From assembly GCA_021030905.1 (NCBI GenBank), contig JAGFMI010000011.1, forward strand, positions 806,001 to 870,000: a stretch of DNA of 64,000 nt, in the 5' to 3' direction. How positions within the stretch are numbered: the first letter of the stretch is position 1; the number at the start of each line of letters is the position of its first letter. The position numbers were made by a program, and so were the translations under genes. This DNA comes from Pyrenula massariospora (Eukaryota; Ascomycota; Eurotiomycetes; Pyrenulales; Pyrenulaceae). Below the pieces are notes generated by a model. The model searched no databases. It saw only the letters and a program-made list of their open reading frames with translations, and was not told the origin of the DNA. This document shows positions 1 through 64,000 of this stretch, piece by piece.

Positions 1-154
1 CTGTACTTGTCTCTTAAGGATATTTTACCGCGATTTTGAATGCAACTTGGCCTTCCTCAACGGACAAGGTTAATTTCCAGGTGACATAGCGAGAAGGTAT
101 ACATTCATTGCCACCCGCCGCTACAACAACTCGTCACAATGCGGCAATGATAAG

Positions 155-345
155 GTAATAACTCACTCGAAAGCAACTAACTCCAAAGATATAGTCTTTA
201 TAGAAATAAATTTCGCTCGAAAATAACTTATTATAGAGGTAAAACTCGCTTGAAAGTGATTTATCGTGAAATTAGCTCACCCGGAGGCAACTCGCTCGAA
301 AAATACTCGTCATTAAAATAGTAACTCGCTCGAAAGCAATTTATC
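155..345. repeat. Degenerate short tandem/dispersed repeat
   Basis: A unit close to AACTCGCTCGAAAGCAATTTA recurs with many point changes near 160, 208, 241, 290 and 320. Spacing is irregular (30-50 bp), and the surroundings are AT-rich and non-coding. It resembles a decayed minisatellite or the edge of an old repeat. No open reading frame accompanies it. Confidence 0.6.
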
Positions 346-1975
346 ATACAGCCAACTCTACCAACTATTTTTCTGCGGGGACGCTAGGGTCGTGTTGGTG
401 TATAATGAGATTAAGAAGGAGATGCGGTCGTTCTTAAGGTGGTTCGTGTGAGAGACCAGGCAGAATTTTCCGCGTCGTGGGCAAGACTTTCCTTTGTTTT
501 GCTGCAGTCGCTGCTTAAGAAGTCGGTAGGAGAAAGTACCTTCTTCTGTGCCCTGTGGGACTTTGCGACGATCGTCCGAACCTTCAGCGCTGCTCTTGAA
601 TTCTCACTCTGCACAGCAGACTTTCGAAGTATTAAAATAGTGACACGATACACCTTAGCTACGCTGATATCCTAGGCTCGAAGCTCTGCAAAATCTATAA
701 GCATTTTCGGGATCTTTCGTCTGAGAGTGACAGAAGCTGAAAAAAGAAGCTGGTAAGCTGTTATTAAGTAAAATTACTAACAGTGACTGATCAGAGATAT
801 AGACTGTCTCCTCAAAACTATTATGCTGCCCTAAACGTTCTCGACGCCGTAAGAGAGCGATGAAACCCAGAACTTCTAATGGGAGGAAAATCTCAGAGCG
901 GGCGATACTTAATTAGACCTGCTACTCATATCAAGGCTCTGATATGTCCTGATATATTGGAGAATCAGTAATTTGGAATGAGGGACTGGGTATCCATCTT
1001 AAAAGCTTCAAATGTTGGTTACAGTCTCTCTAGGCCGTCTTTCCGCTACCTAGTCCGCCCTTGCCTACCTCTCATCCTTTTCCCGAGCAAGTTCTGCATC
1101 GCGCGACTACCCGATGCTCTGGATAATGTATATCGCCAATAAAAAACAACTTTTGTCATATAAAAGCCGGGGAAACAGCGTATTAAAACCATCATGCCAT
1201 ATTGTCAGCAGAAGAGAAAGGATGATGAAGCAAGTACCTTCTGAGCCGTATTCTATTTGATACTGCTAAATACTGACAAAGATTTCTAAGAGACCTTGAG
1301 CTTTACGCGGGATGCCATCCTTTAAACTGTATAAGCGGACGAATGAACTCCGGCAAATAGAAAAGAACAACTAGATTGGAAGAGATAGGAAACAGAAGGT
1401 TAAGAAGAAAACTCTAACATTATACCATCTTAGATTATGGAAAATTGTGTAGCATGTCGAAAGCTCACTTCTCTCCTGCTCTGATTATAGCGAAGCTTCA
1501 ACGTACTGTAAAACACCTTAAAGATTACGGAGAATATACAAGTTACCTCTTAAACAATGCTCCAGTACATAAAATGTATATTGTTCTGTCCGATCGCTTC
1601 CTTTCAACCACAACTATTTATAGAAGGATGGCCTGCAAAAATAACCATTCCGTTCTTTCGCTACGAGCGACGTGGAGGAGACACGAAAGACCAATAAGAC
1701 CGAGATCTCCTCTCGAACCATACCTCCGAAAAACGATAATAAGCGAGCCAGTGATTTGGTCTCCTCTGTGCCATTCTCCCATCGCTAAAATGCTGCGCTA
1801 GCTCGCTTATTTTTTTAAGATGCCGCCACTCTAGGCGGCGCCAATTTCTTATCAAGGACGCAACTTTTAAGTTATAAATGACAAGACAATGTATAACAGC
1901 CTGTTTTTTTCATTTTTCCGTATCGTACGTCTCACCCTACATTGCGATCTTTTTAAGCAATGACTCACAATGCCA
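346..1975. other. Gene-poor AT-rich stretch, no supportable gene
   Basis: Only short overlapping frames exist on both strands (about 60-120 codons, several starting from non-ATG codons), and none shows a recognisable motif. Composition is AT-rich with runs of A and T, in keeping with old repeat-derived DNA next to the repeats at 155-345 and the relics at 5-9 kb. Confidence 0.5.
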
Positions 1976-4134
1976 TTACTTGTACGCTATATTTGGTTCG
2001 ACCTCCCTTAAATCTCCCTTCTCTAAAGCAGTATCATTTTCAAAAACCAGCTCCGCCGACCCCTTCTCGTTCACACGAATACTGACCGGTTCTCGGAAAA
2101 TATTTAAAGTATCAATGCCCACGCCCGTGCCTTCCGTCAGGTGTGCTGGGGTTCGAGAATTTATACCCAACATGAGCAGTTCGGAGGCCGAGTCCCAGCT
2201 GCTAGCTGTCCGGCCGGTGAGTAAGAGAATAATGATGTAGAATGCGGCGATGACGCTGTAGAGCATAAGGACGACGAGGGACAATCGAACTGGGATTCCA
2301 GTGCTATCGTAGCCATATCCAGTGATATATCCTTGCATAGTTAGCTGAGTCAGGTCACGAATGTCTGTCCAGTTTGTTACTGTCGAAAAAAATATGCCAT
2401 CGTAATGTTTATAGACCCCTGTCTCTTTGAAGTACTGTAGAGCTGAATTGGCTTGTACCGCCGACAGATCCGAGTCTTTCAGTAGGTGCTCTAGTTGATT
2501 CCAATCGGTGTAGTCCCTAAAAGAGGCAGGCAAGTCGGGGGCTCGAACGGCGTCAGAAATTCCGACAGCGAGAAGAGGGGCCATGTCCCATAGGGCGACT
2601 GAGTCCGAAGGCTCAGGATAGTCAAGAAGATTGTAAGGATCTTTGAACGAAACGTCGAGCCATAAGTTAGTTAGCTTCTCGGCCCACTCGGCAGAGATTG
2701 AGATCAGGGATTTGTTGTGATGGTTCTGCCAATCACCTAGAGTGGACGAGTAGTTTTGTTGATAATCCACATAGGTGATTGAAGACTCTGCCCAATAGAC
2801 ATCCATTGTACAAGCTAGAGCCTCGCATTCGTAGCTTTCATAGCTTTCGTTAACAACTTCAAGGTCTAAGGACCAGACGCCTTCAGAAAAAAGTATCGAA
2901 TGAGTGGCTGTCCCGTATGGTGAATTGGACCATAGAACCGTGTGATTTTCGTTGTTCGCAATTACTAGATCAGCTCTACTGTCAATCATGTATTCCGCGC
3001 TTGCTGACTTGAATTCAGCAAATGATAATAGGTTCTGGAAGGTTTCCTGACCATCATTGCCAAATTTGAGATACGTGGTTTTAGGGTCATTGGCGGCAGT
3101 AGAGAAGCTGTTTTGGAAGCAGTCCACCTTAACAGCAGGCTGTAGAGACTTGGTCACCAAAATATCTTGGGGCTTTTTTGACACGGCTGACATCTGGAGA
3201 CCTAGCATGACACGCCGACCAGGTACACTGACCGTGCCTGAGTTGGCTTCTGCCATGCTGTAATTGTTTGTATCAAGCGGTCTATTTAGACTCAAGTCGA
3301 GCGATCGAGTTCCTATATCATCAACTATCTCATAGTTCCATCGTGCTGTAGTTGACAGCTGGTAGAACATCTCTCGAAGTGAACTTTCATTACTTGAGCA
3401 CGATTAGTATGTAGTCATCAAAGACTAATCAAGTTCGGCCCTGACCTGAAGTTGCCTGGTACTGACTTCACGTTTTCCGGAAATAATGTAGCAGTGTCAT
3501 CTAAAAATAGTAGACCTCGCCCTGTTGGAAGTTTGACCGGCCGCGGTATCATTAAGATAGCGTTAGATGGTCCAACAAGAGCTGCTATTATGACGACTGT
3601 TAGAATTGTAACGGCGAACGTTATCTTTCGCCAGCTTCGAAGATTTTTCGATGTAAAAGATCCCCAGAACTCTAAAGACCATATATATGCGATGCTTGTA
3701 CTGTTTACTGGCGCAAGAAGAACCCCGAGAGGTAGACCGGAGCGGGAGAGGGCTTGTTGTCTGATAAAATTGAGTAACATCGCTGCGAGAGAGGCTTGCA
3801 TTATAATTTCTAATACCTTAGCTGCAAATTGGACCGCGGTAAGAGTGACAGAAGGTATACCACCACGAAAAGCCACCAAATGCCCTTTAATGTTGAATGT
3901 GATGAGAATCAATGCTGTCGTTAGAGGGCAAACATGCAGAAAGGAATGTAAGATCGCCATTACCCTGCTCTGATAAATGGCGACTTTTGGATATTCCGTG
4001 GTGCGCTTCCATTTCGTGGCTTGGAGGAATATCTTCAGGTAAAAAACATGAATGAAGGCGCGGAACAAATGCGAGCATCTGCCAAGAAATTTCTTGAACC
4101 AAAAAGATGGATGGTTTAGAGATGCCCGTGGCAT
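1976..4134 (-). CDS. Fungal multi-pass membrane protein with large ectodomain (unknown function)
   Basis: Two exons, 4134-3446 and 3392-1976, with a 53-nt intron (donor GTCAGG, branch ACTAAT, acceptor CAAG). The join is in frame and gives 701 residues. The N-terminal part has hydrophobic helices at roughly residues 60-80, 95-120 and 165-190. A long polar stretch with several Asn-X-Ser/Thr sites and few cysteines follows (about 230-585). A single strong hydrophobic helix lies near 595-620 (RLSLVVLMLYSVIAAFYIII), then a short cytosolic tail. This layout matches a widespread, uncharacterised group of Pezizomycotina plasma-membrane proteins; no enzymatic motif was seen. It is the only intact gene in the relic-rich first 9 kb. 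Confidence 0.8.
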
Positions 4135-5030
4135 GATGATATGACCATATAAGCTGGCTGTTCGATCAATGGATCATGCTGACATGTGTCTGTAATTTGC
4201 AAATTTGAAAGGATTTGTGTGCGCGACATACTGAATGGAAAGTTGAACTTATATGAGAAGACGTTGTGATGATATTCGGAAGAAGCCTGGAGTACTCAAC
4301 CTGACGGGGGGCTGGGAGATCGACCTCTGCGGCGCTGCCCTCCGTTCTACAGGTGTCTCGCACGAAACATCCGCGATTGAAGGGAGATTTGGATGGATGT
4401 GTCACGGCCGACTGAAACATAGTCCCTCCAAACTCTATCAGTCATCAGCTCTTGCTGCATACCGGAGAGCCTTGCAGAATGCAGTGCTTGCATATCTGGG
4501 GCCAGCAGCTGTGCATGCATGCCACTGAGTTAGAGTCATTGTAAGAATGGCAGAGACGGTCCAGCTGCTCGACAGAGGTTAAATCATCGGGCCCTCCACC
4601 ACATTCCCACTAGCCGCGCGTCCATTACTACAATTGCTAATCATCCGTTACATGGGCTTAACCATATCAGGTAAAGCGTAGTTATCATGGATGGGTCTGT
4701 TTTTCGCCTTAGTCCCAAGAAAATGTTGTTAGAGAATGTTTTAGACAGTCTAACTTTGTGAAATGACTTTGTAAGGCACTGCACAGTAGATCGTCTCCCT
4801 CTGCGCTGCTACATCTTCTCCAGACCTGGGCGAGGCTAATTTGCCATACCGCTAAGGCGTTCTCCTCGACAAGCTCCACCGTAAGGCCAGACCGACAGGT
4901 CGTCCTCAGCTGGAGCCGCCATGGCGCCCGCTGCTCTCGCTGGCTCTTTCCTCACCTCCAGCGAAGAGCCTGAGTGGCAGCACCTATCAGCCTTGTGGCT
5001 GACGAGCAACGTTCCTGAATAGACACCAAA
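4135..5030. other. Intergenic, nothing recognised
   Basis: Short frames occur on both strands (for example 4253-4528 on the plus strand and 4836-5162 on the minus strand), but they show no motif or splice structure. The minus-strand frame runs antisense into the LINE relic that begins at about 5031. Confidence 0.5.
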
Positions 5031-5500
5031 TTGCAGAAGAGGACGTGTGGCCGTTGGCCCAGATGCGACAGGTTGAAAGCACAGGGTATATCGAAGAAGC
5101 TGCTGGGGCGGATAGCGGTGTTCTACTCTGAACGCACAGCATCGGTCCAAGTTAACGGACACTTATCTAAATTGCGCGACTTGCCACAGACTGGTTTTCC
5201 TCAAGGCTCTCCCCGTACCCTGTTCCTTTTCTTCCAATGCGGATCTAATGTAACAGCGGATCGATTGCCACAGAGGAGTGATAGCCTTTATCAATAACTA
5301 TACAGCATAGGTCACAGAACTAACTGTGTAAAGTAATCGTAAAGGTATAAAAGCGATTATTAGCGACGCCTTCGGATGGGAGAAGAGAAGTGGTACGACA
5401 TTCAAGGGGGAGAAGATCACAATTATTCATTTTACCCGCAAATCTTATAAGATCGACATTGAACCGTAGACTGCTAAATTGTGAAGGAACAGCTGCAGCA
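5031..5500 (+). mobile_element. Non-LTR retrotransposon (Tad-like LINE) relic, reverse-transcriptase fragment
   Basis: The plus frame reads like the palm of a fungal LINE reverse transcriptase. A stretch with SERTASVQVNG and LPQTGFPQGSP is followed, after a one-base slip near 5235, by FFNADL and QRIDCHRGVIAFINNYTA, then VTEL and later IIHFTRKSYK. The usual catalytic F/YVDD is FINN here (both Asp to Asn, GAC/GAT to AAC/AAT). TAG, TAA and TGA codons interrupt the frame at conserved positions. G-to-A and C-to-T changes of this kind are what repeat-induced point mutation leaves. The element is truncated at both ends and dead; no poly-A tail or target-site duplication was found. Confidence 0.8.
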
Positions 5501-6340
5501 AGAATGAGATTGAATTGGCCTCAAGCTATTGTTGGCTACCTAGGTATGTACAGCGTATATTAAGCTGGAGAAAGGACAAAGGAGGCGTGTCGACGCGTTT
5601 ATGGAGAATATGTAAAGGGATTGGGCACCGTATCACGTGTGACCGTTTCTCATGTGAGGTTCTTCCAGCCCTGATTAGTTAAATACAGGGGCTGCGCAGC
5701 GACAGGCAGCAGCCCAACTACCTATTTGAAATAAAAGTAGCAATTGTGGAAGAGTCCGCGGTACCAAAACCAGTAGTAAAAGCGAAAACTGGTCTTAGAG
5801 GTGGGAATAGAGAACCAGGAATTTAAGGTCATCCACCTGCCAGGGAGAGTCACTCGGAAAGAGGCTGTCCCAGCTGGTCAGGGGGTGCAATCCCAGGATC
5901 CCTCAACACTCAAGGCGCTTACTCAGGTATGTGAAAACTAGGAGCAGGGCTACACAACCGCAGCTCAGGCTGCACATTGCTCGCTCGCCTCCTTCGACCC
6001 TGCGACCTACGTGGGGTCCGATTTCGAGACCAGCATATCACTGGTACCCAAGTTAGCTGAGGGTGAGCTCAGCCACGGCTTAGGGAATGTCTCGTTTCAG
6101 CCTCTTTCAAATGTGACACGTCAATAGAGCATGGATCCTAAGACCAAAAATGACTAAGCAATCAAGAATACGTCTAACTAAATTTAGTCTTTACAGCTCG
6201 ATGACGACTCCCGTCGTTGTTGGTGGTACATACCGCTTTTTTTGTAGGACATTGTCACCGGTGGTGGGACTATATACTGCAGGTTGTGTCAACCCAGAGA
6301 TAACTAAGTTCGTGCTCCTTAGCCAAACAACAAACCCTCT
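5501..6340. other. Intergenic, no gene recognised
   Basis: No ATG frame longer than about 80 codons and no family motif. The left end may still be LINE-derived, because reading frames remain partly open to about 5,900, but no motif supports extending the element. Confidence 0.4.
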
Positions 6341-6517
6341 TTATCTTGTCGTAGCCATTCTTTTTATCTTCACATCGGGGATCCCATAATCCTTATTCCA
6401 CTCATGCAAGGTAACCTCTTGGTCTTTATTCCAGGTATGGGAGAGAATAGCATACGGAGGAACATGCCCTTCACCGAATTCCTCTATCGTCTCAGTCTCT
6501 GTGTGGATGAGACGCAT
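6341..6517 (-). pseudogene. HET-domain gene fragment (N-terminal stub)
   Basis: Starting at MRLIHTETETIEEF, the minus frame carries the hallmark opening of fungal heterokaryon-incompatibility (HET) domains: PPYAILSHTWNKDQEVTLHEW. It stops after about 58 residues, and none of the remaining HET blocks follows in any frame. In intact genes the domain spans about 150 residues. The fragment therefore looks like a truncated duplicate or decayed gene. HET proteins trigger cell death in non-self recognition; this stub is unlikely to function. Confidence 0.7.
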
Positions 6518-7101
6518 TGAAGAAGCGAACACTTAGTTTTCTCCTTCAGTGGATAAGGGGCGTGGCAAAGGGAAATGGGGGTAGTCTTATGAGAGCGCGT
6601 GAAGTCGAAAAGATGTCGTAGCTTGTAGTAAGAGGACGCTGCACAGCTCAAGAGGGATAGCTTCTACAGACTCACAGAGGCTAAACCTATCGTGACTGTA
6701 AAGAACGGCCTTCCTGTTGTTTAACGCAAGCCTAGAAAAGCTCTTCAGCCCGCCTTCTAAAGTTGCGAGGACTTGAGGATGACGGCGGCTCGCACTTGGC
6801 AATTCTGAGAAACTTCTCGAGCCTACACGTTATTCAGATATATCTTGATGTTGACTAAAAGCTACATATAGTTTGTTCCGTGAGGCCCGTGAGGCCTGTG
6901 AGCTTGAACGCCAAGAACCAGAAAATGCGCATGGCCCTGGCGGCCGGTTTGGGCTGAAGGGCTTAAGCTGAGGTCGCTCTCGCTCAAACTCGGTTCACCT
7001 TTGTGAGGGCCAGCCTCACTCGTCGCCCAACGCGCGGGGAGGATTCTGATCTTCTGCGCGTAGCGTCGCACTATTAAAGCCTACCACAAAAAGGGAACAC
7101 C
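6518..7101. other. Intergenic, nothing recognised
   Basis: Two minus-strand frames (6587-6802 and 6862-7071) are open but show no motif or conserved composition. No splice-supported extension was found. Confidence 0.4.
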
Positions 7102-7648
7102 ATCTCCCTATGCATCGACGGCTACAACGTCGACCACGAATACTCCACAGTCTGCGCATGCACTAAGGACGTGCTGACCCGAGTGTGCGCCAAGGTCGAC
7201 GAAGTCATCAAGCACAACCCTAGCAGCGGCCCTTCATCGTCGGGATCACACCCTGCAGAGCCTTCGGCGCCTAGCTCGACAGTCTCATGGCCAGCTCCTG
7301 CGACATCGTCAATATGCAGCGCTACTCCGGTGGCTTCGGCATGTTGCCGGAATGCTATCTGCCGTAAGGCGCCGTCGAGGACCTCGGCCCCGGCCAGACT
7401 GACCTACGATATCAAATCCAAGGCTCCGATCCGCAACGCCCTGGCGAGCAACACCATTTGGCTTGACCGCGAAGGCGCCTTGGACAGAGGTCTACGGCAA
7501 GAAGGTCGCAAGAATCCGGAGGTGGCGCCTCGGCTCGAACTGGGAGTTTGAGAATCTGACGCAGGTCCGGGTGTACAAGCTTGTCCGCGGGACGAAGGAG
7601 GAGGTCGACGGCAAAGCGCCCGATTCGGACCAGGTTAAGCAGGGATAA
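7102..7648 (+). pseudogene. Frame-broken coding relic, family uncertain
   Basis: Protein-like sequence moves between frames. A first segment reads ISLCIDGYNVDHEYSTVC at about 7102-7230. A second frame holds PFIVGITPCRAFGA, a stop, then MASSCDIVNMQRYSGG at about 7228-7350. A third reads VARIRRWRLGSNWEFENLTQ at about 7490-7570. The order and style (an IVGITP-like strand, DIVNMQRY, W-R-L-G-S-N-W) suggest a TIM-barrel-like secreted hydrolase such as a GH18-type protein. That identification is inference, and no complete catalytic motif is visible. Internal TAG and TAA codons and two frame changes make it a pseudogene, or less likely a gene with undetected introns. Confidence 0.35.
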
Positions 7649-8090
7649 AGGAAGCGTGGAGGAACCTCACACGCGGCAAGCGGGCCTAATGTCGCACGCG
7701 GCACGTGTTCTGTGGGCAATTGATAGTAGTCGAGAAGCTCCCTATCGCGTATTAGTCCGACGCGCTATCGACAGGAATCCGAAGAGAGATTCTCGCATGG
7801 ACCATCATGTCAGTAATTTTTGTGAATGTCTCCCACCCTCCAAAGCGTCGGAGACTCGGGACAAACGTTTTAAACCAGGAAAATATTAAGAAGACTCACA
7901 ACCTATGCTACACACCACAAAGTGAGCGTCGTTGATGCTGAGGTTTAATACTGCAACAGCGTAATCGTCGTCGCAGAGCAATGCTTAGGCCATTACAGGA
8001 AACTTTTCTTCGAGAGGCAAGGGAATACACGCGTTGAGTAATATTCTCTGAAACTGTACGCCCATAACGTGCCAGACACGCCTGTGTCAT
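7649..8090. other. Intergenic, nothing recognised
   Basis: Between two relics. Short open frames on both strands lack motifs. Confidence 0.4.
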
Positions 8091-9564
8091 CTAACTATAA
8101 TTGAAGCTCTTGTCGAAATCCATCTTCCAATTCGTCTTTGCAATGTTGGTGGCTGTGGCCAACTCATCCTTGAGAACACGTTCAAACGAGCTTGCGAGGT
8201 GGTACGTCGTGTTTTCTTTAGGAAGTGTGGCAGAGCTGTGGAGATACCCGATAGGCGATGCCATACTATTCTCGTCCAGGACTGATCACCAGATGAGCAT
8301 GCAACTAGACGGGAAATTGGGGACACAAGAAGAGAGGATAATCGACGTACCGAAGATAATAGAGCCACAGTCCCCGTCAGCACAGAATAGCGGCGGGCCG
8401 GTCCCGGGCTTCCGCGGATCTCGAATGAAGAATTCTTTATTCTCTTCGTCAACAATTTCAAGGATTCCCCATGTCCAATTTGTGCTCAAGCCCTTCTTGA
8501 AAACGAAGACGAGGTCATTGCTCATTGACTTATTGTTCACTAACTTATCCAACTTTTCGACGGAAGGGATTTTAGCGGCCACACTATTAAACCCGGCGAA
8601 CTGTGCCTTAGCTTTTTGAAAGGTGGTGGAATCAATTGCATCGTTCGCTAGAAGATCAGCAGTGCCTCTGGGAGAGGTTCGCGAGAATGGACGTACGGGG
8701 ATTTGCGAATATCTGCTCAATACCTCTGATGTTCAGAACGTCCAGAGGCTCGTTCATGATGAATGCTGCAAAATCGGACTTAAACTTGGCGCTAGGATTT
8801 GAGAACGCGGAAATCTTGATCCCATTGCCCTCGGCGACTTTCACAGTCTGAAGACTGCTGTCGGCGCATTGAAGACATTGATTCGAGGTGCATGGTACAC
8901 AGGGGGTCGATACGGGACAGATCAAAGCCGCTTTTTCAGCATTCGGCTCGGCTCTACTATGATATAAGCGGCAGGTGACACAGGGCGAGATTTCGGTCCA
9001 CTCACGGTTTCTGGAAGCCATGGCTGACTCCAACGGCTCAATAGTTCTTGAAGGTTTGGTTTTCGTACTGATGGACGACGAGCCCCAGAGTGAGGACCCG
9101 CTTCTGGTTCCCGGCTTTCGCAAGGTAACATGAACCAACGGCAGCCTTGAGCTGGATAGTGTCTCGAGGTTGGAACAGGACTTCGACAGATGCCTGGACG
9201 GGAGAAGTGACAGAGTAGACCCAACGACACTGATCGAGAGCTTCACAGTTTGGCACGGACTTAATCTTCGGGGTTTGCTTGCAGCGAACAAGTATCAGGT
9301 TATGACATTCTGTTGCAAAGCATCGTTAGTGTTCAGTCCATTCCCTGGCTTCAAAGGATGCGGACTTTCGGTAGGGTCCTTTCCGCCTTTGAAACGGCCA
9401 AATGAGACACTGTAGCCGTAGTCTCCTATCTCAGTGGCTTTTGCAAGAGCAGCCAATTGGCCGGTGAAAGCGATCTTGGTAAGCATGTCCTGGAAGGCTC
9501 TTCTCTCTGGTGGTCCGCCGCCGCCGGCACTCTCGAATATGTCGTCTATAGAAGTCGGAGCCAT
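8091..9564 (-). pseudogene. Trypsin-like (PA clan, S1) protease-fold gene, decayed or catalytically dead
   Basis: The 3' part is clear: an exon ending at 8697, a 49-nt intron (8648-8696, GTACGT...CTAG), exon 8351-8647, a 69-nt intron (8282-8350, GTACGT...CAG) and exon 8281-8091 ending in TAG. Joined, this gives KSDFAAFIM (the expected Asp block), KKGLSTNWTWGI and FCADGDCGSIIFVLDENS, the usual end block where active enzymes have GDSGS. The catalytic Ser is Cys (TGT for TCT). Upstream, VGSCYLAKAG...RVLTLGLVVH occupies the block where active enzymes have a His (T-x-x-H); here the codon is CTC (Leu). A TGA interrupts the frame after FKNY near 9038, and the segment starting MAPTSIDDIFES at 9564 is in another frame. 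A candidate intron with a CTAAC branch near 9320 could join it. The result is either a pseudogene or a protease-fold protein without catalysis. Confidence 0.6.
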
Positions 9565-9954
9565 GGTTCAACGTGAGAGCACTGTTTGAAACAATCTTTG
9601 CAGTATAACCTGGTGAGCTTTCAACGCATGTGGTCCCTGCTTTGCAAATCCCGTGGGTGGCAGTAATTTAAACGTCTCGACCAGCGAACGGTAGGAGTCG
9701 GTGTATCCTATTTAGTGGCGAGCTGAAACAGGCCAGGGCAGTCCAGCCTTCAGCCAGTGCTGCGTGCCTCTTTTTGCCCTCTTGCATAATCGGCCCTTCT
9801 AGGCCGTCAAGCCGACGTGTTGAATGAGCGTCAGATGCAGATCCCCAGTATGCTCAACTTACTTGTCTTGATCCGCCAAGAGTTTCCGAGGTTTTGCCAA
9901 ATCATGTTTTTGACAACACTCCACAACTTTGATGACCACACCTTGACCCTTAGA
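9565..9954. promoter_or_regulatory. Divergent intergenic region upstream of the ADE8-like gene
   Basis: This stretch separates the 5' end of the decayed protease gene from the ATG of the GAR transformylase. No TATA box or known binding site stands out. An in-frame upstream extension of the GART frame to 9817 begins with a TTG codon and is not needed by the family. Confidence 0.35.
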
Positions 9955-10669
9955 ATGTCTGATGTCTCGGGTATCACCGTGCTCATATCTGGCAATGGCA
10001 CAAATCTTCAAGCTCTAATCGACGCGATTCAGGCTGGTCAGCTCCCCGCAAAAATCGTGCAGGTAATATCGAATCGGAAAGATGCGTTTGGTCTCACTAG
10101 AGCTCGCGAATCTAATATTCCGACTCAGTACCACAATCTAGTGAGATACAAGAAGCAGTATCCTACCTCGGAAAAAGGTATTCAAGATGCCCGTGAAGAG
10201 TACGACCGGGATCTCGCACAGTTGGTGCTAGAGGACAAGCCTGACCTCGTAGCCTGTCTGGGCTTTATGCATGTTGTGTCCAGGAAATTTTTAGATCCAT
10301 TGGATGAAGCTGGGGTCAAGATTGTTAATCTACATCCAGCTCTTCCTGGACAATTCAATGGCACTGTAAGTATAGGCCCACTATACTTCTCGCACTACCT
10401 GAGTGTCACGTCTGGGTTCTCATTTAAATCTGCAGAATGCTCTGGAGCGAGCCCATTCCTCTTGGAAAGAGGACAAAATTGACAAGACTGGAGTCATGAT
10501 CCATGAAGTCATCGCCGAGGTGGATATGGGTACGCCAATTCTTGTCCGCGAGATACCTTTCGAGAAAGGCAAAGACGATAATCTCGAGGACTTTGAGAAG
10601 AGAGTTCATGAGATTGAGTGGGGAGCTGTCGTTGAAGGCATAACAATGGCTATTGAAGCCGCTAAATAA
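9955..10669 (+). CDS. ADE8: Phosphoribosylglycinamide formyltransferase (GAR transformylase)
   Basis: This enzyme transfers formyl from 10-formyl-THF to GAR, the third step of de novo purine synthesis, in the cytosol. Exons 9955-10365 and 10436-10669 flank a 70-nt intron (GTAAGT...GCAG, phase 0) and give 214 residues, the usual size for the monofunctional fungal enzyme. The N-terminal block ITVLISGNGTNLQALID is the phosphate-binding glycine loop. The catalytic Asn and His lie in VNLHPALPG (N125, H127). The conserved Asp is D167 in HEVIAEVDMGTP. The start was set at the ATG just before the SDVSGITVL strand, although the frame is open further upstream. Confidence 0.95.
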
Positions 10670-10738
10670 GCTACGAAAAAAATTCAGCGCCTCAAATTGC
10701 CAACGTGGAATGCCACTTCCTCCCATTATCCAATGAAA

Positions 10739-12223
10739 CTACTGGCCTCTCCAGGTCAGCTCGATCTTTCCGCCTATAATCTTACTGTTGAACCATTCCA
10801 GAATTTCGATCTTGTCCACTACAGTCTTCGATCCGTCAAGCACATCTTCCTCAACAATTCGCTTCACAGCCAAGTACAATTCTGCACTTGCTAGGTTTCT
10901 CGCGATGCATTGCCGATTTCCAAGTCCGAAAGGAATGTGATCGCGCATCATCTCGACAGTTGGATTTTCCCATCTCTCGGGAAGGAATTTTCCAGGCTCA
11001 GGAAATACTGCCGGATTGAGGTGCACCTCGTATGGCGCACTTGCAACAATCGTGCCGGCAGGGAAGAAGTGCCTTTCGAAGGACCAGCCGCCTTTCGGAA
11101 CTATTCGTGGCATCCTAGATGGGTTAGGTAGGCTCAGACGGAGACCCTCTTTAATGACGCCTCGAAGATAGGGAAGTGATTGTAAATCAGTGTTTGCAGA
11201 GGCCTTCTCTGATAACTCTCGGCGAAGACGCTCACGCCGCACCGGATTACGAACCAGCATCCAGCAAAGCATTGCAAGATTCATACCCGTGGTGTCAGTA
11301 CCGGCGAAGATGAGGTCCTTGCACTGAGCTCTGGTCTCGCTCTGAGAAATACCTGCAGTGAGAAGTCGACCAGGATATGTCGATTGCCCTTTCTCTGCCT
11401 TTGACACGAATTCAGACACGAAGTCATCCACTTTGCCCATGCCATCTATTTCATGCTTGCTCGGAAATACCCTTTCCACAGTCCACATCACCATATGGAA
11501 TAGCCAATTGGGCAGATAGAAGAATCGACCACTAGCAACAAAGCTGTCAACCATGCCGGACGCACTGAGTTCGCCCTCGTCTAGCCCGCCGTAGTTAGCC
11601 GCGAAGAGATAACTGCTCACAGTGTCTGTCGCTAGACTTCTCGTCAGGTTCAAAATGTCGACTGGTTGGCCTGTCCCGATAGATTCTTGCTTTGCGTCTT
11701 TCACGCGCACCAGCCACTTCTCCACACATTCGCCAATAAGAGGCCCTCCACTGCGAACAGCCCCAGTGCTAAACATTCCCACCACTGGTTTGGCTCTTAC
11801 CGCCCGCTTTTCCGGCTTTAGCTCTGAAAAGATACTCGGATGGCCATCTATATCGAAATTGCTGTAGCACGGTGCCTTCAGAAAACCTCCCTTTTCGGAA
11901 TAAATCGGCGCGAGTGCTGCTCCATCCGAGAAATCGACATCATTTGGCCCTGTGCGGAGGATTGGCCCAAATCGAGCATGAAGCTTGCGCTTCCAAGTGC
12001 ACTCACTACCCTTGTAGCTATGGTAAAGCGGGAATACAGAAGTAGTGGCGCAGTACCAAGGTCCGGGCACCGATGACAGCGGATGAAGACAGATTCGATA
12101 GATGCAGACACAGATGACGTAGATTGCGGTAGCGAAGAAGAAGGTCAAGAAGGGATGGGTGTAAAGCTCCCCCAGCGCTATCTCGAGGATGCCCATCTTT
12201 GACCGAAGTGTACTACCTTTCAA
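10739..12223 (-). CDS. Cytochrome P450 monooxygenase
   Basis: An intronless 494-residue frame. An N-terminal membrane anchor (about 22-45) is followed by the proline hinge PLSSVPGPW. The I-helix oxygen-binding motif is AGTDTT, the K-helix ExxR lies in VIKEGLRLSLP, and the PERW block is present. The heme-binding loop FGLGNRQCIAR has its thiolate Cys at about residue 439. A second ATG at 12196 (MGILEIALGEL) would begin directly before the anchor and may be the true start. ER-bound, needing P450 reductase. The substrate is unknown; the R-C-I-A signature resembles benzoate- and terpenoid-tailoring groups, but the subfamily cannot be set by eye. The 3' end lies about 70 bp from the stop of the convergent ADE8-like gene. 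Confidence 0.93.
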   Translation of the reverse strand: MKGSTLRSKMGILEIALGELYTHPFLTFFFATAIYVICVCIYRICLHPLSSVPGPWYCATTSVFPLYHSYKGSECTWKRKLHARFGPILRTGPNDVDFSDGAALAPIYSEKGGFLKAPCYSNFDIDGHPSIFSELKPEKRAVRAKPVVGMFSTGAVRSGGPLIGECVEKWLVRVKDAKQESIGTGQPVDILNLTRSLATDTVSSYLFAANYGGLDEGELSASGMVDSFVASGRFFYLPNWLFHMVMWTVERVFPSKHEIDGMGKVDDFVSEFVSKAEKGQSTYPGRLLTAGISQSETRAQCKDLIFAGTDTTGMNLAMLCWMLVRNPVRRERLRRELSEKASANTDLQSLPYLRGVIKEGLRLSLPNPSRMPRIVPKGGWSFERHFFPAGTIVASAPYEVHLNPAVFPEPGKFLPERWENPTVEMMRDHIPFGLGNRQCIARNLASAELYLAVKRIVEEDVLDGSKTVVDKIEILEWFNSKIIGGKIELTWRGQ

Positions 12224-12716
12224 GAAAGCAAGATTCTCACTTTACGAGAATGAAAATGAGATTAGATTACAATAATAAAGCCCATGTCAGGGCGGAAAAC
12301 AACGGAAGAGCGTTGATTATCGCGGATATGTCCTCAAAGCTGAGGACTCGCATCCTGCCACGCCTGCAGCCAGCAATGCCACCCCGGCTTTTGAACCTTT
12401 TCCAACCGCCATACCATCTACTTTCCAAAGCTTCAAGTCTCCGCCGCCGAACGCCGTCCGCGCCGCCCACGGCGTTCCTCGCCGGAGGATGTATGATCAG
12501 CGGGCGGAACGCCAAGTATTCAACTATCTTAATGCCTCAGGCGCAAAGACGAAGCCGAGGACGCCGTTCTCTCTAGATCTCACTAGGCGAGAATATCACC
12601 CCCGGAGATCTCCGCTGGCCCCCGCATCGTGGTGACTTCTCCAAACCTTGGTCTTCACGTTCCAAAACATCTTCCCTCGCACACCTCACTCTATCTGATC
12701 CTCCCAATGTAACGCA
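12224..12716. other. Divergent promoter region, with one unexplained open frame
   Basis: This region separates the P450 (minus) and the Ca3427-like gene (plus). A plus frame stays open from about 12282 to 12635 without an early ATG and includes MYDQRAERQVFNYLNASG and SLDLTRREYHPRRSP. No family was recognised and no splice sites tie it to the downstream gene. It could be a leftover exon or chance. Confidence 0.3.
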
Positions 12717-13891
12717 ATGAACCACGGCCTGCCGCGGCGATCTGAGGCCTTATCGGTAGGCCTTCTTCGACCCCTTCCTAGGCACAAGGTGCCTAACATC
12801 CGTCGAGCATGGATCCTGCCTCCTCGCAGCCATCGATCCTTCTACAATACCTCTCCCAACAACCTTTCGAAAGAGCTACGAATAGGCTACGTACCAGAGG
12901 TACCTCTCATCGCAGCCGATTTCCGAGAACTTTTCTCTAGTTTCTAACTCTTTCTCCACAGCATTATCTCGTACCTCTCCACCTCTCGCTACCTATTCTC
13001 CAACAACGCAACCCTGACACCAAATTTCACTTGGTCCCTTACCCGTCCGGCACGGGACACATGATCAACTCCCTACGCTCTGATCCACCATCTCTCGATC
13101 TCGCCATTGGACTGACCGAAGGCTGGATTGCGGGCCTGCTAGGCTCTGGCGCAAAAGTAGGGAAGAACGATTACAGGATCATTGGACAATGGGTTGACAG
13201 CCCACTACGATGGGCTATCGTCACGGGTCGACATAGAGCAGAAATCATCGATCTTGACAGCCTTAGGCACCGTAGTCCCATTCGAGTCGGGGTTAGCCGC
13301 CTAGGTAGCGGTTCCCACATAATGGCCTCCGTCCTCGCTCGGCGCGAGGACTGGCTCTCTTTGAGCCCATCCTCGTCGCCGTTGGAATTCGTGCAGCTTG
13401 GACCGTTCGCAGAATTGCGAAAGGGTGTCAATTCTGGGGAGGCAGATTTCTTTATGTGGGAGCACTACACGACCAAGCCGTTTTTCACCGGGCAAGAGGC
13501 GGAACTGAAGAAGATAGGAGAGATATATACACCATGGCCAGCGTGGATGGTTGTTGCGTCCACCAGAACATTTCCTGAGCTAGAAAATGGCAAAGATCTA
13601 AAAGAGCTATTTGAGACCTTGTGGGCTGGGGTCGATAGTTTACAACGAGACAAGGATGTGGTGGTAGACATGTTGACAAGGGGTGAGGTAACAGGTAAGT
13701 ATAATAAGGAGGATGCGAAGGTATGGGTAGAAGGAGTGAAATACTCGGATGGAAAGTTAGGGATTGACGAGCTATCCGTGCTAGGGGTGGTGAGGGGGCT
13801 GAGGGATGCAGGAGTAGTGAGCAAGGAGGTCGATGTTGAGAATATTAGGACTGTGAAGGACAGAATAGGGTTGATCAAATCCTACAGCTAG
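12717..13891 (+). CDS. Ca3427/NMT1-like periplasmic-binding-fold protein
   Basis: Exons 12717-12899 and 12962-13891 join across a 62-nt intron (GTACCT...CACAG, phase 0) and give 370 residues. The junction rebuilds the domain opening LRIGYVPE-HYLVPLHLSLPI. Then come VPYPSGTGHMINSL, AIGLTEGWIAGLL and the second-lobe strand RVGVSRLGSGSHIMA, in the order seen in the Ca3427-type PBP2 fold (related to ABC substrate-binding and NMT1/THI5 proteins). The first 45 residues are rich in Arg and lack acidic residues until the domain starts, which suggests a mitochondrial presequence. In fungi these are soluble stand-alone proteins; the ligand is not known. Confidence 0.85.
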
Positions 13892-14713
13892 TTGAGATAG
13901 TCAAATCGCAGGTTGTAGGTTGGATCTCTTAAAATCAAGGCGTGTACTATAGAGCAGACTGCTAGCCCTAAGTGCTTGCAATTGTATGATAGGATATAGG
14001 TCTTCCAGAAACATTTTAGAGAAGGCTCCAGGATTCAAGAACTGGACTTGACTGTAAATGGGAATCTAAGCCCCAAATCTAAATAAAGAGCCCCGAAAAT
14101 TCGTCCCCCTCGCCGAGTAATGGCAAGGCATCTCGAGCGGCGGCGGCTTGCCCTGACCCTAAGCCCTAGCATCTGCTCTCATCAGGTAAGCTCACTCAGT
14201 CCACAAGAATGGTCTCCAGCCTCAAGCCCTAACATCCACTCTTGGTAAGTGGGCGAAGACTGCCCCGCCATGATCCCTGCGAGAAATTTTCCACAAACTC
14301 GTCTGCCGAAAGATGCCAATCTCAAACTTTCGCATTCTTGCCGCCGGCTAATTTCAGCCGCCACCAAAACCTCTGGTCAAGGGCCCAATGATATCGGAGC
14401 AACTGGCTCACATTTGTAAACGCTGACAGATCTTCGAAGGCTTCGGCAGATGTACCGCGTGGCAGATTCAACGGCCCTGCCCCTGTCGATGTCAACGCGG
14501 TTCTCACCGTGATGTCATGATTTGTTTACCATGGACGGAGACATCATCCGTCGTCACCATGGTCTACTCTCACGGAAAAGGTATTAGATAGGATGTTAAC
14601 CATCATAATTTTCTTTGGGTATTCGTATCTCGGTCTCGCTTTATTTTCTCTGTCTTATTCAGCTGTCCTCTGTATCCACCTTGTGTCTTGACTCTCCTAT
14701 CCAACCACCAAAA
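13892..14713. other. Intergenic, promoter of the dehydrogenase
   Basis: No supportable gene. A pyrimidine-rich tract (about 14630-14700) precedes the ATG at 14714, as is common for strong fungal promoters. Confidence 0.4.
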
Positions 14714-16177
14714 ATGGCTTTGTCGCAAGCAGCAAATAAAGTCGAAGAGGCCATTGGCCACACTGGCGACGCGACCACTGAACAGAACATGACCAACCCC
14801 GCGCGCGACATCCCAAAATACGCGGATCCTAGTGGAGAGCGGATGAAGGCGCTCGTTTGGAATGGAAAGAACTCTGTCAAGATAAGATAACCCAGTGTCG
14901 CGCAACTCGTATTTGACTGACACCGTGCACGTGGAAGAAACATTCAAGCCCAAGATCATCGAAGACGACGATGTGATTGTCAAAGTCACCGGCAGCACTG
15001 TTTGCGGCAGCGATCTCCACTTACTCCACGGAGCCGTAATCGAACTTCAAAAGGGAGACATTCTTGGGCACGAATTCTGCGGAAAGGTTGATTCAGTTGG
15101 TCCTAACGTAAAGAACCTCAAGCCAGGCCAGCGTGTAGTCTGTTCATTCCAGATCGCATGCGGCCAATGCCAGTACTGCCAAAAGAAGCTCTCGTCACAA
15201 TGCGAACGCACGAACGACAACAAGATCGAAAACACCATGTACGGCGGCCGCACAGCCGGCATGCTTGGCTACTCCCATTTCACCGGCGGCTTCGCCGGGG
15301 GCCAGTCAGAATACGTCCGCGTCGCATACGGTGACGTCAACCTTCTCCCCCTCCCCGACAACGTCCCGGACGAGAAGGGTCTCTACCTCAGCGACGTCCT
15401 CTCCACGAGCTGGAATTGCGTGGTCGACACGGGCGTCAAGACCGGCGACGTAGTCGCCATCTGGGGCGCCGGCCCCATCGGCCAGATGTGCGCCGAGATG
15501 AGCTTCATGAACGGCGCGAAGCGCGTCATCCTGATCGACGGCGGCCCGGCCAAGTGGCGGCTAGACTTTGTCAAGAAGGTCCTTCCCAAAGTCGAGACGC
15601 TGGACTACACCAACCTCGGCAAGGGCAAGAGCGTGACCTCCGCGCTCAAGGAGATGGTCCCCGGCGGCGGGCCCGATGTCGCGCTGGAATGTGTCGCGGG
15701 CGAGTATGCAAAGGGCTGGGCGCATTACTTTGAGCTGCTGCTCGGCGCGGAGACGGATACCAGCGAGATCTTGAACGAGATGATCACGAGTGTGAAGAAT
15801 TACGGCAGGTGTGGCATCACTGGTGTCTACGTCGGCTATGTACGTCCCCTCCATCTTCCCTTAATCCCCATGCACTAACAGCACCTACCCAGACAAACCA
15901 CTTCAATATCGGCTCCCTGATGGAGCGCGGCATCCGCCTGATCGGCAACGGCCAGGCCCCCGTGCATCTCTACTGGGAGGACTTACTCAAAAAGATCGAG
16001 AGCGGCGAGCTCGAACCCCTCCACATGGTCAGCCACCGCGTCAAGCTCGAGGAGCTGGAAGAGGTGTACGCAAAGTATGACGCGAGGATGGAGGGCATGC
16101 AGAAGGTTTTTGTGGAGACGAGGTTCTCGGATCCGCCGGCTAAGGGGGCGCCGGGGGTGACGAGCTTTAAGTCGTGA
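14714..16177 (+). CDS. Zinc-dependent alcohol/formaldehyde dehydrogenase-like enzyme (MDR)
   Basis: A 453-residue medium-chain dehydrogenase of the FDH-like type. In order: MKALVWNGKNSVKV, VTGSTVCGSDLHLLHG (catalytic zinc Cys), LGHEFCGKVDSVGP (zinc His/Glu), a structural zinc cluster CGQCQYCQKKLSSQC, and the Rossmann motif VVAIWGAGPIGQMCAE. The second intron is canonical (15840-15892, GTACGT...CCAG). The first is odd. The frame 14714-14881 must join 14931-15839, and the 49 nt removed begin ATAAGA and end CAC (see findings). A GT-AG alternative (14876-14948) stays in frame but deletes eight residues of a conserved strand. The N-terminal 40 residues before MKAL are an extension typical of fungal homologues. 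It probably oxidises alcohols or aldehydes with NAD. Confidence 0.88.
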
Positions 16178-16415
16178 GGGATTTTCTCTGAGAGATTAGG
16201 TATGTGGGATGGGATGGGGGAATGCTGAGAAGCTACTACGGTTCGTTTCCCACAAGAGGGCCGGGAGCCAAGATGAAGCTCATGGTGGTGGTAGTGATGC
16301 TCCAAAGAAAGCGCCATAGACGTTCTTGCGCTAGAAGCATTGGTTTGTTCTTCTAGGGGAATCTTGCCATAGGATAGCATAATTTAGAAGCGGGATTCTA
16401 AGAAGTCAAGCTCTA

Positions 16416-18297
16416 TCAGTTTTCGATGACTATTTGTGTTTCAGTTCTAGTTTCCGTCGATTCCTCTGTCCGCACTTCCCCAGCCCCCCCTTCAACCTTC
16501 ACGCTCCTCCACTCCGCCGCCAGCGCCCCAACAATCGACATCGCAGCGAGCCCCACAGCCACATACCACGTCTCCGTCAAGGCCCGATTGTACGTTCCTT
16601 TAACCGCAGGACTCAAATCCCCCAGATCCGTCGCCCCGCCGCTCTGAATCGCCGAAGAATCAACGCCGGGGATCCCCGCCAACCCGTGGCCGAGACGGTT
16701 CAGAAACACGGTATTGCTGATCGCCAGGGCTAAAGCACCACCAAGACTCTGCATCAGCATGACCACGCACGTCCCGATCGGAACATCCTCGGGTCTCAGA
16801 ACGGTCTGCGCGCACACGATGGGCTGCTGGATGCCCATGCCCACACCCAGGCCGAGGAGGACCTGATACCCGATCCACTTCGGATGCTCCGTGGCGGGGG
16901 AGAAGGTGGTGAGCAGCCCCGCGCCGACGGCCATAGTGACGGACGCGAGGAGCATGGCGGGTTTGAAGTAGCCGAGCGTTGTGACGGCGATGCCGGCGAG
17001 TATAGACATGAGGATGACGCCGAGGAGGAAGGGAAGCAGCATGAGCCCCGAGCGCCAGGCGGAGACGTACTTGACGGCCTGGAACCAGAGGGGCAGGAAG
17101 TAGACGAAGATGAACATCACGCCGCCGAGGCAGAAGGCGGAACACATGCCCGCGAGCATGCTGCGCTGGGAGAGGATGCGGACGGGGACCGTGGCATTTT
17201 CGCCGACGCGGGTTTGGATTAGGGCAAACGTGATGAGGAGGGTGCCGGCGAGGATAAAGAGTAAGATGATGCGTGCGTTGGTCCAAGGGTACTGTGAGCC
17301 GCCCCATTGGAGGGCGAGGAGGCAGCTGAGGACGCCGGGGATGAATGTGAATGTTCCCAAAGGGTCGACGCGGTAGAAGCGCGAGCGCCAGGACAGGGGT
17401 TTGTTGTCGGCGGAGCCACGCCTAGAAGGGTACGCGAAGAGAGGGCCGATGATTGCTAGGCTTGCCATGGGCAGGTTGATGTAGAAACACCATCGCCATG
17501 TCACCTTGCTTGTTAGTAATCCGCCTAAAAGCGGACCCGCTATGCAGGCGATCCCCCATGACGCTCCGAGGAGACCGATGTCTGCATACATGTCAGTAAA
17601 TTGTGGACGTTAATCATTATTGTGGGGTCTAAACATTGCGGCCTTTTAGCTAGAGGTACGGAGTTGGCAATAATTATTAAGCCTCCCGAGAAGTCACCAG
17701 CAGCACCTATTCCCGCGATAGCTCTACCAAGGATGAACGCCGTCGAGTTTGGAGCTGCGCCGCAGATTGCGGAGCCAACTTCAAAAATAGTGACGGAGCA
17801 GAGGTAGACGTATTTGATCGGAAACAGTGTGAAAAATTTGCCGAAAAGCAGCTGGAATGCGCAGAGAGTGAAGAGATATGCACTGCCTATAGTTTGGTCG
17901 TGTTAGTCCGAATGGTTGAAAGTAGGATTAAGCAGCTCGATCAGGGTCGACTCACCATACCAGCCAACATCATCTAACGCTCCAAATTGATCCGTGATCT
18001 TGGGAATCGCTGTGCCTACGATGGTATTATCCTTCGAGAAATTTTAGCCATCGGTTTAACAGACTCGATCTTTTCGAGCAGTGAACCTACCAATGCGACA
18101 AGGAATGTCGAGACACCAAGCGAGACCAGAATCAAGCCGAGCCTAAGTCCACTTGGATACTCAGGTTCAATTGAATGGTATTCCTTAGATCCATGCGACT
18201 CGATTGAGCCCTCTGGCTTGACTCTTGCTTCGGTCATCGGTTTGATTGTCGATTGTGCTTCATTTTTAGAACTAGCAGATGTATCTACTTTGTTCAT
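16416..18297 (-). CDS. MFS drug/metabolite transporter, DHA2 (14-TM) type
   Basis: Four exons (18297-18091, 18031-17956, 17886-17635, 17581-16416) with introns of 59, 69 and 53 nt, all GT-AG, give 566 residues. The joins rebuild [21 protein letters not shown] in helix 1, then GWYGSAYL, and motif C-like [11 protein letters not shown] followed by [10 protein letters not shown], hallmarks of the DHA2 family of proton-coupled exporters. About 14 hydrophobic helices are visible, with a soluble N-terminus of about 50 residues. It lies in the plasma membrane and may export the product of the neighbouring P450/ERG26-like genes. That link is inference from position and the shared CACGTG sites. Confidence 0.93.
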
Positions 18298-19600
18298 GGA
18301 AGTGATTTTGACAAATATCGGCAGTTTGAATGTGTTAAGGGACTCTGTAACAGGTCTAGAGCCTAACGGTACAATTCAATTCAATGACTTGTTGCCATGC
18401 AAGAGGGGTAACAGATGCTGTGGAGGGCCGCTTATCTCACAGTATGCTGGCTTGAAACAGAGTACAACTTGGAGCCGTCTTCGAGACCATGAAAATCAAA
18501 AGTTTCTCCGGCAAGAAAGGCCTGGTCCTTACTAACAAGATTGGCCCTGGCTTCTAATCGGATGCATAGCGCGTCGTTCTTCGGATAAGAGACATTTTCT
18601 GATGGCTATTGCACGCTGCTCGAGCACGTGACGGGGGTCCCTGTGGCCAATGGTAACGCGCACCAATACTCACCGATGCGCTCAATAAGGAGCGAGCGTA
18701 CTTCCGGACTACCGGTTTGTTGCCGGGTTTCATCGTGCGGTGGCCGATCTGCTCAGGATTAAGCCGTCGGAAAGATTAGAGGTAAGATCGTTACGATGTA
18801 TTGTAAAACAGAGCTCCGTAACGGCCGGAAACATGGGTGGGTGGAGGCTAAGAATTGCTCAGTCATAGCGGCGCGGAAAGTGACCAGATTGACTCGCATC
18901 TGCCGGTTAGGAGAACACTAAAGGAACCAGGATTCTCGCATCGATTTTGGCTTCCCGTGGATCGGATGACCACTCAATTGTTTATTTCAACGTAGATGGG
19001 AGGCAAACCCGAGCCAGGCATACGCACTAATCCTTGGTTCTCCGCTAATTTCGGATCCTGGTAAAGCGTACGCGGCTCCTCTATCCCACGTGGGTAACGG
19101 GCTCAGCTATGCAAAGATGCGGTTCGTAGGATTGCAGAAGGCTTCTGCTTATTTGCATATTCAAGCCATATGCGTGAGACAACGTTGAAGACGTCACTAA
19201 TTTTTGAGACCTTACGTGACAAACAGCTACAAAAGTAAGCAATCTTCAGGATGAAGATATGCCTGGAAGGGTTTAAAACAATCACGGGTACGCCAGGCAC
19301 ATTATGCTGGGGTATCCGTTCCGTCCCGCGTAAACTTGCCTACAGGTGATACTGGCGCCAAGAAGAAGTCCGCGTCTTCTGCCTAGCTTCCCCTTTATTA
19401 CTAATGGAGAAGACGTGACAACGGTCGGAGGAGGGAATCCAATGCGAGGATTGACCATCAGAGGGGTTGTCATTCATTGCTAAATCGCAGAATACCCAGA
19501 CTAAGTTCCGCCCCCATTCTCGTACCCCGCCTTTAGATGTTGGAAAGTCTGTGCTCTCGGGCATCTTGATTGAGATAGCACGCGAAGCCATCTTTTCAGC
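18298..19600. other. Long intergenic region with two CACGTG boxes
   Basis: No gene was recognised over 1.3 kb. It holds CACGTG at 18625-18630, about 330 bp upstream of the MFS start, and the 10-bp palindrome CCCACGTGGG at 19085-19094. Short frames between 19103 and 19591 show no motif. Confidence 0.55.
19087..19095 (+). promoter_or_regulatory. CACGTGGGT element (E-box type), copy 1
   Basis: A nine-base element in the intergenic region between the MFS and ERG26-like genes, inside the palindrome CCCACGTGGG. CACGTG is the core bound by fungal bHLH and some bZIP factors. The same nine bases recur at 21244 and 25813. Confidence 0.4.
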
Positions 19601-20734
19601 TTACTGAAGCTTCTTCTCGACCACTGGACTGAATGCCTGCTTCTTCAGATGCCATTCAACCGATGCTTTTATCGCATCTTCCGTGTTCTTCCAAGGCTGG
19701 CTGTCCCATGGGCGGAAACCAAGCCTGTCGCGAATCTTCTTGATGGAATATGTGCGGGTGTAGAGCACGAACTCCATGCGCTCCTTGATCAGGAGTTTAG
19801 GACGGAGTCTGCCCCAGCTGAAAGCCCAAGTACACCACTCAGCAATATTGGTCATTAGCATCACCAGGAAAGGTGGAATCATCCACACGCTGCTTAATGG
19901 AGTCTTGTCGCCCGCAGCTGTCCAGATCATTCGGAAAAATGTCCAAGGTGGATACGGCTTGTCATCAGTAATGTTGAAGGCTTCACCGTCAACCTTTGGA
20001 GCATTCGGGTCCGCGATACCACGGAGTAGACCTCTCGCAGCGAGGATTTCGGCCCTAGCAACGTGCCCAATGTATACCACATCCATATCGATATCATTGT
20101 AACCCAGCCAGACATTCGTCTGCCCGTCTTTCAACACTTCAAGCGTGTTGCCAATCATTTGGCGGTCCCCCTCTCCATACATTGCAGTTGGTCGGATGGT
20201 TGCGGTACGCATACCATTTCTGTCATTTGCCTCAAGCACGAGTTGGTCTCCCTGGGCCTTCGCTAGGTGGTAGGGATCTCCTTTCCTAATTGTGGCCAGT
20301 GTTGGATGACTCTCGTCCGCATGATCGTAGGCTGCACCTCCACCAGCAATGATGGGGCCTGAAGAGGTATAGACATAGGCCTTGACAGTACCAACTGCTC
20401 TCGCAGCAGCCAAAAGATTTTTATTCCCGTCAACGTTCACGGTGAAATATTCTGGTGCGTGTTCATGATCGGTATAGGCAACTGGAGAAGCCGTATTGAA
20501 GACGATATGGGGCTTGACAGCTTGAAGGACACGCTCGACGTCCTCCCTTTTCGTGATATCTCCCTTGAGATAATTCACATTGTCGAAGCGATTCTGTTCG
20601 GGTTGGCCTGATCTACTCATTACAGACACTGAAGAACAAGAAGCATCTGCGAGAAGCTCTCGGACAATGTGATGACCAAGGAAGCCACATCCCCCGATAA
20701 CAAGAGCTGATCCGAGATGGATTGGAGAAGCCAT
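19601..20734 (-). CDS. NAD(P)-dependent 3-beta-hydroxysteroid dehydrogenase / ERG26-like
   Basis: An intronless 377-residue extended short-chain dehydrogenase. The N-terminal Rossmann motif is ALVIGGCGFLGHHIV. The active-site Ser region is VYTSSG and the catalytic pair is Y-x-x-x-K in PYHLAKAQGD. IRPTAMYGEGD and a VVYIGHVARA segment follow, as in sterol-4-alpha-carboxylate 3-dehydrogenase (decarboxylating). A hydrophobic stretch (IPPFLVMLMTNIAEW) near 295-310 suggests membrane association, as in ERG26. ERG26 itself acts in C4 demethylation of sterols. Placement between P450s and an exporter rather than among housekeeping genes hints at a paralogue acting on a triterpenoid or other secondary product. 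Confidence 0.9.
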   Translation of the reverse strand: MASPIHLGSALVIGGCGFLGHHIVRELLADASCSSVSVMSRSGQPEQNRFDNVNYLKGDITKREDVERVLQAVKPHIVFNTASPVAYTDHEHAPEYFTVNVDGNKNLLAAARAVGTVKAYVYTSSGPIIAGGGAAYDHADESHPTLATIRKGDPYHLAKAQGDQLVLEANDRNGMRTATIRPTAMYGEGDRQMIGNTLEVLKDGQTNVWLGYNDIDMDVVYIGHVARAEILAARGLLRGIADPNAPKVDGEAFNITDDKPYPPWTFFRMIWTAAGDKTPLSSVWMIPPFLVMLMTNIAEWCTWAFSWGRLRPKLLIKERMEFVLYTRTYSIKKIRDRLGFRPWDSQPWKNTEDAIKASVEWHLKKQAFSPVVEKKLQ

Positions 20735-21911
20735 TTTGAAATCTGTTCTGAGTTCTATGAATTGAAATAAAGAACCATTCGAGAGACACTAGCTAAATTT
20801 TTAGAGGTCGAAGACATGGACATGAAGGTGAAAGGGTAGTGGGCGGGGGTGTAAGTGATATTAGCCATTGCAATCAATGAATCGTACGGCGAGACAGGAT
20901 GAGCATAGGATTTAGCACGCCTGCTGATCCTAGCTCTTCCTGCGTTAAGGCATTTGTAGAGCAAGTCTAGACATCTGAACGCAGGGTGGTAAGATTCCTC
21001 TTAGTCTCTACGAATTCATGTGGCTGAGCTAAGGGCACAGGAGACATCGTTGCTCCATGGATCGGAGAAACCGAGGGCTGGCCTTGAAGTATGCCTGAGC
21101 AGGAAGGTCAGATAGACGTAGCGGGTACAGTTGCACGCACTGAGTAGCTCCATAGCTAACTCGGGGCCTAATCGTGAGCTATCGTATCCCAGGTCGGGTC
21201 GAGAAAAGAAGACCGAGAGGAGGATCGTCTGCTGCACCATGCTCACGTGGGTAGGCTAGCCTATCATAGAATAGCTCAGATATCGTAGTTTTCCCAACCG
21301 TTCTGCGCCCATCACTTGTCTCACACCCATACAAGTGGTAGATCTAGATTCCCGACATGAAGAGCTCTCATTCGGCATATCGGATTACGAGCATCCAACA
21401 GAATGGGAGACCACAGATCGGTGAAACATCGCCGCTGCCAGGGACAGTTCCACGACATGGGCCTAGAAGTTGGATGAAGGAGTCGAAGGACCCTTCAATA
21501 TTACAAGCGTGACCCTCTTCAGGCAGCACCAGCCTGGCATGGTAGTCTCCGAAAGACCTTGTTGTCTAGACCCTTGCCTCGTCCCAGATATCCCAATCGT
21601 GATGGGTTGAAACAGATTCCGAATGAAGAGTCGCGCAAGCTTTGAGGCAGTCTTCCTCTACACCCGGTTATTCCTGCCATTACTTATGGTAATGGACCTC
21701 TTGCTATGTCATTGGACTATTATCACCATGCCTAAGATGTATCCTACGGTCCCTATATGCCTAAATGATAGCCGCTCGAACAAAGACCCCTGTGATCATC
21801 TCATGCAGGTCCGCTGTGATGGAGACGATTGCTATGTAATTGCAAGCGTTTTTTCGCGTTCTTACTGTCTCGAGCATCTTCGATTCTGTCATACCTCGTG
21901 ACTTATGCAAG
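20735..21911. other. Divergent promoter region with a CACGTGGGT element
   Basis: This region lies between the divergent ERG26-like and P450 genes. No coding motif occurs in any frame. CACGTGGGT is at 21244-21252, roughly midway between the two starts. Confidence 0.5.
21244..21252 (+). promoter_or_regulatory. CACGTGGGT element, copy 2
   Basis: It sits in the shared upstream region of the ERG26-like gene (start 20734, minus) and the P450 (start 21912, plus), so one bound factor could act on both. Confidence 0.4.
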
Positions 21912-23727
21912 ATGTACCTCAAGGACAGTGTTGCATTGGACTTGAAGGTTCTCCATCTCATCTCGAAAGCCTGCCTGCATCCTACCCAGCCCAATTGGCA
22001 TGAGCTCTCCTGGTCGTGGAAATACTTTCTCTACGCTGTGGTGATCGTATACATATTTCGCTATATCTGGCATCGCTTTTTCTCATATCAAGGCCTACCG
22101 AAACATCTTCCCTGGGCGGGTGCCGAGCATAAGAGCATTGTTAGGAGAGGGAAAGCTTCCCTCAGAAGTCTTTTGAATCTGAATGACTTACTAGCTGATG
22201 GCTACACAAAGGTAAGCAGTCCTGTCGCCTTCAGAGGCGGTCAAAGTCTTCTTTGTGCTAAAACAGACCAGTATTCTAAGCATGGCAAGCCATTTGTTCT
22301 CCCAAACCTCTTCACAGGTCATGAAGTAGTTCTGCCGATGTCAGATATGCGATGGCTGCAAAAGCAAGCCGACGACATCCTTAGTCAGCATGAAGTCAAC
22401 AAACAATTCCTAAGAGCTGATTATACGATGTTAGACCATCGAATTATCGCCGAAGCACGCCTCAAGAATTTTATTCGACAAGAACTTACCAAAGACCTGG
22501 ATCATCACGCAAAGGATGTTGTTGACGAGATCGTGCAAGGCTTGGATGATTTATGTGGATCTGACACAGATCAGTGGAAGTCAATACCGGTTTATGATGT
22601 GATGTTGACAATTGTCGGTCGGCTCGTAAATCGAGTCCTCGTCGGGCTTCCGCTCTGCCGTGATCAAAGCTACATCGATGCGTCAACCAACTTTGCACAG
22701 TCCATCGTCATCACTGCTGGTCTCATTAATCTTCTCCCAGGCTGGCTACGACCAGTCCTGGGGCCAGTACTGACCATCTATGACCATAGACAAAGCCGGA
22801 AGCTGGCCCAAGTGATCGAACCGCTTGTTCGCCGAAGAGCTGCAGAGTTTACACTAGGGAAGTTCCCTTCTCGCAAAGACGGTTCAGAATATCCAAATGA
22901 CTTCATAACCTGGGCTCTGCGCGATGCATACAACGACGCAGATCCAAAGGAACGCTCTCCAGACCTTATCACCAACCGCCTCATAGTACTTGGTTTCGCT
23001 GCAATCCAATCCTCTGCAATTACCATCACCAACGCTCTCTTTGACATCGCTGCAACCCCCTCATCCATGTGTATCCAGCAGGCTCTCCGCTCTGAGGCCC
23101 TATCTGCTCCTTCCGGTTGGTCGCGCTTTACCCTCGCCAAGATGGTCAAAACTGACAGCCTCCTTCGTGAGAGTCTCCGGCTCTGGGGCTTCGTTAGCCA
23201 CGGCATCACCAAGGCTGTTGCTATTAAGGATGGAATTACACTTCCATGCGGGGTTTATCTTCCCTATGGCGCTAAATGTGGGATCGCGAGCTATGGGCCA
23301 CAACACGACCCTGATATTTACGACCATCCGTATAGATTCGAGCCTTTCAGATTCTGCACTGACAGTAGGTGTGAGAAGGATGCTACTCCCAGAACATTTG
23401 TCACAACTGGAGATTACTATATGGGCTTTAGCCATGGGAAGCACGCTTGGTAAGATACTCCTGCACCCTTAACTCTGCGAAGTCTAATAGTAAGGTGACA
23501 GCCCGGGACGCTTTTTCGCCTCTCAGCAACTAAAGCTCCTTCTTGCGCATATAGTTCTAAGATACGATATTGAACCCATAGCGCAGCGGCCCCTAAACAG
23601 GTGGCTGAACAACACAATTGCACCGCCGATGAGGGATACCCTCAGAATTAGGAGACGGAAAGAAGACGCTGATAGGAGTTTAACGGTACCAGATCGGATA
23701 GACTTTTCTAGACGCATTACCGCGTGA
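21912..23727 (+). CDS. Cytochrome P450 monooxygenase (fungal secondary-metabolism type)
   Basis: Exons 21912-23449 and 23502-23727 (intron 52 nt, GTAAGA...ACAG) give 587 residues. The intron splits the heme-ligand codon: TG|C rebuilds FSHGKHACPGRFFA with Cys513. Other marks are a membrane anchor near 38-56, the I-helix region VLGFAAIQSSAITITN in which the usual A/G-G-x-D/E-T-T is replaced by AIQSSA, and a K-helix ExxR in LLRESLRLWG. Sequences like this, with an I-helix lacking the acid-Thr pair and H-A-C-P-G-R-F-F-A at the heme, occur among ent-kaurene-oxidase-like and indole-diterpene P450s. The frame upstream to 21840 lacks an ATG, so 21912 is the start. Confidence 0.93.
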
Positions 23728-23842
23728 ACATAGTTAGCTTCTAGAGTTCTCATCCCTGTATACTATGAAAGTGATAAAATCACACTTGAAGAGTCTATTT
23801 TCGGGACATAGATCAGCCATCCTTAGCCGTTCATATATTCTC

Positions 23843-25702
23843 TTAGTTTCCACCCCCATCTACATCCGTAAATTTCTCCTCTCCCCTTCTTACAACTCTC
23901 ATTGGTACGCTCTTTCCTTTCATCCCTAAGGTGATTCCCATCTTCATCCCCTTCTGCCATATGTTTGTTCCCTCCTCTTTCCTTCGCTCCCATACTTGTT
24001 TCCTCTCTTCCCTACTCATCCCAGACAAATCACTACCTTCATCCTCCGTTCCAGCCAACTCCATCGAGTGCTCTCGCAGTATGACGGCTAGCACAGCCAG
24101 CACCTCGACTGTTGCAAACCTTCGCCCAGGACATGCTCGCGCTCCTATGCTGAAGGGTATAAACGCCCCCTTAGGCGGCTTGAAGAGACCGTTTTCAATT
24201 TCATCCACATCTTTCTCCACGTCTTTGTCGCGTTTCTCGGAGTCTATATCTAACCATCTGCCCACCTTGAATTCCTCCAAGTCATTTCCTGCATTTCCTG
24301 GCGGAAACGTCGAGCCCCTCTCCTTATCCCTCTTCTCATGCGGCCAGAACCTAGGATTTCGATGCACAGCAGGAATGCAGAGACGGACCAGCGTTCCTGG
24401 CGGAACAAACACCTCTCTCTCTATCTGTTTTCCGCCTTCGGATGCGGTCATCGTGAGATTTCGCGATACGTACGTGAACTTAGGAATATTGATAATACTT
24501 GGGAGTAGCCGTTGCTGCTCATATAACACCGCGACTAGTACACTAGATTGCAGAGCACTCATCAACTCTAAAGACCACTCCCCATTGCATTTCGCAAGAA
24601 TGCGGTCCAAATCCTTCTGTGCTTGTCGTTGGGCATCCGGATGCAAAGCAAGGAGGAAAAGACATGCATGTAGTGAGTGTGCGGTCGTCTCGTGGCCGGC
24701 AAGGAGGAGTACGAAAAGATTTCCAAGGAGGTCGGTGGGAGAGAGTGTCTGGTCCTGGGTTAAAGATGTAAGAATGTCAGGGCCTGCCATAGAGGTCTTG
24801 GACTCAGATGAATTTTTGCGTTGTGAGATGAGAGTATGCATATAATAGCCAAAGGAATTATATGCAGCGTAACATCTGCGAAATCTTGCGGAAGGGAAGA
24901 TTTTGAGAAGCCATTTCGGTATAACAATAATGGGAATGACGTTTCGGAGGATAAAGGATAAAGCTTCAGTAAATCCCATCTTTTGCCCACCCTGATCCAA
25001 GGCTCGACTTTCTGTGACCTCTTTGCTATTCGTGCTAAAGGGCTGCATCTTCCACCCCAGCGCTGCTCGGCTAATGACACTCAAGCTCAACTTCGTCATT
25101 TCATCTCCAGCCTTGGTTACAGGCTTGCTCCGACTGCTGCCTCCTGTCCAGGCTTCAAGCAAAGCCTTTCCCTGCTCTACGGCCTCCTCCCACACGAGCT
25201 TATTATTCTTCTCGGTGAAAGCTAGCCGCATTGCCTTGCGATGCCTCCGCCATACCTCGCCTTCGGACGCGACGACGTTCGTCCCATAGATTGAAACATT
25301 TCTGTACAACTGCGTCGCCTTGGGAAAGTCACCTTCTCGCTCGGTGATTTGGTCAATCACATTGGCGTCTGCCGTGTGAAGAATAAGCCCGCCCGGGGCA
25401 ACGGTGAGGAAGGTGTCACTTCCGAGGCGGACGAATGGTTCATAGCGGAATGTCCACGGCCAGGTCGATTTAACAAACACTCGCCAAGATGTAAGAGGCG
25501 GACCAGGAAAAAGTTTATCCAGTAAGCGGAGCGGATAGCGGGCCAGGAGCGTGATGGGCAAGTTGAAGTTGGAGTATGGGACGACGACATAGGGAATTCC
25601 GGATGACTTAGCAAGGTTGATGTTCTTCCATAAAGACCAAAGGTTGTTCACAAGGTACGCAGCAGCGAAAACTAGAGCTGCCTTGAGCGCCAAGGTGTAC
25701 AT
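23843..25702 (-). CDS. Cytochrome P450 monooxygenase
   Basis: A 619-residue intronless frame, longer than usual. The I-helix is LLAGHETTAHSL and the K-helix ExxR lies in YEQQRLLPS. The heme loop FIPFSIGARACPGRRFA has its Cys near 524. Extra length comes from a charged insertion before the heme loop (about 475-510, rich in Glu, Asp and Lys) and a C-terminal tail of about 60 charged residues (SREERKQVWERRKEEG). An N-terminal anchor covers roughly 5-25. Its stop lies 115 bp from that of the convergent P450. ER-bound; the substrate is unknown, and it is probably a tailoring enzyme of the same cluster. Confidence 0.93.
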   Translation of the reverse strand: MYTLALKAALVFAAAYLVNNLWSLWKNINLAKSSGIPYVVVPYSNFNLPITLLARYPLRLLDKLFPGPPLTSWRVFVKSTWPWTFRYEPFVRLGSDTFLTVAPGGLILHTADANVIDQITEREGDFPKATQLYRNVSIYGTNVVASEGEVWRRHRKAMRLAFTEKNNKLVWEEAVEQGKALLEAWTGGSSRSKPVTKAGDEMTKLSLSVISRAALGWKMQPFSTNSKEVTESRALDQGGQKMGFTEALSFILRNVIPIIVIPKWLLKIFPSARFRRCYAAYNSFGYYMHTLISQRKNSSESKTSMAGPDILTSLTQDQTLSPTDLLGNLFVLLLAGHETTAHSLHACLFLLALHPDAQRQAQKDLDRILAKCNGEWSLELMSALQSSVLVAVLYEQQRLLPSIINIPKFTYVSRNLTMTASEGGKQIEREVFVPPGTLVRLCIPAVHRNPRFWPHEKRDKERGSTFPPGNAGNDLEEFKVGRWLDIDSEKRDKDVEKDVDEIENGLFKPPKGAFIPFSIGARACPGRRFATVEVLAVLAVILREHSMELAGTEDEGSDLSGMSREERKQVWERRKEEGTNIWQKGMKMGITLGMKGKSVPMRVVRRGEEKFTDVDGGGN

Positions 25703-26763
25703 GGTGTTGACTGCCTCAAACGGCTACCTTCGCGCGCCTTTCTGGAGCTTAGCACACCGCAGATTCGATTGCGATGCAACTGGTTTCCAACGACTGTGCT
25801 CTGGGAAAAAGTCACGTGGGTTTTGACAAGGATGACCGAAGAAATCCGGAGAACGGTTAAGCGTTGCTAAGGTGTGGAACGGAATCCCTGACAATCGTCT
25901 CCCGTCGTTGGTCAGAATCTGGACTAAATGTCCTTGCCAACCAGGTCCCAAAGATCGTCAAAGAGTCGAAGGGCGTGACTATCTATGGTCGGGGTGGTCT
26001 GAATGCCGTTGTCCGACGCGTAACTCGCACACCACTGACACTCGGGATGTCGTTCCTTATGCAGTTAATGCCAGAACAAGCAGGAGGGAAACTTTAGACG
26101 GCCGAATCGGTTACCAGTCCGAGGAAGTCGTTGCTCAGCTCATCGAGTGGTCATCATCTGGAAGAACACTCGTTACAATAAGGAATCTGTTTCTGCTCTT
26201 TGTAGCGCCGGAAGGCTTACTTGCTCAGCAAGCCACCTGATAGTAGTGTTACACAGAGATCGCGAATCAATCAGGTACTGCTGACTCGAAAAGCTAGTGA
26301 ACGACGCTGCTAATTGATCCTTTCACCCAGGCGCCCGGTGGCTCGGGTTTGCCCTGCCAATGTTTCAAGGATCATCTACTAGGCTGAGAAGTCCCGAGAA
26401 AGCGAGACCGCGGGGTGGACCGGGCTTGGGGGCGGAAAGATGGTGTGTATTTGGGGCCTTCCTAGCTTCATACCACCGATACGCGAAAGTCGGTGTATTG
26501 CATTTTACAATCAAAACCGAGCTTTCGACTTTACTTGCACTACCTTAAGCGAAACATTCTTTCGAATCCAAACGATCTCAATAGGGCAAATAGACCCGCA
26601 ACTCGTCAGATGATAGTACATTTGAGCAGATTGTGCTCTACTTTGGTAGTGGCAGCTTCACGGCTCTTTGCGAAAGCTGGTAAGCCGTTCGATTCCACAC
26701 GTCAAGTTGCCTATTGCTCTTACAGCGCTTGATACTCTGTACTCTACACGTCCATGCTTAATC
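25703..26763. other. Divergent intergenic region with a CACGTGGGT element
   Basis: No gene was recognised. Overlapping short frames (25864-26240) have no motif and two lack an ATG. CACGTGGGT at 25813-25821 is about 110 bp upstream of the P450 start. Confidence 0.45.
25813..25821 (+). promoter_or_regulatory. CACGTGGGT element, copy 3
   Basis: About 110 bp upstream of the P450 at 25702 (minus), a typical position for a fungal activator site. Third copy of the nine-base element. Confidence 0.4.
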
Positions 26764-27778
26764 ATGGCTGCGCTACAAACTTATAGAATATTGTTCAAGG
26801 AAGTTTTGTCTAGTTTCTCTCATGTCTTCGTTTTCTTTTGCCTTCTTTTTCTCGGCATCGGCCTCGTCATTTTCTGGCAGTCTCGATGGCATGCGAAGTC
26901 TCGCTCTCTTCCCACTCCCCTCCCAGAGACACCCTTCCCTCTCATCCACACCACCGGCCTTCACGACCGCCCTCTAATCCCTCCATCTCACTCATGCATC
27001 CACATCTCTCGCCTCATGGCTTACACCCACAACACCATCCTCCGTGGCCTGAACGCCATCTACTATCAAGCTCCCAATGTCGCAGCCTCCACTCCCGACG
27101 CCACATCATTCCTTTTTTTCTGCCGTACGGTCTGTGACTTCCTCCAGCTCCACCATGATACCGAAGAGGAGTTCTTTTTTCCAGCCATCGAAAAGGCCTC
27201 GGGTGTACCCGGCCTGATGGAAGGCAACATCAAGCAGCACGAGGCGTTCGAGAACGAAGTCCGAAGGCTGTCGGATTACGCCAAGAACACTACGCCAGAC
27301 TTGTTTCGGCCGCAAGACATACAGTCTCTGATTGAGAACATGATCGAGCCCCTCAGCCGCCATCTGCACGAAGAGATCCCTAGTCTTCTCGACTTGTGGG
27401 ACAAGGTGGACTCCCGGTCATTGTCCAAGGCCTACACGGCCATGCATGACGCGGCAGAGAAGATGAGCGACCCATTCAGGTACGTCAACAGTTTCCTAAT
27501 CAAGACTTTCGGGACCCAGACTCTCTAGACCTCGACCCCTCCTGATGATAGCCTAAATTCCTAATGCAGCCTTGTTTAGTATTGCGCCCTTCGTTCTTGG
27601 CTGCCAAGACTCCAGCTTTCTCCTAGACGGCCGTAAGACCCGTTTCCCGGAAGCGCCTTTTATTGCGCCATATATCGTCGACTTGGTCCTCTCTCGCCGA
27701 CACAAGGGTGCCTGGCGGTTCAACCAAAGCAATATGTTTGGCGAGCCGAAAACGTTCGCTGTGCACGAGAAATTTTAA
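26764..27778 (+). CDS. Membrane-anchored hemerythrin (HHE) domain protein
   Basis: Exons 26764-27479 and 27580-27778 (intron 100 nt, GTACGT...TTTAG) give 304 residues. A hydrophobic anchor lies at about 15-38 (FVFFCLLFLGIGLVIFW). The four-helix di-iron bundle follows. Candidate ligands are the His of MAYTHNTILRGL, the pair in LHHDTEEEFFFPAIE, the His of KQHEAFENEV and the H-x-x-E of SRHLHEEI. The last exon (GAWRFNQSNMFG and following) is a conserved-looking C-terminal tail outside the bundle. Such proteins bind oxygen or handle iron or reactive species; the exact role here is unknown. The first ATG of the longer open frame lies at 26764. Confidence 0.9.
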
Positions 27779-29035
27779 CCACGTGTCTTTCTCCGACTAG
27801 GAGGTAAGAGACCTGATCCGCGCCATTTAGCGGAACTACGAGTGGCCTTTGACAGCTTGAGCGTACTTCACTGCCATACCCTTATCACTGCCCATATCGT
27901 GAGGAAGCGGATGATTCGACATGACCACTAGAAGACACGGACTGTAACATCAGCCAAAATAACTCCGGAAGCATCTGGCAAGCCTCATCCCAGAGGCTGC
28001 TTCTTGATCGATAACAAAGCCGCCCATCACCAAACAACTCCTTCCTTGCTCTCTCTTAGTCCCTAACCCCTCACTGCCGCGGTTTAATCCTCTTCCCTGA
28101 ACTTCCCCCCCTCCATCTGACCCGAAAGACACACAACACACACAACATACCATCCTCTCATCCTCATAGATCATTTCATTCCCGTACCTCTCCACACTCA
28201 ACTGAAACCTCTAAATGTAATCTCTACACTCTCCTCGCGCGCCAGCTCCCCAAGTCTCTGCGAGTGCATACCACCAAGGAAGATGAACTCCGGCCCGATG
28301 CGTTGCGCGATGGGCATGGAGTAGGCAGGCGGATGACGGGTGTTTTGGGGCAAGGGCGGGGTGGGGGCTAGTAGGAGGCAGTGAGTTGTCGAAAGGCGAT
28401 GGTACTTGGCCAAAAGGGAACAGGTGGTGAGGGTGGTGAGAAGGGCTAAGGGAGGTTGGGAGTAGGTTGAAGGAGAAGAGGGAACTGTGGACTGAATGCA
28501 CGGGAGTTTATTGTTGATGGATTAGCAAGATCTCGAGAAGAATGAGGCATTACCTTTCATCCTTATGAACTCGGCAGATTTCATCAGACTATGATATGTC
28601 GTGGATCTGGTGATGGCGCTAGTGATTAAGCTTATTTATTTAAGGGAACGACCTAGAGGGATATTAGGGAAGGAGAAGGGAAGTGACTATGTTTTAGCTG
28701 AAGAAGGTATGTTTGATTGGAATGATACTGTGGCTTATGACTCTGGACGACAAGTCACTAGATGCCATGACAAAACACATCGTGTTGGAGTTCCATCCAA
28801 GAAAGTAGATAATGTAGAACAAGGGTGTCTTAAAATGGTAGACGCTAATACGGAACAAGCAAATTAACGCTTTAAGTCTTCCAAGCGGCCATATCTTTGG
28901 CTATCAGTTTGCTCTTTCCCCTTTGTAGATTGTTTCCCGGAACTTGCTCAGAAATATGTATTCTCTCCTCTTTCGCCATGAGCAATGACTCCCACAAGCT
29001 CTTAGTTTTGCAGTAGACACACGCGTCAACACAAT
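27779..29035. other. Intergenic, pyrimidine-rich tract, no gene supported
   Basis: Between 27980 and 28230 the plus strand is C/T-rich with an ACACAC run near 28130. It then turns G/A-rich to about 28480. Open frames here are compositional. An 88-codon frame at 28601-28867 begins with GTG and has no motif. Confidence 0.45.
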
Positions 29036-30189
29036 TCAGTCTAACAGGCTAGCTACCATCTTCTCACGATCATCGAGCGCGCAAGAGACACAATCTGATA
29101 GACCGCAAGCTTTTGCCTTGCCGCGCCGGAAGCCGTTCTTGAAAGCGCAACGTCCCATGTTACATTTGCTAAAAACAATTAGTCAATGTCCTCAGCCGTA
29201 AAAGGAGTATAGACTTACTTTGGCTCACTTGCGGGCATCATTATCCACATTGCAACGTGATACCGTACGTAAGGCTCTCTGATAAGATCGCTGCATGTCC
29301 GTACGAACTTTGACTGCATCTGGCTTTTCTCAACTACCTTCGCGAGTTTGTGGTCGATATTCAGCAATTTCCAGTCTATGCATTTCTTGCTATAGATGGG
29401 AATCACGATACGTATTCTTTGTATCGTGGAAGCTGCGGGTTTGAAGCCACCTTCTCTCTAAGTGCAGGTATTATAATCGTATGTATGAGAAAAAGTTTCT
29501 GGCTTACAAAGAAACATGTGCGCATCAGTATAAACCAGTAGATCACTCGGAATCCAGCAGCTTGTGTTTTTCAAGGCGATGACCTCAACTAAACACGACT
29601 CGAGCCAATTAGATGACATGGTAGAGTCAAGAGAGCTAACCAGGTAATACAAGCTATACACCGAAGGTATAGCCCAAGGGATCTGAATATTTAGAGTATG
29701 TAGATTTGGATATAATCGCAAAATCTCGGTCCAGTCCCCTAGAAAAGCATCTCCGGACATTGTGAGATGTAGTTCGCGTATAAATAACGCCTTGGTAGCA
29801 GGAATTTCCGTCGGAAAGGGTTTGTAACGATTGCCCTTGTCATAGTAAAAGGTAGTACTTTTGATGAAGACAGGCAAGGATTCCGCATGAATCTTCTTCG
29901 ACACCAACAACATGTCGCAAGGAGCATGATGGCAGCTGTGGACAGAGAGCTGTGGTCCCGCATAAAGAATATTTTGAATTTTTTGGCCGCACAGATTGAG
30001 GGGACGAGTTCTTGTCAGCTCGACATCGTAATGCCCGAAAAGGAGAGCATAGACACGTTCCCGTAGTTCTGGAGGAAGCCGCATGAAGGGAAATGGCTTG
30101 GAAACGACCGCACGGGCGGCCACGAGATCCTTTCGAGGTTTGGTAGATGATTTTGAGCCCATCTTAGAGCTGTACAAAGGACAAAGCAA
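29036..30189 (-). CDS. F-box/2EXR-like protein with Cys-rich tail
   Basis: Three exons (30189-29508, 29432-29219, 29168-29036) with introns of 75 nt (GTAAGC...GCAG) and 50 nt (GTAAGT...TGACTAAT...TTTAG) give 342 residues. Near residue 33 the block PFPFMRLPPELRERVYALLF is the L-P-x-E-L/I-R motif of fungal F-box-like/2EXR proteins. LLVSKKIHAESLPVFI and a leucine-rich stretch follow (LYPNLHTLNIQIP). The last exon adds a basic Cys-containing tail (NKCNMGRCAFKNGFRRGKAK, then ACGLSDCVSC). Such proteins are numerous and mostly unstudied in Pezizomycotina, with possible roles as ubiquitin-ligase adaptors. A second ATG at 30162 could also start the protein. The first intron's acceptor is the least certain point. 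Confidence 0.72.
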
Positions 30190-31534
30190 AGTGCTACTTC
30201 ACGACTGGGAAAACCAACAAGCTACAAGCAAGGAGTATGAGTATAGAGATCTAAGAAAGTCAAGACGTGGTATGGTTTCAAGGTACAGAAGATATAGCAA
30301 ATGAAACATGGCAAATATGACATTTTGCCTCTTGCTAAAGAAGCCGAGCAAGTATCATTTCCAAGGTACAAGCTAGCCGCTGACAGGAACGCACACAACG
30401 AGCGTGAAATTTGCAACTTAAAGGCCATATTTAGTGGAATTGATCATTAGGAAACTACGGTACAGCGCCTGCTAGGATTGATTCACTAAAAAAGTCCGTC
30501 ATTGAACCATGGGAAGAAATATGCTCGGAGCTTCCCAGAACCTGCTGCACGTGCAACACGACTCCTCAAACTATAAAAAATCACACAGGCATCACAGTGT
30601 GTGGTAGTCAAGTAGTCTACATCTGAAACTATTTAAGCAGAGATTGAGTATCTCGATGAAAGGTAATTGAAATCAAAGAGATCATTTCTCCAATTTTGTG
30701 CTCCGGTGAAGACGCTTTCTATTATTTAGGGAAGTTGTTCGGCCGAATTTTCTGGTCGGGACCTACGGTACTCTAAACACGGACCGTTTCCGCCTCCAAA
30801 GAATTCGAGGCTCGGTCTCAGAAGTTATCCCACATCTAGCATACGCCGGGCGCCCCCCAACATTAACAATCAGATACGCCATCACTTCTGAGAGGGTTGC
30901 CATCAGTTGCATCTCTAGCTCTTCCGCCTCAACCTTTAAGTATCTGTGAGAAGGCCCGAAGACCTGCTCCAGCCTCGTCCCTTTCGTGCTCAACAGCTTC
31001 AGTCTTGCACACGCTTACGACATTCGTCTGATCGGGGCTTTCATTATAGTAAAACCCCTGTACAGTAAACCCTTGACAAGCAACTGCCTTATCGCCCAAC
31101 CTTCAAGTACTCTTTCAATTTCTATAAAACAAGCTCTTCACAGAAGTATTTGTAGATCTGAGATTCCTGAAAGGTGGTCGTTAGTAGTTAAAAATGGTTT
31201 ATTTGACCTTTGAAAAGCGCAATTCGTGGGAAGCCCTGGATGCTTATAACGCGGTTTCACTTTGTAGGGATGGGGGCCAAAACGCGTTCTCCATTGCTTA
31301 GCGTGCGCCTCATTTGCTGCCCGACGTGCCTCTTGCGCAATGGTGCGCCACCAAATTTGCAAGGAATCTTCAGCTCCCAGCCTTGCTTTTCTTCTGTCGT
31401 TCTCCCCGCGGTCAGTGAACTAGCTATCTTTCACAATAGATGTATTTCTACCTCCCTGACAGCCTTTCGAGCCGGCAAGCCTAACCATATGACACCTTTA
31501 TGATCTAGAGTCGCTCCGAAGCAGCGACTAGCCA
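30190..31534. other. Intergenic, nothing recognised
   Basis: AT-rich. Short frames on both strands have no motif. The last 300 bases upstream of the NACHT gene are its presumed promoter. Confidence 0.45.
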
Positions 31535-34500
31535 ATGCCGAACCGTCTCTCAAAGATTAAGTTGCCTTGGAGGAAAAAGGAGCGTGAATCAAAAGGAAAG
31601 GATCCCAAGGCAGAACCACATCCTTTACCAGGAAACGTCAATCAAGCGTGTAACAACGACGATGGCGGCGACGGCGGATCTGTAGTGCAAACTGCTATTG
31701 CAGCGCAATCCACAGCTACAGCGCAATCTACAGTGGCTCCAGGGCAGTCCGCAGTTGCCATAAGTGGTAATGCCGTAGTTGCCTCAACTGGTAATAGTGC
31801 AGGTCTACCACCAATTGAAAAGGTGCGCAAGAGCAAATTTGGGTTACTACCGTTGCAGCCAAAAAGCCAGCCACCTCCAACTACACAAGATGCATCAGAT
31901 ATCACGCCGGAGCAGACTTATCCCGTAGACATTGTAGCACTTCATGGCATTACGGGAGATGCATATGACACCTGGACTACTGAAAATGACGTCCTCTGGC
32001 TGAGAGATTACCTCTTGGAAGATCTTCCTGGCGCTCGTCTTTTCTCCTTTGGCTATGATGCTCAAGTCTTCTTCACCAAAGCCACAGGCAACCTCGACAC
32101 ATTCGCAACAGCTCTACTAGAAGGCTTAATACAGAAGCGCACCAAAAATGTGAGTTTCGCATGAAAGTGTGACTTATCCGAGCGTTGACTCTGGGCCAGA
32201 ATAGGAAAAGGCCCATCATCTTCATCTGTCATAGCATGGGTGGTCTGGTGGTAAAGAGGGTTAGTTATTCTTTTCAAGCTCGAGACTTTTGCCAAAATTA
32301 ACCTTTCGTCCTGAGCCTGCAGGCGATCAATGTTGCCGTCCTTCAAAGCTCCATTTATGGGGACATCCAGAAATCGTGCTACGGCATCGTTTTCCTATCA
32401 ACGCCGCATCGAGGTTCGGACGTCACATCATTCCCCAAGTTGCTTGCAAACATTGCAAATCTTGCAACACCGTGGCTTGCTGGGGTGCTAGGACGCTCTC
32501 GCAAGGACCTCATTGAAATGTTGCAAAAGGATGCCAATGACCTCCACAAGCTATCTATGGACTTTTCAGAGCGGCTATTTCATATTAAAATTGCCTCGTT
32601 CGTCGAGCAAAAAATCACGTCTCCTGCAAATAGTCGCGTAAGGTCTTCCCACAGTTGCGGTTGGGTCAAATGCTAACTACCTGTGGAGATTGTTGATGAT
32701 ACCACGGGGGTCATCGGGTGCGCAGGAGAACGCAGAATTCCAATGCAGGGTTGCGATCATAGTACAGTCTGTAAATTCTCTTCAAAAGACACCAACTACG
32801 ATCTGGTCCACGGGATAGTGGAACAATGGTCCAGCGAGGCTACAACTGGTGAAATAGGTACTTGACTGGAAATTTTCGCGATTGAATTTGATTTTGATTT
32901 TAGTTAGAAGATGATGATAGCCAACTCATACTCGGTAAGCTTACAGTATTGCGCGCTTTTTGTCTCCATGTTTACGTGAAACAAGACTGTCGCAAAAGTC
33001 TACAATTCCCCGAGATGACGTTTCGAAAAATCCAACTAGTCGATGAGGTTCCAAAAGGCTCTCCAAATGCATGCGACTGGATCTTTAAACACTCAGCCTT
33101 TGTTCAATGGAATACACGAGCGGAAGGGCCACTATGGATCAAGGGCAAACCAGGTGCAGGTAAGTCGACTCTGGTCGAGCACTTGATTGAGCACTTTGAA
33201 CGTCAGCAGAGGACGACCAACGACATCTTATTGTCCTTCCTCTTCAACGCTTTCGGAGTCCAGGGTCTTCAGAAGTCGTCTCTTGGTCTTTACCGAACAC
33301 TGCTAGACCAACTCCTTAAGCAAGCGCCTTCAACACTGGAAGACTTCATGAAGTTCTGTGCGGAAAAATGGAGGCTCGCCCCTGAGTCAAAGGACGATTG
33401 GCACGAAATCGATAGCAAACGTCTCCGTTGGTACCTTAATGGCGCCCTGGCGAAGCTCAAAGGATCCCCACGAGGAGTATTCATATTTGTTGATGCAGTC
33501 GACGAAGCCACCGACGGAAGTATTGATGATATTGTCACGCATCTCCACCAGCTGGACAAGACGCTTCGAAAAAATGGCGTAAGGGTGCAGATATGCATCT
33601 CTTGTCGCCATTTCCCCATCTTGCCTTCTATCACGAAACATATCGTCATCCTAGAACACGAGAATCATGATGATATTGCCACTTATGTCGATAGTTATTT
33701 TGAAGATTCTAACATAATTGGTCGAGACGGCTACGAAGCGTCTGGTTTTCTGGAGAAGCTCAAATCTGAAATTAAGACCAGGTCCAATGGAGTCTTTCTC
33801 TGGGTGCGTTTAGTGACACCCCAAGTCATTAGACGCTTAAATTTAGCTCCAGCAAGAACAGACACTGTTATCGCTGTTCTGGGCGAGGTTCAGCCACGGC
33901 TTGGAGAGATATACGCCGATATTCTCAGCAACGTGATCGATCCAGAGAACCGATTTGATGCGTACATGCTTCTCGATTGGGCCACGACAAGATCCGCCCC
34001 CCTTAAACTCTTTCAATTGGTTTCCGAGGTCAAATTCTCGGACGCTTATTCTGTTGACCCCGAAAGCTATGATTCTGAGCTTCCTCAGATTGAGTTCCGG
34101 ATTGGCAGCCTCTCTGGTGGATTAATGGAAGTTGTCCTGGAAGCCGATGGTCGGCTTGCTATATTCATTCATCCAACAGTCAAAAGATTCCTCCTCGAGG
34201 ACGGTCTTCGAGTCTTCAAGCAACTTTTCGACAGCTCTCTCCAGCCTCGTCCAGCTTCACCAGAGGCAGAGACCCATCAGGATATTCTAGACTCAATGGA
34301 TCATCACACCGAAAGGGATCATCATCTCGAAAGCCTAGACTCAGTCGAAGAACATATGGAAAGGTTAGATTATTTTGGACACCTAGAAAGCCCAACCTCG
34401 GTCGAACAACACACCCCAAGCCTGGATTCGATAGATCTACATCTCTATAGCCCAAACTCAGCTAATGATCATTCCGAGAGCCTGGTCCCTTTTGGCAGAC

Positions 34501-35734
34501 GACGTACCACAGTTGCTAGTGGAATATGTAAAGATCCGTCAAACGAAAGAGCTTCTGAAGCGGAAAGAGCTTCTGAAGCGGAAAGAGTGCTTAAAGCGGA
34601 AAGATTGCTTAAAACGGAATCCTCCGTCCAACGAGTTTCAACTAGGATGCTAGAAATCCCACCAAGTGAAGAAAATCTAGGTGATTCTTTCGCGGTAGAG
34701 ATTGATTTGCGCGAAATGAAGGATTCAAAGTCAGTCTATGTATCACTGCGCCGCCCAAAGAACAGAGCTAATATATGCTTAGCGCACACATGGCACGCAA
34801 ATGGATTGAAAGATGGAAACAGCAGAGTTTGCCCTTGCTTTCAGAAATCACTCGAGGACATACACGTATCAAGGTTGCGATCCTGGATGTGAATAAATAC
34901 TCTCTGTCGCGCTATACTCCCACATGTATAGACAGAGTTAAAGGGTTCTGGACGCCAAACAAGCCGCCAGCCAAGAACCCCGGGGATCACGGGGCTGATC
35001 TCAGTGCAATCTTCACAATGATAGCTCCAGATGCTGATATTTTTCTGGCCTTGCTCCCCGAATCTCCCAGGATTGCAGCCTCTCACGTAGTCAAGGTGAG
35101 TCTCAGGCTTTGACACCCTTTGAACTTTCTTATCTCATCGAATCTCCAGGCGCTCAGATGGGCAATTACAGGAAAAGTAGATATCATCGCCATGACGTTC
35201 AGCTTTAGGAGATGGTCTGCCGAGGTCTTTGAATTGCTCCGTCGAGCGAATCTTGAAAATATTTTGGTATTTGCAGCATCCGGTGGCCAGTTGTTTAGCA
35301 GTACCAACCTTGACAACAACACAATTTCCATCAGCTCGGCAGACGGTTATGGCCGTTCCTCCGAATATAATGCTCCGCCATTGACATATGGTGAAAACTT
35401 TGCTGTACTTGGCGAAGGCATTGGTATCCCGCTAGAGACCTCGAGAACGGATAGGACACTATCAGGGTTTTCCATTTCGACTGTCATTGCCTCAGGAATA
35501 GCCGCTGTTGTTCTCCAACTTGCTAATCATTTCAGATCCACGCACCGTGATCGAGAGCGTCCTCTAAAGATGCTCCATTCCAGGAAAGGGATGACGCTCG
35601 TATTCCGATACATGAGTTCCAGTAGATCAAGCGAATATGCTTATATTACGCCTTGGAAATTACTTGACAAAGAGGTTGGCATTGAATCTGTGGGCCACAA
35701 ATTACACTCCATACTCGATGATGGAGCTGTATGA
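31535..35734 (+). CDS. NLR-like STAND protein: alpha/beta-hydrolase + NACHT + subtilisin-like (S8) domain
   Basis: Eight exons (31535-32149, 32200-32259, 32323-32637, 32689-32857, 32908-32934, 32986-34729, 34783-35095, 35150-35734) with introns of 49-63 nt, all GT-AG, sum to 3,828 nt and one frame of 1,275 residues. Residues 1-125 are low-complexity. An alpha/beta-hydrolase of the SERAC1/lipase-like kind follows (DIVALHGITGD, nucleophile elbow CHSMGG with S217, FLSTPHRGSD). Then FPEMTFRKIQ leads into NACHT: Walker A GKPGAGKST at 449-457 and Walker B VFIFVDAVDEA near 560-570. Residues 827-940 hold short acidic and Glu-Arg repeats. The C-terminus is S8-like: D1012 in VAILDVN, H1046 in DHGADL and S1189 in GFSISTVIASG, with the oxyanion Asn replaced by Gly (AASGG). 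Exon 5 is a 27-nt micro-exon. Known fungal NLRs act in non-self recognition and cell death; that role here is inference. Confidence 0.85.
34545..34616 (+). repeat. Four tandem 18-bp coding repeats
   Basis: GAAAGAGCTTCTGAAGCG occurs twice identically (34545-34562, 34563-34580), then twice in changed form (34581-34598, 34599-34616). They encode an E-R-x-x-x-A/T hexad inside the linker between the NACHT and S8-like parts. Exact DNA identity of the first two copies points to recent slippage, so copy number may vary between strains. Confidence 0.85.
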
Positions 35735-36942
35735 GATCTTGAAATTGCTGATGTCAAAAAGAGCAGCCATTTCTGGTAGGCCTACCTGATAGGGCAAGTG
35801 TGCCAAGCAGAGTTGAAAACTCTGGCTGCACTTGAACCCCCAGTATAGTTGTATACAGATAGTAATATGAGCTTGCTTTCAGCCTGCCCCGCGCTTGACA
35901 GAACATGAATGTTGCCGACCATTGTCACAGAGCGCACAGTTAGAGCAGAGTACTAGCTTGGCGCCTGCCGGTATCACCAAAGGCTAAGTTAACGGGCTGC
36001 CATTAAAAGCTGGCCATTGTGAGGACCTCAGTAATTCTTTCCTAGTCCAAAATAGTTTGACGCGAAGAAGCCGCCTGTGAATAGTTCTCCTCGAAGATCT
36101 CTCAACATAGAAGGGAACGGAGCGACCTAATACCTTGAACTGCCTCTATACAAAGCGCCTAATTAGCCTATTGAAGCCTATTTGACCTTTTCCTCATCAT
36201 TCTGGTGCCCAGGAACCGAAGTCTACCTGATACTCCTGACAAAGATGTGTGATCGAGAGAGTAGTGATATGTGGTGCGCATACGCCGGGCTTGAATTGAT
36301 CCACCGACCACGGTTCTTGTAGTAGTAATTGTTACAGACAGGATCCTCCATTCCGTCCATGATGCAACCTACTCACGGATCTGACTGGCAAAGAGGATAG
36401 AAAAACGAGCGTCGATCAGCTCACACAGGTGAAAGGACTTTGTCGGCTGCTCCGCCTGCTGCGTATAATTAGGCCTAAATGTCCCACCAAGCTATGCTAG
36501 CTCACAGGCGGAAAAGTAAATCGAATACGGAGTCCGGAGGGCCGCCGTGCGCGGGACAGACATGCGAATCCCAATGAGATGTCGTTGGCGTGAAAGCGTC
36601 AGCCAGGGAAAAACAGTCGAGCAGCGTGCAAAGCTGGACATCAAAATTACACAGGGCTATGTGGCCTTAACAATACTACGACTGTTATTTGCTAGTTAGC
36701 TTAATATTTCTGGCGTCGATGAGGCCTAACAGTAGACCACTTCACGAGCGGCACTAACTAGACACGTGGGACGGATTTCGTGAGAAAGAGCTCTACACAG
36801 GTATGCAGCAGGGCACATGCGTGGGACAACGTTCTTCCGTGACATGCGCTCAAAAATGGCAACTGCGTTCCTGTTAGACGGTCATTGGACCTCACAGTCA
36901 AACCCATTCCCCTTTCCCACAGCCCACCTCGACATCCCGCCT
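35735..36942. other. Intergenic, nothing recognised
   Basis: This stretch lies between the stop of the NACHT gene and the 3' end of the convergent MFS gene. No open frame with a motif; a CACGTG lies at 36764-36769. Confidence 0.45.
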
Positions 36943-38750
36943 TCAGATAAACTGATGAAACCCCGGCGTTCCTAGAGCCTGCCGCCAACGCTGCCCATAC
37001 CTCATCAGCAGCAGCATCGGCAGCCAGCACACCAACAAGATCAGCGCGAACGTCGTCCACGCCCAACCGTACCCGATCTTCCCGGCCAGCTGCAGCCCAA
37101 AGAAACCAACCACAAACGATAAGCCCCTTGCCAGATTGAGGAGCACGCCACTTTCGGGCGTCTGTGGCTTGTAGCAGTCGCTGACGTAGGCGTAGATGCA
37201 CGTGGAATTTATCTGGAGGCCGAGACAGCCTAGAAGATGAGCCAGTCAGCGAGGGTCTGGTAAAAGATCGCTGTCGGAAAGACCTAACCAATAGCCAGCC
37301 CCACAAGCGGCGCAATATAGTGCGTATGCCGCTCAATACACCACCCGAATATGATCATCCCCACGGGCATGAAGATCGCTGCACTAGGGGTGAGGTACAA
37401 GCGATGCTCCGGGATGCGGATGCCGTTGTTGCGCCGCGCAAGTCGGTAGATGATGTGATCGCTGAGCTTTCCGGCGGAGAGCTCGCCGATCAGGGTGCCG
37501 ATGAGCAGGGAGACGCCGGTGCAGGCGCCGATGGGGCCGGCTTTGAAGTGGTATTTGGCGGTATAGATTTTGGCCATGGAGATTGCGGGGAGGACGTTGA
37601 TGCTTGAGTGGATTAGATCGGTGGGGGAACAAAGGGGGGGTTGTAGGAGCGTACAATGTCCAGGACCAGAGGTAAGACCAAAAGGGGATTGTGATGCTTG
37701 GGTATTTGAGCATGTAGAAGGAGGTGAAAAAGTCCATTGCCTTCAGCTTTCGCCCGGGTATCATGTTTCCTCGTAGGTTGAAGAGCATGTCCCAGTAGCT
37801 TCTCTCGCGGGTACGCTCTGATAGAAAGCCATGGTGCCGTGAGAAGAGTGTTTCGGGGAGCAGAAAGACCGCTACGAGCATTGAGACGGCGGTGACAATG
37901 CCTGGCATCCAGTAATCCTCCAAGCAGGTTAGCACAGCCCTCTAGAGTAGTTGTCTGGTCACATACCCACTGCCAGCCAACAGATTGTCCAAGAAATCCT
38001 CCCACTAAGATTGGTGTCAGTGGCCAGGAACGCTTTCGAGCAGCAAGATACCTACTAATAGCTGCAATGTGCGCACCATTGGTAACAAAGATAGCATATA
38101 CTCCGGACTTCTCGCCCATCTCGTGAAGATAGAACATATCAGTTATGCAAGCACTGCCAACCTTAAGATATGGTCGTTAGCCTTCCTGTGCAAAACCATT
38201 GGTATACACGTACACTCATCATGCCGCCCATTCCACATCCATTGATGGCTCGACTCACGACCAAGGAAGTAAACGTCTTCGATTTCGCTGCCCCAATCTG
38301 CCCAAATACAGCAAAAAGCGGCGCCAGGAGCGTGACCGGCCTTCTTCCATAATAATTCGTCAATGGCGCCCATATGAACGAAGCAACGCCCCCAAAAATG
38401 GTAGCTGTCGTAGTCGAGTAAGTCACTTTCTCCACAGTGTGATGAAAAGCATGGCTCAGAAGCACTAGGCTTGGATTGATGACCGCGGCATTGAAAGGGC
38501 CCAAAAAGGCCATAAAGCTAACTTGGACCAGCACTGTCCATTTAAGCCATCGCGGCCAGTTCAGAGGGTCGTCTTGCCACTGGCTTGGTTGGGGTATCAA
38601 TGGAAGACCGTGAACATCGAGCTTGAGACTCGAGATATCAGACTGTTTTTCCGCTTCACCGAGCTGGTCGATACCGAGCGTCTCGGTTGTTGTCTCATGG
38701 TACTGTTTCTGGGCTGAATCTCTGGTTGGTGAATCAGTCGTGCCAGCCAT
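36943..38750 (-). CDS. MFS transporter, DHA1 type
   Basis: Six exons (38750-38214, 38161-38056, 38004-37967, 37917-37655, 37602-37289, 37229-36943) with GT-AG introns of 51-59 nt give 514 residues. The sequence holds DPLNWPRWLKW just before helix 1, a typical DHA1 mark, then YYGRRPVTLLAP (motif A) and SRAINGCGMGGMMS-VGSACITDMF. GGFLGQSVGWQW (motif C region) and LPETLF follow, and the second half has LSDHIIYRLARRNNG. About 12 helices are visible. Exon 3 is only 38 nt. It diverges from the flavin monooxygenase gene at 39453, with about 700 bp between, suggesting co-regulated uptake or efflux of an aromatic compound (inference). Confidence 0.92.
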
Positions 38751-39452
38751 GATGACTGTGTTCAGGGTAGGCTGGCAGGAGTGTCATTTCCACGTCTGGC
38801 CATGACGACGAGGCAAGAAACCTTCTCGATGAACAGCTTCTTGCCCCCAAAATGGGCTGGCTCGGTATTTCCCTGCCGAGGCATAGCCAGGCCACGTCAT
38901 GGCATTCTAATACGGACGGCATCAGGTAGTGGTTGACCTAAGGCTTAGGCCTGTTATGGGAACACCTAGTCGACATGGTTGTGAGTGGTCTTGCAACCTG
39001 GCGAGGATCAAGAAAGTAGCAACGTGGGGTCGCTACGCGTATGAGGAGATGGAAGGATCGATGTCGGAGACACCCGTTAAAGTACCTCAGCTGACATATG
39101 CAGGGCAAGGCGCAGATGGAATTTACATGCAACACTGGTTAGACAAGCCGGTCTTGGAGCCGGCTTTCCAGGTGCAAGAAGGGAGGCTCAACGCCACGGC
39201 AATTGGGTGGGTAGGAGAAAGATACAGGGGTGGCGAGAACGGATATGCAGATATCCGCAAGCGAGCTTTGACAGTCACTGTTGTGCTTATATGGTTCTTG
39301 TTGATTGTGTGACAAGAAATTTATGATGCGATTGCCTTTTTCTGTAGACGACTGAATTTTTTCTCGTTCTTTTCTATTTTTGCGTTTTGACCTTCAGGAA
39401 CCTAGCCCTAAGAGCTTTCCCACTTTCCTTTTCGGTCTATGTTTGACCCAAA
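38751..39452. promoter_or_regulatory. Divergent promoter region of the MFS and monooxygenase genes
   Basis: A 127-codon plus frame at 38929-39312 begins with GTG and has no motif; it is treated as non-coding. A pyrimidine-rich run lies at 39330-39430, just before the ATG at 39453. Confidence 0.4.
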
Positions 39453-40872
39453 ATGGTGCGCTGGAGGTATTCCACGGCTTTGAACTACACGACTGACATG
39501 TTGGATAGCATATCATCATTGTTGGCTGCGGTCTCGCCGGCCTCGCCGCGGGAATCGCCCTAGCAAAGGCCGGCCACGAGGTCGACATTCTCGACAGTGT
39601 TCCTAAGATCACCTATATCGGCGCCGGTAAAGCTATCCTCTCTGAAACCGTCCAAGACCGCCTTCAAATCTCTCTGACAATTGGCCCCAAGGCATTCAAG
39701 TCTCTCCTAACTCTTCTCACATTCTCCGCGCCCTCGGCATCGCCCCCTACATCCTGCCCTATTGCACGGAGCCAATCTCCTTACGCATGATGCGTTGGCA
39801 AAATGGTCAAATTCTCGTCGATATCCCGCTCAAGCAGCCCTCCCTCGATAATTACCACTCCCCTTACTGGCACATCCACCGCGCGGACTTCCACCGCGGA
39901 CTTCTGGCTTGCGTCACCGACCTCGGAATCAAGACCTACCTTTCCAGCCGCGTCGTCTCTGTTGACCCAAGCGTTCCCTCACTTACCACTGCGGAGGGTA
40001 AGGTGTTCTATGCGGACCTCATCGTCGCTTCCGACGGCCTGCACAGCACCCTCCGCGACTTCGTGGTGGGTTCCCCCTCTCCACCAGTACCCACTGGTCA
40101 GCAGGTCTACCGGGTCACCTTACCCGCGTCCCGCCTCCAGGGTCTAGGCTCCTCCTTCGACGAGCTAATCACCATTCCACGGAACAACCACTGGATTGGG
40201 CCGCATGGAACCGTGCTCAGCTATCTCCTCGAAGGCATTGATCAAAAGCTCCTCAACCTCGTCTTAACAATTGACACAAGGCTTCCAGACGGCGTGAACC
40301 AGAAAGCTGGCTCCCACGACGAGGCACGTAAAGCATTTTGCGGCTGGGATCCGCGAATCGATAAAATCCTGGAGCATGCGGAAAGTATCCTGGAATGGCG
40401 GCTTTACACCCATAATGAGATCTCAAGCTGGGTGCACTCAGACAATAAAGTCATTCTCATCGGCGACGCGGCGCATGCAATGACACCATACCTCGCGCAG
40501 GGGGCCGCAATGGGGATCGAAGATGCGGCGATTCTCGGTGGAGTCCTGAAAAAGTACCCCTCGAAGGAGGCGTTGGGAGAGACGCTAAGGATGTACGAGC
40601 AGCTGAGGATTGAACGGACGGCACGGGTGGCCAAGGCAAGTATTGGGAGCCGCTGGTTCACGCAGATGGAGGATGGGGGAGAGCAGAGGAGGAGGGATGA
40701 GTGGCTGTTAAAGCATCCGGGGATACAAAAGGGGCATATTAATATCAGGAGTGATAAGGATTTTTTGGATTTTTTGTTTGGGTATGATGCTTATGAAGCT
40801 TTAGAGGAAGCGATAAGGGAGAAAGAGAAGGAAAAGAACGGTGGAGCGAACGAAAAGGCGGCGGGAACGTGA
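39453..40872 (+). CDS. FAD-dependent aromatic monooxygenase, salicylate-hydroxylase-like
   Basis: The proposed exons are 39453-39455 (ATG only), 39509-39626 and 39692-40872; introns of 53 nt (GTGCGC...ATAG) and 65 nt (GTAAAG...CAAG) give 433 residues. The first join makes MHIIIVGCGLAGLAAGIALA, the FAD-binding GxGxxG at the very N-terminus as the family expects. The second rebuilds IGAGIQVSPNSSHILRALG. Downstream are the DG motif (VASDGLHSTLRD), a GDAAHAMTPYLAQGA motif that binds the FAD ribityl-phosphate, and IEDAAILGG. These are group A flavoprotein hydroxylases that use NAD(P)H and O2 on phenolic acids. The C-terminus ends in a Lys/Glu-rich tail. No other in-frame ATG exists upstream of the FAD motif. 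Confidence 0.9.
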
Positions 40873-42389
40873 GCTTTATTGCTCAAGGTCTTCGCCGACA
40901 GGATAGGTAGTTCAGGATCGCGTCCCCCGGCTGTCGGCGCAACGAGACGTTGGGGGAAGCTTGGCGGAAAGATACAAATGCACAGTCCTTAGCGGCGGCT
41001 CTGTCTCTAATAAGCAGGGCCGAAAGAGGCAATTAAATCAAGCTATGTAAAGAATGGGATTGAAAACAGAGTGAGAAGTTCACCTCACGGATATTACTAG
41101 TTTTTTTGTCCTCGAAAGATGAGCCTAGGTCTTAGAAGTCACGTGGCATCTGGCTATTAATATTGGCGTCCGCCCGGGATATATTACATATACCATGACT
41201 CCTGACACCCAGCCTCGTGTAAGCCGCTAAAAGGGGTGAAGGGGGCAAGGTGGAAAGTGACCGAGATGTAGACGTTTCAACAGTTGAGTTGCTGGTGTGG
41301 GCACCGCGGCAGGAGGCCGCCAAGGACCCAGATTTGCGTGCCGGGCTCTCCCCCTTCGGGCGTGAGGGTAAGGCCTTCGGGCCTTCGGCCGCCTCATAGC
41401 TTACCTAGTTAGATCGCGCGAGCCTCAACCCTTTGTCAGGGCCTGCCTAGGTATTTCAGTCTTCTAGGGCTGTCAGCAAGAGTCGTGCCATCACGGGGCC
41501 ATGGCTTCCAATAATAATTGGAACAATGAGGACATCTTATTTCAGGAGGCCCATTCAGGCCGCGCTGGGAGCTTTCCTCCTGACCTTTGCAGCACACAAT
41601 CGCTGCGAGTGCTAGAAAATTGAGGAGACGTGCGGCATGGCTGCCCGAGAGACAAAGGAACTGGCGATGCGATGACTATTTAAGGCAGAACTCAGCCCAA
41701 ATGTCCCATTAATTAGGATTGGCCCGGAAGTGCGGATACTCGGGGACCGTAAGGCTACTGTTCGATCTCTGTTTAGAAACTTTCTGCGCAATCCTGATTC
41801 TTGCCGTATGTTCAACCAGCTGCACAAGCCTAGGCGTCTTAGAAGGCAGACTTGCTCGAGCGCACTTGGTTCCACGAAATTTAATGAGGCTACTAAGCTA
41901 GACGAGAGGCGCAAAAGTTACGTTCTACTCCCCTTCGCTGGGTTCAGCATTTATGGCTCTTATTGCTTAATATGCTTCATATGAGAATCTGTTGTTATGA
42001 AAACTTATTCACTTGGCGCGCAAGAATCTGAGTGATTTACAACTTAGTCGCCGAACAACCTCACCAGTCTAGCTCATTCGCGCGGCTGTGCCCGACACCC
42101 CAAAGACAAGAGATTTTACCTTGCCAGGTTACAATGTGTTTCCAAGGCTGCAGAGCGCTGCATTTGCTCCTCTTCGTGTAGCCAACCCCCGTCAAGAGCC
42201 CTGGTCCCATTCATAGCCACGAAGATTCTATTACTGTAGGTTTCACAATCTTTCAGCTCCTCGTTCTTGCATGTGGCAGGAACTATTCTTTGATTTCCGC
42301 TAGAGACTGGATACCGATTTAAAAGACCAGGAGCCTGAAGCAGACTTTCACTCTCTACAACCTTAGAATTATCATCACTGTCAACGAAA
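40873..42389. other. Intergenic, with a GC-rich hairpin patch
   Basis: No gene was recognised. Around 41345-41395 the sequence turns GC-rich and self-complementary. AGGCC-TTCG-GGCCT (41371-41384) is a perfect 5-bp stem with a UUCG tetraloop, followed by another GGCC/GCC pairing. Frames at 41612-41984 are open on both strands without motifs. Confidence 0.5.
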
Positions 42390-44828
42390 ATGGCCGAAAC
42401 ACAAGCAGCTGTCAGCTACCCTGTTTATATCGGTATCTGGACGAATTGGTCCCTCGGGGGAAAAGTCACCGGATTGACCCTCACTCTGGATCATAATAAT
42501 GGAGCAATTCTGACGACTTTTCTAGCAGTCTTCGTCACTTTTACAGGCTCTAGGCTCTGGCGCATCGTCTGTTTTGTCTTACATCAGCTGCTTCTATCTA
42601 GGAACAAGGCTCAAGACGGACTATATCATCAACGCCAAGCGATCTTACGTAACGCCAACGACGGAATAATTGGCTTTTTAAGCTTTCTGCGTATATTATT
42701 TGCGTGGCGGCGAGTTTCTCATAAGCCATTCAATCGATTAGTTCCCGTTATTGGAATCTCTTTCTCAATCTTTTCTGCGGTTACGTTCGGCGGTATATTC
42801 TCAGCAAAAATCAGCTCGAGTATGGGGAGCGAAGTGCTTATTTCCAGTCCAAACTGTGGCATTCCCATCTACACTGCCAACTCCTCCGCAAACATTGAAC
42901 AATTTATGAATATATATGCGCCGTGGCAAACCCAGCGCATTACTTCGTTTGCTAATTATGCTTTGAGGTGCTACTCAAGTACTTCCGGGACGGGTTCCTC
43001 AGGAAGCCGTGGCTGTGAGCCATTCGTAAAGAAAAATCTTCCTAGTCAGATTGATCGGAATGCTAGTTTTCCTTTTAAAGAAAAGATATGTCTTAAAGAG
43101 TATGGAAACCTTAAAATCGATACAGGCTATATTCAATCTCAAGATCTTGGATTAAATTTGCCTGTCAATCTTCGGTATAGTTTCAGAAAAACTCTACATT
43201 GTGCCCCAATAAGGAGCAAAAATAACCAAAAGGCTGTTAATTACTCTCAAGATAAGCCTTATATGCAATACTTCTATGGACAGCGATGGAAAACGCCTGG
43301 CCCACCAATCCCTTATACGTTTGCTGTTGAACAGCAGTCAGCTGAGGAGATAGCCTGGCGGTCTTACAATTATCCAGACGCGGATTATCGAATCCAGTAT
43401 GATTTCTCGCCAACGATATAGGTCTATACAAATGATTACCTATACTGACCTTTACTAGCGTGGAAAATTGTCAAATCAATAATGGGGCTTGTGATAGAAA
43501 TTACTCAACATTTACCCCAATACAGGAGCTCGCGCAAACTGATAGCGATCTGACTTTAATTTTTCTTTTAGCGACAAACGTACGATATACTGAATCCGTA
43601 GACGACAGCTGGTATTCTGCACATCGCCCAACAATCGATATCATGCACCAGTTTGGATATAATGAGAGTCAAAGCTATTTCCTATCAGACGAACCAGCTT
43701 CCGTTTTGGGATGCAAAGAGCAGTACCAGCACTGCGATCCAACTCTATCGCCTGACCAAGGCTGTTCTGCTTATGAAGGTTATGAAGCAATCCACAGTCA
43801 AACAGCAGCGACCAAGAGGGAACAGGCTCTTTACTGGAGCTCAGGCCTAACTCCCTTATCGGAAGTAATTACCGACCTTCGATCATTCGCTCTGTCCGCT
43901 AGATTTGGTCTAACTCAGTCTACGCAAGGCTCATTGCCGGTAAATCAATGGCAGCGGGAGGTCGAATTTTGGCATAATATAATTTTAATTTGTTTTCAAG
44001 GTTTCCTAATCAACAATGCTATAGGTCCAGGAAGTCAAGAAATATTTGAAAATTTCTGGCAAAAGCCGACCAATGATCTGCAGAGATATATTTGCAAGAA
44101 TTATGTATGTCCAAAGTCCAGTCCGCTCGTCTACTTCTTTTTATCATTATCTTGGAAGACCCTTTTTTACCCTTCCCTTTAACCAGAGCAGCGTGATTCG
44201 AGCTTCAATTTACCTTTAAGTGCTAACGATTCTGTAGAAAATTGTTTCCACTGCGCACGGAAACTTCTCAATTGTGTGGCTTTTCCTTGTTTTTACTATT
44301 GGGATCTTAATTATCCTTCTTGAATTATCGTTACAAAGACTTTTTGTCTGGCTAAAATATTATTCTATCATCAAAACTACAACCACAGAATGGTTTGGTA
44401 ATGATGTTCTCCAGCTTCAACGATTAGCCCATGAAGAACTTGGATTAGGAGACTGGAAAGGCTGCAGAGAAGACAAAATTCCGGTTACGCAAAAAGGCCA
44501 GCTTCTTGGAATCTTCAGCGCAGCAAATCCAGATCATCCAAAGCTTATCAACCCGAACGCAGATTCCAAGAAACTTCAACAGACTATAACTAGTAGTGGA
44601 TCCAGCGATCTTGGATGCGCAACCGATATAAGCAAGGAGGAAGTCATCACAGACCACTACATCGCCTTAAAAAGCAACAGTCATAGAAGCATTGGCAATC
44701 ACAGCGCTGGCAGCTCCCAGGCCGAACAACAGACCGACAATACTCAGCCGATAAGTATTGTGGCTAGTTCATTGAAAGGTCAAGCAGTATCGCTGCGCAG
44801 CTCTTCTGAGCAGATTCGGACGCCTTGA
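42390..44828 (+). CDS. Large fungal membrane protein with Cys-containing ectodomain (unknown function)
   Basis: Exons 42390-43396, 43459-44104 and 44238-44828 (introns of 62 nt GTATGA...CTAG and 133 nt GTATGT...CTAAC...GTAG) give 747 residues. Hydrophobic helices lie near 48-75 and 126-146, and one strong helix near 565-590 (WLFLVFTIGILIILLELSL). Between them is an ectodomain with paired cysteines (PNCGIPIY, LRCYS, SRGCEPF, VENCQINNGACDRNYS, LGCKEQYQHC, QGCSAYEG) and several N-glycosylation sites. The C-terminal tail of about 150 residues is polar and Ser-rich. This layout matches an abundant unnamed Pezizomycotina family, sometimes mislabelled in databases. No catalytic motif was seen. Confidence 0.8.
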
Positions 44829-45910
44829 ATTGAGATACTGACAAGCTCGCCGAGTATCACATCAATAAGCGGAGAAACATTCGCTAGCTCCCATTCTACG
44901 AACAGAAACACCCTGGCAGAGGTATAGGGTGGACAATCGGAAACATTGACTGGTTCCTCACCACAGGTTTTTGAGAATTCTTTGGAATTTCTTACGGCGC
45001 TGTGTTCGGCACTCTTTTCACAAGGAAGACGAGCTTTTTATTGGGCATGGAAATCGACCACGCTCTTTCAGAGAAGATATGGCTTCAACTTGCTTTCTCA
45101 CAGCTTTTGATCAATTTGACAATGCTCTGCTTACCTTATCACCGCTATGCTTCCAGAATTTTTGTCAGTAGCCTCTAATGAGCGATCTTGCTGAGCCTGA
45201 ACCCTCCAAAATTGTGTGCCCAAAGAAGCAGTATTAGCCGCGTTCTAGTCCTACTTACAAAAGCAGCAGGCCATCGTAGCAGCGACAATAAGCGAGCTCT
45301 CATTGAAGCCGGCGCGGCGCTGCCGGGGCGGAATCTAGGGAGTACTGTGTGCCGATGAGGGAGGAGTATGGCGTGTACGGCTAGCCTTGGGACCTCATGC
45401 GCTTTTTGCTCTTCTGCTCCTGCTTTGGTGGCTTGCTCTGATCTTTGCCTTTCTTGTCTTCCGGCAACTGTTGCGGCATGAGTTCGTTGGCATGCCTATC
45501 AACCCCCGTTGTCATTGATCAACGAAGATCAAATATGTTCGCAGAGGCATTCTGGTGTCTGAACGTGGGTGGATTACAGCCCGAGCTCTTTAATAAGCTC
45601 ATTTTTTATCCTCTGAGCGTCCCAGCTACCCTTGGTGGGAACCAGCACATGCGATACCGTTTGGCCTCGTATAGACACAAGGGGCTTAATGATGCATTGT
45701 TAGTTAACCTGAAGCTGGACATTGAACATTTTCAGAGGGTGGGTCGTCTATTCTTCGTTGTCGATGCGGAAGTTTTGGCTGTTCACCATTCTGCCAGATG
45801 TATTTGCAAGATCTAAGAATTTGTCGTTTTTGGCCGAGTGAATGAAATGTTAAGATAAAATGAATTGATTGATTGTCTAACTATCTCCTGGAGGAGCAAG
45901 CTACTCATAT
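44829..45910. other. Probable gene relic or intergenic
   Basis: Plus frames hold protein-like but disconnected pieces: VFENSLEFLTALCSALFSQG near 44970, and a hydrophobic segment near 45385-45480. A 123-codon frame lies at 45445-45816. No family was recognised and stops separate the pieces. On the minus strand the hydrophobic piece reads as a Lys-rich segment, so its coding sense is uncertain. Confidence 0.3.
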
Positions 45911-45931
45911 AGCCACCCCGAAGGGGTGGCT
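45911..45931. repeat. Perfect 9-bp inverted repeat (hairpin)
   Basis: AGCCACCCC and GGGGTGGCT are exact reverse complements separated by GAA. The stem is GC-rich in an AT-rich setting and lies outside any supported gene. It could be a terminator-like structure or part of a small mobile element end. Confidence 0.7.
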
Positions 45932-46017
45932 GGGTTGCTCCACTGTTAACATGAAATCGTGCAGGATCTTGTCGGATTTACCCATCTTTGGTTCTGTGAA
46001 GGGCTGATACTAAAGTA

Positions 46018-46524
46018 TTAAGTGGATGAGAGATAGGAATAGGGTCTAGGGGGGACAGGGTTTGGATGAGAAGTTAGAGGGTCTCGAGTTTTGAGAAGCA
46101 TCTGGGAGCTGTATGACTTGCAAACACACCGACTCCTCCGACAGTCGTAGGTATGACTACCTTCGTGTGTGAATATCGTGATCTTGCAGACCAAGGTCGT
46201 GATCCGGTTTTTTGAAAGTGCATGGCGGCGGAGGTCGAGGTGGTGACTATCAGCGACAGTGTCCTGCCTGCGTTGGCAAGGGCACGACTTCTCATGATAG
46301 CGTTTGCGATGACATAGATCGTAGAGAGGCTTGTTTGAGTCGCAATATTCTATTTGTCTGCACATCATGAAGGGCTTACATAAAATACAGTAAGTCACTG
46401 GTATTATCATCAGCGATTCACCTTGTGTCCACCCTGCTCGTAAAGCTGTGGATGTTAAAGCGGCGGGGCGGTGGTGAGCAGGGAGGGGAGAACGATCCGG
46501 ATTTTCGGTGTTTTTACCCGCCAA
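46018..46524 (-). CDS. Possible small Cys/His-rich protein (doubtful)
   Basis: A 168-codon frame with a Cys/His-rich stretch: YCILCKPFMMCRQIEYC, then LCHRKRYHEKSCPC and later CKITIFTHEGSH, YDCRRSRCVC. The spacing could form zinc-binding sites but fits no family I recognise. A likelier start is the internal MIIPVTYCILC. It diverges from the gene at 46656. It may be an orphan or chance frame. Confidence 0.25.
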   Translation of the reverse strand: MAGKNTENPDRSPLPAHHRPAALTSTALRAGWTQGESLMIIPVTYCILCKPFMMCRQIEYCDSNKPLYDLCHRKRYHEKSCPCQRRQDTVADSHHLDLRRHALSKNRITTLVCKITIFTHEGSHTYDCRRSRCVCKSYSSQMLLKTRDPLTSHPNPVPPRPYSYLSST

Positions 46525-46655
46525 GACTGAGCGGAATGCTGAAAAATGTTGGCGCTTGTCGAGCTACGAGGACTCACTACCTTACGCGCAATCCAGACCC
46601 AAAACACCACTCGTTGAATATTTGATCGCCTCCCCCTTCTCCCTTCCCCCCTCCA

Positions 46656-47462
46656 ATGCCACCCTTCCGCCTCATCAGCCATGCCCACCTTCGGCCAACC
46701 CTCCACTCTCCCCCAAACATCCTCACACTCCGCCGCCGTCTACCTCCTTCCCTACGCCCATACTCCACCCCACAACCACCACCCCCACCGCGCCTCACCC
46801 GCCTCCTATCCCACACCCCCACCTTCCTCCACCGCTGGATCACCCCCATCACCCGCGCCCCCCTCTCCCACATCACCGCCTTCCTCCTCCTGCACGAACT
46901 CACCGCGATCATCCCCCTCTTCGGCCTGACCGCGACGTTCCACTACACGCACTGGCTGCCCCCGTGGTTCGCCGAGGGGAAGTTTGTTGTCGACGCGACG
47001 GGGAAGATTGGGCGGTGGGCGCGGAGGAAGGGGTGGATTAGCGAGGAGGATGAGGGGGCGGCGGAGAGGGTTGTGGAGAGTGGGAGGGCGGGGAGCGTGG
47101 AGGAAGGGGGTGGGGGTGGGGGTGGGAAGGGGAGCTGGGGGGAGAGGGCGAAGGGGGCGCTTTGGAAGAGGGGAAAGGATGGGTATGAGGAGGATGAGGG
47201 CGGGGTGCAGAAGAAGAGAGGGTGGTGGTCGAAGGGGTGGAAGGGATTTGCAAAGGGTGAGGAGGGGGTGAGGTGGTTGGTCGAGTTTGGGACGGCGTAT
47301 GCGATTGTCAAGTTCTTGCTGCCGGTGAGGATTGTGGCAAGTGCTTGGGCTACGCCGTGGTTTGCGAGGTGGACGGTTGTTCCAGTGGGGAAATCAGTGG
47401 GCAGAGCGGTAGAGCTTGCACGGAAGAGATTGAGGAAGAGTCCAGGAAACGGCAAGGGCTGA
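46656..47462 (+). CDS. Mitochondrial FLILHELTA/DUF1279-type membrane protein
   Basis: A single-exon frame of 268 residues. The first 45 residues are Arg/Pro/Ser-rich with no acidic residue, a probable mitochondrial presequence. At about 75-100 is SHITAFLLLHELTAIIPLFG, the signature segment of the fungal FLILHELTA proteins related to DUF1279/FAM210, which sit in the inner membrane. A poorly conserved Gly/Lys/Glu-rich linker (about 120-205) separates it from a second conserved part, WLVEFGTAYAIVKFLLPVRI and SAWATPWFARW. The coding strand changes abruptly from C/T-rich to G/A-rich near 46980. Confidence 0.85.
   Translation: MPPFRLISHAHLRPTLHSPPNILTLRRRLPPSLRPYSTPQPPPPPRLTRLLSHTPTFLHRWITPITRAPLSHITAFLLLHELTAIIPLFGLTATFHYTHWLPPWFAEGKFVVDATGKIGRWARRKGWISEEDEGAAERVVESGRAGSVEEGGGGGGGKGSWGERAKGALWKRGKDGYEEDEGGVQKKRGWWSKGWKGFAKGEEGVRWLVEFGTAYAIVKFLLPVRIVASAWATPWFARWTVVPVGKSVGRAVELARKRLRKSPGNGKG
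47106..47132 (+). other. G-quadruplex-capable tract inside a coding region
   Basis: Runs G5-T-G5-T-G5-T-G3-AA-G4 fit the classical four-run G4 rule with one-base loops. They encode the polyglycine linker of the FLILHELTA-type protein. Confidence 0.75.
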
Positions 47463-47864
47463 GTGTAGTGGGAGGCCATAGTTGCACATACGAAAAACTC
47501 GACTCATCGTCACCACCGAGGTGACATGTACGACTACACGAAATCTCCAGGCAGCAGAAGATGCATTTCGGGATATCCAAGCTTCTTCACAGACTGAAGT
47601 AGCGAAATAGCGCTTCTGATACCGCTGGGTGCTTATGGTGAAAGGGTTGTGGTCAAGCACACGTGTCTGGAGAGGCTAAATGGGACAACCGAAGCGGCAG
47701 GCCTTGTGTCACTCAAAGAAGAGGAATTTGATGACGGTAGGACAACATTATATCTTGCCTGCCTAATAACTATGCAACCCTTTCCCGCTCTGCTTCCGCC
47801 ACTTTGAATTTCACAATGTCGCCTCACCCATCTACGTGACAGAATGAAAGTTGAGAATAGGTAT
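47463..47864. other. Intergenic between convergent genes
   Basis: No gene is supported. This holds the 3' regions of the FLILHELTA-type gene (plus) and the nucleoside diphosphate kinase (minus). Confidence 0.5.
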
Positions 47865-48630
47865 TCATGGCTTCTCGTAGATCCAGTCATTCTGAGCCAG
47901 CTTGTATGAGATGACCTCCTCAGGCTTGAACCAGAGAGCAATCTCCTTTTTTGCGCTCTCAACGCCATCGGAGCCATGGCAGACGTTGCGGCCAACATCG
48001 ATCGCGTAGTCACCTCGAATGGTACCAGGGGCTGAGGCGAGAGGGTTGGTGGCGCCGAGGATGCCTTAATACAGGTCAATTGTTGTTCCCAAAATGTACA
48101 AAGAGACTTACTGCGGCCAGTCTTGCAGGCGTCACGTCCTTCCCAAACCATAGCGCAGATCGGGCCACTCAGCATGTCTACAAATAAGTGTCAATTGGTT
48201 TCATACACCTTGACGGCATTGTGGAGGTTTGGGGGCGTCAACGTACAGGCGACGAGACCCTTAAAGAAAGGCTTATCGGAAAGGTCTGCGTAATGCTTCT
48301 CGAGGTGTTCCTTGGACGGAGTCACAAGCTTGATAGCAGCAAGCTTGTAACTAGTGTAATTTAGCCCGGGCCTCAAATATCTAAGCTACCAGAGCTTCTC
48401 ACCCTCGCTTCTCAAATCTGGAGATGATATCGCCAACGAGCCCACGCTGCCCATCAGGTCAGCAAATCGTAGGCTACACTCTATTGGAACCTAATGGGAT
48501 AGGGCAGAGATTGATTAGAGGTCGCACCTGAACGCCATCTGGCTTAACTGCGATAAAGCTGTTGGTCTAAATGTTAGTTTCGGCTTTGATTGGTAGACAG
48601 AGACTCCTACGTTTGCTCGTTGGAAGACAT
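47865..48630 (-). CDS. NDK1: Nucleoside diphosphate kinase
   Basis: This enzyme transfers the gamma-phosphate between nucleoside tri- and diphosphates through a phospho-His intermediate. Six exons (48630-48611, 48558-48528, 48446-48403, 48350-48247, 48177-48112, 48064-47865) sum to 465 nt and give 154 residues, the standard length. The joins rebuild [36 protein letters not shown] and [19 protein letters not shown]. The active-site His lies in [14 protein letters not shown] at exactly residue 118. The C-terminal NDWIYEKP is typical of fungi. The gene is dense with five short introns, and its first exon is only 20 nt. One unusual residue is Ser for the common Thr in KTGRSILGATNP. Confidence 0.96.
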
Positions 48631-48998
48631 TTTGATATGTAAAGTTGGTCTTGAAATGTGAGTGTCGAAAAGGTTGGAAAAAGAAGATGCAAATGAGACT
48701 GAAGCGGTGAAAGGTACACGGACAGGATATTTTCGTGCCTGGAACCTGAATCTGTGGGCGAATTTGGTGGGGCAGATCAGCCACGTTTTGGAGGGGTTCA
48801 ACAAAGATTCGCTCTCACCGTTCAGGGGTCACCCCCACACGCTCCCGGCGGGCGTCCGCTCGGGAGCGTTAACCCAGCAAAGCATGGGTCTAAACATCCC
48901 CAATTCAGGACAGCTGTGTGACTGTGTCTCCAACCTTCGCCGGTCGTAGGAGGTCGGCTCTGGTCCATTACACGCCTCTCAGGTTTCAGTGGACAATC
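48631..48998. other. Divergent promoter region with a GC-rich hairpin
   Basis: This lies between the NDK (minus) and glucosidase II (plus) starts. It contains the inverted repeat at 48839-48869. Confidence 0.5.
48839..48869. repeat. 9-bp GC-rich inverted repeat
   Basis: ACGCTCCCG (48839-48847) is the exact reverse complement of CGGGAGCGT (48861-48869), with a 13-base loop that can itself pair CGG with CCG. It is followed by TTAACCCAGC. It sits in a shared promoter, so it may be a small element insertion or a regulatory structure. Confidence 0.65.
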
Positions 48999-51900
48999 AT
49001 GGCATCTCGATGGAGAGGAGCATCTATCAGGCTAGCACTCATTGCTGTCTTTACATTTGCTCTACTCCTTCAACCTGCCGGTAAGCACAAGGAGCAACGG
49101 TAACCTACAACCTCTAACACACTCGCAGCCACCGTGAAACGCAACGACTTCAAGAATTGCAATGATTCGGGATTCTGCAAACGGAACCGCGATCTCGCCG
49201 CAAACGTGACTTCCAGGGCTGCTGGCTACATTGATTCCTACAGCATTGATCCTACGACCATCACTTTCAGAGATGGCCAACTCTCCGCAACCATTGTGAA
49301 GACCACTCCTGGTCATCATAACTTCAACCTTCCTTTGACAGTTTCGTTCCTCAAGTCAGGGGCTGCGAGAATCTCAATCGACGAAGAGCTACGGCAGAAA
49401 GGTCAAATCGAACTACGCCATGGCCGACAGATACGAAAAGAGAGGTACAACGAGGCGGCCAAGTATGCCGTGGTAGGAGGTCTGGACGTGAACAAATCAG
49501 CGAAATTAACGAAAGGAGATGGCCAGCTCACTGTCGAGTACGGCCCTGCCAATGGATGGAAAGCCGTCATCGAGCAAAGTCCATTCAGTGTAAAATTTTT
49601 CAAGGACGGAAAGAAGCATATCACCTTGAACGACCGAGGTTTCATGAACATAGAGCACTGGCGGCCTAAAAGAGAGGTCGACGGAAATGAGGAGAACCAA
49701 GATCAACCTACCAGCGATGGCGGAACCGTACCCAAAGAGTATCAGGCAGAAGAGCTCGACAAGGAGCCGGACTACGATGAGAGCACATGGTGGGATGAGT
49801 CGTTTGGCGGCCATACAGATACAAAACCACGAGGACCTGAGAGTATTGGGATGGACATTACGTTCGAGAATTATGGCCATGTCTATGGTATTCCCGGACA
49901 CGCAGGTCCTCTGTCTCTTCGACAAACCGGACCAGAGCAAAATGACGAAGACTCTCACGGGTATCGGAATCCTTACCGCCTATTCAATGCAGACGTCTTC
50001 GAATATGAGCTCGATAAGCCGATGACTTTGTATGGAGCTATACCATTCATGCAGGCTCACCGGAAAGATTCGACGGTCGGAGTATTCTGGTTGAATGCAG
50101 CGGAGACATGGATCGATATTAAGAAAGAGAATATTGGTTCTAATCCGCTAGCCATTGGCGTCGAGTCAAGAACTAATACACAGACTCATTGGTTCTCGGA
50201 AAATGGCATCATGGACGTTTTTGTGTTCATGGGTGAAAAGCCACAGGACGTCCTTCAGACGTACACTGGGCTGACTGGATACACGAGACTTCCTCCAGCA
50301 TTTTCACTAGGATACCATCAATGCCGATGGAACTATATGAGTGATGATGAGCTTCGAGAAGTCGACCGAAAAATGGATCGATACAATATACCATTTGACG
50401 TCATCTGGCTAGACGTTGACTGGTCTGACCACAGAAAGTATTTCGAGTGGAATAAGGATATGTTTCCCGACCCCCTTGGCACTCAGAAGCAGCTAGATTC
50501 CAATGAGCGGAAGCTGGTCATGATCGTGGATCCCCACGTGAAAGCCGAATCAGGTTATTATGCTGATGAGGAGCTGAAGAGCAAAGATTTAGCAGTTGTG
50601 AACAAGGATGGTTCAATTTACAGCGCTCATTGCTGGCCAGGAGAATCTCATTGGATCGATTGCTTCAATCCCAAAGCAATCGAGTGGTGGAAAACCATGT
50701 TTCAGTATGACAGATTCAAGGGAACAAGCGAGATCGTTCACCTTTGGAATGACATGAATGAGCCTTCAGTCTTTGGTGGTCCCGAGACGTCAATGCAAAG
50801 AGACAACATTCATTTCGGATCTTGGGAGCATCGAGATGTCCATAACATCAACGGAATGACTTATCACAATGCGTCATACCAAGCCCTCATCCAGCGTAAA
50901 AAAGGAGAGCAGCCACAGAGACCATTTGTTCTGACACGTTCATTCTATGCTGGATCACAGCGCTATGGAGCCGTATGGACTGGCGACAATCAAGCAAGCT
51001 GGGGCCATTTGGCAGCCGCTATACCAATGATCCTCTCCCTTGGAATTGCAGGATTCCCCTTTGCAGGAGCAGATGTCGGTGGATTCTTTGGCAACCCTTC
51101 CAAAGATCTCCAGACTCGGTGGTTTCAAGCTGGTGCCTTCTATCCTTTCTTCCGTGCTCATGCTCATGATGCATCTCTTCACAGAGAACCGTATCTCCTA
51201 GGCGATCCTTACACAGCTATCATGGCCGATGCGATTCGATTCAGATACTCGCTTTTGCCAGCTTGGTATACTGCTTTCCATGAAGCCTCCATTCAAGGAA
51301 GTCCTGTAATCAGGCCTCAGTATTACGTCCATCCTGGAGATGAGAAGGGCTTTGAGATTGATGACCAGCTCTATATTGGCTCTACAGGAATACTTGCCAA
51401 GCCTGTTGTAACCGAAGGGGCAGAATCAGTCGAGATCTATATCTCCGATGATGCGAAGTATTACGACTATTTTGATTACACTATTTATCAGGGCGCAGGC
51501 AAGCATCATAGAATAAATGCTCCCCTTGACAAGATCCCGGTGCTTATGCAAGCAGGACACATCATACCCCGCAAGGATCGCCATCGGAGAAGTAGCGGTC
51601 AAATGAAATGGGATCCCTATACCTTGGTCATCATTCCCGGGAAAGATGGGAAAGCTTCAGGTTCCCTGTACGCTGATGACGGAAAGAGTTTTGACAATGA
51701 AAAGGGGGCCTACATCCACCGTAGCTTCACCTTGGATAATTCTGTGCTTACGTCTTCCAATCTTGACGTCTCAGGCGCCAAAACGAATTCTTTTGCAAAG
51801 GCCATGGTTGACAACAAGGTTCGTGTTGAGAAAATTATCATCGTGGATCCTCCTAAAGAATGGCTATCAAAGAAGGACGTTCTAGTTATGGCAGATGGTG

Positions 51901-52025
51901 CAAAGGCTGGTTCTCGCGCATCGGTAGTCTTTTCCAAACGTTCAGGAGCGGGCAAAGCATCTTCGCTTGTTATTCGAAATCCTGATGTCTTGGTCGCACA
52001 TGATTGGAAAATCGACTTTTCGTGA
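48999..52025 (+). CDS. Glucosidase II catalytic (alpha) subunit, GH31
   Basis: Removes the two inner alpha-1,3-glucoses from N-glycans in the ER as part of glycoprotein quality control. Exons 48999-49080 and 49129-52025 (48-nt intron, GTAAGC...GCAG) give 992 residues. A signal-peptide-like start (RLALIAVFTFALLLQPA) is followed by VKRNDFKNCNDSGFCKRNR, the family's mature N-terminus. The GH31 core has DVIWLDVDWSDHRKYFEWN and the nucleophile region HLWNDMNEPSVF (Asp569). The acid/base lies in VWTGDNQASW (Asp647), followed by the substrate loop GFPFAGADVGGFFGNP. No ER retention signal is expected, since retention comes from the beta subunit. Lengths and motifs agree with orthologues such as yeast ROT2. 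Confidence 0.96.
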
Positions 52026-52574
52026 TTTTGATGTATCTCCGACGTTCTGAGTTCATCACTGTCGCAGGAGCAACGGGAAAAGATAGATCGGTGTATGATA
52101 GATACTGCTAAAGGCAGTTGACTTGTGCAACTTAGTGAATATATGTATTGATACAAACTCTTATATTCTCACGACATATAACGTGCATTGAAAAGACTCG
52201 AAAGTCGCGTAGAATGTATCTTCTTAGACGTGCCAACCATGTTAAACAATGTCAGCAGCCTTGCATTTTCAGCCTTGTTCAGCCCCTGTGCACAGGACAG
52301 AATATCTTGCGGGAGATCGACGCAAGGCTGAGATTGATCCTTAAAATAATCTTGCCCGCTGCTGGAAAAAAAAATTACGCCAACTTCTAAAGTTACATGC
52401 GAATACCCCCTTCCTCGTTCCTATCAGATCAATCCTTAAACTCCATCTCCTCCCTTGCCGTCCGCAAAAGCATCATGTGTCTCTCACGATAGCACCGTCT
52501 GCACACCACATCTCCCTCTCAACCACCTCCCAAACAACCTCCACCACCACCCCAGAACACAAAACACAAACAAA
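52026..52574. other. Intergenic; C/T-rich promoter of the PQ-loop gene
   Basis: AT-rich to about 52430. It then becomes strongly pyrimidine-rich (52440-52570), a typical fungal promoter/5' UTR composition, ending in CACAAACAAA before the ATG. Confidence 0.5.
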
Positions 52575-53472
52575 ATGCCCAACCCCCTCCCAGCATTCAT
52601 CGACACCCTCGCCCCGCCCTTCCTCATCCTCTCCCCCCTCCTCTCCTACACCGACCAAATCCTCAGCATCCACCGCACCAAGACCAGCGCCGGCTTCTCC
52701 CTCGACATCCCCCTCATCATGCTCTCCGCGTCGATTCTCAAGGTCTTCTACTGGTTCGGCGCGTTTTACAGCACGAGTCTGCTGGCGCAGGCGGTACTCA
52801 TGATCGGCGTGCAGGGGGTTGTGTTGAAGGTTGCGCTGGATAATAGGCCGGGTGGGTATACGGCGGGGGGGTTGTATGCGGGGGGGGAGAAGGAGGGGGT
52901 GTGGGGGAGGGTGGGGAGGGAGATGATGGGGGGGAGGGTTAGGAGGCCGTGGGGGTTTTGGCGGTGGAAGGGGACGAGGCCGTGCGTATATCCCTATATT
53001 TCCCCCCCCCCCCTTTCCGTCGAGCACCATGGGAGGTTCTAGCAGCGCGTGTTACTGACGGATCGAGTCCAGGTACTATGACACCGTCCTCTACTTCACG
53101 CTTACCCTCTTGTTCTTACACATTCTGACACCGCTACCAACCTATCCCCCCTACATCGCGCTCCTCGGCTACACCGGCCTCGCCATCGAAGCGATCCTCC
53201 CCGTGCCCCAGATCCTCTCGAACCACGCGGCCCGCTCGTGCCGGGGGTTCCGGGTGTCCGTGCTGGCCAACTGGCTGGCGGGGGACGCGATGAAGATGAG
53301 CTATTTTTTTTTCAGCAGCGATAAGATTACGTGGGCGTTCCGGATGTGTGGGTTGTTTCAGATGGGGTGTGATGTGTTTTTGGGGGTGCAGTATTGGATG
53401 TTTGGGGATGGGGAGGGGGGGAGGGGGGCGGTGGGGAATGGGAGGGTGGAGAAGGGGATGGGGGAGCGGTAG
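52575..53472 (+). CDS. PQ-loop repeat membrane protein (ANY1/YMR010W-like)
   Basis: Exons 52575-52981 and 53073-53472 (91-nt intron, GTGCGT...CCAG) give 268 residues. Two PQ-loop-type helix pairs are visible. The first is LLSYTDQILSIHRTKTSAGFSLDIPL and the second AILPVPQILSNHAARSCRGFRVSVL, with the P-Q pair intact only in the second. About seven hydrophobic helices fit this family, which includes the yeast endosomal/Golgi membrane protein ANY1. The linker before the intron and the last 30 residues are Gly/Arg-rich and encoded by G-runs. Purine/pyrimidine skew flips within the gene. Confidence 0.85.
52865..52942 (+). other. G-run tract with quadruplex potential in the coding strand
   Basis: Repeated runs of 3-9 G separated by short loops lie within the PQ-loop gene just before its intron. 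A second such tract covers about 53405-53466 at the 3' end of the same gene. Confidence 0.65.
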
Positions 53473-53625
53473 GAAGGAAGAGTAGGACAGCGGGATGGTG
53501 GAAGAAGAGGAGGGCATCACGAAATCATCGAGTGTAGCGGATGGCGAGGGAGGTGTCAGATATCTTAGAAATCGAAGATATATAGACTGTTCTATGGACT
53601 GATATACATCCTCATCCCCACCCCG

Positions 53626-54888
53626 TCAAACATTCTCCCTATGCCCCCTCTCCTCTCCCGCAGCATCCTCACCTTTCTCCCCCTCGCCCTCCCCAGCCTC
53701 CTTCCCAACCCACCTCCTAAAAACCGGCGTCATCAAACTCCCCCCCAAAATCTGCAACCCCTGATAAACCACCATCGGGATCAGCACCTCGCTCTCCACC
53801 CTCGCGTCCAACCCCACAAAAATGGTCTGCACGACCGGAATCCCCATGGCCGGCGTCTTGGCGGGCACGCAGTACGCGGCGGCGACGACGTCTTTGCGCG
53901 GCAGCCAGAGGACGGCGGTGGCGAGGGTGAGCGCGAGGTAGAGGAGGAAGAGGGCGAGGGAGACGAAGACGATAAACAGAAGATTCGAGGGGGGCGGGGT
54001 GGTGAAGGCGCGGGAGGCAAAGGCGGAGTCGTAGGCGGACCAGAGGATGAGGACGAGGGAGAGGGAGGGGAGCTTGTTGAGCCAGGGGTGGCGGCGGAAG
54101 AGTGTGGTGATGTGGGATGGGAAGGCGTTCTGGACAACCTGCCCTGCAGCAAGGGGGAGGAAGAGCGACAGCCCCAGCTGCAGAAAGACGCGGCGGTAGA
54201 CGCCCGTGAAGCTCCCCGTCGCGGCGGGGGGCAGGATGGCGGTGTAGTGCGCGCCGGTGCTGGTGTACATCTTGACCAGGGCCGGGGTGAGGAAGGGGCC
54301 GAGGAAGTTACCGAGCGTGGATTCGGCGACGGTGAGGGCCTGGTTGCCGTGGGCCTGGCGCGTCATGACCACATTGCTGGAGATGGTGGTGGGGACGCAG
54401 CCCATGAAGATGAGGCCGATGAGGAGGCCCGGCGCCATGAAGGAGGGGTTGGTGGCGCAGGCGCTGACGATGGCGAAGATGGTGGAGCTGGTCATGAGGA
54501 AGCAGAGGGATTGGACGTAGAGGTGGATTTTCCATTTCGAGTAGTTGGCGAGGAGGGCGCGGGTGGGGAGGGTGAGGCCGGTGATGAGGAAGATGATGCT
54601 GACGCAGAGGTAGGTTACGATTGTCTCTTTGGCGTGCTGATGGCGGGAAGGGACTTGGACTTGGGAGGCTATGATGACGCCGAGGCTGACGGCGAGAAGG
54701 AACCATTGGTCGAGGAGATACCATTTGATGGCGGAGAAGGTGCGGTGGAGGGCGGAGCGGGAAGGAGGGACCGACTGTGGCTGTCCATCGTCGTTGCCAT
54801 GTTGGTGGATGGCGGATTGGGAAGGAGAGACCGGCTGTTTTGGGCCATCGTTCGACTGTCCATCGCAGTTGCTGTTTTCCTCCGACAT
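53626..54888 (-). CDS. SLC10A7/RCH1-like (bile acid:Na symporter fold) membrane protein
   Basis: An intronless frame of 420 residues with about ten hydrophobic helices after a polar 45-residue N-terminus. Characteristic blocks are KWYLLDQWFLLAVSLGVIIAS, ITGLTLPTRALLA, IFMGCVPTTISSNVVMTRQA (the crossing-helix motif of the fold), ESTLGNFLGPFLTPALV and CVPAKTPAMGIPVVQTIF. These match the SBF-like group containing human SLC10A7 and yeast/Candida RCH1, linked to calcium homeostasis and glycosylation. A Glu/Gly-rich C-terminal tail is cytosolic. The antisense strand has a longer open frame of 440 codons, which is compositional. Confidence 0.92.
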   Translation of the reverse strand: MSEENSNCDGQSNDGPKQPVSPSQSAIHQHGNDDGQPQSVPPSRSALHRTFSAIKWYLLDQWFLLAVSLGVIIASQVQVPSRHQHAKETIVTYLCVSIIFLITGLTLPTRALLANYSKWKIHLYVQSLCFLMTSSTIFAIVSACATNPSFMAPGLLIGLIFMGCVPTTISSNVVMTRQAHGNQALTVAESTLGNFLGPFLTPALVKMYTSTGAHYTAILPPAATGSFTGVYRRVFLQLGLSLFLPLAAGQVVQNAFPSHITTLFRRHPWLNKLPSLSLVLILWSAYDSAFASRAFTTPPPSNLLFIVFVSLALFLLYLALTLATAVLWLPRKDVVAAAYCVPAKTPAMGIPVVQTIFVGLDARVESEVLIPMVVYQGLQILGGSLMTPVFRRWVGKEAGEGEGEKGEDAAGEERGHRENV

Positions 54889-55650
54889 AATCCAACACCA
54901 AAAGTCACGGGATCGGGGTTGGACGAATCTTCAATCGATGGCATGTTCATTGCCCAACCTTAGCATCAGGGGCGTAGAAAAAAGAGCTTCGGAAAACCTC
55001 AATCGAACTCGGTTGAATCAGTGTCTCAACAGTCGAAAGTCGCCTACCTATTTGAGTATTGTTTTACGCTCGAGACAGATGCAAGGGCCCGCACATTTTC
55101 TATCTTCATCCAGGTCGGCAAACGTCATGCCGAAAGCGGCAGCGACAATCGGTCCGCAATTCAGACGCTAGAAAATTCACTGTGGCACCTGCTCATGTCT
55201 TCATTCCGAAAGCTTTAGGATTGAGAATCAGAGCAAAAGAAAAATTCTCGACGTTTTAGATAGCTCGTCCAATTCGGTATTTTTGATGATAATAATTGAC
55301 TTATCCGGCTGGCAATATTATAATTTCTGCCCTTGTGAGCGCGGAAAGTGGCTAAACTTGGCAGGACAGGGGTCTTGGAATTTACTCTATCTAGCCCTCC
55401 ATCTCCTACAATATCAAAGCTGTAACCTTTGCGTTTATTTTACTTTTTGATTTTTGATTTTTGCTGAACGCTATGCATCAACGTTTCCAACGTGACCCAT
55501 CCATCTCCGTCGCGTAACAGTTGTTGGGCAGGTGTGCAGAAGGGTTCATGAATGAGATTTGGAATTATCTAATGCAGCAGGGCTGTCCAGCGATCAAGGT
55601 TGGTTGATCGGTTGGTTGTTCCACCACATCCCATCCCATCAATTGACCAA
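54889..55650. other. Intergenic, nothing recognised
   Basis: This lies between the SBF-like gene and the 3' end of the RGS-LOV gene. Overlapping 65-codon frames at 55021-55259 have no motif. Confidence 0.45.
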
Positions 55651-58593
55651 TCAATCCACGCTATACGGACTCCGGCACGGCCAGTCGCTCTCCCCACCCG
55701 GACTCTGCAAGCCCTTTACATCTGACTGCCGTGGCGAGCGTGCGGAGAGATAATCCGTCGCGAACACGGAGGCTCGCTGGGGGTGTTGCTGGAGCGGGTG
55801 GTTTTTGCTTTCCTCGTCATCTACAGAGGGAGACTGGGGTGGAGAGCGGGACTTGGGGTAGGAGGGCCTTGTTGGAGTTTGCTCGTCATCCTCGTCGTGA
55901 GGGTCGAGGAGGCTTCTTCGGGGTTGTTGGTGAGGTGGCGGGGTTCTAGCGGTGGGTGATGTGGAGCCATTCGGAGACGCGCTGCTCTGATTCGCTGGTT
56001 TTAGGGTGTCAGTGCTGGTGACGGGCTCGTGGAGATCTATAGGTTTGGTGTAGGTGTTGGCATCTTCGGCGTCGGAGAAGATCTCTTGCTTTGAGGAGCT
56101 GAGAGAGGGGGAGGTGGAGGTTGATGATGAGGGGGGACCGGGGGGTGACCTGTGAGCGTGTTCTTGTTCTTGTTCCTGTGTGGAGCGCTGTGGAGGGCGG
56201 GAGTTTGCAAAGTCTTCGCCGTAGCCGCTGTCTGTGGGGCGGTGCTTGGGTTGAGCGTTGACGGATGGGAAGGGTCTCGGTGGGTCCTGTGCTTGTGTAT
56301 CTTCTCCGCGCTGAGACTGAGTATTAAGGTCGAACTCTGAGATTTGCTTTGGTTTGATGGGTAGGTCTTCTTTCTGGACCTGCTGTTCCGCTTCTTGTTC
56401 GACTTTTGAACTCATTTCCGCCTGCTTGGAAGAGCCTGCGACGCGCTCAAGCTGTCCCGCCCCTCCAACCTTGTCGACAAGAACAACCATCCATACACCC
56501 ACCCTTTCCTCAGAGTCGAGTAACGGTGTGGCTGAGATCCAGCACGGTCGACCCAACCTCTCCGGTGCATCATCTGTCTTCCTGCCCCATTTTTCCGAAA
56601 CAGTCCCCTCTCTCTTTCCGCCCTTTGGCATCAGCGCTACCTTCCCCGTGACTGGTGTCCCCGTCTCGAGTGACTCCCTTAGTCCAGTTAGAGTAGCTGG
56701 TGGAGCAGCAACGTGAGATAAAAATGGTCGCTGCTGTAGCTGGGCCATCTTTCTGACTGCTTGGGAGACAAATACAATCCTTAAGGAGGGATACGGTCGA
56801 ACGAGAAGGTATTTCTGGTAGATCCCTGGTAGCGTTCCCGAGACCCTATCCTCGGCCAGTTTCCAATCAGAGTTATTCTTGTCATTTTGCTCGGCCGTGT
56901 CATCAGCATCGGTTGAATCCTCTTCGTCATCGTCGTGTAGCACCCTCCTCCCCATCCTTGGTCGCTCGGTGCTACCGACACTACCATCACGTAGATTTTC
57001 TCGATCTAGAGAATTGCTGCGGCTGTTACTCTGCACCACAGCACTCTCCTCCAGGTCAAACGTCAAGCTCAGATCGCGAAGCTTAGCCAGGGCTTCTTTC
57101 TTCTTGTCCGAACTTCCTGTCCGGCCCCTTTCCCTCTCCATCTCCCTCCTTACTAAGAATCTTTCAAAACCTTCGATACCTCTTCCGCCCTCAACTAGGC
57201 GCGTAGCATCCACCTGCGCCCCTAGGTAATATCTGACTTTTCCCTGATCATCATGTAGCGGCGCTAGCATAAGCACATTAACAAATGGTGTCCCATCCCT
57301 CCGGTAATTCAACAATGTCTCGCTAATCTCCTTTCCGTCATTTATCGCCTCCCTCAATCTCGTTACGCTCTCCCGACTCGTCCTTGTACCTTGCAGGAAG
57401 CGGCAGTTATGTCCGAGCACTGCATCCTTGTCGTACTTTGTCAACCGATAGAATTCTTCGGATGAGTATATAATTGGATTGTCAGGCTGCGTGGGGTCGG
57501 TGATGCAGAAGACTTCGCTCAAGCCGCCGACAAGGTCTTTGGTAAGAGCGGTCGAGCGATTGGTTATCTCAGCCGCGAGGCAGGATGTGGAGGTTTTGAC
57601 GAGAGAGTATGTTACCCACGCGGGGAGAGCGTCAGAGAGGAGTTTATTGAACGCATCGTTCGACGAATCGCGGAATGTCGATGAGATTTCAGCCGCTGGA
57701 GGCGAGGAGGTGGGATTGGGCAAAGTGGCGGCGACGGCGTTGGCGTATTCGATGGCTTTAAGGACTTTGCGAGTTTCGATGAATTGCGGGACGAGGGGAG
57801 AAGCATCGGGTTTGTAGCGGTTTAGAAACGAGGTGAAACGAGCGAGGAGACGGGGGTCTGTGGTTAGGGTGGAGAGGTAGCCTTCGGAGAAGAGAAGTTC
57901 AGAGAGAGTTTCGACTGGCGTGGAACGGGGCTTTGGCTGGAAGCGGGCAGGGCGAAGGTCGTAGTCTGATTCTCCGGAGTCGGAAGAAGGTTCGCCCTTA
58001 GAGGGAGACATCGAATCTTCTTGAGTTTCTAAGCCGTTTAGCGGCGGCTCTGTGGTGGAAGGTGATGCTAAATCTTGAGTATCGTGATCGGGTGACAGTG
58101 GTTTCGGGTTGATAGCGTCCTCCTGCTGTGCACTAGGCTCTTGAGATGAGTCGGCGGCGACTTCAAGAGGTTCCGAATCTTCAAATAAGTTCTCGTCGTT
58201 GACCCTGGGCTCTGATTGAGATTCTAAGGCAGGTTCCACTAGCTTTCCGTTCCTCAGTGCCGACTTGGTCACTTTCCCCTCCCCACTACCACCAGCCTTA
58301 CTTGTCTGCTCACTTCTAGGAGGTCCTGCCTCTACGTCTGTAGCAAACCTTGCCTTCTTACCTGCGCCCGAAGGATCAGAACGCCTGTTGCTAATTCGAT
58401 GTACAGGCAGAGTACCAGGTACTTTGTTAAGATTTAACCTAGCGGGGGGCTGTCGGCGCTCTTCGTCTTGATTTGAATTCGAATTTCGTTCTCGTTCTTT
58501 GGTAGGAAATCTTTTACTCAGATTCTGCTTGGAACGGCCGGATCTGAAACGCAAGTTTTGCTTGATCCGCTCAAAATCCATGACGTCTTCCAA
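55651..58593 (-). CDS. RGS-LOV photoreceptor-like signalling protein
   Basis: An intronless 980-residue frame. A basic N-terminus (1-50) and an acidic disordered part (to about 220) precede an RGS-like helical domain (about 227-345, TLSELLFSEGYLSTLTTDPR, FTSFLNRY, LPAWVTYSL). A LOV domain follows at about 355-468. Its flavin loop GHNCRFLQG holds the photoactive Cys at residue 397, with NYRRDGTPFVNVLMLAPLHD and YYLGAQVDAT behind it. A linker with helical potential and a second PAS-like segment (about 590-725, YQKYLLVRPYPSLRIVFVSQ) come next, then a long Pro/Ser/Gln-rich tail. RGS-LOV proteins of ascomycetes, such as BcLOV4 of Botrytis, bind FMN and can move to membranes in blue light. Retention of Cys and the flanking Asn-Arg suggests light activity. 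The start at 58581 (MDFERIKQ) is equally possible. Confidence 0.9.
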   Translation of the reverse strand: MEDVMDFERIKQNLRFRSGRSKQNLSKRFPTKERERNSNSNQDEERRQPPARLNLNKVPGTLPVHRISNRRSDPSGAGKKARFATDVEAGPPRSEQTSKAGGSGEGKVTKSALRNGKLVEPALESQSEPRVNDENLFEDSEPLEVAADSSQEPSAQQEDAINPKPLSPDHDTQDLASPSTTEPPLNGLETQEDSMSPSKGEPSSDSGESDYDLRPARFQPKPRSTPVETLSELLFSEGYLSTLTTDPRLLARFTSFLNRYKPDASPLVPQFIETRKVLKAIEYANAVAATLPNPTSSPPAAEISSTFRDSSNDAFNKLLSDALPAWVTYSLVKTSTSCLAAEITNRSTALTKDLVGGLSEVFCITDPTQPDNPIIYSSEEFYRLTKYDKDAVLGHNCRFLQGTRTSRESVTRLREAINDGKEISETLLNYRRDGTPFVNVLMLAPLHDDQGKVRYYLGAQVDATRLVEGGRGIEGFERFLVRREMERERGRTGSSDKKKEALAKLRDLSLTFDLEESAVVQSNSRSNSLDRENLRDGSVGSTERPRMGRRVLHDDDEEDSTDADDTAEQNDKNNSDWKLAEDRVSGTLPGIYQKYLLVRPYPSLRIVFVSQAVRKMAQLQQRPFLSHVAAPPATLTGLRESLETGTPVTGKVALMPKGGKREGTVSEKWGRKTDDAPERLGRPCWISATPLLDSEERVGVWMVVLVDKVGGAGQLERVAGSSKQAEMSSKVEQEAEQQVQKEDLPIKPKQISEFDLNTQSQRGEDTQAQDPPRPFPSVNAQPKHRPTDSGYGEDFANSRPPQRSTQEQEQEHAHRSPPGPPSSSTSTSPSLSSSKQEIFSDAEDANTYTKPIDLHEPVTSTDTLKPANQSSASPNGSTSPTARTPPPHQQPRRSLLDPHDEDDEQTPTRPSYPKSRSPPQSPSVDDEESKNHPLQQHPQRASVFATDYLSARSPRQSDVKGLQSPGGESDWPCRSPYSVD

Positions 58594-58980
58594 AGGTGAC
58601 GGCTGATGGACTTATGGTCAAGGCCGGTTTGGAGCATTCATCTTCAAGTCTCTCGAAATATCCGACATAATTCCAGAAATCGGAGATTGAAGTTTCTAGT
58701 GGCCAGAATCTTTATTAGAGGTTTATTTCAAGGTCAGAGGGGGAACTTGAAAGTCATGATCTAAAGCAAGCCATGATCGTCATCGCTAGAAGTCGGCGCG
58801 CTTTCCCGATGAAGCAAACAGCTTGGCGTTGGCCACAAGGCACGGGACATCATTGGCCGAACCCCCTTGAAGTTGTGCATGGAGCTAAGATCTTGCAGTA
58901 TTTTTTTTCTGTATCATTGCAAAGGTCATCACAAACTGCCAGACTTTGTGGAATGTAAGAATTTGAACCATAACCGGTGT
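58594..58980. other. Intergenic, nothing recognised
   Basis: Promoter side of the RGS-LOV gene and the 3' flank of the paraoxonase-like gene. One 61-codon frame has no motif. Confidence 0.45.
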
Positions 58981-60324
58981 CTACAGCTCCACCTTAACAG
59001 CCACCACTCCATTGGCTAGAACTCCACTGACAAAAAGCCATTGCTCCCGGTCCACATCCTTGATCACAGCAACTGTAGCAGTCCTGAGCACATTGCCAAT
59101 ATCTTGGAATATCACTTTCCTCTCACTCGCTAACACTGTGCCATTCGCCGCCCTTGGAACAAAGCTCACAACTGGCGGATCCCAAGCTCCGGCTCCTGGC
59201 GGGATATACTTCCTCACTTTCGCGGCCAGGTCAATAGCACGTAGTAATCCTGCAATCACATATCCTGACACCTTGCCTGAGGAGTAATAGCTAGGATTAT
59301 CGATCGTGTGCGGTAAGCTGGTCCGGTCGACAACTCTGATGCCTCTCCCTTCCTTCTGCAGCGTAGATTCTAGCCGAGTCATTACTCCACCGCTCGCATC
59401 GTTGAGAATGATTTCATCTGGAGATGCGCCTCGGCTTAGTCCATTTGGATTATGCTCATGGTCGAGGGCGACTTCAGCGGTCACGCCTTCGTCGCCTGAT
59501 CCAGAGCCGGAAAAGGTGACGTGCATGACATCACTCCAGCGCGCCTGAGCGAAAATATCCTCCGCATCACGCTTAACACCGTCACGGTAGTGGTGATCGT
59601 TGGTGACATAGAAGCTACGGGGACCAGTGGCGACGATATCATTCGGAGTACGGATCAGGGGATGGGTGATGGAGCGGATATGCAGGGCATAGGTGCTGTT
59701 CAGAGGGTGGTGGAAGACCTCAATGCGGGAGCGTGCTTTTGGCGTGTTTGAGTTAACGTTTGGGAGAGGAGCATAGGTAGTTTGGTCATAGAAGTCTGGA
59801 TTCGGGAGATGATTCACCGCAAAGATGTAGGCGGCTGCCGCAGGATCGGTAGGGTCGGGGATTACGTCAATGCCGTGCGTCACAAACCCCGGAGAGGAGA
59901 AATCTTCGAGAGTGAGGGTTTGAGTTTTAAAGGTTTTGGGATCAATGGTCACCAGGCGGCCGCCGGCGACAGCTGTCGGGTCGTCGAAATTGCCAAGCGC
60001 AGGAAACCATCGAATATGCTCCTGCGGCCGAGCGGGGTCCTGGCAAGCTGCAAAAAGGAGAGGAGAGGTCGATAGGGTATGAATGTCCTCGCATTGGACC
60101 GCATCGGAGATAATGCGTAGGCTGGATGGGTCGGACCCGTGGATGTTTTCAATTGAGGAGGCGGGGCGAGTGATTCCGAACTGCTCGAGACGGGCTTTGG
60201 TCGGCTGGTAAAGAAAGGAGGAGAGGCCGATGAGGGCGGCGGGGATTAGGAGGAGTGCTGCCATGAACGAAGCAGATAACTCAAAAAGGCTCCCACGAAG
60301 AAACAGGGAACAATAACTGTGCAA
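58981..60324 (-). CDS. Paraoxonase/arylesterase-like six-bladed propeller protein
   Basis: An intronless frame of 447 residues. From the internal ATG at 60264 (MAALLLIPAALIGLSSFL), a signal anchor precedes the propeller, and that start is preferred. Motifs in order are FVTHGIDVIPD (the PON-type His block), RTPNDIVATGPRSFYVTNDHHY (the calcium-binding Asn residues of paraoxonases) and SPDEIILND. The C-terminal block is VLRTATVAVIKDVDREQWLFVSG. In animals such enzymes hydrolyse lactones and esters. Fungal homologues are anchored or secreted and little studied. The His and both Asn blocks are intact, so an active calcium-dependent lactonase is likely. Confidence 0.88.
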   Translation of the reverse strand: MHSYCSLFLRGSLFELSASFMAALLLIPAALIGLSSFLYQPTKARLEQFGITRPASSIENIHGSDPSSLRIISDAVQCEDIHTLSTSPLLFAACQDPARPQEHIRWFPALGNFDDPTAVAGGRLVTIDPKTFKTQTLTLEDFSSPGFVTHGIDVIPDPTDPAAAAYIFAVNHLPNPDFYDQTTYAPLPNVNSNTPKARSRIEVFHHPLNSTYALHIRSITHPLIRTPNDIVATGPRSFYVTNDHHYRDGVKRDAEDIFAQARWSDVMHVTFSGSGSGDEGVTAEVALDHEHNPNGLSRGASPDEIILNDASGGVMTRLESTLQKEGRGIRVVDRTSLPHTIDNPSYYSSGKVSGYVIAGLLRAIDLAAKVRKYIPPGAGAWDPPVVSFVPRAANGTVLASERKVIFQDIGNVLRTATVAVIKDVDREQWLFVSGVLANGVVAVKVEL

Positions 60325-61115
60325 AGAGAGAACTTTACGATTCGATGACGTGAAGGACAGAGCTCACTTAAGTTTGAGGAAGTGTTTCAAGCAAACGCAC
60401 AACCCACCTTTCCCAACCACAATCAACGGCCCGGACATTTATGCTCAAGTAGTGCCATGAGTAGCTCAACTCATCAGACGCCGTCGGACCATTTCTGGCC
60501 CCGCACACGACTACAAAGATTGCCGAGCTGAATTCTTGTTCCATATTCTCGCGGGGCAACTTATGCTGTTGGAAAAGATCAGAGGCTTGCAAGATTTAAC
60601 TTCAAGATCTCCTAGGCGGTAGCTGCATGTGCTAGGCTCTGGAGTACGTGGTAATGACGCACAGATTTGACGACAATCAGATTCAATCATAACAGCAGTT
60701 CTGGATAAAGTGTACTGATTCGCGATGCATCTATCTAGTCACCATGAGTCTCTTTGCTTGTGACTGAACGTCTATCATTGTCATTTTGGAGATGGTAAAG
60801 CAATCATATCTATAAATTGGCACTTTCTCTGGTAGCGTTTCTCAAAACACTCTACGACGGCGGCTGGCTGCGGTCACGAAGGAATGCATCGTGAATAATT
60901 TTTATTATTTTCAAATATAGTTGATGCAAAACAACTCCGCTCATAGCCCCAGAGTTGGAAGAAAGCCCATCGCAATGCTGATCCTCGCTGTGTTTGGTAG
61001 ATATCGTAATGAAGCTCCACGATCACTCAAATATTTTCGGCCCCGGTCCTTCATTGAAACATAAGGCGTACTCAAAGGTCATTTGAAGTTGTTACAGTCG
61101 TTGCTCAGGTCCAAC
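60325..61115. other. Intergenic, nothing recognised
   Basis: AT-rich, with no open frame showing a motif. Promoter of the paraoxonase-like gene at the left. Confidence 0.45.
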
Positions 61116-61397
61116 CTATTCGCTTCCCCTCGAGTCTGTGCTTGAGATGCTATCTGACTTGGACAGGGACGCCTGAGCATCAACAGCGTTATCGCTACTC
61201 GATCTGCGCCGCGAACTTTTCGTTGCTGCGGCCATTTGTCTCTTGGTGTGCTCGTGCATGATCCTTGAGTAGCTGCTCATTGCTGAGACTGGATCTGCCT
61301 CGAAATCATTGTTGAACTCAGAGGCAAATTGCATTTGGGCGGGAGTGACATTTGAGATGTCGGAGGTGTCGTAAACGGAGGCTCCGGCGTCGGCCAT
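61116..61397 (-). CDS. Small conserved-looking hydrophilic protein (unknown)
   Basis: From the ATG at 61397 the product is 93 residues: MADAGASVYDTSDISNVTPA, then a helical middle with QFASEFNNDFEADP and SSYSRIMHEHTKRQMAAATK, an RRRSSS patch and an acidic Ser-rich end. No transmembrane segment or catalytic motif is present. The R-R-R-S-S-S patch is a possible phosphorylation site. The frame is open further upstream to 61565, but that part is of different, less protein-like composition. I recognise no named family; the ordered composition suggests a real fungal protein. Confidence 0.65.
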   Translation of the reverse strand: MADAGASVYDTSDISNVTPAQMQFASEFNNDFEADPVSAMSSYSRIMHEHTKRQMAAATKSSRRRSSSDNAVDAQASLSKSDSISSTDSRGSE

Positions 61398-64000
61398 GGG
61401 AGACAACAGTGAGTTGTTGTGGCTGGAGTATTCGAGGAGGGGAATAATCAAAGACAATGTTAGGGATCTGGCTGGTGATTCGAAGAGGTTTGGTATGGAG
61501 CCTTTAGTGACTTTCAAGTGTTTGAATATGTGAAATGGAGTGGAGGAAGATATGCGTAGCGACAATGTGCAAACTGCAGATTTTTTCGAGATTGGTGAAG
61601 AGCATCAACAGATGGGGCTCTGCTCAGGCTGTTATACTTTCCTTTTCCCGGACGCATATGCGGCGGGATGAGCTTTACGCCCCGTAGTGGGCCTTCTCTG
61701 ACCTCACTTAGGGTCCAGCGGATGATAGAGATGCATCATAGCATCCATGCGTCACGCCTCTTGACTATCTTCCCGCGCTCTTGGCCAGCGTATGTTCTCA
61801 AGCTCTGACCAATCGAGGGTTGCGTTGAGCGGATAGTGGATGTGGGATGCGTCCGATCCCAGACTCTTTCAGACTAGAATGCATATCGAACGGATTTGAT
61901 TCGTGGACAATGAGGTCAAAGGCCCAAAGATAGGTGGGGCGACCTAACATCGTAGTTGGACCCTGCCGATCATGTCTAGCTTGGCGCATTTTGGTTGCCA
62001 CCAACACCAAGCCAACAAGTTCTCTACTCTGTTCAGGCGAAGGCTACCTTTTGCACCCGGTAACATAGATGGACTGTTTAATTATTCTGTTTTAGACGTG
62101 ATCCATATATGCCAAGAGAGCTGACTTCTCAGCTAGATATTTTAATCAGAACTATTTTTTGGCGTTCGACTATTTGACCATGATGACATCATGCTCCATC
62201 AGGAATGCTTAAACTATCGATCTCTCGATCTATCGACTTAAGCTACGCGCCTGCTACGAGGCTAGTGGTGAGCGTCGCCAATATCTGGTGAGGTGGCAGG
62301 ACAATCGGTTGGAGGACCTACAACCAAGCAACATTACACGAGAAAAATTGGGCCTTCAGCGATCCTATATCATCCTCTCCGCAAGGTGATGTCAACCTGG
62401 CAAATCATCTCTGGGGGGGGGTCGTCTGCCGTGACCCGCAATGCGTCTCGCGCAGCATGCGATACTATTCTGCGATCCCTGCTGCTATCGGACCTTGACA
62501 GTAGAGCGGCGTGTCGCGGGGTCGACGTATCGGGTGCGCGATAGTGGCGGGCGCTGATAATGCTCGAGTAAGCCCCTCAAGCAAAGTGCGAGCCTATGGT
62601 TTCTTTTCTTCCTGAATATCGGCGTGAATTGTTTACTCCACGATGTTCTTCCGGACGACCTCGGTCCACCACAAAGAAGATAGGTGAAGAGTCGAAGGTA
62701 AATGTCGTTTTTTCAGGATCCCTGCTCGTGTATCCGCGTGACTCGATGGTCTTTCGATAATTGTGTAGATTATCCGGGGTTCCTAGAGTACATTTGAATA
62801 TCAAGGGCTTCACACCACCCGGTCATTGCACTACCAGTGAAACCTGCACAGACCGCTCTCCCTGCACGGTTCAGGGCTATTTTTCTTCTTGCAAAATTAA
62901 AAGGGTTGTAATGTAGTGGCATTCAGAATTTATCTTCCACAAGAGAGCAGTATTGGAAACAACGAACAGCCGCAGCTCCAGTTCACCAAAGTAATATCAC
63001 TACATGTAAGTTTTCAACGAAGGTATCGAGGTAGCCTTGGTTAGACAAGGAGTCGAATTATTTCTTCATCGTCCAGGATGGAGTGAAGCATGGGTGAACT
63101 GCTCCGCCGCCCTTGATTCGGCATCAGACTTTCTTCCGCTGGTGGGAGGTATCCATCCCTTATTGGTCTTTCAAGGCCACCATTGAGTAGATTGTCGTAT
63201 TACATGCATTTTTGTATCTGGAGTACAATCGAGCACTCCATAAAAGCTCGACGCTGGAGCTCGGCAAAGACGGAGAGACGATGCCATATAAAGATACACA
63301 GTACGGACGTGAAAGTTCAAAATAAGTAGCTTGAAGGACATATTAAAGAACCATTACGGAGCTGAGGAGAGGCAAAGAAGCTTTATCACAGGTTCTTCGA
63401 GTGCTGGGACTATCTGCGCAGGAGCAGACTACCACCTCAAGTAACTTAGATATCCCGACAACCCTCGACGCGTCCAGGTTGGGAAGTTTTGACAGGGTTA
63501 TGGCAGATAAATGATGCTTCAAGCGACAAAGCAGAAATGGATATAAAGTAATGATCATAGAGTTTTCCATCAATGCTGATCGAGGCTGGCAATCAGAAGC
63601 CGTGGCGCATCCAATAGCCAGTAATGGCGCCCGTCCAGCCAATAATAGAATGCACCAGGACTTCTGACAGCCGGCATCGGGTAAAGTCAAATAATAACCA
63701 TACTTGATTTAGGGGCTAATAGATACCCAAGGTTAAAGCATCTTGTCCAAGTACACGAGGGATGGAAATGGTTCGGCATGGCCGGGTCAGCATCAATAAT
63801 TTTCTTGAACCCGGAATATTCAGGAACAGGAAGTCAGCGGCGAGGAAGACGTTTTTCCGATGCATAGAGGATGGCAGAAGAACCTCAGCGCGTCTCTGCC
63901 TGCATCAAATGAAACGTTGGCGCAGGTCGGTGTCAAGCCGAAGTTTCCCGGCACGCATCCGCAGCTGACCCTTTGCCGCTTCATTTTCTATTTTCGCGAC
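61398..64000. other. Gene-poor end of window
   Basis: No gene can be supported over 2.6 kb. Frames at 62293-62544, 62577-62813 and 63343-63690 lack motifs and splice-supported extension. A short segment near 62262-62380 (RQYLVRWQDNRLEDLQPSNI) has a chromodomain-like flavour seen in retroelement relics but is too short to call. Confidence 0.45.

Follow-up and report, generated by a model that had tools for sequence, protein, structure and literature searches.

The locus described here raises the question of what a protease-like domain contributes at the end of a protein that is built on the core of a fungal NLR. The gene lies in a 64,000-nucleotide stretch of DNA from the fungus Pyrenula massariospora (the window), and a preliminary description had proposed that it encodes one protein carrying an N-terminal alpha/beta-hydrolase, a NACHT domain and a C-terminal subtilisin-like (S8) domain. 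Whether the three parts belong together, and what the S8 domain might do there, are considered below, and the coordinates of all features are given in the table.

The eight predicted exons total 3,828 nt, corresponding to 1,275 codons and a stop codon in a single frame that lacks internal stops, which agrees with the 1,276 codons counted previously. Each of the seven predicted introns is 50-63 nt in length, and all seven have GT...AG ends. It had also been stated that every exon join restores a family motif. Relatives with coverage align across most of the joins; the join 34729/34783 falls within a variable linker. Backing for this join is provided by the canonical intron, the reading frame and the existence of fused relatives; the sequence across it provides none. 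The hydrolase, NACHT and S8 parts are predicted to constitute one gene rather than neighbours, as supported by the single frame, by four fused relatives and by congruent trees. The intron between the NACHT and S8 exons is 53 nt long, canonical and carries a branch-like GCTAAT, and its retention would stop the frame at 34892 with loss of the S8 part.

Table. Features of the predicted hydrolase-NACHT-S8 gene (positions are those of the window)
Feature	Position	Strand	Remarks and basis
Whole gene	31535..35734	+	8 predicted exons, 1,275 residues; hydrolase-NACHT-S8, NLR-like; gene model, Pfam, relatives
Exons 1-4	31535-32149, 32200-32259, 32323-32637, 32689-32857	+	prediction
Exons 5-8	32908-32934, 32986-34729, 34783-35095, 35150-35734	+	prediction
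N-terminal tail	31535..31909	+	residues 1-125; Ser/Ala/Thr-rich; poorly conserved, 23-37% identity in 3 pairs
Alpha/beta-hydrolase (DUF676, sesB-like)	31910..32808	+	residues about 126-370; Pfam DUF676 5e-8
Introns inside hydrolase	32150-32199, 32260-32322, 32638-32688	+	gene model
Putative nucleophile Ser217 of CHSMGG	32233..32235	+	motif
Candidate catalytic His354 (in GCDHSTVC)	32758..32760	+	conservation
NPHP3_N/NACHT NTPase	33069..33608	+	residues 424-603; Pfam 2.7e-27
Walker A GKPGAGKST	33144..33170	+	motif, conserved in relatives
Walker B FVDAVDE	33486..33506	+	motif, conserved in relatives
Helical/winged-helix part, NLR core	33615..34244	+	residues 606-815; 39-70% identity in 10 pairs
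Variable linker	34245..34729	+	residues 816-976; 4-30% identity
18-nt (6-residue) tandem repeat in linker	34545-34619	+	sequence repeat
Predicted intron between NACHT exon and S8 exon	34730..34782	+	gene model
Peptidase_S8 (subtilisin-like)	34783..35731	+	residues 977-1275; intron 35096-35149 within; Pfam, PDB
Asp1012 (LDVN where LDTG is usual)	34886..34888	+	S8 alignment
His1046 (DHGA where GHGT is usual)	34988..34990	+	S8 alignment
FAASGG at place of oxyanion-hole Asn	35270..35287	+	gap at Asn column; by-eye reading
Ser1189 (SGFSIST)	35471..35473	+	S8 alignment

A Pfam search of the predicted product recovers all three domains of the preliminary description, namely DUF676 at residues 133-318 (5e-8), NPHP3_N at residues 424-603 (2.7e-27) and Peptidase_S8 at residues 1050-1209 (3.8e-6). 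The NACHT profile itself (PF05729) reaches 24.1 bits, under its cut-off of 26.7, and both Walker motifs are present. The hydrolase elbow reads C-H-S-M-G, which is of the G-x-S-x-G type, and is followed by a downstream His; a PDB sequence search with the hydrolase part alone returned nothing useful. At the C-terminus, where Asp, His and Ser are present as had been reported, PF00082 scores 26.9 bits against a cut-off of 21.8, the S8 part searched alone gives 3.3e-7 in Pfam, and a PDB search pairs it with subtilisin BPN' (4.7e-8). The gene is absent from the 15 matches of a six-frame, whole-genome PF00082 search, as fits a weak S8 match that is split by an intron. At values up to 0.1, Pfam gives 18 matches for the protein, none of them to an ankyrin, TPR or WD array, in line with the earlier observation that a repeat array is lacking; a short tandem repeat lies in the linker. 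Judged by these predicted domains, the protein is NLR-like by its core, yet it is no canonical tripartite NLR, with S8 standing where C-terminal repeats belong.

The AlphaFold model consulted is that of a relative, P0008, rather than of the window protein, and has a mean pLDDT of 69 and a pTM of 0.44; for these reasons we make no claim on domain packing. Its hydrolase part matches lipase and phospholipase folds in the VIA-align list, a list taken up by hydrolases and some NLRs that holds little information on S8, and its Foldseek matches include subtilisins. NLR and CED-4 structures align over the part equivalent to residues 606-815, which we take to be the winged-helix part. The pLDDT falls to about 30 in the N-terminal tail and likewise in the linker before S8.

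Contrary to the earlier impression that no described system has such a layout, at least four NPHP3_N-S8 proteins beyond that of the window were found among the 120 matches listed, in Venustampulla, two Apiospora and a metagenome. The search for the three-domain order in other fungi was also successful, given that two full-length relatives among the matches listed carry all three domains with full hydrolase coverage. The hydrolase-NACHT-S8 layout, as predicted from these sequences, is rare rather than unique. The resulting family of five (the window protein, P0001, P0007, P0008 and P0009) has two N-terminally incomplete members, includes copies from Leotiomycetes and Sordariomycetes, and shares the end motif MSSSR...PWKL throughout (5/5). 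The five form one group in the NACHT tree at 100/100, and the S8 tree also unites them (92/92, under the tool's mark of 95); both trees have the order ((window,Venustampulla),(metagenome,(Apiospora,Apiospora))). Because the trees agree, both parts seem to have travelled together, and these proteins are consistent with one family of one origin. Among the matches listed, the relatives that come next by their hydrolase-NACHT part mostly have ankyrin repeats where S8 sits, and we infer a single origin in which S8 replaced such repeats. The S8 domain is akin to those of fungal multidomain S8 proteins in both the S8 tree and sequence search, and it may derive from HET-Q2-like proteases, HET-Q2 itself being absent from the tree.

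The domains of the family differ in their conservation. Between the two Apiospora proteins, identity is 89% for the hydrolase, 77% for NACHT, 70% for the helical part and 57% for S8. S8 identity lies under that of NACHT and the helical part in all ten family pairs, making it the least conserved folded domain, and hydrolase identity lies above that of NACHT in the six pairs with coverage (6/6), making it the best conserved. S8 was also less conserved than the rest of the protein in 6/6 family pairs tested, whereas it exceeded the rest in 9/11 pairs of DUF7580-S8, TPR-S8 and like proteins, a reversal that could partly reflect differing N-terminal modules between the two sets, the members shared among these hand-chosen comparison pairs and the two N-terminally incomplete family members. 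The hydrolase Ser motif (3/3 covered), the His motif (4/4) and Walker A and B (5/5) are conserved, the window protein included.

The S8 active site shows wear. Asp, His and Ser are present in all 15 other S8 proteins tabulated, and 14 of these have the oxyanion Asn. Within the family, this Asn is gone in three proteins (window, P0001, P0009) and ambiguous in the other two. The oxyanion column of the window protein holds no Asn, the stretch reading FAASGG by eye in place of FAAASN, and since the protein lacks this residue we do not file it as a proven active S8 protease; in addition, DTG is replaced by DVN. One of the five (P0008) has a shortened Ser motif and another (P0001 of Venustampulla) has lost the His. 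The deposited model of P0001 reads the Asp stretch out of frame, and its segment SKLRFWMW fits a shifted reading of KVAILDV by codon compatibility (1/873 positions, 0/300,000 random draws). Pfam S8 matches range from 7e-23 (P0009) and 2e-18 (P0007) through 5e-9 (P0008) and 3.8e-6 (window) to 1.2e-4 (P0001). P0007 and P0009 keep Asp, His and Ser, and P0007 may have a complete active site.

Fungal gasdermins activated by S8 proteases are described in published work (PMC12881547; PMC10989679). In the host genome, the two nearest S8 genes each adjoin a gasdermin-like gene; two such genes were found, neither of them in the window. They were recognised by PDB comparison, and a profile of the two leads to RCD-1 and HET-Q1. 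PF04598 gave no match genome-wide, a result that alone means little since this profile also misses both gasdermin-like genes. No gasdermin was recognised beside the window gene in 10 frames spanning 19.6-44.2 kb, a Pfam search that could miss divergent or spliced ones. Searches for a gasdermin in the PDB gave no match for frames 42339-43418 and 29461-30198 and chance-level rows only for 43436-44179, and a single-sequence PDB search with P0140 gave one weak unrelated match.

Several known systems share parts of this architecture. The hydrolase (sesB-like/DUF676)-NACHT-ankyrin NLRs P0010 (Venustampulla), P0011 (Hyaloscypha) and P0014 (Botrytis cinerea) have a homologous hydrolase and NACHT core (35-36% identity across 56-63% of the query), but they end in an ankyrin array without S8 and fall outside the group of five on the NACHT tree. 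The fungal NLR surveys consulted list NLRs with Peptidase_S8 at the N-terminus and assign sensing to C-terminal repeats (PMC4986451; PMC9815663); these NLRs share S8 and the core with the window protein, in which S8 is C-terminal and the hydrolase N-terminal. HET-Q2 and HET-Q2-like (Q2L) proteases also carry a fungal S8 domain within a multidomain protein (PMC12881547; PMC10197012; PMC10989679), whereas the window S8 is C-terminal to hydrolase-NACHT, has a worn site and, in the frames searched, no gasdermin recognised beside it. Double-effector fungal NLRs, as described in PMC10197012, likewise have two effector-type domains, but consecutively at the N-terminus. The C-terminal PKinase domains of Sordariales NLRs, a published decoy candidate (PMC12258605), are similar in being an enzyme-derived C-terminal fusion to NACHT with an apparent single integration, although there a CHK-2-like kinase follows a complete tripartite NLR, whereas S8 in the window protein replaces the repeats. 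P0002 from Cercophora sp. LCS_1 (NB-ARC-TPR-S8) also has a C-terminal S8 domain (residues 931-1250 of 1258), but has NB-ARC and TPR by listed Pfam with no DUF676 listed, and unlike the window protein it keeps the full Asp/His/Asn/Ser set.

What role might the S8 tail then have? It had been proposed to be a second working effector, which would be activated by proximity when NACHT oligomerises and would cleave a cell-death substrate, such as a gasdermin encoded elsewhere, alongside the hydrolase. The triad retained in the window protein, P0007 and P0009, the strong profile scores of the latter two, the published activation of gasdermins by S8 proteases and the two gasdermin-like genes in trans favour such a role. 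However, we regard it as doubtful given that the S8 active site is worn, with the oxyanion Asn absent from three members, the His of P0001 lost and the Ser motif of P0008 shortened, that no other folded domain of the family is so poorly conserved, and that no gasdermin-like gene was recognised near the window gene within the limits of the frames searched. A sensor role, which the preliminary description had offered as an alternative, fits the worn site and the divergence of S8 better than two working effectors do.

The FIIND of NLRP1 provides a parallel for self-processing, and by comparable logic S8 might cut the linker and so release or activate the NLR. A long, variable linker of very low pLDDT in the P0008 model lies directly N-terminal of S8, and the window protein has the triad, but neither the length nor the sequence of this linker is conserved (4-30%) and P0001 lacks the His, leaving the proposal improbable. 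We have similarly little confidence that the tail is a decaying passenger, a fused relic under relaxed constraint with no role. Worn residues that differ from member to member and profile scores that fall across the family are what decay might produce, yet the frame is open, the end motif persists in all five proteins, and the S8 tree order equals the NACHT order in Leotiomycetes and Sordariomycetes copies. It is less probable still that two neighbouring genes are involved, with an S8 gene beginning near 34776-34786. The NACHT and S8 frames differ at 34729/34783, the join is in a variable region and ATGs are available at the S8 start; we nonetheless judged separate genes unlikely on the basis of the four relatives predicted to be fused, the canonical 53-nt intron with its branch-like GCTAAT and the congruent trees.

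The explanation we prefer, and to which we give an even chance of being correct, is that the protein is a sesB-like-hydrolase NLR in which the S8 tail, instead of being another cutting enzyme, serves as an integrated sensor or decoy. The N-terminal hydrolase would be the effector, the NACHT/NPHP3_N core an ATP-driven switch, and the ankyrin sensor would have been replaced by a subtilisin-like domain, most likely drawn from the cytosolic HET-Q2-like S8 proteases that serve as gasdermin activators in fungi. Held on a long, loose linker, the S8 fold might bind, or be attacked by, a non-self protein, for example a protease inhibitor or a protease directed at real S8 proteases. Such contact would relieve autoinhibition and allow the NACHT core to oligomerise, whereupon the clustered hydrolase could act on lipids or esters and kill or arrest the cell. 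We infer this direction of signalling, as well as the ligand, the hydrolase substrate and cell death as an outcome. The presence of Asp, His and Ser in the window protein and the good S8 matches of P0007 and P0009 count against a sensor, faster S8 change can mean relaxed constraint rather than sensing, and the family has only five proteins.

The activating cues of this receptor group are described as unidentified in PMC10197012, and the sensor or decoy reading would point to protease inhibitors or proteases as a class of ligand and would connect NLRs with the S8/gasdermin pathway in a concrete way that is open to testing. A further proposal, which we consider unlikely, is that the NLR guards a fungal pyroptosis-like pathway, the S8 tail being bait copied from gasdermin-activating proteases. 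If this were true, disabling of those proteases by an invader, a mycovirus or a rival strain would trigger a back-up death response run by the hydrolase. A small family that has kept the hydrolase-NACHT core while exchanging its repeats for a worn S8 domain would illustrate how an enzyme of a death pathway can be turned into the sensing component of a fungal receptor.

The hydrolase-NACHT-S8 arrangement of the window protein, for which the preliminary description knew of no counterpart, is not a lone oddity. The NPHP3_N-S8 combination recurs in P0001, P0007, P0008 and P0009, which are the four proteins with an S8 domain among the best 120 listed of the 179 matches from a full-length search that scored the 7,994 candidates with most shared words. 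The full three-domain order is present in P0007 and P0008, where DUF676, NPHP3_N and S8 each exceed the Pfam cut-off, and NPHP3_N and S8 do so in P0001 (S8 at 21.9 bits vs a cut-off of 21.8) and P0009. The rows listed after these four, beginning with P0010 (Venustampulla) and P0011 (Hyaloscypha), are NPHP3_N/NACHT proteins, most of which carry ankyrin repeats. Residues 960-1275 used as the query recovered 6 proteins among 4,531 candidates, and the S8 part of P0007 recovered 17 rows, comprising P0007, P0008, P0009 and 14 others that are mainly DUF7580-S8 and TPR-S8 proteins. Given that these searches require shared 5-residue words and similar length, the family may exceed the members found.

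Predicted gene, domains, fused relatives and genomic features
Feature	Location or source	Remarks
Window gene	31535-35734 (+)	predicted
Direct repeat, 24 nt, SAVAISGNAVVASTGNSA	window 31749-31795	in N-terminal tail
DUF676	residues 133-318	Pfam 5e-8
NPHP3_N	residues 424-603	Pfam 2.7e-27
NACHT		below Pfam cut-off (24.1 vs 26.7 bits)
Peptidase_S8	residues 1050-1209	Pfam 26.9 bits, cut-off 21.8
P0001	Venustampulla echinocandica, Leotiomycetes	880 aa; deposited model begins within hydrolase
P0007	Apiospora saccharicola, Sordariomycetes	1,227 aa
P0008	Apiospora sp. TS-2023a	1,185 aa
P0009	metagenome	849 aa; begins at NACHT
C27 locus	G000:C27:1583500-1592500	within locus: TPR and S8 frames 3670-5531 (-), gasdermin-like gene 6000-6980 (-)
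C32 locus	G000:C32:704500-713500	within locus: La-S8 frame 3751-5592 (-), gasdermin-like gene 6726-7646 (+)
C20 scrap	G000:C20:359246-359332 (+)	29 codons, 90% identical to end of C27 gasdermin-like gene, one in-frame stop; probably a remnant
Window gene neighbours (Pfam)		DUF7730, hemerythrin-domain, two P450, MFS transporter and FAD-binding frames
Flanking genes	window 19604-25723 and 36943-40869	P450s, 3-beta-HSD-like reductase, FAD-binding oxidoreductase, MFS transporter
Two adjoining long open frames	window 42339-44179	no Pfam match or meaningful PDB match

The exon, intron and length figures put forward earlier were reproduced, in that removal of seven introns of 50-63 nt, all GT...AG, leaves a predicted 3,828 nt, an uninterrupted reading frame for 1,275 residues plus the stop codon. 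Around 32857-32986 there are 109 frame-keeping splice choices; the pair used in the model shows consensus-like donors and creates an exon of 9 residues, the product of which aligns with the Venustampulla protein (GEIEDDDSQLILDC beside GEIGGHELSRLQLDC). The predicted join 34729/34783 falls within a variable linker and is supported by the frame, by the fused relatives and by a canonical intron that contains a branch-like GCTAAT at 34767. If the intron (34730-34782) were retained, the frame would continue to 34892 and the product would be an NLR lacking the S8 tail, so that an isoform switch is possible.

Pfam profile searches of the product recognise DUF676, NPHP3_N and Peptidase_S8, in agreement with the domains originally named. 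Taken by themselves, the last 298 residues hit subtilisin BPN' (4.7e-8) in the PDB. The gene is absent from the 15 matches of a whole-genome PF00082 search, consistent with a weak match interrupted by an intron. The AlphaFold model is of P0008, a full-length relative, and not of the window protein (mean pLDDT 69, pTM 0.44, relative domain placement not reliable); in Foldseek it matches subtilisins, monoacylglycerol lipases and Cdc6/ORC-type ATPases. On second alignment of the top matches, the modelled residues ~73-355 (one row to 505) correspond to lipases/phospholipases and ~357-936 (one row from 100) to NLR/CED-4 structures.

All five fused proteins fall into a single group both on a NACHT-core tree of 38 sequences (support 100/100, with some long branches among rows outside the five) and on an S8 tree of 20 sequences (92/92, slightly below the tool's mark of 95), with identical branching order within the group. 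It therefore seems that the two parts were passed on as a unit, and this speaks against both separate genes and recurrent fusion. A single origin of the fusion is the simplest reading of these trees, and together with the predicted model they favour one gene rather than neighbours, as first proposed.

The S8 active site was compared across 20 sequences (the window protein and the proteins from the 960-1275 and P0007-S8 searches, minus P0131, P0134, P0138 and P0139). Outside the family, Asp, His and Ser are kept in all 15 proteins and the oxyanion Asn in 14, with one Asp. The window protein retains the three residues assigned to it in the preliminary description, with DVN replacing DTG and the oxyanion Asn absent. 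P0009 also retains the triad, with Ser in the Asn column. In P0007 and P0008 an Asn left unplaced by the alignment lies nearby, and the Ser motif of P0008 is shortened. P0001 has Leu at the His position and lacks the Asn, and its deposited protein has the Asp stretch out of frame. Its SKLRFWMW is compatible with a shifted reading of KVAILDV only there (one of 873 positions and none of 300,000 random draws), so the Asp motif is probably still encoded by this gene in a different frame. Subtilisins with a replaced oxyanion Asn retain reduced activity. The S8 profile E-values extend from 7e-23 (P0009) and 2e-18 (P0007) through 5e-9 (P0008) and 3.8e-6 (window) to 1.2e-4 (P0001), so two members still resemble ordinary S8 domains.

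Identities in the Apiospora pair are 89% for the hydrolase, 77% for NACHT, 70% for the following helical part, 18% for the linker and 57% for S8. S8 identity is below that of NACHT and the helical part in 10 of 10 pairs, and hydrolase identity exceeds NACHT in all six pairs covering it, three of which rest on an 80-column piece of P0001. S8 is less conserved than everything preceding it in 6/6 family pairs and more conserved than the rest in 9 of 11 hand-picked pairs of other S8 proteins; with shared members and differing N-terminal modules, this comparison is a pointer rather than a test statistic.

Fungal NLRs are described (PMC9815663, PMC12258605) as acting through their N-terminal part and sensing through their C-terminal part. 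Given that the hydrolase is the best-conserved module with intact motifs, and that the S8 part occupies the sensor's place, changes fastest among the folded parts and has partly lost its active site, we see an about even prospect that the tail would be an integrated sensor or decoy, with the hydrolase acting as effector. The originally suggested pairing of two hydrolytic effectors draws on the triad kept by the window protein, but the same erosion and rapid change of S8 make a second working effector seem unlikely to us.

The 37.8 Mb host genome, in 33 contigs, holds at least 68 matches to the hydrolase-NACHT part, including the gene's own exons (65 of 130 candidates scored). The S8 part has no close copy there; besides the gene itself, only contigs C27 (33% identity) and C32 (25% identity) match it. 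Both have TPR and S8 matches in adjacent open frames and, ~1-2 kb from the S8 match or frame, a gene of ~300 codons; these genes are each other's sole relatives found, save a scrap on contig C20. Their two-sequence profile matches the fungal gasdermins RCD-1 (8jyz, 1.9e-7) and HET-Q1 (9uv9, 4.8e-6) in the PDB; alone, the C27 gene matches HET-Q1 pores (9uv9) at 6.6e-8 and the C32 gene has no gasdermin match there. The pairs agree with the S8-gasdermin two-gene clusters described in PMC10989679 and PMC10197012. On C32, La (RNA-binding) and S8 domains share a single open frame, with a weak TPR match in an overlapping upstream frame; the gasdermin-like gene ~1.1 kb away makes a possible RNA-linked S8/gasdermin pair. 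No gasdermin-like partner was recognised beside the window gene by Pfam analysis of nearby frames and three further PDB comparisons, and the mix of P450, reductase, oxidoreductase and MFS genes flanking it resembles a metabolic cluster.

Extracts of the fungal NLR and S8-gasdermin literature did not yield the hydrolase-NACHT-S8 layout. In these extracts S8 is an N-terminal NLR domain, whereas here it is C-terminal; double effectors are consecutive at the N-terminus, whereas the hydrolase and S8 stand at opposite ends. The same extracts describe C-terminal PKinase decoy candidates in NLRs and, for Q2L proteases, 18 architectures. The layout is thus a variation on known fungal NLR types, in a family of at least five proteins.
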